IMG/VR virus record: IMGVR_UViG_3300031963_000715
Coordinates: 1 to 28,598 of that record
Length of the DNA stretch: 28,598 nt
Reading direction: 5' to 3' (one strand)
Source: a virus
Shown here: positions 1-28,598 of the stretch, piece after piece
Layout of the letters: every line of letters starts with the position of its first letter
Position numbering within the stretch: the stretch's first letter is position 1
The notes under the pieces: model-generated
What the model saw: the letters and a program-made list of their open reading frames with translations, nothing else
What the model was told of the DNA's origin: nothing
Database searches by the model: none
Translations under genes and position numbers: made by a program

Positions 1-63
1 CTGAAGAAACACGGCGACACTTCACTGCCGAGCCCTCCTAGACCGATCAACTCGTATGTCTGA
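1..63 (+). CDS. C-terminal end of a gene cut by the window edge
   Basis: An open frame enters from the left edge and stops with TGA at 61-63; its last residues read PPRPINSYV. It overlaps the next start (ATG at 56) by 8 bases, the same overlap as between the second and third paralogues downstream (476-483), which is why I favour this frame. Another frame also stays open, to a TAG at 39-41. Product unknown. Confidence 0.35.
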   Translation: MKKHGDTSLPSPPRPINSYV

Positions 64-262
64 ATTCTCACCCACCGCCCAAGCAGTACTGGATGCTTTC
101 CGCACCAGCCATACAGGACAAGGATGCCTGGCTGCCGCCCTTCGCGCTGCTGCGGATCAGTGCAAGATTGAGTGGAATTATCACCCGGATTATCCAGAAA
201 CAGAATGGGTGGTGGTTGCCTCTGACCTCCTCGCCATCGCTAACGAACTTGAAGCGCTATGA
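56..262 (+). CDS. Small hypothetical protein, tandem paralogue 1 of 3
   Basis: A 68-residue protein of unknown function. It opens with SPTAQAVLDAF, has a central LAAALRAAADQ stretch and ends in LLAIANELEAL. The next two genes share the same three blocks in the same order, so this is the first member of a tandem gene family. The central and C-terminal blocks look helical and no catalytic motif is visible. Its stop overlaps the next start as ATGA, which suggests translational coupling. I know similar short proteins only as phage or cyanobacterial hypotheticals. Confidence 0.75.
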   Translation: MSEFSPTAQAVLDAFRTSHTGQGCLAAALRAAADQCKIEWNYHPDYPETEWVVVASDLLAIANELEAL

Positions 263-483
263 CAAAACTCTCACCCGCTACCCAAGCAGTTCTAACTGCG
301 TTCCGCGAGCGTTACACAGAGGTTCTACGCCCTCACCCGTTCTCTGGTTATTGGCAAGAAGCTTGTTTAGCCGCAGCACTCACCGCGCTTGCGGTCCGCA
401 TAACAGGTGCGAATGGCATCCGTCAAGACGTGCTCGACATCGTAAATGAGCTGGAAGCTGTGGGTCTGTACGACAATGACTAA
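259..483 (+). CDS. Small hypothetical protein, tandem paralogue 2 of 3
   Basis: A 74-residue protein with the family's blocks: SPATQAVLTAF at the N terminus, CLAAALTALA in the middle and VLDIVNELEAVG near the end. The centre between blocks differs from its neighbours, so the copies are old or fast-evolving rather than recent exact duplications. It starts inside the stop of paralogue 1 (ATGA) and overlaps paralogue 3 by 8 bases. Function unknown; the conserved short amphipathic blocks suggest a helical fold or an interaction module, which is inference. Confidence 0.75.
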   Translation: MTKLSPATQAVLTAFRERYTEVLRPHPFSGYWQEACLAAALTALAVRITGANGIRQDVLDIVNELEAVGLYDND

Positions 484-715
484 ACTTTCACCCGCTGCAA
501 GGGCAGTTGCGTGGGCTTATGACAACGCACCTGAAACACCTACAGGCAACCACCGCTACCACTGGCTGGCCGCCGCCCTTCGTGCTGCTCGCGATGAAGT
601 GGCTCCGAGTAAAACTATTAAAGACATTAGCTATGTACATCAGAGTTATGTCGATGGGTACGAAGACGCTCTTGATGAAATCCTTGCTATCGCCATTGAA
701 CTCGAAGCCCAGTAG
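476..715 (+). CDS. Small hypothetical protein, tandem paralogue 3 of 3
   Basis: A 79-residue protein with the same architecture: SPAARAVAWAY, then WLAAALRAARDEV, then ILAIAIELEAQ. I chose ATG 476 rather than the upstream in-frame ATG 446 because the protein then begins with MTKLSP exactly as paralogue 2 does. It carries an extra segment before the last block (about residues 45-65, rich in Y, D and S), so it is the most diverged insert-bearing copy. Function unknown. Confidence 0.75.
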   Translation: MTKLSPAARAVAWAYDNAPETPTGNHRYHWLAAALRAARDEVAPSKTIKDISYVHQSYVDGYEDALDEILAIAIELEAQ

Positions 716-727
716 TCAGACCCACTA

Positions 728-958
728 ATGACCCCACAAGAAGCAGGCTTTGACGGCGCCGAGGGCATCCGCCTAGGCCACCCAGCTCTACCCAATGGAG
801 GCATTTATAGGCTTCGACGAAACATCAATCCGCCTTGGGAATATGACAAGGATTGCCGCAATCAACTTGTATGGCAAGAATCAGAACCGCCTCATCTCTT
901 TTATTGCAACAGCGATGGCGAGTGGTTTGAACTGTCATTTACATCAATCCAGCATTAG
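728..958 (+). CDS. Hypothetical protein
   Basis: A 76-residue soluble protein lying 12 bases after the tandem paralogue operon and on the same strand. It is rich in aromatic and proline residues and ends in a GEWFELSF segment that looks like a beta strand pair. No family recognised. It is followed by the bidirectional terminator at 1027-1053, so it is probably the last gene of this first operon. Confidence 0.6.
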   Translation: MTPQEAGFDGAEGIRLGHPALPNGGIYRLRRNINPPWEYDKDCRNQLVWQESEPPHLFYCNSDGEWFELSFTSIQH

Positions 959-1024
959 TCAGGCTCACTGAGAGTTTTGCTAATTATCAGGATTTCCAAT
1001 AAACGCCATTTATCAAGAATCCTG

Positions 1025-1192
1025 CTAAAGCCCCTTGAGGGGCTTTTTCTTTGTCCACGTAGTATCACCAGGCAATGGTTCAGTGGCATATTCAAACGTA
1101 TCGTAATCTGGTTCATTACGAGGGTCATAAACCTCCCCGCTTGCCATCCATCGCTTAAGCCTTTCTCTTTCCTGCTCTGCAGAAAGCTTCAT
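1025..1192 (-). CDS. Small acidic hypothetical protein (55 aa)
   Basis: Read on the minus strand this gives a 55-residue protein starting MKLSAEQERERLKRW and ending TKKKPLKGL. A Shine-Dalgarno AGGAG lies about seven bases before the ATG. The composition (E, D, K, R, W, Y) is typical of small phage proteins. The last codons are read through the stem of the terminator at 1027-1046, so terminator and coding sequence overlap. The plus-strand open frame over the same bases crosses that terminator and has a much less natural composition. Function unknown. Confidence 0.65.
   Translation of the reverse strand: MKLSAEQERERLKRWMASGEVYDPRNEPDYDTFEYATEPLPGDTTWTKKKPLKGL
1027..1053. terminator. Bidirectional hairpin terminator
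   Basis: Stem AAAGCCCC (1027-1034), loop TTGA, GGGGCTTT (1039-1046), followed by a T-rich run on +. It serves the plus-strand operon ending at 958 and, on the other strand, lies within the end of the 1025-1192 gene. Confidence 0.85.
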
Positions 1193-1220
1193 GACAATCT
1201 CCTAGCCCTTTAAGCATAGG

Positions 1221-1250
1221 CAAAAGAAAAGGGGCTCAAGGCCCCCTTTC
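1221..1250. terminator. Hairpin terminator at the end of the minus-strand gene
   Basis: Stem GGGGC (1231-1235) and GCCCC (1241-1245). Read on -, the hairpin is followed by TTTTCTTTTG, so it ends the 1236-1511 gene, whose stop codon sits in the loop. Confidence 0.7.
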
Positions 1251-1511
1251 TTTCATGGCTTCCGATGCCCTTTTCCCTGAAGATACAAGGGAGATGATGC
1301 GCCTCGCAGGAGACCATGCAAAAACTCCTTGGCTAAACCATACGGTTTCGCCCGCATCATCAAAGGCGTCCACCCTCACGGCCCGCCCGAAGACGAGAGC
1401 AGCAATTAAGCCGCCAGGACCAACCACTGCAAAATCATAACATGCTTTGTCCGCTCGGCAGTAGCGGCTGATTCCATGGCACAATGGGCATTGCCTTGTC
1501 GGAGACGACAT
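1236..1511 (-). CDS. Small zinc-ribbon-like hypothetical protein
   Basis: A 91-residue minus-strand protein. The N terminus contains CPLCHGISRYCRADKAC, in which a CxxC pair followed by two further cysteines could bind zinc or another metal. The rest looks like a small beta fold (FAVVGPGGLIAALVF) with a basic C terminus. It is followed on the same strand by the 55-residue gene at 1025-1192, making a two-gene minus-strand pair inside an otherwise plus-strand region. It is divergent from the RlpA-like gene. No specific family recognised, and the zinc role is inference from cysteine spacing. Confidence 0.6.
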   Translation of the reverse strand: MSSPTRQCPLCHGISRYCRADKACYDFAVVGPGGLIAALVFGRAVRVDAFDDAGETVWFSQGVFAWSPARRIISLVSSGKRASEAMKERGP

Positions 1512-1540
1512 GGCCCTCGCTAGTTCTTTCGTACTAATTG

Positions 1541-1888
1541 ATGAAACGTCTTTTCCTTTCCCTCCTACTGCTTTGCCCTATCCAAGCGCAAGCAGCTCTT
1601 GAATGTGGCTACGCCTCGCACTACGGCATCTCAGACGGCTACCACGGCCAGCGCACTGCAAGCGGCTCCACGTTCAATGCCTATTCCATGACTGCCGCGC
1701 ACCCTTGGCTTCCATTTGGCACGCGATTGCGTGTGAAGAACCGTAACAATGGAAAGTCAGTGACAGTGACAGTCGTTGATCGCGGCCCATACTACGGAGG
1801 CCGAATCTTGGACCTGTCCTACGGCAGCTTTGCTCGCATCGCTTCCCCTTCTCAAGGCGAGGCCTCCATCTGTATCTCAAGACTATGA
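1541..1888 (+). CDS. RlpA-like double-psi beta-barrel secreted protein
   Basis: A 115-residue protein with a signal peptide (about residues 1-19, hydrophobic core LFLSLLLLCP, cleavage near AQA-A), then a single RlpA/DPBB domain. The domain shows the hallmarks GYASHYG, GQRTASGSTFNAY, WLPFGTRLRVKN, VVDRGPY and a closing DLSYGSFARI. RlpA domains bind or cleave peptidoglycan, and the Asp in VDRGP is a conserved family residue. In a phage this suggests action on the host envelope during lysis or entry. The size is that of a bare DPBB domain with no SPOR domain. I chose ATG 1541 over TTG 1538. Its stop overlaps the next start (ATGA). Confidence 0.85.
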   Translation: MKRLFLSLLLLCPIQAQAALECGYASHYGISDGYHGQRTASGSTFNAYSMTAAHPWLPFGTRLRVKNRNNGKSVTVTVVDRGPYYGGRILDLSYGSFARIASPSQGEASICISRL

Positions 1889-2070
1889 AAGACGCAGCTT
1901 CGTTTCTTCTTCTCACCTTCGTCTTTGGGCTTGGTGCCTTTGCCATTGTTGCTTCTCCCAATGTGATGGCAAACAAAGAAGGCTTGACAAAGTGCATGCA
2001 GCTCCATCCTGAGCGCTACTGCCGCATTGCAAACGGCTTTCCCGCAAAGCTTGACAGCTCTGCCCAGTAG
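1885..2070 (+). CDS. Small membrane or secreted peptide with C-x8-CR motif
   Basis: A 61-residue protein translationally coupled to the RlpA-like gene (ATGA overlap). It has one hydrophobic segment (about residues 6-25, LLLTFVFGLGAFAIV) and then a short tail containing KCMQLHPERYCRI. The tail matches, in spacing and flanking residues, the tail of the secreted peptide at 8192-8335 (RCTESQSLAHCRL). The two cysteines could form a disulfide outside the cytoplasm. Coupling to an RlpA-like protein hints at a cell-envelope or lysis role, such as a spanin- or holin-like accessory; that is inference. Confidence 0.7.
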   Translation: MKDAASFLLLTFVFGLGAFAIVASPNVMANKEGLTKCMQLHPERYCRIANGFPAKLDSSAQ

Positions 2071-2157
2071 GCCCTACACTCTCCCTGGATGACGGACGGG
2101 GCTTCCTACGAGGGAGCCCTTCTTTCCTCCTTGTTCTTTCGCTGGCGACAGTTCCTC

Positions 2158-2436
2158 ATGGACAAAACCTCCCGCATCAAACAGTTCATTTTCAATGCTG
2201 GTCACAGCATTGTTTCAGTGGAATTCATCAAGGCTGATGGTTCCATTCGCAAGCTTCAATTTAATCCTTGGGACACTAAGGAAATTAAAGGCACTGGCAC
2301 AGCAGTAAAGAAGCCCAACATTGTGCGTTGTCGTGATTTCTCCATTGCTCGCAAAGAAGGAGAAGGCGCTTGGCGTTCGTTTGATTGCGAGCGCGTGACA
2401 AGCATCAAGGCCAACGGACAAACCCTCGTTTTCTGA
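2158..2436 (+). CDS. SH3 beta-barrel fold-containing phage protein
   Basis: A 92-residue basic protein starting MDKTSRIKQF. The pattern VEFIKADGSIRKLQFN, then RCRDFSIARK, then WRSFDCERVTSIKANG resembles the small SH3 beta-barrel family common in T4-like and cyanophage genomes, whose members have a strand pair around DG-S-x-R, then D-x-x, then the WR-S/F-x-x-V-x-x-I ending. Function of the family is not established. I prefer ATG 2158 because the upstream in-frame ATG at 2089 adds a low-complexity stretch with no family resemblance. Confidence 0.65.
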   Translation: MDKTSRIKQFIFNAGHSIVSVEFIKADGSIRKLQFNPWDTKEIKGTGTAVKKPNIVRCRDFSIARKEGEGAWRSFDCERVTSIKANGQTLVF

Positions 2437-2439
2437 ACC

Positions 2440-2817
2440 ATGACTAATAATCATCCGATTGCTCCATCGTCCGAATTGATACGGCAATGGAAAGAGGCTC
2501 CAGAGTTTTCTGCTTTATCACCTTGCGTGATAGTGACAACAACAACCACTAAACTGCAAGATATTGCCATTCAGGCCGCCCGATGGGGCAGCGACCAGGA
2601 GCTGGAGGCGTGCTGTGAGTGGGTTAGCGATAACTTTGATCATTGCAACAGTACTGGTCGCAGTGATTGGCTCCGCGCCGCCAGACGCCCCAAGCCGCCG
2701 AGCTTGAAGGAGGAGGCACTTGCCGAGCTGGAACTGTTGAGAGGAGATGCCAATGCTCACGGTCTTGGCTTTGACGCACCCGCCATCCGTCGCGCTCTTG
2801 AGAAACTTCCCAATTAA
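2440..2817 (+). CDS. Conserved hypothetical phage protein
   Basis: A 125-residue soluble protein beginning MTNNHPIAPSSELIRQW. The central block AARWGSDQELEACCEWV and the proline-rich RPKPPSLKEEALAELE are features I associate with a hypothetical protein repeated across many Synechococcus and other cyanobacterial phages. No catalytic residues are evident. It follows the SH3-barrel gene by 3 bases and is 4 bases upstream of the next gene, so it sits within one operon (2158-3602). Confidence 0.75.
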   Translation: MTNNHPIAPSSELIRQWKEAPEFSALSPCVIVTTTTTKLQDIAIQAARWGSDQELEACCEWVSDNFDHCNSTGRSDWLRAARRPKPPSLKEEALAELELLRGDANAHGLGFDAPAIRRALEKLPN

Positions 2818-2821
2818 AACA

Positions 2822-3028
2822 ATGCCTCTCTCTCGCACTCAACAAGCCATTGCCAAAATGGTTTCCAACAACGTTCGCCATAAGTGGCAAGATTACAGTT
2901 CTGATGATCGCTCTTCTGCTCGCTCTTTTATTCTTTCCCGTGCTAGTAAGTCCGCTTATAAAGAAAAGAAAGAATTGTTTTTGACGCTTGCAAATGCTTT
3001 GCAAGATGATATCTGGAAAGTGCTTTGA
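2822..3028 (+). CDS. Small basic helical hypothetical protein
   Basis: A 68-residue, strongly basic and helical protein (MPLSRTQQAIAKMV to ALQDDIWKVL) without a recognised domain. I chose ATG 2822 rather than in-frame ATG 2747 because the latter lies deep in the previous gene. The stop and next start overlap as TGATG, so it is coupled to the HicA-like gene downstream. The charge and length would suit a nucleic-acid-binding or antitoxin-like partner, but there is no direct evidence. Confidence 0.6.
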   Translation: MPLSRTQQAIAKMVSNNVRHKWQDYSSDDRSSARSFILSRASKSAYKEKKELFLTLANALQDDIWKVL

Positions 3029-3219
3029 TGGCAACAAAAGACAATAGACGAGCGGTAATGGCCTTGGCTGCAAAATATGGCTTTGTTCTCCAGCGTGAGA
3101 AAAAGCACTATGTCTTTAAGCATCCTTCTGGCAAGATATTTTGCACAAGCAAAAGCACTTTAGATAAGCGCTTTTTGAGAAACGTTGAAAGCTTTATTAA
3201 GCGCACTCTTTCCTCCTGA
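3028..3219 (+). CDS. HicA-like small protein (dsRBD-type fold)
   Basis: A 63-residue basic protein with KYGFVLQREKKHYVFKHPSG followed by KIFCTSKS and a basic C-terminal helix. This resembles HicA-type mRNA interferases, small beta-alpha folds with a conserved glycine, a loop and a histidine before the second strand; here the histidines sit in KKHYVFKHP. HicA normally pairs with HicB, and no HicB is visible next door; the preceding 68-residue gene is coupled but does not look like HicB. It may therefore be only a structural relative with RNA-binding ability. Confidence 0.45.
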   Translation: MATKDNRRAVMALAAKYGFVLQREKKHYVFKHPSGKIFCTSKSTLDKRFLRNVESFIKRTLSS

Positions 3220-3230
3220 TCTCCAAAACC

Positions 3231-3602
3231 ATGCTTTCCCTCCTTCTCGCAACTGCACTGCCCGAACTGCCTCCAGTGCAGCAACAAGCTCTCTCCAAGG
3301 AAGAAGCGCTCCTGGAGCGCATCATCAAAGAAGGGCAAACCGTTACTGAACGTAAATTCGGCGACTGCCATTACGCCTGGGGCTCTTGGAAGCTTTCTTC
3401 TGATGGCGTGAGAACCACAACGCGCCAATGCAAAGATGAAAGCGCTCACACGCCGGTGTCAATTGCCGTTAGTTGCCCGCTCCTGAAGGTGAACGTGCTC
3501 CAGGACAAACAATGGCAGGGCTGGCGTAGTCCAGTGGCAAAAGGCGCAAAACCAGGAGAAGCAAATATGGTGGCTGCCCTCTGCGCCAACGTCACCAACT
3601 AG
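3231..3602 (+). CDS. Hypothetical, possibly exported protein
   Basis: A 123-residue protein whose first residues (MLSLLLATALPELPP) could be a short signal peptide. The remainder contains four cysteines (FGDCHYAW, RQCKDES, VSCPLL, ALCANVTN) whose even spacing would allow two disulfides in an exported protein. No family recognised. It is the last gene before the terminator at 3623-3646. Confidence 0.6.
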   Translation: MLSLLLATALPELPPVQQQALSKEEALLERIIKEGQTVTERKFGDCHYAWGSWKLSSDGVRTTTRQCKDESAHTPVSIAVSCPLLKVNVLQDKQWQGWRSPVAKGAKPGEANMVAALCANVTN

Positions 3603-3622
3603 CTCTGTAAAGCTTTGTAACA

Positions 3623-3646
3623 GGCCCCGTTTCCGGGGCCTTTCTT
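3623..3646 (+). terminator. Hairpin terminator
   Basis: Stem GGCCCC (3623-3628), loop GTTTCC, GGGGCC (3635-3640), then TTTCTT. It is followed at once by the CTGTATTGTTC motif. Confidence 0.85.
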
Positions 3647-3657
3647 CTGTATTGTTC
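3647..3657 (+). promoter_or_regulatory. Repeated CTGTATTGTTC motif, copy 1
   Basis: An 11-base motif directly after a terminator and 17 bases before ATG 3675. The TATTGT core could be a -10 element (4 of 6 matches to TATAAT). The same motif occurs at 4219, 5897 and, shortened, at 4690, each time just ahead of a gene start. Confidence 0.45.
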
Positions 3658-3674
3658 CTAAGTGTTCGGCAGCG

Positions 3675-3947
3675 ATGCCTCTCCAAATGGCAACCATCCC
3701 CACCATCCACCTCAACGGCACCGGCTTCACCACACTGCGAGATGAATACGCCGCTGCTTACGATGCCATCGAAAAGGCAATGGAAGCACTTGCTGCAGCC
3801 ACTCTCAATGGGCGCGATTACTATCCGCAGGAACCTGGCGCTTATTACAAGGCTCGCGCTGAGCGTGATGAAGCCCTAGACAAGCTTCGTGATGCCAGTA
3901 TTTACGTTGGCGAAATGCTCGCTGGCATTTGTGACCAGCAACGCTGA
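3675..3947 (+). CDS. Conserved hypothetical phage protein
   Basis: A 90-residue protein. The opening TIPTIHLNGTGFTTLRDEY, the helical middle (two A/E/L-rich stretches) and GRDYYPQEPGAYYKARAER match a small phage hypothetical family that I recall as starting IPTxHLNGTG. The fold is probably helical. Start is ATG 3675 or ATG 3687 (MATIPT); the second fits the family better, but the first is closer to the upstream promoter-like motif. It is a single-gene operon bounded by hairpins at 3623 and 3959. Confidence 0.7.
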   Translation: MPLQMATIPTIHLNGTGFTTLRDEYAAAYDAIEKAMEALAAATLNGRDYYPQEPGAYYKARAERDEALDKLRDASIYVGEMLAGICDQQR

Positions 3948-3958
3948 TTTCTAGACTA

Positions 3959-3978
3959 GGGGCCATTAGGCCCCTTTT
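3959..3978 (+). terminator. Hairpin terminator
   Basis: Stem GGGGCC (3959-3964), loop ATTA, GGCCCC (3969-3974), then TTTTC. It lies immediately before ATG 3980, so the T-tract borders the next gene's start. Confidence 0.8.
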
Positions 3979-3979
3979 C

Positions 3980-4192
3980 ATGCCTTTCCCCATTGGAACT
4001 CTCGTCGATCTCTACGATTCAGGCTTTAAACAATGGAGGGGCGAATACACAGTGGTGAAGATATATCCTGAAACTGGCTTGCATAAGATCAAGAACACCA
4101 AAACCAATAGTCAACAATTCGTTAGCGAAGACAAGCTCCGCATGGGCCGCCTCCGGCCTTTTCGCATGGACTGCCTTTATGAAGGCTTGTAA
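3980..4192 (+). CDS. Small hypothetical protein
   Basis: A 70-residue basic protein starting MPFPIGTLVDLYDSGFKQW. The pattern of short strands around glycine and charged turns (GTLVDLYDSG, EYTVVKIYPETG, HKIKNTKTN) looks like a small SH3/Tudor-like barrel, but I cannot assign a family. It begins right after a terminator with no separate leader, so it is either translated from read-through or has a promoter overlapping the hairpin. The codons end in a palindrome (AGGCTTG/CAAGCCT, 4183-4199). Confidence 0.6.
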   Translation: MPFPIGTLVDLYDSGFKQWRGEYTVVKIYPETGLHKIKNTKTNSQQFVSEDKLRMGRLRPFRMDCLYEGL

Positions 4193-4199
4193 CAAGCCT
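4183..4199. repeat. Inverted repeat across the stop codon
   Basis: AGGCTTG (4183-4189) and CAAGCCT (4193-4199) flank the TAA stop. There is no T-tract afterwards, so a terminator role is weak. Confidence 0.45.
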
Positions 4200-4218
4200 C
4201 GTTGAGCGGGGCGTGGTG

Positions 4219-4229
4219 CTGTATTGTTC
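4219..4229 (+). promoter_or_regulatory. Repeated CTGTATTGTTC motif, copy 2
   Basis: Exact copy of the 3647 motif, here 40 bases before ATG 4270. Confidence 0.45.
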
Positions 4230-4269
4230 TCTGCATGGGCGGCGACGCTCCCTCGTTAAGGAACCAACC

Positions 4270-4650
4270 ATGGCAATCATCAACCACTCCGTCGAACAGC
4301 TCACTGGTCCTGGCTATTGGACTAAGTTCGAGGGGCTTGAGCGAATCAAGATCACTATCACTGTGCCCAACTGGCACGAGCCTTTCCCCACTCAGCAAAG
4401 AGCTGGTGCCGCCAATCCTCGCGAGCTTGAGCTGATTGGCCTGCTGCACGTTTGCCAGAGCTGGTATATCAATGGTCCCGTGATGGATCAATGGACCATC
4501 AGCACGCTCTCTGGCCCTATCAAGGTACCTGCTGGCACTCGCATTGTTTCTGAGCCTGTGCCTGAGAAATGGGCAGCATGGGAGCAGGAAGCCAGCGAAG
4601 GCACCAAGCAGTGGTGGGCCTATTCCAATGGTCGCACGGCCTTCTGTTAA
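4270..4650 (+). CDS. Hypothetical protein
   Basis: A 126-residue protein starting MAIINHSVEQLTGPGYW. It is rich in tryptophan and proline, with strand-like segments (RIKITITVPNW, WTISTLSGPIKVPAG) that suggest a beta-rich fold. I recognise no family. ATG 4270 is chosen over upstream in-frame starts because it follows the common AACCAACCATG-type leader seen before other genes here, and translation upstream runs through the regulatory motif. It is the only gene between the motif at 4219 and the terminator at 4663. Confidence 0.65.
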   Translation: MAIINHSVEQLTGPGYWTKFEGLERIKITITVPNWHEPFPTQQRAGAANPRELELIGLLHVCQSWYINGPVMDQWTISTLSGPIKVPAGTRIVSEPVPEKWAAWEQEASEGTKQWWAYSNGRTAFC

Positions 4651-4662
4651 GCATTGTTACTA

Positions 4663-4688
4663 GGCCCTGGAAACAGGGCCGTTTTCTT
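4663..4688 (+). terminator. Hairpin terminator
   Basis: Stem GGCCCTG (4663-4669), loop GAAA, CAGGGCC (4674-4680), then GTTTTCTT. Strong stem with a GNRA-type tetraloop. Confidence 0.88.
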
Positions 4689-4689
4689 C

Positions 4690-4697
4690 TATTGTTC
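4690..4697 (+). promoter_or_regulatory. Repeated TATTGTTC motif, copy 3 (short)
   Basis: TATTGTTC directly after the terminator, 19 bases before ATG 4717. The preceding bases (TTC) differ from the CTG of the other copies. Confidence 0.4.
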
Positions 4698-4716
4698 CTT
4701 TGTTCGCAACAAAACC

Positions 4717-4962
4717 ATGCACCGCACCATCGAAGGCCACAGAGAAGATCCGTATTTGGCCAAGCTTGAAGCTGATCGCCAAGCCCAGCACAGCGGCTAT
4801 GGCGTGCAATCTTATCTGTGTGCTGATGGCTCCATAAAGTGGGAAGCCTATGGTTGGGAGCGCACTACAGAGCTTTCCATCCACACCACTTCCTATGGCA
4901 TCTTTGACCATAAGTGGCAAGCTGAACAATATTTCAACTCTTGCATTAATGGCCAGCAATGA
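4717..4962 (+). CDS. Hypothetical protein
   Basis: An 81-residue protein (MHRTIEGHREDPYLAKLE to FNSCINGQQ) with strand-like SIKWEAYGW and ELSIHTTSYG segments and a final helix containing KWQAEQYFNS. No family recognised. It opens an operon of five tightly packed genes (4717-5854) that share overlaps of 4 to 7 bases or very short gaps, so the products probably act at the same stage of infection. Confidence 0.65.
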   Translation: MHRTIEGHREDPYLAKLEADRQAQHSGYGVQSYLCADGSIKWEAYGWERTTELSIHTTSYGIFDHKWQAEQYFNSCINGQQ

Positions 4963-5189
4963 ACAATTCACAGTTAGCCCTTTCCATTAATCAACGCAAC
5001 ATCTACTTGCATTATTTGGCCCACAAGAAAAAGCATGGAGATGAGCCATGCAAGGCTCCAAAATGTCCTTTGCAAGGGAACAGACTTGCAGACCATTTGA
5101 AGGCGATGGAAAAGCTCGAAGAGCGAGGGTTCATTCGCCTTATTCGTCACTCTGACGATTACCTTTCTTGGACCATTGTTTCTCCTTAA
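4959..5189 (+). CDS. Small winged-helix-like hypothetical protein
   Basis: A 76-residue protein overlapping the previous gene by ATGA. It shows HYLAHKKKHGDEPCKAPKCP with two cysteines, then LADHLKAMEKLEERGFIRLI, which reads like the recognition helix and wing region of a small winged-helix protein (LxxLExRGxIxxx). The final SDDYLSWTIVSP would be the last strand. DNA binding is an inference from this pattern only. Confidence 0.55.
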   Translation: MNNSQLALSINQRNIYLHYLAHKKKHGDEPCKAPKCPLQGNRLADHLKAMEKLEERGFIRLIRHSDDYLSWTIVSP

Positions 5190-5193
5190 AACC

Positions 5194-5415
5194 ATGCCTT
5201 TTCCCGTTTCTTTTGTTTCAGAAGATGAATATGGCGTGCCTTATGAGGCGCACACTTTCTCTTCCATTGAAGAACTCTATGACGAAATACATGCCCTTGA
5301 TGAGCTTCTTGATGAAGCTTCCGCAAGCAGGGCCTATATCATCAGGGCAGCATTAGATCAGCTCAAGCAACTCGCTCATGATATTGAGCTTGAAGACGAG
5401 CAATTGCCAGAATGA
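5194..5415 (+). CDS. Small acidic hypothetical protein
   Basis: A 73-residue, strongly acidic and helical protein (MPFPVSFVSEDEYG to IELEDEQLPE). Acidic, alpha-helical small phage proteins can mimic DNA or bind host proteins, but nothing here proves that. Start ATG 5194 lies 4 bases after the previous stop. The stop overlaps the next start. Confidence 0.6.
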   Translation: MPFPVSFVSEDEYGVPYEAHTFSSIEELYDEIHALDELLDEASASRAYIIRAALDQLKQLAHDIELEDEQLPE

Positions 5416-5561
5416 TTCCCTTCACTATTGTTGCCCATAAACAAGGGCAACGCCGCACGCTTCAACTACTAGCCAGAGACCAAGCTACAGCCATCCTCTC
5501 TGCTCAAGAGCTTCTCCATGACTGGTTCCTTTCCGTTCCTTCGCTTTCCCCACAGTGGTAA
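5412..5561 (+). CDS. Very small hypothetical protein (49 aa)
   Basis: A 49-residue protein (MIPFTIVAHKQGQRR to PSLSPQW) overlapping its upstream neighbour by ATGA and its downstream neighbour by 7 bases. The continuous chain of overlaps argues that this short frame is translated. No family recognised; the HKQGQRRTLQ part is basic and the rest helical. Confidence 0.5.
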   Translation: MIPFTIVAHKQGQRRTLQLLARDQATAILSAQELLHDWFLSVPSLSPQW

Positions 5562-5854
5562 CCATCAAAACGTACCAAGACAACGGCCCCTACTTCGGCG
5601 CTACCCAAGGCTCCTATCAAGCCGCCACGCTTCAACAGCTCATCTTTCACGTGAGGCTTGCTATAGAGGACAGAGAGGACGTGGTGGCTGTGTACGGCCC
5701 TGATGGCGCTTGCAGAGGCATCTGGAACCGCGAGATTGAAGGCCACGTGGATAGCGCTGGTGATACCATCGTCGATCACGAAGGCTACGAGCTGCTACGC
5801 CCTAGCACTAAGGAGAAATGGATGTGGCACCACCTCCAAGAGCTTGTGGCTTGA
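5555..5854 (+). CDS. Hypothetical protein
   Basis: A 99-residue protein starting at GTG 5555 (reading MVTIKTYQDNGPYF). It has a helical block (LQQLIFHVRLAIEDREDVV), a strand pair AVYGPDGACRGIW, and an acidic middle before WMWHHLQELVA. No family recognised. It is the last gene of the 4717-5854 operon and is followed by a strong terminator. Confidence 0.65.
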   Translation: MVTIKTYQDNGPYFGATQGSYQAATLQQLIFHVRLAIEDREDVVAVYGPDGACRGIWNREIEGHVDSAGDTIVDHEGYELLRPSTKEKWMWHHLQELVA

Positions 5855-5874
5855 TTGTTACGCTTTATTAACGA

Positions 5875-5896
5875 GGGGGCTCCGGCCCCCTTTCTG
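5875..5896 (+). terminator. Hairpin terminator
   Basis: Stem GGGGGC (5875-5880), loop TCCG, GCCCCC (5885-5890), followed by TTTCTG. Confidence 0.85.
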
Positions 5897-5907
5897 CTGT
5901 ATTGTTC
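5897..5907 (+). promoter_or_regulatory. Repeated CTGTATTGTTC motif, copy 4
   Basis: Exact match to the copies at 3647 and 4219, again right after a terminator and 41 bases before ATG 5949. Confidence 0.45.
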
Positions 5908-5948
5908 TCTTGTTGGGCGAGATCCCGACAGTCCTTTGCTTCCCCACC

Positions 5949-6203
5949 ATGGAATTCCTTGTTAACGTTGGCGGCCTCCTCATTAAGCACAATGAAGAGC
6001 AGCTCATTTCTCTCATTGCTCAGTTCATCAATGAAGGCAAGCCTGGCTGCGGCTTCTTCATCAAAGGCGTGGGCTGCATTGCTAAGCACGAAGATGGTCA
6101 AATGATGATGGGCCGCACCATTGAAACTGTTAGCCGCCTGTTCAATAAAACCAGCGACGACATCATGCACACTGTTAAGCGTTGGGCCTCTGAGACTGCT
6201 TGA
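5949..6203 (+). CDS. Hypothetical protein
   Basis: An 84-residue protein (MEFLVNVGGLLIKHNEE to HTVKRWASETA). The first half is helical with hydrophobic faces (LISLIAQFINEG); the second half has CGFFIKGVGCIAKHEDGQ, two cysteines in a strand-turn-strand. No family recognised. It is the only gene between the 5897 motif and the hairpin at 6212. Confidence 0.65.
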   Translation: MEFLVNVGGLLIKHNEEQLISLIAQFINEGKPGCGFFIKGVGCIAKHEDGQMMMGRTIETVSRLFNKTSDDIMHTVKRWASETA

Positions 6204-6211
6204 ACTAGCAA

Positions 6212-6230
6212 GGGGCGCCCAAAGCGCCCC
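6212..6230 (+). terminator. GC-rich hairpin, probable terminator
   Basis: Stem GGGGCGC (6212-6218), loop CCAAA, GCGCCCC (6224-6230). The following sequence (GCTCTCTCC) is pyrimidine-rich but has no clean T-tract. Confidence 0.55.
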
Positions 6231-6250
6231 GCTCTCTCCTCCTTGAAACC

Positions 6251-6442
6251 ATGCAAGACGCTATTAACATTCTCGCCATCAGCAAAAAAGGCAAAAGCCG
6301 TATTGGCACCAAGCTCACCACTGGCATTGTTGAGCAGGATCATCACGACAAGCTTTTTGTAGTGTTTCCTGAACTAAATCAATGTCGATGGATTAAAAAG
6401 GACAACGATCCTGATTTTCGCATTATTGAGGAGGATTTCTGA
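6251..6442 (+). CDS. Small hypothetical protein
   Basis: A 63-residue protein (MQDAINILAISKKG to FRIIEEDF). Alternating strands (GIVEQDHHDKLFVVFPEL, CRWIKKDNDPDFRII) suggest a small beta-barrel. It heads a five-gene overlapping operon (6251-7377) that contains the SSB-like gene. No family recognised. Confidence 0.6.
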   Translation: MQDAINILAISKKGKSRIGTKLTTGIVEQDHHDKLFVVFPELNQCRWIKKDNDPDFRIIEEDF

Positions 6443-6618
6443 TGATTGGCGACGAACAACTTTTGCATTTCACTGAAGATTGGTGGCGTAGCTTTATGGT
6501 TTACGAAGAAGAAGAAGGGCGGGCTTACGCTAGTCACGTGTTTAATCATGTGCATAAACAACACTTTGTTGATTTCTTGCGCGATGCTTTTGCCGAACTG
6601 AAAGACGAGGACAATTGA
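6442..6618 (+). CDS. Small acidic hypothetical protein (58 aa)
   Basis: A 58-residue protein (MIGDEQLLHFTEDWW to ELKDEDN) whose ATG overlaps the previous stop by one base (TGATG). It is acidic with aromatic clusters (WWRSFMVYEEEE, HKQHFVDFL). Its place in an unbroken overlapping operon supports translation. Function unknown. Confidence 0.55.
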   Translation: MIGDEQLLHFTEDWWRSFMVYEEEEGRAYASHVFNHVHKQHFVDFLRDAFAELKDEDN

Positions 6619-6620
6619 CC

Positions 6621-6965
6621 ATGGGGACAAATTATTATCTTCACGCCCCAAAATGCTTTCATTGCGGCAAGGAAGAAGAGCCTCCTATTCACCTTGGTAA
6701 AAGCTCTTGGGGCTGGTGCTTCAGCCTTCGTGTGATGCCAGAAGAAGGCATTTGCAATTGGCAAAACATTCAACAACTTATTGAAGACAAGCTATGCGAA
6801 GAATGGTGCATAAAAAATGAATATGACGAGCAAATTAGCTTGGTTGATTTTATTAAAACTGTCACTAGACGTAGTGGCTCGCTTCGCCGACACGATATTG
6901 ACCATTGGCATTGCATTGGCCATGGTGAAGGTACTTACGACTATATCATTGGAGAATTTTCATGA
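6621..6965 (+). CDS. Conserved phage protein with zinc-binding-like start
   Basis: A 114-residue protein starting MGTNYYLHAPKCFHCGKEEE. The MGTNYY start, a CxxC pair and a following HLGKSSWGWCFSL block form a recognisable small phage protein family in which Cys and His probably bind a metal. The C-terminal half contains RRHDIDHWHC, giving further His and Cys ligand candidates. Its biochemical role is not known to me. It overlaps the next gene by four bases (ATGA). Confidence 0.7.
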   Translation: MGTNYYLHAPKCFHCGKEEEPPIHLGKSSWGWCFSLRVMPEEGICNWQNIQQLIEDKLCEEWCIKNEYDEQISLVDFIKTVTRRSGSLRRHDIDHWHCIGHGEGTYDYIIGEFS

Positions 6966-7222
6966 GCAGGCAAATGACGCCCATTGGTCGTCTTGGTCCC
7001 GTGGCCTACCAGGAACTGCCAAACGGCTCCGCTCATGCTTCCTTTGACATTATTATTGACAGAGGCTCTAAAACCACGCCAGTGCCTTGTGAAGCATGGG
7101 GCATCCTTGCAGAACAAGCTTTTTCAATGGACGAGGGGAGTTTGATTGGCTTGATTGGCTCTCTCACCATTGATAGGACTGTTCGCATTGAAACCATTGA
7201 ACACTTAGGCAGGCCTCTCTGA
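6962..7222 (+). CDS. SSB-like OB-fold protein
   Basis: An 86-residue protein with the strand order of a single-stranded DNA-binding OB fold: PIGRLGPVAYQELPNGSAHA, then SFDIIIDRG, then CEAWGILAEQA, then GSLIGLIGSLTIDR and a final IETIEHLGRPL. In bacterial SSB the equivalent blocks are IGRLG, NGxAVxxFxxA, WxxVxxWGxLAE, GxxVxVxGxL and xLGR. It is shorter than usual SSB, with no acidic C-terminal tail, so it may lack partner docking. It lies about 180 bases upstream of the repeat-rich region, which would fit a role in replication. Confidence 0.6.
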   Translation: MSRQMTPIGRLGPVAYQELPNGSAHASFDIIIDRGSKTTPVPCEAWGILAEQAFSMDEGSLIGLIGSLTIDRTVRIETIEHLGRPL

Positions 7223-7377
7223 TGATCCTCATTGATTTCTTCACTGAAGACTGCTGCAAGGGCACTGAGCTGGTTGAAGGCTGGTATTGGTATGAAGACG
7301 ATGGAGAAGCAGTGGGAGGGCCGTACGAAAGCGAAGAAGCCGCCTTAAAGGCGGCTTTTGATGGGCATGGCTGGTGA
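7222..7377 (+). CDS. Very small acidic protein with a terminator in its 3' end
   Basis: A 51-residue acidic protein (MILIDFFTEDCCKG to KAAFDGHGW) starting in the previous stop (TGATG). The segment GWYWYEDDGEAVGGPYESEE followed by an alanine-rich helix looks like a small single-domain protein resembling short DUF-type modules that end ExAxxAAxxG. The codons for its last helix form a full intrinsic terminator (7337-7359). Function unknown. Confidence 0.55.
   Translation: MILIDFFTEDCCKGTELVEGWYWYEDDGEAVGGPYESEEAALKAAFDGHGW
7337..7359 (+). terminator. Intrinsic terminator inside the coding sequence
   Basis: Stem AAGCCGCC (7337-7344), loop TTAAA, GGCGGCTT (7350-7357), then TT. It overlaps the last codons of the 7222-7377 gene and closes the 6251-7377 operon. 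Confidence 0.75.
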
Positions 7378-7399
7378 GACACGGGCCGTCGCGTATTTA

Positions 7400-7526
7400 G
7401 GGCACGGCCAAGAAAAGGCTTATTTTGAAAAATTGGAACCGGCCCCAAAAAGGCTTGTTTCAAGAAAAATTGGGCACGGCTGGTTTTTGGCTTGTTTAGG
7501 GCACGGCTGATTTTTGGCTTCTTTTA
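7400..7526 (+). repeat. Four imperfect direct repeats (GGGCACGGC family)
   Basis: Units start at 7400, 7435, 7472 and 7499. Each has a GGGCACGGC-like head (the second reads GGAACCGGC) followed by an A/T-rich stretch containing GGCTT and TTT. The last two are spaced by 27 bases, the first two by about 35-37. Confidence 0.7.
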
Positions 7527-7529
7527 TAC

Positions 7530-7568
7530 CGTTTTATAACACTATCGTTTTATAACACTGCCGTTATA
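7530..7568 (+). repeat. 16-base iterons, two full copies plus a partial
   Basis: CGTTTTATAACACTAT at 7530 and CGTTTTATAACACTGC at 7546 are followed by CGTTATA at 7562. The strict 16-base period and A/T-rich content resemble initiator-protein binding iterons. Confidence 0.65.
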
Positions 7569-7626
7569 TTCTCCAATCGCCATATCACCATATCGTTGTA
7601 TGACGCATCCCGCATAGCCGCATGGT

Positions 7627-7640
7627 AGTACGTCTGTACT
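7627..7640. promoter_or_regulatory. LexA-box-like palindrome 1
   Basis: AGTACGTCTGTACT fits the cyanobacterial LexA consensus that I recall as RGTACNNNDGTWCB at every position. It is a perfect AGTAC/GTACT inverted repeat with a 4-base centre. Confidence 0.55.
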
Positions 7641-7642
7641 AT

Positions 7643-7656
7643 AGTACACTTGTACT
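7643..7656. promoter_or_regulatory. LexA-box-like palindrome 2
   Basis: AGTACACTTGTACT also matches RGTACNNNDGTWCB throughout. It begins 16 bases after site 1, so the two sites lie about 1.5 helical turns apart. Confidence 0.55.
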
Positions 7657-7680
7657 TGTGGCAATCCCCAACTGTCACAT

Positions 7681-7694
7681 AGTACGTTTGCACT
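7681..7694. promoter_or_regulatory. LexA-box-like palindrome 3 (one mismatch)
   Basis: AGTACGTTTGCACT has the same layout with one change (GCAC for GTAC) in the right half. It lies directly next to the GATAAGC palindrome pair. Confidence 0.45.
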
Positions 7695-7733
7695 GATAAG
7701 CCAAGCTTATGGGAGTGATAAGCTGAGCTTATG
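7695..7733. repeat. Two GATAAGC palindromes in direct repeat
   Basis: GATAAGCCAAGCTTATG (7695-7711) and GATAAGCTGAGCTTATG (7717-7733). The second is a perfect ATAAGCT/AGCTTAT inverted repeat around one base. The start-to-start distance is 22 bases, about two helical turns, as expected for paired operator sites. Confidence 0.65.
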
Positions 7734-7772
7734 TTGCAAAATGTTACAAAAGCTTGACTCCACAATCGGTAT

Positions 7773-7896
7773 ATAACGATAGCGTTATGCCCTGGTGATA
7801 CGTTCGCTGATATAACGCTTGGGTTGTTTGTATTATCACGCTGTTGTTGTTTGTAGTTCTGCAGATGCGACATCTGCATCATAACGATGGCGTTAT
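7773..7896. repeat. Two ATAACG-N4-CGTTAT palindromes
   Basis: Perfect inverted repeats ATAACGATAGCGTTAT at 7773-7788 and ATAACGATGGCGTTAT at 7881-7896, 108 bases apart. The CGTTAT half-site also appears in the iterons (7562), which hints that one protein reads both. Confidence 0.65.
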
Positions 7897-7914
7897 ACGA
7901 TGGCCCGATGGCCT

Positions 7915-7934
7915 GATTGTTGCGGATTGTTGCG
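7915..7934 (+). repeat. Tandem 10-base repeat
   Basis: GATTGTTGCG occurs twice in a row (7915-7924 and 7925-7934). Confidence 0.7.
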
Positions 7935-8191
7935 AGGGTTGACTTTTGCCGCATCATTCTGTATTTCACGCGGGCGCCCGCGTTTCGTTCTTTATTCGCT
8001 CGCATCTGCCTTTCGTGTGAGCCCGTACCATCTCACCCCCAGGCGCGTCAAGGCAACGCCCCGCCATAGTGTGCGCTTTGCTAGGTGACCCCATTTGCGC
8101 AGCGTTGACAGAATCCCGGCCGTGGATGCCGTATTCTTCTCTCAGCGGCAAACGGAGCGATCCGCAGCCGCCCCACGATCAAACAAACATC

Positions 8192-8335
8192 ATGAAACTT
8201 TCCCCTTTTCCTGTTCTACTGATTGCGCTTGCTATCGGCACCGTATGGGCCGGCCAGGATGCATCCGCGCGGTTCAATCGCTGCACAGAATCGCAATCTT
8301 TGGCACACTGCCGCCTTATCTTTTACGGCCGCTGA
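8192..8335 (+). CDS. Small secreted peptide with C-x8-CR motif
   Basis: A 47-residue peptide with a clear signal sequence (MKLSPFPVLLIALAIGTVWA) and a mature tail of about 25 residues: RFNRCTESQSLAHCRLIF plus YGR. The tail shares C-x8-C-R-(I/L) with the membrane peptide at 1885-2070. It is the first gene after the long regulatory region, so that region probably drives it. Export across the inner membrane and a disulfide in the periplasm are inferred. ATG 8192 is chosen because the signal peptide begins there. Confidence 0.65.
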   Translation: MKLSPFPVLLIALAIGTVWAGQDASARFNRCTESQSLAHCRLIFYGR

Positions 8336-8376
8336 TTCTCTCAAGCATTCCGCAAACATTCTCTCAAACTAAAATC

Positions 8377-9288
8377 ATGCCCGCCACAATCAACAGCCGC
8401 GCCAAACTGCCCACTGATCTCGCTTCAATGGGAAAACAGTATAAAATCTCTTACCGTGACCTTTTGAGCACCAATCCCAAGACTGAAAAGTCAAAAGTCC
8501 AAACCTACATCTTGCATCTCGCCCCCGATAAAACTTCTGGCGTTAACGTTTGCCCCGGTGCTGGCAACTGTCGGAAAGTCTGCCTGCACTTTGCCGGGAA
8601 TCCTGTTTATATGACAAACAAACAGGCCGCTAGAATCCGCCGTACCTTAGCATTCGCAGCAGACAAACAGAGATTCGCGCGGTTGATCGTTTGTGCAATC
8701 CTAGGCAAGCTTGCTAAACATCCCGGCGAACCTATTGCAATTCGCCTAAATGGAACGTCCGATATTGCGTGGGAGAATGTAGATTTTACCATCGTGCCAG
8801 AGTTTGCAACATTCTGCCGCGTTAAGTTCGGCCATGATTTGCCCATTGGCAAGCGGAACATCTTTGAAGTGTTTAACTACATTGCAAACAATGGAGGGCC
8901 AAAAGTACAGTTCTATGATTACACCAAAATCAAGCGTAACTGGGCAGAATGTCAGCGCCTTGGCTACCATCTCACGTTCAGTTTTGACGGCTGGAACAAT
9001 GCCGCCAATCTTAAAATCTGCCGGGATGCCTTGCAAGCTGGCGTTAACGTTGCGGCTGCATTCAATCTTAAGCGCGGCCAATCTTTGCCGGATTGCATCG
9101 ATGGAAGCCGTTTCAATCTCCCGGCATCGTGTCTCTTTACTGGCGGAGTGTTGGCAGTTCTTGATGGCGACCTTACGGATTATCGTCCGTCTGATGCAAC
9201 TGGCGGCCACATAGTCGGCTTGCGCTTCAAACTACCCCACGGCATTAAATACTCTGAAGCTGATAAGCAAGCATTCTGCATCGCCTGA
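8377..9288 (+). CDS. Gp88-like phage protein with Cys motif
   Basis: A 303-residue soluble protein. Near residues 55-75 it has VNVCPGAGNCRKVCLHFAGN, a C-x5-C-x3-C motif (C59, C65, C69) of the type found in the Gp88/DUF7227-like phage proteins, and later IRLNGTSDIAWEN, HLTFSFDGW, and GGVLAVLDGDLTDYRPSD. The alternating strand and helix pattern suggests a barrel-like alpha/beta fold, and the three cysteines could hold a metal or iron-sulfur centre. Function of this family is not known to me. ATG 8377 is chosen; the frame stays open upstream to 8095 but that part covers the secreted peptide gene. A strong terminator follows. Confidence 0.6.
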   Translation: MPATINSRAKLPTDLASMGKQYKISYRDLLSTNPKTEKSKVQTYILHLAPDKTSGVNVCPGAGNCRKVCLHFAGNPVYMTNKQAARIRRTLAFAADKQRFARLIVCAILGKLAKHPGEPIAIRLNGTSDIAWENVDFTIVPEFATFCRVKFGHDLPIGKRNIFEVFNYIANNGGPKVQFYDYTKIKRNWAECQRLGYHLTFSFDGWNNAANLKICRDALQAGVNVAAAFNLKRGQSLPDCIDGSRFNLPASCLFTGGVLAVLDGDLTDYRPSDATGGHIVGLRFKLPHGIKYSEADKQAFCIA

Positions 9289-9293
9289 CAATC

Positions 9294-9317
9294 AGGCCCG
9301 CAATTGCGGGCCTTTCT
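9294..9317. terminator. Hairpin terminator
   Basis: A perfect self-complementary stem AGGCCCGCAA/TTGCGGGCCT (9294-9313) followed by TTC. Confidence 0.8.
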
Positions 9318-9341
9318 AGCCATCCTCTCGCAATCCTCCAG

Positions 9342-9503
9342 ATGAACACTGCACGCGCCACCAAAGCACAGTTGATCGAGATTCTCGAGATTCTCTCCGT
9401 TGAAAAGGAGGCTGCACTTAGCCTTGCCAGCCAAAAACAACAACAACTAACAGTGGCCTTAGCATTGGCGGCCATAGCCTCTCTCGTCGCTTTGCTGTTC
9501 TGA
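9342..9503 (+). CDS. Small tail-anchored membrane protein (53 aa)
   Basis: A 53-residue protein with a helical, charged N-terminal half (TKAQLIEILEILSVEKEAAL) and one C-terminal transmembrane helix (LTVALALAAIASLVALLF) that ends at the stop codon. The N-terminal part has heptad-like hydrophobic spacing and could form a short coiled coil in the cytoplasm. It lies alone between two terminators, so it forms its own transcription unit or depends on read-through. Function unknown; candidates include holin-like or membrane-anchoring roles. Confidence 0.6.
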   Translation: MNTARATKAQLIEILEILSVEKEAALSLASQKQQQLTVALALAAIASLVALLF

Positions 9504-9551
9504 GAGGCTCCCACAAGCGCCCACAAGCGCCCAACAATCAAACCAGCCACC

Positions 9552-9574
9552 AGGCCCCTTAAGGGGCCTTTTTA
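9552..9574 (+). terminator. Hairpin terminator
   Basis: Stem AGGCCCC (9552-9558), loop TTAA, GGGGCCT (9563-9569), then TTTT. A classic intrinsic terminator. Confidence 0.88.
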
Positions 9575-9660
9575 ATGCTTTCACGGCCCATAGGGTGGCG
9601 GCAGGAGATTGGCGAGAGGATCGGTGCAGTCTGGAGAATGGGAGAACCTAGGGAGCATCT

Positions 9661-9681
9661 CTCCAGTTAGTGGAGTTTTTT
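9661..9681 (+). terminator. Small hairpin terminator
   Basis: Stem CTCCA (9661-9665), loop GTTAG, TGGAG (9671-9675), then six Ts. There is no gene immediately upstream, so it may end a short untranslated RNA. Confidence 0.65.
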
Positions 9682-9709
9682 AATCCCGATATTACAGGTC
9701 GGGATTAAA
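9679..9709. repeat. 11-bp inverted repeat, bidirectional hairpin
   Basis: TTTAATCCCGA (9679-9689) and TCGGGATTAAA (9699-9709) around a 9-base loop. It overlaps the T-tract of the 9661 terminator. It could end minus-strand transcription from the HNH gene. Confidence 0.6.
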
Positions 9710-9862
9710 TTTCCTTCTGTAACGTAGTGTGAAACGGTATCAACGGATACAGACAGTGGGGAGCAGTAGCGGGAGGGTTTGATGCTGCGGGGCTGCGGTA
9801 TATGCTCCGAAATGTGGCGCCATTTTTCATCTAGAAAATCGTCCTCAGTATTTATACCTAGT

Positions 9863-10243
9863 CTAAAATTCCAAGCTATTAACGATGGCTTCTCCGACGG
9901 CTTTTGTTACTAGTTTTAGTTCTTCGTGAGTGGCGTCATTTTTGATTGCATTGGCTCGATTGCTAATTATCCAAACGTTTCCTTTTACATAGCCACGTTC
10001 TGGATCAATGCGATCCAGGGAGGGGCTATTGGAGAGAGCACCATGTCCTACTCCACGTCGCAAGGACCATTCCAAGGGAACGTTAAAGATGGGGCAGTGC
10101 GAAGGGACTATTGAGCGAATATAAGGGAGGTCAATATCGAAGGGAAGATTTTTATTTTTTGCTCTTGATCTAGCCTTAGTGACCATACTTTTTGTTTGAC
10201 GCATCACTGGATTTTGGCGATCATATTCGTAGTCGTAATTCAT
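9863..10243 (-). CDS. HNH-type homing endonuclease
   Basis: A 126-residue basic protein on the minus strand. After a basic N terminus (KSMVTKARSRAKNKNLPF) it shows SHCPIFNVPLEW, then SPSLDRIDPERGYVKGNVWI and ISNRANAIKNDAT. LDRIDPxxGYxxGNV...NxxK is the signature of a beta-beta-alpha-metal phage HNH family related to endonuclease VII-like enzymes: D and the later N/H positions coordinate the metal. Such genes are usually selfish elements inserted next to conserved phage genes. It stands alone, opposite to its neighbours, inside a largely non-coding stretch. Confidence 0.75.
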   Translation of the reverse strand: MNYDYEYDRQNPVMRQTKSMVTKARSRAKNKNLPFDIDLPYIRSIVPSHCPIFNVPLEWSLRRGVGHGALSNSPSLDRIDPERGYVKGNVWIISNRANAIKNDATHEELKLVTKAVGEAIVNSLEF

Positions 10244-10452
10244 GGTGTCGCAAAGACTTGAGGAATATTAACAAGCGAAAACTCAATGGCATCATGCCGA
10301 AAGCAAGTCCGAAGGACGCAGCTTGAGGCATCTCCAGAGATCTCGGACGATTAGCTAGACCAATGGAGGCGCCCAAGCGCCGTAATGACGAACAAAAGCC
10401 AGCACAAGACAATTCGCACCCTCTCTTCTCCATCGTTTTCCTTCTGTGAAAG

Positions 10453-10484
10453 GCGGCCCTAAGGCCGCTGCTCTAGTTTTTTTG
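10453..10484 (+). terminator. Hairpin terminator
   Basis: Stem GCGGCC (10453-10458), loop CTAA, GGCCGC (10463-10468), then TGCTCTAG and a run of seven Ts. The T-run is ten bases from the stem, so it may be inefficient. Confidence 0.65.
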
Positions 10485-10605
10485 TATTGCCACTGTCTTT
10501 TTAGTATTTCCCCGGCAGCGACCACAATTTCAGCGACCCATCACATAAGTCTGGGACAGCTTTTTTAGTACGGGCCTTTTATTTTCGCCGCTTGTCTAGA
10601 TGCCT

Positions 10606-10684
10606 CGCCCTTGGGGGCTCAGCTTGTCTAGCTTTTCGCGGCTAGTTAGGCCTTTTGTTAGTAGACGCTCCGCCCTTGGGGGCT
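10606..10684 (+). repeat. Direct repeat CGCCCTTGGGGGCT, two copies
   Basis: Identical 14-base boxes at 10606-10619 and 10671-10684, 65 bases apart. Each can fold on itself (GCCC with GGGC). The flanks are only partly similar. Confidence 0.7.
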
Positions 10685-10733
10685 ACGCTCGCTTGAGGCT
10701 CTCGTTTGAGGAGCGTCGTCTAGCTGCGGAGCG
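10664..10733 (+). other. Candidate structured RNA with alternative stems
   Basis: GACGCTCC (10664-10671) can pair with GGAGCGTC (10710-10717), while the overlapping CGCTCCGC (10666-10673) can pair with GCGGAGCG (10726-10733). The two stems exclude each other. No known RNA family recognised. Confidence 0.35.
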
Positions 10734-10938
10734 CTTTCAGCAGTTGTCAGCAGCTCCGCTTCGGCTATCGTATCTCGCACTGTGGCTCAAATGTGGCGTT
10801 TTTGGTATCGCAGCGAACATTTTGGCTAAATTCTTCCAAGTTTCTTAAGGATTCAATGGGAAAGCTGCATTTTGTATTAAATGCCACTTGTGCAATTGTT
10901 AATAACGACTAGCGTGAGATGATCTTCGCAAAGCTTCT

Positions 10939-11130
10939 ATGTGGGGCCTTCCTGATCGCCAGCCATTTAATATTGGCCCGTATAAATTGTGGCCATGTTT
11001 TAGCAAGCCAGAATTTCAATGGTTTTCTGCCATTGATGGCAAGCCGTATTACTTCCGCACGACCAACGAAGCCAAACTATTTATTAAGGACTTGCTGGCC
11101 ATGGACGACCCGGAAGGGCTTTGCGACTAG
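10939..11130 (+). CDS. Small hypothetical protein
   Basis: A 63-residue protein (MWGLPDRQPFNIGPYKLW to MDDPEGLCD). The reading is natural: FSKPEFQWFSAIDGKPYYF looks like two strands with aromatic residues, followed by a helix (TNEAKLFIKDLLAM). An alternative frame from 10919 lacks such a pattern. It precedes the ribonucleotide reductase gene and the hairpin at 11166. No family recognised. Confidence 0.55.
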   Translation: MWGLPDRQPFNIGPYKLWPCFSKPEFQWFSAIDGKPYYFRTTNEAKLFIKDLLAMDDPEGLCD

Positions 11131-11165
11131 GGCCGTTTGCGCTAGTCTGCCTTAGTTGATTCTCG

Positions 11166-11186
11166 GGGGACTATGGTCCCCTTTTG
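11166..11186 (+). terminator. Hairpin terminator
   Basis: Stem GGGGAC (11166-11171), loop TATG, GTCCCC (11176-11181), then TTTTG. It lies 8 bases before the start of the reductase gene, which therefore needs its own promoter or read-through. Confidence 0.8.
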
Positions 11187-11193
11187 TTGTCTT

Positions 11194-12636
11194 ATGAAGC
11201 TGAAGGAAAAGGCAAAATGTGAGCCAATTGCCCGCACGGGGCGCGTGCAGGATTGGCTGGATAGTCCTGATGGACGTTTGCCCGTGAGCTGCACGGTGTT
11301 CAACGTAGAAGATTCAATGGAGGGCGAGGATGGCATTGAAGCATCTTGGCGGTTTGTTAGCCACGGTTTGCGCAATGGTGCGGGCGTCGCTGTTCATTTG
11401 TCTTCTTTGCGCGAAAGGGGCGCTGAAAATGGCAAAGGCCTCGTGGCAAGTGGACCAGTAAGTTTTGGCAAGATTTATTCCACGCTTAATGAAATCTTGC
11501 GTAGGGGCGGTTTGTATAAAAATGGGGCTGTAGTTCTTCATCTTGACTATTCCTCTCCTGATGCCATCGAATTTGTTAGTGCATCACGCAGTGAACTTCC
11601 TTGGGTGAAGCGTTGTTTGAACGTTGATGAAAATTTCCTTTCTGCATCATCTCCTGAACTGATTAATGCCTGTCTTCGTGCCATCTCTTCTGGCGATCTC
11701 TGGCTCAACAAAATCCGCCACGATAATCGTGGAGAACGCATCCGGGCTAATGTCTGCTTGGAGGTATATCTTCCGCATCGTGGCACTTGTCTTCTTCAGC
11801 ACGTTAATTTGGGGGCATGTACGCTTGACAACATTCAAGGAGCGTTTGTCGAGGGCATGACGCAGCTTTGTGAGCTGCATGGTCGCACTGGCGTTGGTGA
11901 CACTGGGGAATATCTGCCTCCCTCCATTGATAAACAAATTGGCTTGGGCGTGCTGGGGCTGGCTAATTTCCTTGCCATCCATGGAATTAGCTACAAAGAC
12001 TTTGGCGATGCCATTGAAGCCTATCTTGATGAGAATGCTCATCCTTGGAGCTATTGGCAGGATAAGCCCGTTGGCAAGGCTGTATGGGAAATCGATCAAG
12101 GCATTCAGAAAGCAGGAGAAATCGCTCGTGAGCATGAAATGGAACGTGCTTTCTGCATTGCTCCCACTGCGTCATGCTCCTACCGTTATCTCGACACTAA
12201 GGGTTTTACGACCACGCCAGAAATTGCTCCTCCCATTGCTCGCACAGTAGATCGTGACTCTGGCACATTTGGCGTGGAAAGCTTTGACTACGGCGAAGTG
12301 GAAACCGCTGCTGAAGTGGGCTGGGAGGCTTTCTTTAAAGTTGCTAATGGGTTAGTTCAGTTGTATCAACGCACTGGTCTTTTCCATGGTTATTCGTTTA
12401 ATTCATGGTCAGACATTGTGAATTATGACGAAGTGTTCCTGAAGGATTGGCTAGACTCTCCTCAGACGAGCCTCTATTACAGCCTGCAAGTCCTGCCTGA
12501 TACTCAGCGCAAGGACGACGCATATGCTGCGTTGGACGACGACTTTAAGAGCATGTTTGGTCTCAATGAAGAGACCGAGCAGGATTCTGCGTCTTGTTCC
12601 GTAGAGGCTGGATTCTGCGCTGCCTGCTCAGAGTAG
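11194..12636 (+). CDS. Ribonucleotide reductase, short catalytic (alpha) subunit
   Basis: A 480-residue protein that reduces ribonucleotides to deoxyribonucleotides. The key residues are visible: C33 in PVSCTVFN and C209 in NLGACTL would form the active-site disulfide, and N186-C188-E190 in ANVCLEVYL is the radical cysteine with its partners (matching N437, C439, E441 and C462 of E. coli NrdA by spacing). APTASCSYRY is the phosphate-binding motif, and the tail CAACSE carries a CxxC redox pair. About 190 N-terminal residues of class I enzymes, including the ATP-cone, are absent, so it lacks the usual activity regulation domain. The partner beta subunit is at 13108. ATG 11194 follows a terminator directly. 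It may belong to the short class I/II-like cyanophage enzymes. Confidence 0.85.
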   Translation: MKLKEKAKCEPIARTGRVQDWLDSPDGRLPVSCTVFNVEDSMEGEDGIEASWRFVSHGLRNGAGVAVHLSSLRERGAENGKGLVASGPVSFGKIYSTLNEILRRGGLYKNGAVVLHLDYSSPDAIEFVSASRSELPWVKRCLNVDENFLSASSPELINACLRAISSGDLWLNKIRHDNRGERIRANVCLEVYLPHRGTCLLQHVNLGACTLDNIQGAFVEGMTQLCELHGRTGVGDTGEYLPPSIDKQIGLGVLGLANFLAIHGISYKDFGDAIEAYLDENAHPWSYWQDKPVGKAVWEIDQGIQKAGEIAREHEMERAFCIAPTASCSYRYLDTKGFTTTPEIAPPIARTVDRDSGTFGVESFDYGEVETAAEVGWEAFFKVANGLVQLYQRTGLFHGYSFNSWSDIVNYDEVFLKDWLDSPQTSLYYSLQVLPDTQRKDDAYAALDDDFKSMFGLNEETEQDSASCSVEAGFCAACSE

Positions 12637-12637
12637 T

Positions 12638-12643
12638 TATAAT
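12638..12643 (+). promoter_or_regulatory. TATAAT -10-like element
   Basis: A perfect TATAAT directly after the reductase stop and immediately before the hairpin that covers the LAGLIDADG start. No good -35 box is apparent, so it is a candidate promoter only. Confidence 0.4.
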
Positions 12644-12668
12644 TTACTCTCTTACGGGAGAGTAAATT
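12641..12668 (+). other. Perfect 11-bp hairpin over the endonuclease start codon
   Basis: AATTTACTCTC (12641-12651), loop TTACGG, GAGAGTAAATT (12658-12668). The stem contains the GAGAG ribosome-binding-like sequence and the first two bases of the TTG start. It could either end the reductase transcript or hide the endonuclease start from ribosomes. Confidence 0.65.
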
Positions 12669-13029
12669 GCCAACCAACGAAGAGCTTGCTTGGTTTGCGG
12701 GATTGTTTGAGGGCGAAGGGTGGATCAGCGTTAGCTATCGCCACAATGCTTCCAAAACAAAACGCAAGCCTTATTACCTTATGGTCCGAATGTCCATCAA
12801 GATGACCGATTTGGATACCCTTGAGAAGGTTCACGCGCTATTCGGCGGTGGACTGGTATCAACGAAGGTTCCAGATAATCGCAAACCTTGCTGGACTTGG
12901 ACACTGGGAGACAAAATCAAATGTTCAACGCTTGGGCATCTGATGTTTCCTTATATGGGTCGGCGCAGGCAATTAAAGCTCTGTTCAATGTTTGACGCCA
13001 TCAACGATCACATTGACGAGTATTCATAA
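12667..13029 (+). CDS. LAGLIDADG homing endonuclease
   Basis: A 120-residue protein with a single LAGLIDADG-type helix at residues 6-17 (LAWFAGLFEGEGWIS), whose acidic residue binds the catalytic metal; single-motif members act as dimers. The rest, with DLDTLEKVHALFGGG, CWTWTLGDK and LKLCSMFDAINDH, is the usual alpha-beta scaffold. Homing enzymes cut a homologous site lacking the gene so as to copy themselves. It sits free-standing between the two reductase genes, a preferred site for such elements. Start is TTG 12667; there is no intron sequence that I can see. Confidence 0.85.
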   Translation: MPTNEELAWFAGLFEGEGWISVSYRHNASKTKRKPYYLMVRMSIKMTDLDTLEKVHALFGGGLVSTKVPDNRKPCWTWTLGDKIKCSTLGHLMFPYMGRRRQLKLCSMFDAINDHIDEYS

Positions 13030-13053
13030 GGATTAAATCCTCCCCAAAAAAAG

Positions 13054-13075
13054 AAGGGGCCAGAAGGCCCCTTTT
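13054..13075. terminator. Hairpin terminator
   Basis: Stem AAGGGGCC (13054-13061), loop AGAA, GGCCCCTT (13066-13073), then TT. Symmetric enough to work in both directions. Confidence 0.85.
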
Positions 13076-13107
13076 CTCCTCACACACTATTGAACGATAC
13101 CACGACC

Positions 13108-13842
13108 ATGACTACGAAGAGCCCCTATCTGTCGATGATCGCCAAGAAACGGCCTTGGCAAGCAGTTGCCGTGGACAAGGGCGTTGTTCAGGAAGGTAGC
13201 GAGGCGACGCTCGGTAAGCTGCTGGCGCTGCGCCACCTGGAGCTGCCCGTGAAGGACTTTCTGGAGCAGGGGCTAGAGCGTGACCTGCCTTCCACTCCAG
13301 GCGTGGTGGAGGCACTGCGGCATAACCAAGAGGATGAGCAGCGGCATGACCAGGCTCTTAACTACATTGTTGCCGCCCATGGTTCTGATGAAAAAGCCGA
13401 GAAGGAAGTGGAAGGCATTTTGCAAGCATGGCAGGAGCATCCCGCCCACCCCATTTTGAAAGCTGCCATTCTTGAGCGGAGCATTTTCTTCGTTGTGCTT
13501 CCGTTCTTCCGTTTTAATGGCGATATGGGCATTCGCACAGTGGCGGCTGATATTAGTCGTGACGAGATTACCCACGTTGGCGTGCATAGCCTTGTTGCCA
13601 AAGAGCTTGATGAGAATGCTGGGCAGAGCTTGAACAAACTGCGTCGTGCCACTGCATTGTGGGCATTTGATGCGCTGGGTGCTAGCGAGAACAAATGGTT
13701 GAATAAGGATTTCTGGCTCAAGCAAAGCGACAGCTTGTTTGAGAAGGGCAAGGCAGATGGCCTTGCGGAAACACAACGGAGCCGGATGCCTGCGTTCTTT
13801 GAGGCGGCCAACACCAATCTGCCTTCCTACGGCAGAGCTTGA
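13108..13842 (+). CDS. Ribonucleotide reductase beta subunit (ferritin-like, no canonical tyrosine)
   Basis: A 244-residue protein of the ferritin-like di-metal family. Ligand candidates are E77 and H80 in EDEQRHDQ, E123 in ILERSIFF, and E153 and H156 in RDEITHVG, giving the two ExxH motifs and the isolated Glu of ribonucleotide reductase beta subunits; E45 could be the first ligand. In class Ia/Ib enzymes the radical Tyr lies four residues after the first His; here that position is L84, while Y86 is two further on. It may use a metal-based radical, as class Ic or Id enzymes do. It pairs with the alpha subunit at 11194. ATG 13108 is preferred over TTG 13090. Confidence 0.75.
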   Translation: MTTKSPYLSMIAKKRPWQAVAVDKGVVQEGSEATLGKLLALRHLELPVKDFLEQGLERDLPSTPGVVEALRHNQEDEQRHDQALNYIVAAHGSDEKAEKEVEGILQAWQEHPAHPILKAAILERSIFFVVLPFFRFNGDMGIRTVAADISRDEITHVGVHSLVAKELDENAGQSLNKLRRATALWAFDALGASENKWLNKDFWLKQSDSLFEKGKADGLAETQRSRMPAFFEAANTNLPSYGRA

Positions 13843-13956
13843 TGCTATAGTTACTGCGGCATGCGCCTAGTTCATCAGGTCAAGCAGTTTGCTCTGCTTT
13901 CAGCCCCTCATTAGGCTATTGTTGTTCCCGCTCTGCATTAGCATCGGGCTGATAGA

Positions 13957-14006
13957 GCCTAAGACTCTGAAGCGATTAGCTCTTGTTAATCGCTTCACGC
14001 TTAGGC
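13957..14006 (+). other. Long two-part hairpin upstream of the tRNA-like gene
   Basis: Outer stem GCCTAAG/CTTAGGC (13957-13963 and 14000-14006) and inner stem GAAGCGATTA/TAATCGCTTC (13969-13978 and 13987-13996) with an 8-base loop. There is no T-tract. It ends six bases before the tRNA-like gene. Other pairings occur upstream (AAGCAG/CTGCTT near 13882-13900). Confidence 0.55.
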
Positions 14007-14011
14007 CATCT

Positions 14012-14079
14012 GGTCCTGAAGTGTTGGCACACGTCATGCAGATAGCATGGAATACTGGGTTCGATTCCCAGCAGCGCCT
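14012..14079 (+). tRNA. tRNA-like gene, anticodon position reads GAT (Ile), unusual
   Basis: A full cloverleaf can be drawn. Acceptor GGTCCTG (14012-14018) pairs with CAGCGCC (14072-14078) with one C-C mismatch and one wobble. D stem GTGT/ACAC (14021-14032) has a loop of four bases; anticodon stem TCATG/CATGG has loop CAGATAG; T stem CTGGG/CCCAG has the invariant TTCGATT loop. Oddities are the 4-base D-loop, the acceptor mismatch and A instead of T at position 33. It is therefore either a divergent phage tRNA, a decaying one, or the tRNA-end copy of an attachment site. Position 34-36 reads GAT. Confidence 0.5.
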
Positions 14080-14094
14080 TGTTTCCATCGAATC

Positions 14095-14652
14095 ATGATT
14101 AATTGCTGGCTCACGTCAGACAATCATTTCTGCCATGAGAAAATGTATAGTTTTCTCCGTCCAGATGGAGAGAAAGTGCGTCCATTTCAGAATGCAGAAG
14201 AGGGCGATGCTTTCATGGTGGAACAATGGAACAATCGAGTGAAGCCCAAGGATCGCATTTATGTGCTTGGCGATGTGGCAATCGCTCGCCGTGGCTTAAA
14301 GATACTGGAGCAACTCAACGGAAGAAAAGTATTAGTAAGAGGTAATCACGATATTTTCAAGCTGCAAGACTATGCGCAGTATTTTGATGACATTCGTGGA
14401 TGCTTTTATCACCATGAATTTATGCTGAGTCACATTCCTCTCCATCCAGAATTGTTTGAACAAAGATTTAAAGGAAATATTCACGGGCATTTGCATAGCC
14501 ATAACGTAAAGCTTCCTGATGGAGACCTGGATAGGCGCTATCTTAATTGTTGTGTAGAACAACACAACTTCGCGCCCATTCATTGGGACGAGGCGATGCT
14601 TTATTTCTCCTCCAATGACAGAGCGCCGGACCTTCAACACACCTCTGCGTGA
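14095..14652 (+). CDS. Calcineurin-like metallophosphoesterase
   Basis: A 185-residue protein with the full set of motifs of the calcineurin-like phosphoesterase superfamily: SDNHFCHEK (Dx H) near residue 9, YVLGDVAI (GD) near 61, LVRGNHDIF (GNHD) near 83, MLSHIPLHP (H) near 113 and NIHGHLHSHN (GHxH) near 130. These bind two metal ions to hydrolyse a phosphate ester. The compact size is like phage and bacterial YfcE/MJ0936-type enzymes; the substrate cannot be told. ATG 14095 begins 15 bases after the tRNA-like gene. The next gene overlaps its end by 38 bases. Confidence 0.88.
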   Translation: MINCWLTSDNHFCHEKMYSFLRPDGEKVRPFQNAEEGDAFMVEQWNNRVKPKDRIYVLGDVAIARRGLKILEQLNGRKVLVRGNHDIFKLQDYAQYFDDIRGCFYHHEFMLSHIPLHPELFEQRFKGNIHGHLHSHNVKLPDGDLDRRYLNCCVEQHNFAPIHWDEAMLYFSSNDRAPDLQHTSA

Positions 14653-14860
14653 GCCATTGAATCCCATCATCTATCAATCGTTACGAGCCATTGATTGGCA
14701 TAATGCTCAATATTTCTTAACCATGGACCAGTGGCATCTTGAAAAAGCTGCCATCATTAGACAGTATGTCAGAGAGCTGAAGGCTTGGATTTATGAGCAG
14801 GAGGAAAGGGGCATGGAAGCTATGGTGCTTGGCCCTGGGCGAAAAGGCGAGCAAGCATGA
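14615..14860 (+). CDS. Small helical hypothetical protein
   Basis: An 81-residue protein starting MTERRTFNTPLREPLNPII, with an amphipathic helix (QWHLEKAAIIRQYVRELKAW) and a charged C terminus with MVLGPGRKGEQA. It overlaps the phosphoesterase by 38 bases in another frame, so an internal start further down (ATG 14723 region) is possible. No family recognised. Confidence 0.5.
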   Translation: MTERRTFNTPLREPLNPIIYQSLRAIDWHNAQYFLTMDQWHLEKAAIIRQYVRELKAWIYEQEERGMEAMVLGPGRKGEQA

Positions 14861-14876
14861 TCATGAAGCAGACAAA

Positions 14877-15002
14877 GTGGCGCTCATCCGCACATTTATT
14901 TTTGCTTCCTATCTCATTACCAATTGCTTCATCATTGCCAATGCCGTTGTCCATTGGCCAAAAGAAAAGCCCGCCGTAGCGGGCTCTTGTATTCAGCAAT
15001 AA
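14877..15002 (+). CDS. Possible very small membrane protein
   Basis: From GTG 14877 this frame gives about 41 residues with one transmembrane-like helix (ALIRTFIFASYLITNCFI) followed by VVHWPKEKP. A second frame starting at ATG 14857, which overlaps the previous stop as ATGA, gives a 40-residue hydrophobic peptide (MIMKQTKWRSSAHLF). The first reads more like a real membrane protein, but the second has the better start context. Only one is likely to be real. Confidence 0.35.
   Translation: MALIRTFIFASYLITNCFIIANAVVHWPKEKPAVAGSCIQQ
14960..14985 (-). terminator. Hairpin terminator for the minus-strand genes
   Basis: AGCCCGC (14968-14974), loop CGTA, GCGGGCT (14979-14985). Read on -, it is followed by TTTCTTT. 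It ends the minus-strand unit holding the 39-residue gene and the tRNA. Confidence 0.75.
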
Positions 15003-15004
15003 GC

Positions 15005-15124
15005 TCAAAACCAATGAGGCTTGGGCACGTAAGCAACGCCGCGATAGACGAGCGAAGCCATTTGTGCTTCACGCAGACGAGCTGCTTTCTCAAGCTGCTC
15101 TTTAATCAAAGCGAGAGGGTTCAT
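15005..15124 (-). CDS. Very small protein with YRGVxY motif (39 aa)
   Basis: The minus strand gives MNPLALIKEQLEKAAR followed by LREAQMASLVYRGVAYVPKP and HWF. The ending LVYRGVAY recalls the LxYRGxxY motif of the DUF4278-type short proteins of cyanobacteria and their phages. It is preceded by a helical segment. It lies between the tRNA and the terminator at 14968 on the same strand. Too short to assign a function. Confidence 0.55.
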   Translation of the reverse strand: MNPLALIKEQLEKAARLREAQMASLVYRGVAYVPKPHWF

Positions 15125-15211
15125 GATGGTTCCCGATGATGCAGGCCCCCGTTCCGTGGCTTGCAGGTCATGCGCCCCTTGCGGGGTGAACGTACCATCA
15201 GTGTAGCAAAG

Positions 15212-15284
15212 TGCCCGAAGCAGGATTTGAACCTGCGCTGGAGCGATTTTAAGCCGCTTGTCTCTTCCGCTGGACTACTCGGGC
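15212..15284 (-). tRNA. tRNA-Leu, anticodon TAA, with a short variable loop
   Basis: A 73-base cloverleaf on -. Acceptor GCCCGAG pairs with TTCGGGC (one wobble), the D arm contains the GG pair, anticodon stem AGCGG/TCGCT has loop CTTAAAA with T33 and anticodon TAA, and T stem GCAGG/CCTGC has loop TTCAAAT. No CCA is encoded. Leucine tRNAs normally have a long variable arm; this one has only five bases (CCAGC). A phage-borne UUA-reading tRNA would supplement a codon rare in a moderately GC-rich host. Confidence 0.85.
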
Positions 15285-15339
15285 TGGTGAAGTTGAGGGC
15301 GTCGAAACGGGGCTTCAATCCGTTTTGTACGACATTTCA

Positions 15340-15357
15340 GAACGGGTTGGCCCGTTC
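15340..15357. repeat. Inverted repeat
   Basis: GAACGGG (15340-15346), loop TTGG, CCCGTTC (15351-15357). Followed by CCCCTCTT on +, so a weak terminator at best. Confidence 0.5.
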
Positions 15358-15373
15358 CCCTCTTCCCCTGGGA

Positions 15374-15404
15374 GAACAATGGCGCCTGAAACCATTGTTC
15401 CTTT
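15374..15404 (+). terminator. Hairpin, possible terminator
   Basis: GAACAATGG (15374-15382), 9-base loop, CCATTGTTC (15392-15400), then CTTTT. It would stop plus-strand transcription before the minus-strand terminase operon. Confidence 0.5.
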
Positions 15405-15466
15405 TGAACTAACGCTGGCCAGCGTGCTTCGCGAAAGCTCCAAAAGCATAGCATGGTTTCGTGGGT

Positions 15467-15733
15467 TCAAACGTCATATTCTCTACAGGATTGATCTTGA
15501 GGATGAGCGCGGCAGTAGTCGTCAAAGCTGTCTTCTCCATCGTGAACAGCCTGCTCAAGCAAGGCAATTTGCTTGATGCGTTTGATGTGCGCCTGAAGCT
15601 TTGGCAGGAGAGTGGGCACATAAAGATGTTCAGCAGCAAGAAGCTGCAAAGCAGTTTGTCTGTTTGAACTGCCGCATTCAAGCAGGGACACAAGAAACTT
15701 TGCCTCCTGCATAGTTAAATCGTTGCTCTTCAT
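15467..15733 (-). CDS. Hypothetical helical protein downstream of the terminase
   Basis: An 88-residue protein (MKSNDLTMQEAKFLVS to SCREYDV), all-helical by its look (LVSLLECGSSNRQTALQLLA, then PKLQAHIKRIKQIALLEQAV). It follows the large terminase gene by 31 bases on the same strand, so it is likely co-transcribed with the packaging genes. Small helical DNA-binding small-terminase subunits have a similar size, but usually precede the large subunit and have a recognisable HTH, which I cannot point to. Function open. Confidence 0.6.
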   Translation of the reverse strand: MKSNDLTMQEAKFLVSLLECGSSNRQTALQLLAAEHLYVPTLLPKLQAHIKRIKQIALLEQAVHDGEDSFDDYCRAHPQDQSCREYDV

Positions 15734-15764
15734 TCCATAGCAGAACTATTGCTTGAAAATCATA

Positions 15765-17132
15765 CTAGGAGATAAGGCTTTCAATCCAACCAATGTCATC
15801 ATCTTTGCTTGCAGCAAGAATGGCACCTGCCATTGCAAACGCTAAGTCATCAATTCCAGAAGCCTTACCGCCAGTCACACTCCATTGTCCACTTGGTTTG
15901 TAGATAACAGTGAGATTCTTGAGCTGCATAATTGCTTTCTCATGACGATATAAATTGATTTGTCCTGCATTGAACAATTCTCGCATCTTGCTGAATGCTT
16001 TCATCTTGGAGCTAACAGTCCAAGTTAGTTCAGTGATGGGCAAATCACTTGCCAAGCTTTGAATGGTGCCAGCGCTATTGAACTGGTCCATCACGATGGT
16101 GTCGAAGACGTACAGACGATGCTGTTCCTTAATCCAATCTTCCACTGCATTAATATTCACTTCCATTCGTCCATTAATTTCAAAGTCAGCCACGAAGGAA
16201 TGAAACTTATCAACGACTAGCGTGCCGTTCTCGTAATGCACAATACAAGCAGTGTAGTCGTCACGGCCAACGCCACCACGGGCGGGGTCAAGGGCAAGCA
16301 CATAAGCTCCTTGGAATTCGGGACGTGGCGGTAAAGCCGCTCGACGGTCATCAATGCAGGCGTCAACAACATCGCTTGCAACAAGGGCTGAAAGATTGCT
16401 CGCGAATTGAGCCCCATATTCAACTTTAAACTTCTCAGGATCACGCTGTCTCTCTGTGTCAAGAAACTCTTGCGAAATGCTTGGGTTCATCTCCCACGTT
16501 GGGAGATTCACGGCTTGCATGAAAGGAAATCTTCCTGAGCTTGCTTCTTTGAAATGCTGGTAAAAAATACCGTCTGTTAACCATGGAGAAGAGAGCTCAA
16601 GGATGCGTCCTTTCCCCCCGAACTGAGCAATAGCAGGCGAGAGAGCATCGTAAATGCCTCGACCCCCGCTGTTTGCATCGCCTTCAGTGGCAAAAGCAAG
16701 CTCGTCAAACACTGCGCCTGCGCAAGCAAGGCCACGAGCAGCACGACCCGAAGTGGGGATGGCCTTGAATACGCAGTTGTTGCTCAGTTCAATGATGTCG
16801 GCGGTTTCGCGGACAATCTCTTGAGCGAAGGGACTGTCAAGAATGAGCTGGCGAATGTTGTTGAGAGCAATGCGAGCCTGGTCCTGACTGTTTGCTACGG
16901 TCACGATGTACCATTTCTCGCCTTTTCTTACGCGCCTGCGGTATTCATCTTCCAAGACGAAGCACATATAGACGCACGCCACTGCGGCCATGACAGTTTT
17001 GCCTGATCTTCGCCCAAGCGCCCACACTGCATGGCTCTTATCTGGCTGGAAGAAATTATCAAGAATCTTCGCCTGCCGAGGATAGAGATCCAGCTTTAGG
17101 GCGTGCTTAGAGAAGTCAGAACATTTCAGCAT
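15765..17132 (-). CDS. Terminase large subunit
   Basis: A 455-residue DNA-packaging motor. The ATPase part shows Walker A ALGRRSGKT near residues 39-46, the Walker B with catalytic Glu in AGAVFDELAF near 139-147, and an ELSSPW coupling motif near 169. The C-terminal RNase H-like nuclease shows LALDPARGG near 270, VMDQFNSAG near 338 and GIDDLAFAM near 427, whose Asp residues bind the metals. The length is usual for this protein. It is on -, opposite to the portal gene, and overlaps its upstream neighbour by 17 bases, implying coupling. Confidence 0.93.
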   Translation of the reverse strand: MLKCSDFSKHALKLDLYPRQAKILDNFFQPDKSHAVWALGRRSGKTVMAAVACVYMCFVLEDEYRRRVRKGEKWYIVTVANSQDQARIALNNIRQLILDSPFAQEIVRETADIIELSNNCVFKAIPTSGRAARGLACAGAVFDELAFATEGDANSGGRGIYDALSPAIAQFGGKGRILELSSPWLTDGIFYQHFKEASSGRFPFMQAVNLPTWEMNPSISQEFLDTERQRDPEKFKVEYGAQFASNLSALVASDVVDACIDDRRAALPPRPEFQGAYVLALDPARGGVGRDDYTACIVHYENGTLVVDKFHSFVADFEINGRMEVNINAVEDWIKEQHRLYVFDTIVMDQFNSAGTIQSLASDLPITELTWTVSSKMKAFSKMRELFNAGQINLYRHEKAIMQLKNLTVIYKPSGQWSVTGGKASGIDDLAFAMAGAILAASKDDDIGWIESLIS

Positions 17133-17631
17133 GGCGCAAGTCTACAAGAGGATGCAATTCAGAAGAAGGGACAAAATAAGCTGGTCTGCCATGGGCAGGA
17201 TCTTTCTTCCATTGTTCCTGCATTGCATCTTCACTCTTTATCCAACCATGGAGAAGAGTGATTTTGTTTTGTATCGTAACCAACACTAAGGTTTTTCCAG
17301 GCTTCTCGTCCAATTGGCAAATGAGATCGTAGTCATGGCGAGAGCGTGTCTTCACGTCAATATCAGGAGGAAGATCAAAAGAGCCTCGCTTTGCTTCTGT
17401 TTCTTGATAGAGAAACTCCCGTAGATGGAGATAATCTGCCACTGCTAGCTCGCCAGCGGCGCCAAGCTTGTGAAAGAGCAGTGCTTTGCCACCATCCGCC
17501 GGTCCTCCATTGCGTCCTTTCAGGCCTTTTCGCTCGTTTACGCGCTGCCTGCGGAGGGCTTCCGCCCGCACAATCTCCTTGTCTTCCTCGCTAAAGCCAA
17601 AAACAAGCGGAGAACTGGCCATAGTGTGCAT
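17116..17631 (-). CDS. PD-(D/E)XK nuclease-like protein
   Basis: A 171-residue protein upstream of and overlapping the terminase gene on -. E61 in AAGELAVADYL, then D90-I-D92-V-K94 in FDLPPDIDVKTRSRHDYD, followed by a strand LVLVTIQ, fit the E...D-x-D/E-x-K core of PD-(D/E)XK nucleases. The basic N terminus (RRQRVNERKGLKGRNGG) could bind DNA. Position before TerL is where the small terminase subunit or a packaging nuclease usually lies. Start is ATG 17631, or ATG 17622 (MASS). A role in end-processing or packaging is inference. Confidence 0.55.
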   Translation of the reverse strand: MHTMASSPLVFGFSEEDKEIVRAEALRRQRVNERKGLKGRNGGPADGGKALLFHKLGAAGELAVADYLHLREFLYQETEAKRGSFDLPPDIDVKTRSRHDYDLICQLDEKPGKTLVLVTIQNKITLLHGWIKSEDAMQEQWKKDPAHGRPAYFVPSSELHPLVDLRHAEMF

Positions 17632-17632
17632 A

Positions 17633-17652
17633 GGCTACGTGACAATGTAGCC
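17633..17652. promoter_or_regulatory. Palindrome in the divergent terminase/portal intergenic
   Basis: GGCTAC (17633-17638), 8 bases, GTAGCC (17647-17652), directly upstream of the minus-strand start at 17631. A possible operator in the 66-base divergent gap. Confidence 0.45.
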
Positions 17653-17676
17653 GGGTTCTAGAATAAAAGCAACACA

Positions 17677-17688
17677 TTATGGCCATAA
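17677..17688. promoter_or_regulatory. Perfect palindrome TTATGGCCATAA before the portal
   Basis: A 12-base perfect palindrome ending 9 bases before ATG 17698. With the 17633 palindrome it could coordinate the two divergent structural operons. Confidence 0.4.
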
Positions 17689-17697
17689 ATAAAGCTT

Positions 17698-19797
17698 ATG
17701 GAAAGCGAAGGAATTGATCTTGGTCACGTTGGCAGTGGCGGAGTGAGGGCTGATGGTCTCCAGAACGTGCTCATTGGCATGGGCACTGGTCGTGACAAGG
17801 CGCAATATACTAAAACTACAGCCACAGTATTTCTGGCACAAGAAGAACTAGAAAATCTTTATGGTGAATGGCTTCCTCGTCGCATTGTTGATATTTATGC
17901 TGACCAGGCCACTCGAAAAGGCTTCAAAGTATTGTTTGGTGGCGATGGCGTTAGGGCCGAAGAAGTGCAAGGAATTGAGCAAGTAATTGAAGACCTCTAC
18001 ATCCTCGAACATCTCAACCTCGCAGCGAAAAACTCCCGCCTTTATGGGGGTGCTTGCCTACTTCTTTTTATTGACGATGGGCGTCCCGCTTACATGCCTG
18101 TCGATAAACGTAATATACGTCGCGTCGAAGACATTGAATGTTTGGATAGATGGCAAATTGCTCCCGTTATCAACGAAGAAAACCTCTACGACTATTCAAA
18201 AGCCACTTATTATCAGATCATCTCTGGAGATTTAATTAACCAGCCACAATTGTCCTACATTCACAAGGATAGGATTCTTCGCTTTGACGGGGATTGGCTT
18301 CCTTATCGCATTCGGCAAAGGAACTATGGATGGGGCATGAGCAGCTTGCAGACTGTTTATGACAGCTTCAGGCATTATTGGACGGGATTGAATTCAGCGG
18401 CCACGCTTCTCACTGAGTTTGATATTTTTGTTCATAAAGTGAGGGGCCTGGCAGCGATGCTTGCTGCTGGCAAAGAAAGCTCCATTCGTGATCGCCTGCA
18501 GGTGAATGATATGAGCAAAAGCATTTATCGCGGCTACGCGATTGATGCGGAGAAAGAGGAGCTTGAATTTATTAGTCGCAACTTTGGTGGCATTGGAGAA
18601 ATCTTAGAAAAGCTGCGCGTTGATATTATTGGCGCCAGCAAGATTCCTCACACTGTTTTGTTTGGCGAAAGTCCGAGTGGTCTTGGTTCCACTGGTCGCA
18701 GCGAAGAACGTGACTTCGCAAAGATGCTTGCTGATTATCAAAGCGTCAATTTCAAGCGGCCGATGAAGAAGCTGCTTGAATACATCATGCTCAGCAAAGA
18801 AGGCCCGACGAAAGGAGAACTGCCCGAATCATGGCGCATCTCCTTTAATCCATTGTTCGAGCTTAATGAGCGCGAAATGGCTGACGTACGGGCGCGTGTG
18901 GCGGCTGTAGACGGCCGTTACATCCAGCTCGGTGTACTGAGTCCCAAGGAGGTGGCGGATGCCCGTTATAGCGGTTCTGAGTGGAGCATGGAGCTTACGC
19001 TTGATCCGTCCGTAGTGCGGGAACTTCCTGCTCAAGCTGGGGGTGGCTCCACTCAAGATGGGGGTGGGAAAGGCAAGCTTGCAGTGCCTCCTGGCGGCCG
19101 CGATCCCATGAATGAGGAGAACGGCACTCTTCCCATGGATGGAAGCAGGGAAGTAGAGGACAGCCGGGAGGATAGCGCTGGGCTTTATTTGCCTGGCGAT
19201 CTTGAGAAAGTGCGTGGCGACGTAAAATTCACGGACGAAGCATTGCATTCACGAGCAGTGAGTGCCGCCAAGGCTAAGTTCAAAGTGTGGCCTTCCGCCT
19301 ATGCCAGCGGTTACGTCGTACAACAGTACAAGCAAATGTACAAGAAGAAGCATGGCTCGCTGAGCGGAGCTTTCAAGAGCGACGAGCAGGAGCTTCATGC
19401 CGATGATCTTGATAAGTGGTTTAAGGAGAAATGGGTGAGGATTGGCGCTAATGGCGAAATCCTTGGTCCATGTGGTGCTCGCGAGGAAAAAGAAGGCAAG
19501 CCTAAATGCCTGCCGCAAGCCAAGGCGCAAGCCATGAGCAAAGAAGAGCGTCAAACAATTGTTGCTCGCAAACGCAAGGCCGATCCTGATCCCGAACGTA
19601 AAGGCCCAGCTAAGAATGTGAGCAGCAAAGTTGATGCAATGGAGCCCATGAAAGTCGAAGGCTTGATTCTTTCCGACCTTGACGAAGCCGCATTGATTAG
19701 CGCCGAGGATATCGACGCTGCATTGAATCAATGGAAGGAGGAAGCGCCTGAGCGTTTCAAGGATATTCTGGAGGCTGAAGATGCAAGGCCTGAATGA
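17698..19797 (+). CDS. Portal protein (DUF1073-like) with fused C-terminal domain
   Basis: A 699-residue portal, the ring through which DNA enters the head. Residues about 40-440 match the DUF1073 portal pattern: TATVFLAQEELENLYGEW near 42, RRIVDIYADQATRKGF near 60, a KNSRLYGGACLLL segment near 110, HKDRILRFDGDWLPYR near 190, IPHTVLFGESPSGLGSTG near 318 and FNPLFELNERE near 382. From about 515 a second unit begins: KAKFKVWPSAYASGYV, a tyrosine-rich helix, DDLDKWFKEKWVRIG and a basic lysine-rich end. This resembles the DUF5872-type module common in phage and giant-virus proteins, giving a length well above a plain portal. The final acidic tail overlaps the next gene by 17 bases. Confidence 0.85.
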   Translation: MESEGIDLGHVGSGGVRADGLQNVLIGMGTGRDKAQYTKTTATVFLAQEELENLYGEWLPRRIVDIYADQATRKGFKVLFGGDGVRAEEVQGIEQVIEDLYILEHLNLAAKNSRLYGGACLLLFIDDGRPAYMPVDKRNIRRVEDIECLDRWQIAPVINEENLYDYSKATYYQIISGDLINQPQLSYIHKDRILRFDGDWLPYRIRQRNYGWGMSSLQTVYDSFRHYWTGLNSAATLLTEFDIFVHKVRGLAAMLAAGKESSIRDRLQVNDMSKSIYRGYAIDAEKEELEFISRNFGGIGEILEKLRVDIIGASKIPHTVLFGESPSGLGSTGRSEERDFAKMLADYQSVNFKRPMKKLLEYIMLSKEGPTKGELPESWRISFNPLFELNEREMADVRARVAAVDGRYIQLGVLSPKEVADARYSGSEWSMELTLDPSVVRELPAQAGGGSTQDGGGKGKLAVPPGGRDPMNEENGTLPMDGSREVEDSREDSAGLYLPGDLEKVRGDVKFTDEALHSRAVSAAKAKFKVWPSAYASGYVVQQYKQMYKKKHGSLSGAFKSDEQELHADDLDKWFKEKWVRIGANGEILGPCGAREEKEGKPKCLPQAKAQAMSKEERQTIVARKRKADPDPERKGPAKNVSSKVDAMEPMKVEGLILSDLDEAALISAEDIDAALNQWKEEAPERFKDILEAEDARPE

Positions 19798-20464
19798 TTT
19801 ATCAACGTTCGCTGCCGCTCTTGAACAGCGCCTTGACCAATCCTCATGGCGCTACGATCCCGTTAGTGGCCGTTATCGCGGAAGTAACGGACGCTTCCTT
19901 AGTCAGTCTGCCGTTGAAGCTTTGGTTGATGGTCGAATTAACAAGCTTGGCACTTTGCTACGTCGTCTTACAAACATGCTTAGCAACGGCGATATTACGC
20001 TGGTTCAATGGCAAGAAAGCGTAAGAGAAGCACTTAAGCTTGCGCATGTACAAGCAGCGATCATCGGCAATGGTGGCAGGGACAATATGCAGGCTTCGGA
20101 TTGGGGCCGCATCGGTCAGCGCCTTCGTGCGGAATACCGTTATCTGGAGGGTTTTGCTCGCGATCTTCTGGCTGGGAGCATTTCTGCTCCCATGGCTATT
20201 GCTCGTATCGGCATGTATTCTCAAGCTGTGCGAGGTTCTTACTGGGAAGGCACCACAATTCGTCAGGAGAAGCAAGGGTATAGCTTGATGCGACGCATCC
20301 TCGATCCGCAGGCGAAGCATTGTGACGATTGCTTACGCTATGCAGGGCGAGGAGCTGTTCCCATTGGAAGTCTGCCTATGCCAGGCCAGCGGTGTGCTTG
20401 TATGTCCAATTGCAAATGCAGCGTAAAATACATGCGTCAACAAGCGCCAGTTGTGGCAGTGTGA
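19781..20464 (+). CDS. Head morphogenesis protein (SPP1 gp7 / Mu gpF-like)
   Basis: A 227-residue protein overlapping the portal end. The body is helical, with RLRAEYRYLEGFARDLLAG and ARIGMYSQAVRG; the end has HCDDCLRYAGRGAVP, then PGQRCACMSNCKCSV. The cysteine-rich ending (CxxC, then CxC, then CxC) matches the metal-binding C terminus of the SPP1 gp7 / Mu F head morphogenesis proteins, which bind the portal and help start capsid assembly. The gene position right after the portal is standard for this function. Confidence 0.75.
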   Translation: MQGLNDLSTFAAALEQRLDQSSWRYDPVSGRYRGSNGRFLSQSAVEALVDGRINKLGTLLRRLTNMLSNGDITLVQWQESVREALKLAHVQAAIIGNGGRDNMQASDWGRIGQRLRAEYRYLEGFARDLLAGSISAPMAIARIGMYSQAVRGSYWEGTTIRQEKQGYSLMRRILDPQAKHCDDCLRYAGRGAVPIGSLPMPGQRCACMSNCKCSVKYMRQQAPVVAV

Positions 20465-20466
20465 GC

Positions 20467-21192
20467 ATGGATGTTTTAGTTGGAAGCACTGGCCTGATTG
20501 GCAGAGTGTTGCGCGAGCATCATGACTTTGGCTACCTTTTCAATTCTGAAAACATTCATTTAGCACCGTCGCTGAAACAGGATATTGACAGGCTTTATTT
20601 GGCTTGTTTACCGGCGGAGAAGTGGAAGGCAAATCAAGCACCAATGGCCGATTTCGACAATATGTACTACGTCTTGACAAAAATGAGACTATGGAAGCCC
20701 AAGGAAATCATCCTTTATTCCACCATTGACATCTATAGTCAAACTTATAAATATGTGGAAAACTTTCCAGAAATCCATGGCATTAATTATGGATCCACAC
20801 GCTATATTTTTGAGCTGCTAGTTAAGGCCACATTCCCAGAAGCCGTAATTACCATCATTCGCCTCCCTGCATTGTTTCATAGGCGCATTAAGAAAAACAT
20901 TCTGTTTGATCTTCTCAATGGCAACAACATTGAAAAAATTAATGCCAATTCTTGTTACCAATGGTACGACTTAAAGGACTTATGGCTTCACACTGAAGCC
21001 TGTCAAAAAGGCGGAGAGCATCAATGGTTCTCTGAGCCTGTTGAAACTTTAGAGATTATTGACCGATGGTTTCCATGGGCGAAGACAGTCGTCGATTGTG
21101 GACCACGCATTGAATACAATTATGGGCCTTATTTTTCCAGTAAAGAAACCACTTTGAAAAAGATGGAGGCATTTATTAATGCTTGGAATTAG
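20467..21192 (+). CDS. SDR-type NAD-dependent sugar epimerase/dehydratase-like protein
   Basis: A 241-residue protein, start ATG 20467 two bases after the previous stop. DVLVGSTGLIGRVLREH at the N terminus is a Gly-rich NAD(P)-binding loop. EIILYSTIDIY near 80 is the serine/strand region of extended SDRs, and INYGSTRYIFE near 105 takes the place of the catalytic YxxxK; Arg replaces Lys here. The later VITIIRLPALFH fits the substrate domain. It could act on a nucleotide sugar, or have lost catalysis. It is the first gene of the sugar/glycan cassette and overlaps the next by 14 bases. Confidence 0.65.
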   Translation: MDVLVGSTGLIGRVLREHHDFGYLFNSENIHLAPSLKQDIDRLYLACLPAEKWKANQAPMADFDNMYYVLTKMRLWKPKEIILYSTIDIYSQTYKYVENFPEIHGINYGSTRYIFELLVKATFPEAVITIIRLPALFHRRIKKNILFDLLNGNNIEKINANSCYQWYDLKDLWLHTEACQKGGEHQWFSEPVETLEIIDRWFPWAKTVVDCGPRIEYNYGPYFSSKETTLKKMEAFINAWN

Positions 21193-21919
21193 TGCGATTG
21201 GCTGGAAAGATGAAGAAGAGCATGAAATCTTAAGCGCCAATGCCGGCGCTTTTAATTTCATTGAAATTGTTCCGTCTCGTATTTTTGCCAGAAACGAAGA
21301 CTTTGGCGATATTGCAAAGCGCTATCGAGAGCATTACGGGCTTTGGGCGTATTCTGCTCAGTCATTGTTCTATTACACCAACGTGGCAAGCTTTGAAGAC
21401 ACCGCCGCTACTTCGGAGCATTTGCTGCGTGTGATAAAGCTTGGCAGCACCATGGGCATCAAGCGCTTTGTCCTAGGCAGTCCTGCGTTGCGCAGAGGGA
21501 GTCCATCATGCCTGATGGAAGTATTGAAGCGGATGGACGCAGTATTGGATGCCAATGACGCCATTCTTTGCATCGAGCCAATTGCAAAAGTATTTGGCGG
21601 AAAGTATTTTCACACAGTTGAAGAGATTGTCAATCACATTGACTTCTATAACTTGCGCAATGTGAAGACAATGCTTGATACAAATAATGCTTGGCTGCAA
21701 GGAGATAGTCCCGTGAAAATCATCAAGCATTATTTTCGCTTCATTGCTCATGTGCATATTAGTGACACAGATAATGGTCCAATTCTCAATCAATATGAGC
21801 ACAAGCAAGTCAAACTCCTTCTAAATGCAAGCAGCTACGAAGGCGGCGTCACCCGTGAGCTGATTAATGCCAATCAGCACGATCGAGAATATCCGTTGTT
21901 TAGGCAGCTTTATGGCTAA
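21179..21919 (+). CDS. Sugar isomerase/epimerase-like TIM barrel
   Basis: A 246-residue protein of the xylose isomerase-like (AP endonuclease 2) family. FIEIVPSRIF is an early strand with Glu, ILCIEPIAKVFGG near 125 carries the second Glu, KTMLDTNNAW near 165 the Asp, and FIAHVHISDTDNGP near 195 the HxH-D cluster; these residues bind a divalent metal. Such enzymes isomerise keto and aldo sugars or inositol derivatives. Its length is on the short side but complete. It follows the SDR-type gene with a 14-base overlap and converges on the FAD gene. Confidence 0.75.
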   Translation: MLGISAIGWKDEEEHEILSANAGAFNFIEIVPSRIFARNEDFGDIAKRYREHYGLWAYSAQSLFYYTNVASFEDTAATSEHLLRVIKLGSTMGIKRFVLGSPALRRGSPSCLMEVLKRMDAVLDANDAILCIEPIAKVFGGKYFHTVEEIVNHIDFYNLRNVKTMLDTNNAWLQGDSPVKIIKHYFRFIAHVHISDTDNGPILNQYEHKQVKLLLNASSYEGGVTRELINANQHDREYPLFRQLYG

Positions 21920-21939
21920 GCAATAATTTGCTTAGCCAT
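21912..21939. terminator. 12-bp perfect stem at convergent gene ends
   Basis: ATGGCTAAGCAA (21912-21923), loop TAAT, TTGCTTAGCCAT (21928-21939). The plus-strand gene stops inside it (TAA 21917-21919) and the minus-strand gene ends at 21916, so both coding ends lie in a symmetric hairpin that could terminate in both directions. Flanking T-tracts are weak. Confidence 0.6.
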
Positions 21940-22863
21940 GCTTTCAATGGCATAGATACCCTGGATCTTGCCCGTGAAGAAAGAGAATAGATTTTCATCT
22001 TGACGCATCAATGGCGTGCGATTAGCGCTACAGTCTTTCGTCTTCGCTTTAATTGAAAGAGTGGGGAATAGATAGTCAAAGCTATCGGCAAAGTCTGGCC
22101 AATAACGTTCCACGTGTTGCTCAATTAATTGCCTTGCGTTGTCCGCATTGTCGAGCGAGTTATCGCTCATGACGCTATGCCTTACGTGACTCAATGAGAA
22201 GCATTTGTCGTTGTATGGATAGATGGAAAACAGTTCTCCATCTATATAGGTGAGGGCGCCGAACGGAAGAGGGGTTTTGGGGCGATAAATAAACATTGCC
22301 ACTGCTTCAAAGAAATGAGAGGGCAATGGCCCCAAGAGGGCATTGTTGGTGCAGTCGAAAACAAAATCGTAATCTTGCTTCAATGCTTGCAGATTGCATT
22401 GCTGAATTTTCTCTCTTTTGACCAATGGTTCTAGGCGCCATTGAAAATATAGGCTTGCCCCAATGGCATCAATGCGCTTTTCGGGAGTGGCCAGCAAAAG
22501 CGATGTGTGGTTAAAAGCTTGTGGATCTAGCTGTGCATGCGGACCACTCCCAAAAACAATTGAAATGGTTTCAGCATCAAGAAGGCTTTCATCTTCCGAC
22601 ACTGCGTAGTAATTATTCTCTACATCATGAACGAGATCGCCATAATCCTCCATGAAGCGCACAAAAGTGGTGGCGCACAATCGACGAGTGGCGGCATTCC
22701 TGGCGTAGTGGTAGCCGTAGTGCAGCCGATTCTGATTGATAAAAGACGTTTCTGAAATGAGCGTATGGTTCTTTTCGTACAGCGTCACCTCCGCCTCATC
22801 GCGAAAAGCCATTGCCAAATGGCATCCCACCCAGCCGCCACCAATAATTGCAATGCGCTTCAT
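21916..22863 (-). CDS. FAD-dependent oxidoreductase (DAO-type)
   Basis: A 315-residue flavoprotein. RIAIIGGGWVGCHLAMAF is the Rossmann GxGxxG loop for FAD near residue 4-20, VTLYEKNHTLISETSF contains the ribose-binding Glu, and INQNRLHYGYHYARN resembles the active-site segment of DAO family members seen in polysaccharide clusters. The segment YDFVFDCTNNALLG near 170 is the second FAD-contact strand. The closing GKIQGIYAIESMAKQ is typical of the last helix. It probably oxidises or rearranges a sugar or amino group; the substrate is unknown. It is coupled with the next minus gene by a 1-base overlap. Confidence 0.75.
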   Translation of the reverse strand: MKRIAIIGGGWVGCHLAMAFRDEAEVTLYEKNHTLISETSFINQNRLHYGYHYARNAATRRLCATTFVRFMEDYGDLVHDVENNYYAVSEDESLLDAETISIVFGSGPHAQLDPQAFNHTSLLLATPEKRIDAIGASLYFQWRLEPLVKREKIQQCNLQALKQDYDFVFDCTNNALLGPLPSHFFEAVAMFIYRPKTPLPFGALTYIDGELFSIYPYNDKCFSLSHVRHSVMSDNSLDNADNARQLIEQHVERYWPDFADSFDYLFPTLSIKAKTKDCSANRTPLMRQDENLFSFFTGKIQGIYAIESMAKQIIA

Positions 22864-23558
22864 CAGATGTCAATACAAAGGTGGGGCTGTACGCCTTGCC
22901 AATTGCTTTTGGCTTTGGCCAGTTCTAGCTGAGGGAAGTATTCGATACGACGCTGCATACCAGTGCCATAGGGATCTGCGTGCCCTTGATAGTTCCATTC
23001 GTCCGGGCCATGCTTGTCTGGATGATAGATGTGGCATGGTACGTCCTGAAGCTTCCAGAGCATATAGTCCTCGTTGGGAACGCCCCATTGCTTCCATCGC
23101 TGCAGCGCCTCTGGTGAGCTGTCTGTGTTCTTGATGGTCATCAAGCGCTCCTTGTGGGCCATGAGGTAGTCGTGGCGATAAAGACCGATGCTCATGGAGG
23201 GCGTGTGCTTCATTGCCACTTTCTCTGGCGCCTCCACTGGCGGTTCGTAAGCGAGCTGTCTGAACGTGGGGCCTGCAATGCAAGTGTCGTGTAGGAGAAA
23301 CCAATAGGGACTCTCCATTGAATGCTCAACAATCTCAATGAGCGGCGTGTATTCAAAGGAATTTTGCTGCGTCAGCAGCATTGGCACACCTTTGTAGCTG
23401 GTAAAAGCCCTGACGGTTTGCCCTCCATTGACAATCAAAATCTCCTCTGGCTTCAGGCCAGCAGCAAGCAAACTAGGGATAATGACGGGAATAGTATGCG
23501 GAGCAAACTTCTTGCACGTACTAATACAAAAGCGAATTGAGCCTTCTGGAATTGTCAT
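22863..23558 (-). CDS. Glycosyltransferase-like hypothetical protein
   Basis: A 231-residue protein. The start, SIRFCISTCKKFAPHTIPV followed by EEILIVNGGQ, looks like the first strand-helix-strand of a GT-A nucleotide-sugar fold, and PYWFLLHDTCIAGP near 92 gives a D in a position where GT-A enzymes carry a DxD-like motif (here HDTC). GVPNEDYMLWKLQ and HIYHPDKHGPDEW near the end may hold a second metal or acceptor site. I cannot assign a GT family. The context, a minus-strand pair within the glycan cassette, supports but does not prove a sugar-transfer function. Confidence 0.45.
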   Translation of the reverse strand: MTIPEGSIRFCISTCKKFAPHTIPVIIPSLLAAGLKPEEILIVNGGQTVRAFTSYKGVPMLLTQQNSFEYTPLIEIVEHSMESPYWFLLHDTCIAGPTFRQLAYEPPVEAPEKVAMKHTPSMSIGLYRHDYLMAHKERLMTIKNTDSSPEALQRWKQWGVPNEDYMLWKLQDVPCHIYHPDKHGPDEWNYQGHADPYGTGMQRRIEYFPQLELAKAKSNWQGVQPHLCIDI

Positions 23559-23578
23559 TATTTGCGCTGCGTGTCATG

Positions 23579-23587
23579 TGTTACAAT
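23579..23587 (+). promoter_or_regulatory. Extended -10-like promoter element
   Basis: TGTTACAAT (23579-23587) has a TG dinucleotide one base before TACAAT, as in extended -10 promoters. It lies in the divergent gap before the HNH and glycosyltransferase genes; no good -35 is seen. Confidence 0.35.
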
Positions 23588-23604
23588 GAGGTGGACTAGC
23601 GAGT

Positions 23605-24159
23605 TTGCCGCTCCTAGTCCGTGATCAACTCACCCAGAATGAGCCGATGCTGCACTGTAAACCACTTCCTCCGCTTTGTCGGATTCGACATCTTCTTGCG
23701 TTGAGAAAAGATGGAATCTTGATCTGGAAAAGACCCACCAGTAACAGGGTGCGCCCAGGTCAAGTGGCAGGACGATGGAACAAGGGCTACAGAGTGGTAA
23801 GTATCGACGGGCATAGCTATGGTATTCATCGAATCGTTTGGGCTCTGTCAAATGGGATGGATCCTGGCGACCTTGAAATAGACCACAAAAATGGAAACCC
23901 GTCTGATAATCGCCCTTGCAATTTAAGAGCGTGCACCAGGCAGCAGAACACGTTAAACGTCAAGATGAGATCGGACAACACGAGTGGTGCAAGGGGAGTC
24001 TCTTTCGATCCTTCGTCAATCAAAAATCCTTGGAGGGCATATATTCGCAGTAAAAGACTTGGTAGATTTCCAAGCAGAGAAGCCGCTATGGACGCATTGT
24101 TGAAGGCTGTTAGACGCGATCAAGACCTGGCTTTTTACTACAAAGAAAAGACGGACTAA
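23605..24159 (+). CDS. HNH homing endonuclease with AP2-like DNA-binding domain
   Basis: A protein of about 170-184 residues. The HNH core reads YRVVSIDGHSYGIHRIVWAL, then EIDHKNGNPSDNRPCNLR and TRQQNTLNV: His in DGHSYGIHR, Asp-His in IDHKNG and Asn in DNRxxNLR/QNTLN are the metal and catalytic set. The C-terminal part, SGARGVSFDPSS...WRAYIRSKRLGRFPSREAA, is an AP2-type DNA-binding domain. HNH-AP2 proteins are mobile genes of phages. It sits between the minus-strand pair and the GT4 gene. Start uncertain: TTG 23605, or ATG 23647, which trims a non-conserved N terminus. Confidence 0.8.
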   Translation: MPLLVRDQLTQNEPMLHCKPLPPLCRIRHLLALRKDGILIWKRPTSNRVRPGQVAGRWNKGYRVVSIDGHSYGIHRIVWALSNGMDPGDLEIDHKNGNPSDNRPCNLRACTRQQNTLNVKMRSDNTSGARGVSFDPSSIKNPWRAYIRSKRLGRFPSREAAMDALLKAVRRDQDLAFYYKEKTD

Positions 24160-24174
24160 GATTGCGGGAGTCTT

Positions 24175-25407
24175 GTGATTCCTATGAAAAAGATTCTCTA
24201 CGCAGGCGACGTCGGAGTACAAACGGGATTTGGGCGAGTTGCCGAGTACCTAATTCCAGCGCTCGCGGAGGAATATGAAGTACATGCGTTATGCACCAAC
24301 TGGCACGGAGACCCTTCTCCTATGCAGCAGCATTGCAAAATGTATCCAGCAATGGCGCATGGGAATGATCCTTTTGGGTCTCATCGTATTGCGAGCGTAA
24401 TTCAAGCAATAAAGCCGGATCTGGTATGGATTACAAACGACATCTGGATTGCATTGAGTCTATGGGAAAATGCCAAGCCACTTAGGGAGAAGCTTGGCTT
24501 CAAATGGTTTGTGTACACTCCTATTGATTCGTATGGATTGTTCCCAAATCTCACTCCCCCAATGATGGAATGGGACGGCTTGGCCACTTACACCAAATTT
24601 GCTAAAAAAGAACTAGAGATCATGGGTTATACAAAGCCCATTCGCATTATCGGTCACGGCACTGACTTCACCAAATTCTTCCCGATGGACAAGAAGGAGT
24701 GTCGAAAGATCTTGGGAGTACCGGACGATGTGTTTGTTGTCTTTAACGGAAACAGAAATCAACCCAGAAAGCGCATTGACCTGACGATTAAAGCCTTTAT
24801 CAAGTTTGCCAAGGACAAAGATGATGCTCGCCTTTGGTTGAACATGGGAGCAAAAGATCTTGGCTGGCCAATCATTGATCTCTTCAAGCGAGTGGCTCGC
24901 GATGAAGGTTTTGATGCCACTGGCAAGCTTATTTTGACAAGCCCGCACTATTCAGTGGACAATTGTCTTCCCATTGAACAACTTAATCAAGTGTATAACG
25001 CTGCTGATATTGGCATTAACACTTGCATTGGCGAAGGATGGGGCCTGGTCAACTCGGAGCACGGTGCCACTGGCGTGGCGCAAGTGGTTCCTGATCATAC
25101 GAGCTTGGCTGAAATCTTTGATGAGATGCCTCGCATTGAATGCAATGCCAGTGAAACCGACAGAAACTATGGGCTTGAGCGATTATTGCCAGACCCTGAG
25201 TGCGCCGCCGATATCCTCACTTATTACTATGAGAATCGCGACATTTTGAAGCAGCATGGTCAATGGTGCTATAACCGTCTCCATGAAGAGCCCTTTACTT
25301 GGCCCTATATTCAGCAGCAGCTCAAGGATGCAGTGAATGAAACACTAGCTGTCAAGCCTGCGGAGCCTGAATTTAAAGGCTTTGGCACTCCCGCAAAAAT
25401 CGCCTGA
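24175..25407 (+). CDS. Glycosyltransferase family 4 (GT-B)
   Basis: A 410-residue GT-B enzyme. The N-terminal domain starts KKILYAGDVGVQTGFGRV, a Gly-rich loop for the acceptor side. The C-terminal domain has VVFNGNRNQPRKRIDLTIKA near 190, the family's conserved RKxxDLxIxAF region, and INTCIGEGWGLVNSEHGA near 285, the E-x7-E motif (E in GEGWG and in NSEHG) that holds the nucleotide sugar. It would transfer a sugar from an NDP-sugar onto a glycan, lipid or protein. Start is GTG 24175, with GGGAG four bases away, or ATG 24184, which is more conserved but farther from that site. It is the first of three transferase-type genes on +. Confidence 0.85.
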   Translation: MIPMKKILYAGDVGVQTGFGRVAEYLIPALAEEYEVHALCTNWHGDPSPMQQHCKMYPAMAHGNDPFGSHRIASVIQAIKPDLVWITNDIWIALSLWENAKPLREKLGFKWFVYTPIDSYGLFPNLTPPMMEWDGLATYTKFAKKELEIMGYTKPIRIIGHGTDFTKFFPMDKKECRKILGVPDDVFVVFNGNRNQPRKRIDLTIKAFIKFAKDKDDARLWLNMGAKDLGWPIIDLFKRVARDEGFDATGKLILTSPHYSVDNCLPIEQLNQVYNAADIGINTCIGEGWGLVNSEHGATGVAQVVPDHTSLAEIFDEMPRIECNASETDRNYGLERLLPDPECAADILTYYYENRDILKQHGQWCYNRLHEEPFTWPYIQQQLKDAVNETLAVKPAEPEFKGFGTPAKIA

Positions 25408-25412
25408 TCGCC

Positions 25413-26129
25413 ATGCAGATTTCACAAATCTTTCTTTCCACTGATCCAACGGAAGAGCTGAGCCCATTTCTTAAGCACGCCACTGGCACCATTGATGCGT
25501 GCTTCCCCAGTGCGGAGCATGTCATTTACAGCGACGCTTCACTGCGTGCTTTTATTGCGGAAAACTATGGGGAAGAAGTGGCGTGGGCATATGATTGCCT
25601 GGTGCCATTTTCTTACAAAGCAGATCTTGGGCGGTTTTGCTTGTTAAACAAACTTGGTGGCTGGTATTTTGATATTGGCGTGAGGGCTTTCAATGCAGTG
25701 GATCTTGGCGACCGCATTGAATTCTTGGCGTTCCGCGATATTCAACGCTTTAGTTATACCAGTTGGGCGTGTGCCACGACTGTACTCTATTCCAAGCCTG
25801 ATAACAAGGCTTTGCAGACTGCCATTGAAATGATTGTGGCAAATTGCAAAGAGCAATACTATGGCATCACGCCACTGTGCCCCACTGGCCCAACGCTATT
25901 AGGCAAGGCGCTTGCTTTCAATGGAAGCCAGGCTAATTTTGTCTATGGCGACTATCTGGAACTCACTCCCACGTATGGTCAAAAGAACAGAGGGTTTGTC
26001 TTGCCTGATGGTACGATCATGGCTTGGAGCAAGCCCGCAGGAGGTGGGGACCTTACGGGCTTGGGGGCTAAAGGCGTGAACAATTACAACGAGCTTTGGG
26101 CAGCGAGGAAAGTGTATGCAGCCGTCTGA
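25413..26129 (+). CDS. GT32-like glycosyltransferase with altered DxD
   Basis: A 238-residue GT-A protein. SAEHVIYSDASLRAF is the early segment, and SYKADLGRFCLLNKLGGWYF followed by DIGV near 70-90 is the hallmark of the GT32 family, where AxxSDxxRxxxLxxxGGxYxDxD carries the sugar-nucleotide and metal contacts. Here the final DxD reads DIG, so the second Asp is missing. SWACATTVLYSKPDN and PTGPTLLG also fit the family. It may use the remaining Asp or have weak activity. It follows the GT4 gene by five bases and overlaps the DUF4422 gene by 14. Confidence 0.7.
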   Translation: MQISQIFLSTDPTEELSPFLKHATGTIDACFPSAEHVIYSDASLRAFIAENYGEEVAWAYDCLVPFSYKADLGRFCLLNKLGGWYFDIGVRAFNAVDLGDRIEFLAFRDIQRFSYTSWACATTVLYSKPDNKALQTAIEMIVANCKEQYYGITPLCPTGPTLLGKALAFNGSQANFVYGDYLELTPTYGQKNRGFVLPDGTIMAWSKPAGGGDLTGLGAKGVNNYNELWAARKVYAAV

Positions 26130-26832
26130 CTACACAATTTATGCCGTGTGCATTCCTGGCGAGAAAGTGCGCTATGAAGCCCGCTCTTCCATTGTTCCCA
26201 TTATGGGAGGAGCGTATGCCTTATCGAGCGAGGAGCGTGAAGCGCTCCGCTTGCAGGGCTATGTGTTTGATGATGAGAATGCTTCCCTTTCGCGGCTTAA
26301 TAGCCGATGGGGAGAGCTGTCTTGTATTTCTTGGATGATTCTCAATGCGAATGAGAAAAACATTGGCAATGCGCAATACAGGCGCAATTGGCTAGAGCCA
26401 AATGATCAATGGTACGACGAAAATACGTTGTATTTTCCCGAGCCTGCACTGTTCAATTGCACGCTGGAGCAGCAGTTTTATGGTGGACATTCAGCTTTTG
26501 ACGCTCCTGTTATCACTAGAGAACTTGCCGATTCCGGGAGTTGGATTTTCTCTCGCGAAGAAATTGATGCCATTTGGAAGCAAAATAGCTTTATTGGCTG
26601 CAATATGGCACGAGGAGGCAACGTGCAATACAAGCAATTCATGAGCGCTCTGTTTGTCGCGCTTGCTCCCATTTGGCATAAGCACGAAGAGCAGTTTCTT
26701 CGTATTGGAGGCTATGACAAGCGAGCGTTGGCCTTTATTGCTGAGCGTCTCATCACTGGCATGGTTTTGTATCGTGACAAGCTTTTCCCTGGCATGAACA
26801 TTGCCACTGCTCCGATAGGATTCATCCATTGA
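26116..26832 (+). CDS. DUF4422 protein (capsular polysaccharide biosynthesis type)
   Basis: A 238-residue protein. SSIVPIMGGAYALSSEERE, then DDENASLSRLNSRWGELSCI, then NIGNAQYRRNWLEP match the DUF4422 order of G-x-A, D-x-x-N-x-S-x-x-N, E-L-(T/S) and (G)x-x-Y-R-R found in O-antigen and capsule gene clusters. The domain is predicted to be a glycosyltransferase-type enzyme, though its reaction is not firmly known. The rest is helical with an SAFDAPVITREL loop. It ends the glycan cassette, directly before the head genes resume. Confidence 0.75.
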   Translation: MQPSDYTIYAVCIPGEKVRYEARSSIVPIMGGAYALSSEEREALRLQGYVFDDENASLSRLNSRWGELSCISWMILNANEKNIGNAQYRRNWLEPNDQWYDENTLYFPEPALFNCTLEQQFYGGHSAFDAPVITRELADSGSWIFSREEIDAIWKQNSFIGCNMARGGNVQYKQFMSALFVALAPIWHKHEEQFLRIGGYDKRALAFIAERLITGMVLYRDKLFPGMNIATAPIGFIH

Positions 26833-26859
26833 TTATGCTTAAGGAAAGCATTTAGCGTT

Positions 26860-27120
26860 ATGACCAAGAAGGAAAAGCAGGCAAAAATTGCCAAGGTGAT
26901 GCGCGAATACAAAAGTGGCAAGCTAAAGAGCAGCAGTGGCGAGGCAGTGAAGAGCCCGAAGCAGGCACTAGCAATTGCCTTGTCCGAAGCTGGCATGACG
27001 CGCAAGCCGAAAGAAGACATGAGCGACGAATACTACATGGGATTCTTTAAGCAGATGATTGGCGAAGAGGAAGAAGAAGAGGAAGAAGAAATGGATGGGA
27101 GCTGCGGAAAAAAGCGCTGA
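26860..27120 (+). CDS. DUF6496-type protein, zero-frame product of a frameshift cassette
   Basis: An 86-residue basic protein. KIAKVMREYKSGKLKSSSGE followed by AVKSPKQALAIALSEAG is the DUF6496 signature seen in phage structural gene clusters. It ends with a very acidic run (nine Glu) and DGSCGKKR. Its last three sense codons are GGA AAA AAG CGC before TGA, so the heptamer A AAA AAG lies just before the stop, followed by a hairpin. Thus it is the short product of a likely -1 frameshift pair whose long product continues into 27467. Its role is unknown; location suggests a head or scaffold component. Confidence 0.8.
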   Translation: MTKKEKQAKIAKVMREYKSGKLKSSSGEAVKSPKQALAIALSEAGMTRKPKEDMSDEYYMGFFKQMIGEEEEEEEEEMDGSCGKKR

Positions 27121-27147
27121 GGGGAGACGCTGAGAGTTTCTCCCCTC
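27097..27147 (+). promoter_or_regulatory. Programmed -1 frameshift signal (slippery heptamer and hairpin)
   Basis: Slippery A AAA AAG at 27108-27114 in the reading frame of the 26860 gene. A perfect 9-bp stem follows, GAGGGGAGA (27119-27127) with TCTCCCCTC (27139-27147) and an 11-base loop, starting four bases after the heptamer. GGGAG at 27097-27101 is a Shine-Dalgarno-like stimulator six bases upstream of the heptamer. The layout is that of E. coli dnaX. Confidence 0.75.
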
Positions 27148-27467
27148 CCGCCGCCGTGCGAAGTGCTGCCCGTCGAGGGTTGGAACTGCGCAAGAAGCAC
27201 GGCAAGGGCGGCTTAACAACGCAGGAGGCAGGCAAACAAGGTATTGGTAGCGGCGTTGCCAGGGCTGGTGATTTGGCTGGTGGCAGCAAGATTAGCTATG
27301 CCACAATCAAGCGTATGTCTGCATTCTTCTCTCGCCATGAGAAGAATAAAAGCGGTGGAGAGAACGATGCCGGATATATTGCTTGGTTGTTATGGGGAGG
27401 AGATGCCGGGAGGGCATGGGCTAAACGCATCATTAAGATGGTAGAAAGTCGTAATACAGGCCAATGA
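27108..27467 (+). CDS. C-terminal domain reached by -1 frameshift (phage structural module)
   Basis: From the slip site the -1 frame is open to TGA 27465-27467 with no ATG near the beginning. It reads KKALRGDAESFSPPAAVRSA and then AARRGLELRKKHGKGG, the start of a known phage module, followed by SGVARAGDLAGG, ISYATIKRMSAFFSRHE and AGYIAWLLWGGDAGRAWAKR. This unit is often found fused to other phage structural proteins. The module's conserved SPPAAVRSAARRG lies partly upstream of the only local start candidate (GTG 27156), which supports expression as an extension of the DUF6496 protein. The fused protein would be about 203 residues. Confidence 0.75.
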   Translation, partial: KKALRGDAESFSPPAAVRSAARRGLELRKKHGKGGLTTQEAGKQGIGSGVARAGDLAGGSKISYATIKRMSAFFSRHEKNKSGGENDAGYIAWLLWGGDAGRAWAKRIIKMVESRNTGQ

Positions 27468-27778
27468 GCGAATACGTGCGCGTCATCGAGCAAGAAGATG
27501 AAGGTATTGGCGTGATGCAGGCTTTGGCCATTCTTTCTGCTAACGAACACCGCAATACTTCGCGATGGGAACTAGTGGAGAAGCAATGCTTCAAGAATGG
27601 CCGCCTTGACGAAACTCACATCTATGTGATGAGCGTCTACGAAAAGCCCGACCCTCATTTCGATCCGACTAAGTTTCTTACGTTTGAAATTGAGGCAATG
27701 GCGAAGTCATACATCATGGAAAACATTGAAGATCAGCTTCGCGAGATTCGCGGAGAAGATGACGACGACGAGGATTAA
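27464..27778 (+). CDS. Small acidic hypothetical protein
   Basis: A 104-residue protein starting in the previous stop (ATGA). It has a beta-like core (SRWELVEKQCFKNGRL, THIYVMSVYEKPDPHF) followed by a helix (FEIEAMAKSYIMENIEDQL) and a very acidic end of DDDDED type. No family recognised. It converges with the XRE gene; the two coding ends overlap by four bases. Confidence 0.65.
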   Translation: MSEYVRVIEQEDEGIGVMQALAILSANEHRNTSRWELVEKQCFKNGRLDETHIYVMSVYEKPDPHFDPTKFLTFEIEAMAKSYIMENIEDQLREIRGEDDDDED

Positions 27779-28059
27779 TCTCTTCGCGTGTTGAGAATGA
27801 ACGAGGGGTAGCCCATCAGCCACAATACGCTTATTCCATAAAGACCACTGAGAGTGCGAATTTGCACGCAATCCGGAGCCAGTTCAGCGCGTTCCATTCG
27901 TGAATAGGAGCTTTGGCTTGTATGCAAAGCTTGAGCTACGTCCTTCTGAGAAAGCCCGCTATTAAGGCGGGCTTCTTTAATGCGAGAAGCAATCAGGAGA
28001 CGAGCTTGCTGATGAGGCATCTTAAGCACATCCACGTCGCTTTTCTTGAGCAGCAGCAT
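27775..28059 (-). CDS. XRE-type helix-turn-helix regulator
   Basis: A 94-residue transcription regulator. RIKEARLNSGLSQKDVAQAL followed by HTSQSSYSRMERAELAP is a classic Cro/C1-type HTH (first helix, turn at GLSQKDVA, recognition helix TSQSSYSRMERG-like), and CVQIRTLSGLYGISVLWLMG is the last helix of the domain. I chose ATG 28059; ATG 28020 would still keep the domain. It is divergent from the prohead protease gene, and the gap holds two palindromes, so it probably represses its own promoter and that of the head operon. An HTH regulator in the structural region is unusual. Confidence 0.8.
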   Translation of the reverse strand: MLLLKKSDVDVLKMPHQQARLLIASRIKEARLNSGLSQKDVAQALHTSQSSYSRMERAELAPDCVQIRTLSGLYGISVLWLMGYPSFILNTRRD

Positions 28060-28064
28060 TTTTC

Positions 28065-28100
28065 TATTCAGTCCTGAATAACTGTTTCTATAATAAACAG
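28065..28100. promoter_or_regulatory. Paired palindromic operators and promoter in the divergent gap
   Basis: TATTCAG-TC-CTGAATA (28065-28080) and CTGTTT-N7-AAACAG (28082-28100). The second palindrome contains TATAAT (28089-28094), a -10 box pointing to the protease gene, with TTCAGT 16 bases upstream as a weak -35. The two sites lie between the XRE gene and the head gene, as expected for operators of that regulator. Confidence 0.6.
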
Positions 28101-28122
28101 CTTTTGTTGATAAAGTGAATAC

Positions 28123-28598
28123 ATGAGCACCACATCTTGTCGCTACGATTTCTCTCCCATCGAGAAATATGAGGTGACGCCTGAAGGTTATCTTCGGGCA
28201 TGGGCCTCTATTGCTCGCACTGGCATTCAGCTCTACACAGATGCTGATGGCTCCGTGCGTCGCGAATACAGGCCTGAAACAGAAGTGGCTTCTCCCGATA
28301 GTCTTGCTTCCTTTGCGGGCAAGGCAATCACTTCTGAGCATCCTCCCGTCCTTCTTGATGCCGAAAATACTAAAGACTACCAAGTAGGATTTAGCGGCAC
28401 TGAAGTGGTGTACGACAATGGTTTTGTCAAGGCTGTGATGACAATCACTGACCAAGACACCATTGAGCGCATCATGCGTGGCGATGCTCGTGAGGTAAGC
28501 GCTGGCTATAGGGTTAATTATGATCCTACGCCTGGCGTTACTGACGGTGGTGAACATTACGATGGCATCCAAAAGGAAATCCTTGGTAATCACATCGC
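28123..28598 (+). CDS. DUF2213 prohead protease, N-terminal part
   Basis: The gene starts at ATG 28123 and runs off the window; 158 full codons are visible. EKYEVTPEGYLRAWASIART followed by GIQLY is the DUF2213 opening (xTxEGxLxxxAxIARTGxQxY). FAGKAITSEHPPVLLD carries the conserved His and EVSAGYRVNY the conserved Ser of this serine protease-like family, which trims capsid and scaffold proteins during head maturation. It continues the structural module interrupted by the glycan cassette. The missing C terminus may hold a fused domain. Confidence 0.85.
   Translation, partial: MSTTSCRYDFSPIEKYEVTPEGYLRAWASIARTGIQLYTDADGSVRREYRPETEVASPDSLASFAGKAITSEHPPVLLDAENTKDYQVGFSGTEVVYDNGFVKAVMTITDQDTIERIMRGDAREVSAGYRVNYDPTPGVTDGGEHYDGIQKEILGNHI

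Follow-up and report, generated by a model that had tools for sequence, protein, structure and literature searches.

Identification of the beta gene and its metal site

What kind of ribonucleotide reductase (RNR) beta subunit does this phage encode, and where would it hold its oxidising equivalent when leucine occupies the position of the radical tyrosine? The window, i.e., the entire 28,598-nucleotide stretch analyzed here (IMG/VR virus record IMGVR_UViG_3300031963_000715), contains an intact reading frame on the plus strand at 13108..13842, which runs from an ATG at 13108 to a TGA at 13840-13842 and encodes 244 aa. Counted from this ATG, the protein possesses the motifs E77-Q-R-H80 and E153-I-T-H156 together with the isolated glutamates E45 and E123, just as an earlier sequence-only reading of the DNA had described, with the right coordinates and numbering; its second sphere comprises D76 and D152. 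The Leu84 codon, CTT (13357-13359, plus strand), lies four residues after H80 (H+4), at the site of E. coli Y122. The leucine noticed there in the same reading is real, tyrosine being absent from this site in all relatives in which the residue is present. Only three tyrosines occur in the window beta, at positions 7, 86 (H80+6) and 241, and a lysine, K49 (13252-13254), is found four residues after ligand 1, E45. Class I betas bind alpha through a C-terminal tail, which is absent beyond Y241 in the window beta, the protein stopping 3 residues past this conserved tyrosine. A pseudogene or sequencing error was ruled out by near-identical intact copies (95-100%) in other metagenome contigs (L001-L028).

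By tblastn against 50,697 phage records, the beta matched 56, nearly all from cyanopodo- or cyanosiphophages. These matches were exclusively class Ø betas of cyanophages or uncultured phages, at 47-69% identity, together with that of Microcystis phage Mic1 at 33%; the best was S-CBS4 (68-69%). The sole PHROG retrieved, phrog_6799, covered the whole protein (E 1.5e-107). Pfam and NCBIfam searches with the window beta yielded no model above its cut-off, and such beta genes therefore go unrecognised. Several phage records label the beta hypothetical, some label the neighbouring alpha class II, and RefSeq uses "class Ia beta".

An AlphaFold2 model of the beta, based on a 57-row alignment drawn from metagenomes and MAGs (pLDDT 91.7, pTM 0.88), predicts a ferritin-like R2 fold. 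In the four-helix core of the model, E45 is on helix 32-56, E77, H80, L84 and Y86 are on helix 66-91, E123 is on helix 115-137, and E153 and H156 are on helix 140-166. Every one of the 50 structures that VIA-align listed was a class Ia-Ie R2 (Z 18.4-19.7, about 220 residues). At the profile level, the best PDB matches were to C. trachomatis class Ic R2 chains, at an E value (0.21) that is not significant, and hhalign of the beta against E. coli NrdB gave no match except ten residues around DExxH. Placing the protein among class I betas from sequence alone was given up, as the BLAST, HMM and hhalign signal was too weak.

The failure of any Pfam or NCBIfam model to pass its cut-off is what might be expected of an unrelated ferritin-like protein encoded beside alpha, rather than an RNR subunit. 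Such a reading is scarcely credible, however, given that the structures listed by VIA-align are all R2s, that PF00268 matches 23 of 57 beta relatives, albeit weakly (best 7e-07), that alpha is paired with beta in nearly the whole family, and that the alpha upstream retains a Tyr-Tyr dyad, which serves a beta.

Assignment to class Ø

The family to which the window beta belongs has been described before. Harrison et al. (2019; PMC6370689) recognised a beta in P-SSP7 (YP_214198) from which the tyrosine is missing, reported its E/EH/E/EH first sphere and unusual second sphere, put the Cyano SP clade forward as a new subclass, If, and suggested NO resistance as the advantage. Burnim et al. (2022; PMC9531940) made the clade class Ø, solved an alpha, modelled a beta, and gave the site as Phe or Leu, likening it to class Ic, with S-CBS4 in their alignment. 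The missing tyrosine and the NO-resistance idea are thus already published, and the sequence-only reading is a rediscovery in a new sequence.

The traits of class Ø are all found at this locus, i.e., a minimal alpha without an ATP cone, a 244-aa beta as the next RNR gene downstream, two E + ExxH sets, leucine at H+4 and a C-terminus just past a conserved tyrosine. Positions 13108-13842 therefore encode a class Ø (Cyano SP) RNR beta, and the original observation is confirmed. The P-SSP7 system likewise has a short beta, downstream of an alpha without an ATP cone, with no radical tyrosine and the same first sphere, and window D76 and D152 equal its D70 and D146. It differs in having glycine where the window has K49, in a beta identity of 50%, and in its overlapping alpha and beta genes, between which the window has a hairpin as well as a homing endonuclease gene. 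The S-CBS4 beta also has leucine at H+4 and, like that of SS120-1, ends just after the C-terminal tyrosine.

The alpha subunit, operon and host

The class Ø RNR alpha subunit is encoded on the plus strand at 11194..12636, as identified by its match to 7urg_A, the S-CBP4 alpha (E 1.3e-206, 65% identity; next structure 4.9e-07). Its reading frame opens at an ATG at 11173; because this codon sits within a hairpin, translation more likely begins at ATG 11194. Numbered from 11173, alpha C40, C195, C206 and Y435-Y436 equal C30, C185, C196, Y420 and Y421 of 7URG, so that the catalytic residues are the same in both. No ATP-cone model was matched in Pfam and NCBIfam searches. The window alpha ends in CAAC (CxxC), in contrast to the CxC C-terminus of the S-CBP4 alpha; CxxC has been reported as the more ancestral form (PMC9531940).

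Between alpha and beta lies a free-standing LAGLIDADG homing endonuclease gene with a TTG start (12667..13029, plus strand; PF00961, 8.3e-07). This gene was matched in only seven alpha-beta loci, including that of the window (e.g., L001, L002, L003 and L030), and is absent from S-CBS4. Loci without it have an alpha-beta gap of <=122 bp, save a few with other inserts.

Just upstream of beta, at 13054..13073 on the plus strand, is a terminator-like, GC-rich hairpin, AAGGGGCC-AGAA-GGCCCCTT, followed by TTC. A hairpin with a short U-run occurs at this place in nearly all siphovirus-type operons, in gaps of about 50-120 bp, and compensatory, two-sided changes were seen in 7/8 of its pairs. In podovirus-type operons alpha and beta overlap or abut, leaving the hairpin no room. 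It may act as an intrinsic terminator or attenuator and could set the alpha:beta ratio. Terminator-like sites show an approximately twofold excess over expectation in 1-15100 (32 vs 17.3), and several hairpins of the GGGGCC/GGCCCC type lie between genes in this region. The most frequent hexamer of the window is CCATTG/CAATGG (81 vs 22.8 expected from dinucleotides), with a density of 2-3.7 per kb in siphovirus-type relatives; it is rare in podovirus-type and Mic1 loci. CCATTG was rejected as evidence for a promoter: it is common all over the window, but is not among the hexamers over-represented against a higher-order background.

The gene order alpha-beta-phosphoesterase-terL (reverse)-portal is common to the window and Synechococcus siphophage S-CBS4, which makes a picocyanobacterium the most likely host. 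This synteny supports the earlier suggestion of a phage of an oxygen-producing host.

In Microcystis phage Mic1 (L083, L193), the class Ø beta (61615-62385) and alpha (74610-76049) genes are about 12 kb apart, whereas adjacency of the two has been described as the general rule in class Ø. In both records of S-CBP4, the beta gene (L084:2498-3210) is matched as two separate pieces, and its annotated CDS is shorter than the match; this split reflects either a frameshift or a sequencing error within the record of the type phage. A class Ø-like beta was also found in a draft genome of Calothrix membranacea (L186:2998-3714), where its neighbours are an ORF resembling histidine kinases and a small ORF resembling c-type cytochromes (CxxCH). 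Neither a class Ø alpha nor a PF02867 match was found in that assembly, and 292 other genomes from the order to which Calothrix belongs, searched for the beta as a cellular gene, yielded no clear match; the L186 beta is possibly an orphan cellular copy. Finally, class Ø betas were present in "bacterial" or "archaeal" MAG contigs (L176-L192; Verrucomicrobia, Bacteroidetes, Chloroflexi, Euryarchaeota). As these betas mostly nest within phage clades on the tree, many of the contigs probably come from phages and were grouped with bacteria in binning.

Conservation of the metal site and the case against Tyr86

Relatives of the beta were gathered from IMG/VR, genome assemblies and GenBank phages, yielding 156 distinct sequences. 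Throughout this set, no substitution was found at the six ligands E45, E77, H80, E123, E153 and H156, at the second-sphere residues D76 and D152, or at W17 and Y241; the only irregularities at ligand sites were gaps or X, confined to partial or masked sequences. Residue 84 was leucine in 147 relatives, phenylalanine in eight and missing in one, and was never tyrosine. With the ligands and both aspartates invariant and residue 84 limited to Leu or Phe, L84 is not the product of chance or decay.

If position 84 bears no radical, a stable radical might instead be carried by Y86, two residues further along, such that the enzyme would work like class Ia/Ib despite L84. The sequence-only reading had itself named Y86 in the radical position as the finding that would overturn it. 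Conservation would favor such a shift, Y86 being kept in 142 of 155 sequences, as well as in 30 of the 31 that make up the smaller alignment A1, which includes the 33%-identical Mic1. The remaining 13 sequences, however, have Phe (10), Met (2) or Asn (1) at this position with their metal ligands intact. On an 83-row maximum-likelihood tree, the state at residue 86 changed between Tyr and not-Tyr 11 times, and well-supported branches force at least seven changes involving Phe. Having been lost repeatedly while the metal site was kept, Y86 is not an obligatory radical site. The predicted structure argues in the same direction: in a straight-helix calculation (100 degrees per residue, continuous model helix 66-91), residue 84 lies about 20 degrees from E77, whereas the angle for residue 86 is about 180 degrees, so that H+6 should point away from the ligands. 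A radical on Y86 is therefore most improbable, and for the class Ø clade as a whole it is very unlikely that any tyrosine of helix C holds a stable radical.

Comparison with other class I betas

Classes Ia and Ib were rejected because their radical tyrosine at H+4 is replaced by L84. Class Ie betas have lost three carboxylate ligands and use a DOPA/Tyr radical; this class was rejected since the window beta has all six ligands and no H+4 tyrosine. The metal-centred radical predicted by the sequence-only reading had been qualified "as in class Ic or Id", which does not hold as worded, the protein sitting in the separate Cyano SP/class Ø clade. Moreover, in class Id the tyrosine is conserved yet not oxidised (PMC6370689, PMC8463856), and the missing tyrosine therefore points to class Ic, not to Id.

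A class Ic beta with the Mn(IV)Fe(III) cofactor of the Chlamydia type would account for the residues seen, i.e., leucine at the tyrosine site (L84) and glutamate as ligand 1 (E45). Class Ic shares with the Cyano SP clade the E/EH/E/EH first sphere and a redox-inert H+4 residue (PMC6370689), the best, although weak and non-significant, PDB profile matches were to C. trachomatis R2, and the predicted fold resembles that protein (Z 19.6). Against this, the second sphere differs, with Asp in place of C. trachomatis E119, and the clade was apart from Ic in all trees of Harrison et al. (PMC6370689). The C. trachomatis R2 is also longer (346 vs 244 aa) and only about 11-13% identical. Membership of class Ic is not supported on these grounds and seems improbable, although chemistry of the Ic type may still apply.

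The rival that betas of the window type resemble class Id, assembling an Mn2(III/IV) cluster with superoxide drawn by the basic K49, is compatible with a metal-centred oxidant in class Ø and is a narrower form of that explanation. The class Id R2 of F. johnsoniae has a lysine four residues after the ligand-1 glutamate (Glu67/Lys71), which has been proposed to attract superoxide (PMC8463856). E45 and K49 have the same spacing, and the residue four after E45 is basic in 124 of 155 sequences, window included (Lys 97, Arg 27, Gly 23, Ala 8). The first sphere is identical to that of Id, and no nrdI-like gene is annotated beside beta in S-CBS4 or Syn5. On the other hand, F. johnsoniae R2 retains the H+4 tyrosine that defines class Id and that L84 replaces in the window beta, and K49 gives way to glycine in the P-SSP7 and S-CBP4 types. 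The K49/Lys71 likeness, which was not found in the class Ø literature examined, is a parallel in sequence and not mechanistic evidence; Id-like activation is a tentative possibility that we would not favor.

Position 49 has undergone few changes on the tree, being basic on most of the S-CBS4/Syn5/SS120-1 side and glycine on the P-SSP7/S-CBP4 side. Both type members investigated to date, P-SSP7 and S-CBP4, have glycine, which also occupies ligand-1 +4 in E. coli NrdB and NrdF (in the "DSIQG" stretch, by alignment consensus). It is conceivable, if rather doubtful, that class Ø has two activation types, with the basic lineage (window, S-CBS4, Syn5, SS120-1) using Mn2 and superoxide without a tyrosine, and the glycine lineage (P-SSP7/S-CBP4) being activated otherwise (O2, Fe or Mn/Fe).

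Proposed mechanism and significance

Taken as a whole, the locus is quite probably explained by a class Ø beta of an S-CBS4-like cyanophage that keeps its oxidant on the metal cluster. In hand are a predicted R2 fold, a six-residue dimetal site, Leu84, a class Ø alpha upstream, and the conserved Trp and C-terminal Tyr. Counting against this explanation are a sequence likeness to class I R2s that is close to nil and the missing C-terminal tail, with which class I betas bind alpha. The enzyme would be a two-subunit, O2-dependent class Ø RNR in which beta generates the radical. The beta dimer would bind two metal ions (Mn and/or Fe), and this dimetal site would be oxidised by O2 or superoxide. 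With no tyrosine within reach, the oxidising equivalent would stay on the cluster, in an Mn/Fe- or Mn2-type state. From there it could pass through W17 and Y241, the presumed radical-transfer residues of beta, and in alpha along the Y436/Y435 dyad to the catalytic residue Cys195, at which NDP reduction would serve phage DNA synthesis. W17 precedes helix B and is on that ground the putative equivalent of E. coli W48.

Of the initial claim that the radical is metal-centred rather than tyrosyl, the missing tyrosine stands as observed, and the metal-centred oxidant is likely the best explanation for the window beta, as the most economical, albeit predicted, reading. Burnim et al. (2022; PMC9531940) noted that class Ø proteins can be unstable without metals and made no claim of activity, and a 2026 preprint still describes class Ø as biochemically uncharacterised (PMC12918982). 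Lacking a tyrosyl radical, the enzyme should be less sensitive to scavengers of such radicals, e.g., NO; this part of the proposed stress resistance had been put forward in 2019 (PMC6370689), whereas any resistance to peroxide or to iron limitation is speculative.

New here are the census in which tyrosine never occurs at site 84, the arguments against Y86, and the split between K/R and Gly at position 49. Class Ø has been proposed to be basal to RNR classes I and II, and the window adds to it a member of the siphovirus-type lineage. Throughout 155 sequences the radical tyrosine is absent, and the other tyrosine of the same helix is dispensable in evolution. The K/R vs Gly split near the metal site tells which proteins to compare at the bench.

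Follow-up and report, generated by a model that had tools for sequence, protein, structure and literature searches.

Frameshift-decoded genes in phages

The frameshift site of the bacteriophage lambda genes G/GT is the heptamer G GGA AAG, and the signal of Escherichia coli dnaX includes a downstream stem and an upstream Shine-Dalgarno element, the shift there giving the shorter product. For lambda gpG/gpGT, some ribosomes move into the -1 frame close to the 3' end of a small gene and so make a rarer, C-terminally extended form. In the head or coat genes of Lactobacillus phage A2 (major head protein), phages T3/T7 (major coat protein) and Listeria phages PSA, A118 and A500, frameshifting likewise places a C-terminal extension on part of the gene product (PMC5009743). 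The dnaX heptamer is A AAA AAG, and X XXA AAG sites in general are shift-prone in E. coli, where the tRNAs re-pair one base back (PMC5009743). All 64 heptamers of the X_XXY_YYZ pattern have been tested in E. coli. With stimulators, the most efficient were C_CC.A_AA.G, G_GG.A_AA.G and A_AA.A_AA.G, and frameshift efficiency for such motifs reaches 54% with a strong pseudoknot (Sharma et al., PMC4066793).

We describe a phage locus at which a programmed -1 ribosomal frameshift very probably joins a DUF6496 protein to a second domain, referred to here as D2. Compared with lambda G/GT, the proteins are different, the gene lies upstream of the head protease gene, a covarying stem stands directly downstream of the slippery site, and some lineages carry the two domains in frame. 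The base protein in A2, T3/T7 and PSA/A118/A500 is a major coat or capsid protein, whereas here it is a small DUF6496 protein of no known function; none of the matches seen relates D2 to the Ig-like extensions of coat-protein frameshifts. A preliminary description of the locus had called the arrangement dnaX-type. This suits the signal but not its outcome, since shifting here would make the longer product, as it does for lambda G/GT and the coat-protein extensions, and in dnaX makes the shorter, and the upstream Shine-Dalgarno-like element of dnaX has no conserved counterpart. An orthologous pair, gp018/gp019, is present in the isolate Synechococcus phage S-CBS4, which has the same heptamer, stem and gene order as our sequence. 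Its record lists them as two hypothetical proteins and notes no frameshift, a split that would hide the fusion and give D2 a doubtful start.

Literature searches returned no papers for DUF6496 and none for programmed frameshift with cyanophage. Those returned for ribosomal frameshift with cyanophage include none on DUF6496-D2 by title: PMC12846349 concerns a tail-assembly chaperone, and in the accessible text of PMC6375957 the match is only a reference. The accessible parts of PMC3751600 and PMC6157547 do not mention frameshifting. Judged by titles, then, the searchable literature, in which the S-CBS4 genome paper was not among the papers returned, holds no description of a DUF6496-D2 frameshift. 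The mechanism itself, C-terminal extension by phage frameshifting, is known (PMC5009743), and the DUF6496-D2 gene pair appears to be new to it. If so, the pair would add to the phage genes decoded by -1 frameshifting, in S-CBS4-related phages and in many metagenome samples.

Layout of the DUF6496-D2 site

The window, meaning the whole stretch of DNA analysed, is a linear virus record of 28,598 bases in which Pfam and PHROG profile searches find terminase, portal and head-protease genes. The features at the site are as follows.

26860..27120, + strand: DUF6496 (PF20106) ORF in the 0 frame, giving the short product; 86 aa with an acidic C-terminal tail; Pfam E 5.6e-9, 36.7 bits against a gathering cut-off of 24
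27097..27101, + strand: GGGAG, putative upstream Shine-Dalgarno-like stimulator
27108..27114, + strand: slippery heptamer A AAA AAG (GG[A AAA AAG]); its register relative to ORF 26860-27120 is X_XXY_YYZ
27114..27467, + strand: -1 frame comprising a linker and domain D2; 117 codons, stop at 27465-27467; phrog_2859, E 1e-16
27118..27120, + strand: 0-frame stop TGA, 3 nt past the heptamer with one codon between
27119..27127, + strand: 5' arm of the stem, GAGGGGAGA; conserved core 27120-27127
27139..27147, + strand: 3' arm of the stem, TCTCCCCTC; conserved core 27139-27146
27464..27778, + strand: next gene, 104 aa, its ATG overlapping the D2 stop (ATGA)
28123..28598, + strand: DUF2213/head maturation protease gene, cut by the window end; Pfam 3.6e-35, phrog_530 2.2e-56

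The DUF6496 gene ends in GGA AAA AAG CGC TGA. Starting 4 nt past the heptamer, GAGGGGAGA and TCTCCCCTC form a perfect 9-bp stem (27119-27147) around an 11-nt loop. The preliminary description had reported the heptamer in register, this stem, the 4-nt gap and GGGAG, and on direct reading all of its coordinates are correct. From the heptamer on, the -1 frame stays open up to 27467, so that 85 codons in the DUF6496 frame and the 117 that follow would encode a fusion of 202 aa. D2 matches positions 164-265 of the 740 in phrog_2859, a shared region only, the model being far longer than D2.

In the proposed mechanism, most ribosomes would read DUF6496 and halt at 27118-27120, releasing the 86-aa protein. 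The hairpin at 27120-27146 would stall a fraction of them while the P site covers AAA (27109-27111) and the A site AAG (27112-27114). The two tRNAs would then slip back by one base and pair again, and reading would continue in the -1 frame through D2 to 27467, producing the 202-aa DUF6496-D2 fusion. That ribosomes slip here in the host, and how frequently, is an inference.

Within the window alone the statistics are unremarkable, and the case therefore rests on a comparison of loci. AAAAAAG occurs five times against 9.5 expected by chance on both strands, and a 61-nt local fold is only mildly better than its shuffles (z = -1.45). Related loci were taken from four IMG/VR scans (in each the best 80, out of 374, 528, 389 and 426 candidates, with much overlap) and from S-CBS4, so the sample represents the nearest relatives of four queries and not the whole family. 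Removal of identical stretches left 134 loci, some still near-copies; three are cut before DUF6496, leaving 131 with both domains. By profile-based assignment, D2 lies in the -1 frame relative to DUF6496 in 109 of these, forms an in-frame fusion in 20 and is in the third frame in two. The D2 tree holds 133 of the 134 loci (L200 was left out), so that traits were counted on it over 108 frameshift loci.

The two loci in neither frame, L111 and L136, have a one-base indel at the junction relative to near-identical frameshift sisters (L117 for the former, L108/L121/L131 for the latter), and are likely, though unproved, to be assembly errors or broken copies. Together with L057, probably of the same kind, they resemble the single-base variants expected if the whole arrangement were decay or sequencing error, that is, an ancestral in-frame fusion broken by an indel. 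There is next to no chance that this accounts for the locus: conservation excludes it, as 109 non-identical loci, one of them in an isolate genome, have D2 at one and the same offset, use one of three heptamers and carry a covarying stem, and the D2 frame remains open and conserved.

Conservation of the slippery heptamer

An X XXA AAG heptamer stands at the identical site in all 109 loci that need a -1 shift (A AAA AAG in 84, G GGA AAG in 22, C CCA AAG in three), and in each of them, as in the window, it lies in the X_XXY_YYZ register of the 0 frame. The 0-frame stop begins 3 nt past the heptamer in 101 loci, immediately after it (0 nt) in seven and 42 nt past it in one. The X triplet is exchanged as a block, and the D2 tree requires no fewer than 14 such exchanges. 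The three heptamers found are exactly the top three in E. coli (PMC4066793), which we count as support for frameshifting. The comparison of related phages proposed in the preliminary description thus bears out its central claim that a -1 frameshift joins DUF6496 to the second domain. It also bears out the conservation of heptamer, spacer and stem, the form of the stem being qualified below. Selection has kept the signal across about 130 relatives.

Both products could also come from transcriptional slippage, in which RNA polymerase inserts or skips an A while copying the run, leaving a mixture of mRNAs. At least six A stand at 84 of the 109 sites, and a few loci (L024 and L044, for example) have seven or eight. 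The other 25 sites, however, read GGGAAAG or CCCAAAG, whose three A exclude slippage on a long A run, and a covarying downstream stem and a conserved register would be expected of ribosomal slippage instead. We regard the polymerase explanation as extremely improbable.

Two minor features concern the DUF6496 side of the junction. An extra basic motif (like EARCKGYLSSLRKRRKK) lies between the acidic tail and the slippery site in the DUF6496 proteins of L082, L044, L077, L067 and others, and is absent in the window. In L129 (361-2007), whose heptamer is C CCA AAG, no stop separates the DUF6496 frame from an upstream ORF that by eye is radical-SAM-like, giving 548 aa from the first ATG; DUF6496 may there be fused to that ORF, or be internally started.

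The downstream stem

The preliminary description's 9-bp stem at a 4-nt gap is present in the window, and pairing is conserved, but in a slightly shorter form. What is conserved is an 8-bp core (27120-27127 with 27139-27146; columns 13-20 with 32-39 of alignment A2), 5 nt past the heptamer. The outermost pair, 27119-27147, fails in 46 of the 109 loci, in 39 of those by an A, as a TAA stop gives. Across 98 distinct rows, 97.7% of the 784 cells are paired, against 92.4% with partners shuffled (0/500 as high) and 57.7-70.5% with one arm slid. Both sides have changed in 46 cells, a figure reached by 0/500 shuffles, and these double changes are confined to two of the eight pairs. A conserved and covarying structure at this short spacing is a putative stimulator of the shift.

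In the key covarying pair, the wobble position of a Gly codon faces the first position of a Ser/Ala codon, so that an amino-acid change tracks a silent change in Gly. The pair reads C-G in 46 loci, A-T in 44, T-G in six and G-T in two, and is mismatched in 11 of the 109 (C-T in eight, T-T in three). About 5.5 of six independent well-supported pairs on the tree change in the same direction and none in the opposite one (median p about 0.03, range 0.03-0.125, with only six pairs). The Arg codon in the 5' arm is AGG in 109/109 frameshift loci against 6/20 in-frame loci (p 2e-14, uncorrected for phylogeny), and at other conserved Arg codons of the same protein, codons 16, 20, 21 and 26, AGG is used in 13/97, 1/109, 0/109 and 1/109 loci, respectively.

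The GGGAG that had been put forward as an upstream stimulator does not share this conservation. It occurs at the window's spacing in 13 of the 109 loci, and a GGAG/GAGG-like core lies 5-18 nt upstream of the heptamer in 55; the Glu-rich tail alone could yield such cores. An inner pairing in the hairpin loop appears in the window fold and is absent from the consensus fold, and is not claimed here. A search of positions 26800-27500 against Rfam gave no matches up to E 1.

The D2 frame and its start

From near the junction onward the D2 frame is kept at the protein level with synonymous variation, as expected of coding sequence. In the window it is without an ATG ahead of the conserved domain, as the preliminary description had noted, and this extends to the relatives: between the upstream stop and the Val codon at 27156, the D2 frame lacks ATG in every one of the 109 loci, and in 53 it lacks GTG and TTG as well. 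The first listed start in the window is the GTG at 27156 itself, already within the conserved part.

D2 might nonetheless be a separate gene that starts at a non-ATG codon, such as this GTG, and is translationally coupled to the DUF6496 stop. The annotation of S-CBS4 as gp018 and gp019 accords with that, and GTG does occupy the Val codon in the window and in 32 others of the 109. Elsewhere, though, the codon is GTA (49), GTT (25) or GTC (2), and the 53 loci without any candidate start up to it contradict the proposal. A start at the Val codon would moreover remove the conserved residues LRGDAESFSPP that precede it, and would leave the heptamer, the fixed AGG codon and the in-frame fusions unexplained. 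We therefore consider an independent start highly improbable.

For comparison, 160 distant D2 relatives without a DUF6496 match were inspected. In 154 of them the D2 frame contains an ATG no later than 20 codons into the match; contig ends truncate the other six. Under a stricter limit near the Val codon, 149 of the 154 complete relatives have an ATG. In four of the five exceptions the match begins late (model position 18 to 31), where this limit is rough, and each of the five has an ATG no more than 20 codons into the match or earlier.

Natural in-frame fusions

In 20 loci DUF6496 and D2 are read as a single ORF (L078 is cut at the contig end). For these loci stops were counted from where the profile envelope begins, which lies upstream of the first Met, and the unbroken frame to D2 was read separately for each locus. 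The heptamer X XXA AAG is absent near the junction in 19 of the 20. The exception, L057, is counted as in-frame, has one A more in the run than similar frameshift loci and keeps the stem, and its in-frame state may be an error. The stem-loop region has a median MFE of -5.0 kcal/mol in the in-frame loci and -16.4 kcal/mol in the frameshift loci (Mann-Whitney p 2e-11, uncorrected for phylogeny). Some in-frame loci retain arm pairing (8/8 bases in two, 7/8 in eight of the 20), so the stem is not lost everywhere the shift is unneeded.

Both downstream genes have homologues at in-frame and frameshift loci, which are therefore the same locus. Where enough sequence is available, the 104-aa gene has a homologue immediately downstream in 108/108 frameshift and in 20/20 in-frame loci, and the DUF2213 protease has one in 100/100 and 18/18. 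On the D2 tree the frameshift and in-frame states change at least 10 times, four of the changes being forced by well-supported branches; L171 (frameshift) and L167 (in-frame) are close neighbours there. No locus was seen in which the two genes stand apart without the signal, a pattern that the preliminary description had held to count against a frameshift. The loci lacking the signal are the in-frame fusions, save the one-base variants L111 and L136.

A frameshift is thus favoured because the signal is conserved, X is replaced as a block, the stem covaries, D2 is coding, ATG is absent and in-frame fusions occur. Three interchangeable heptamers, a stem that overrides codon choice and natural in-frame controls make an unusually complete case for sequence alone. 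Since in-frame lineages exist, two products, or an excess of the short form, are not universally needed, and the fusions imply that the fixed two-product ratio suggested in the preliminary description would not be required in every lineage. A second copy of DUF6496, which might supply the short product in in-frame phages, was not found in 36 records searched, each of which has one match. Of these records 21 are from in-frame loci, and all of the 21 but one of 49 kb are fragments of 4-21 kb, so that the absence carries little weight. The in-frame relatives allow the purpose of the two-product state to be asked about, and the cultured S-CBS4 makes a direct test possible.

Genomic context and the possible role of D2

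DUF6496-D2, the 104-aa gene and the DUF2213 protease gene follow one another in this order wherever a locus extends far enough, and in S-CBS4 gp018/gp019 lie between the portal and head maturation protease genes. D2 also occurs in other phage proteins. It is N-terminal to the XkdF-like protease of Limnohabitans phage DC31, N-terminal in the protease/capsid polyprotein of Roseobacter phage CRP-811, and N-terminal in a polyprotein of Synechococcus phage S-CBS1, in which the Pfam protease match is below the cut-off and phrog_4523 (major head and protease protein) matches. It further lies inside the portal-MuF protein of HRTV-28 and inside the annotated prohead protease of HGTV-1. Because these phages join D2 to a prohead protease, a protease-capsid polyprotein or a portal protein, D2 appears to be a phage-head module. 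The names of structure neighbours in BFVD include prohead protease, XkdF and portal protein, among others.

No function was read from the fold, as fold searches gave no convincing match. The predicted model of a natural in-frame fusion has a mean pLDDT of 84.7. A sequence search of the PDB returned one chain (E 0.25), Foldseek against the PDB gave no matches at E <= 0.001 (best E 4.4), and the best VIA-align Z was 3.7, with no chains at Z >= 5; its lambda-repressor-like rows are weak (Z about 2.5) and were not used. A pattern-limited search of one-genome-per-species contigs from 84,980 species found one relative of D2, in a Gemmatimonadetes MAG contig, and no cyanobacterial prophage with D2. 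The Gemmatimonadetes copy lies within a 768-aa ORF, which is closely followed by an ORF that by eye is portal-like.

Gene order and the proteins that D2 joins elsewhere point to a structural protein. We propose that DUF6496-D2 probably acts in head assembly with DUF6496 in excess. D2 would be carried as an extension by only some of the DUF6496 molecules, whose gene lies a short way upstream of the head protease. More speculatively, the site could act as a switch that sets the stoichiometry of a mobile head module: D2, which is elsewhere fused to protease, capsid or portal, would here be dosed in trans by way of a frameshift on DUF6496, with lineages repeatedly flipping between a dosed (frameshift) and an undosed (in-frame) state. 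We offer this tentatively and lean against it; were it true, the dose of a head protein would be an evolving trait readable from sequence.

The frameshift could be real and the pair a tail-assembly chaperone of the G/GT type rather than head-associated. The logic of a short and a rarer extended form is the same, and G GGA AAG, the lambda G/GT heptamer, is found in 22 loci. Gene position makes such a role unlikely. The 104-aa gene is next in 128/128 loci and the head protease follows in 118/118 with enough sequence, and the S-CBS4 pair sits between portal and protease genes, not directly before the tape-measure gene, where a tail-assembly chaperone gene is found. The relatives of D2 are joined to protease, capsid and portal proteins, neither Pfam nor PHROG gave a match to a tail-chaperone family, and no solved structure of any kind matched convincingly. 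We give a tail role very little probability, and favour a head-associated pair.

Several neighbouring genes of the window were also noted. The portal protein (17698-19797) is extended at its C terminus by a DUF5872 domain (Pfam, residues 512-622), another small domain of uncharacterised function on a head protein. Carbohydrate-related genes occupy 20329-26832, between the portal and head-protease genes, and include a DUF4422 protein (Pfam) and an ORF that by eye resembles a glycosyltransferase. Glycosyltransferases are annotated at the equivalent place in S-CBS4, and homologues of the carbohydrate genes lie upstream in 53 and 59 of 89 frameshift loci, whose flanks are short so that absences carry little weight. 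At about 27775-28077 on the minus strand, opposite the structural genes and just before the head protease, an ORF resembles by eye a helix-turn-helix repressor; a transcriptional repressor is annotated at the equivalent place in S-CBS4. Three ORFs, at 9863-10243 (minus strand), 12667-13029 (plus strand) and 23605-24159 (plus strand), appear by eye to be homing-endonuclease-like, of the HNH or LAGLIDADG type, and one of them adjoins ORFs that by eye are ribonucleotide-reductase-like.
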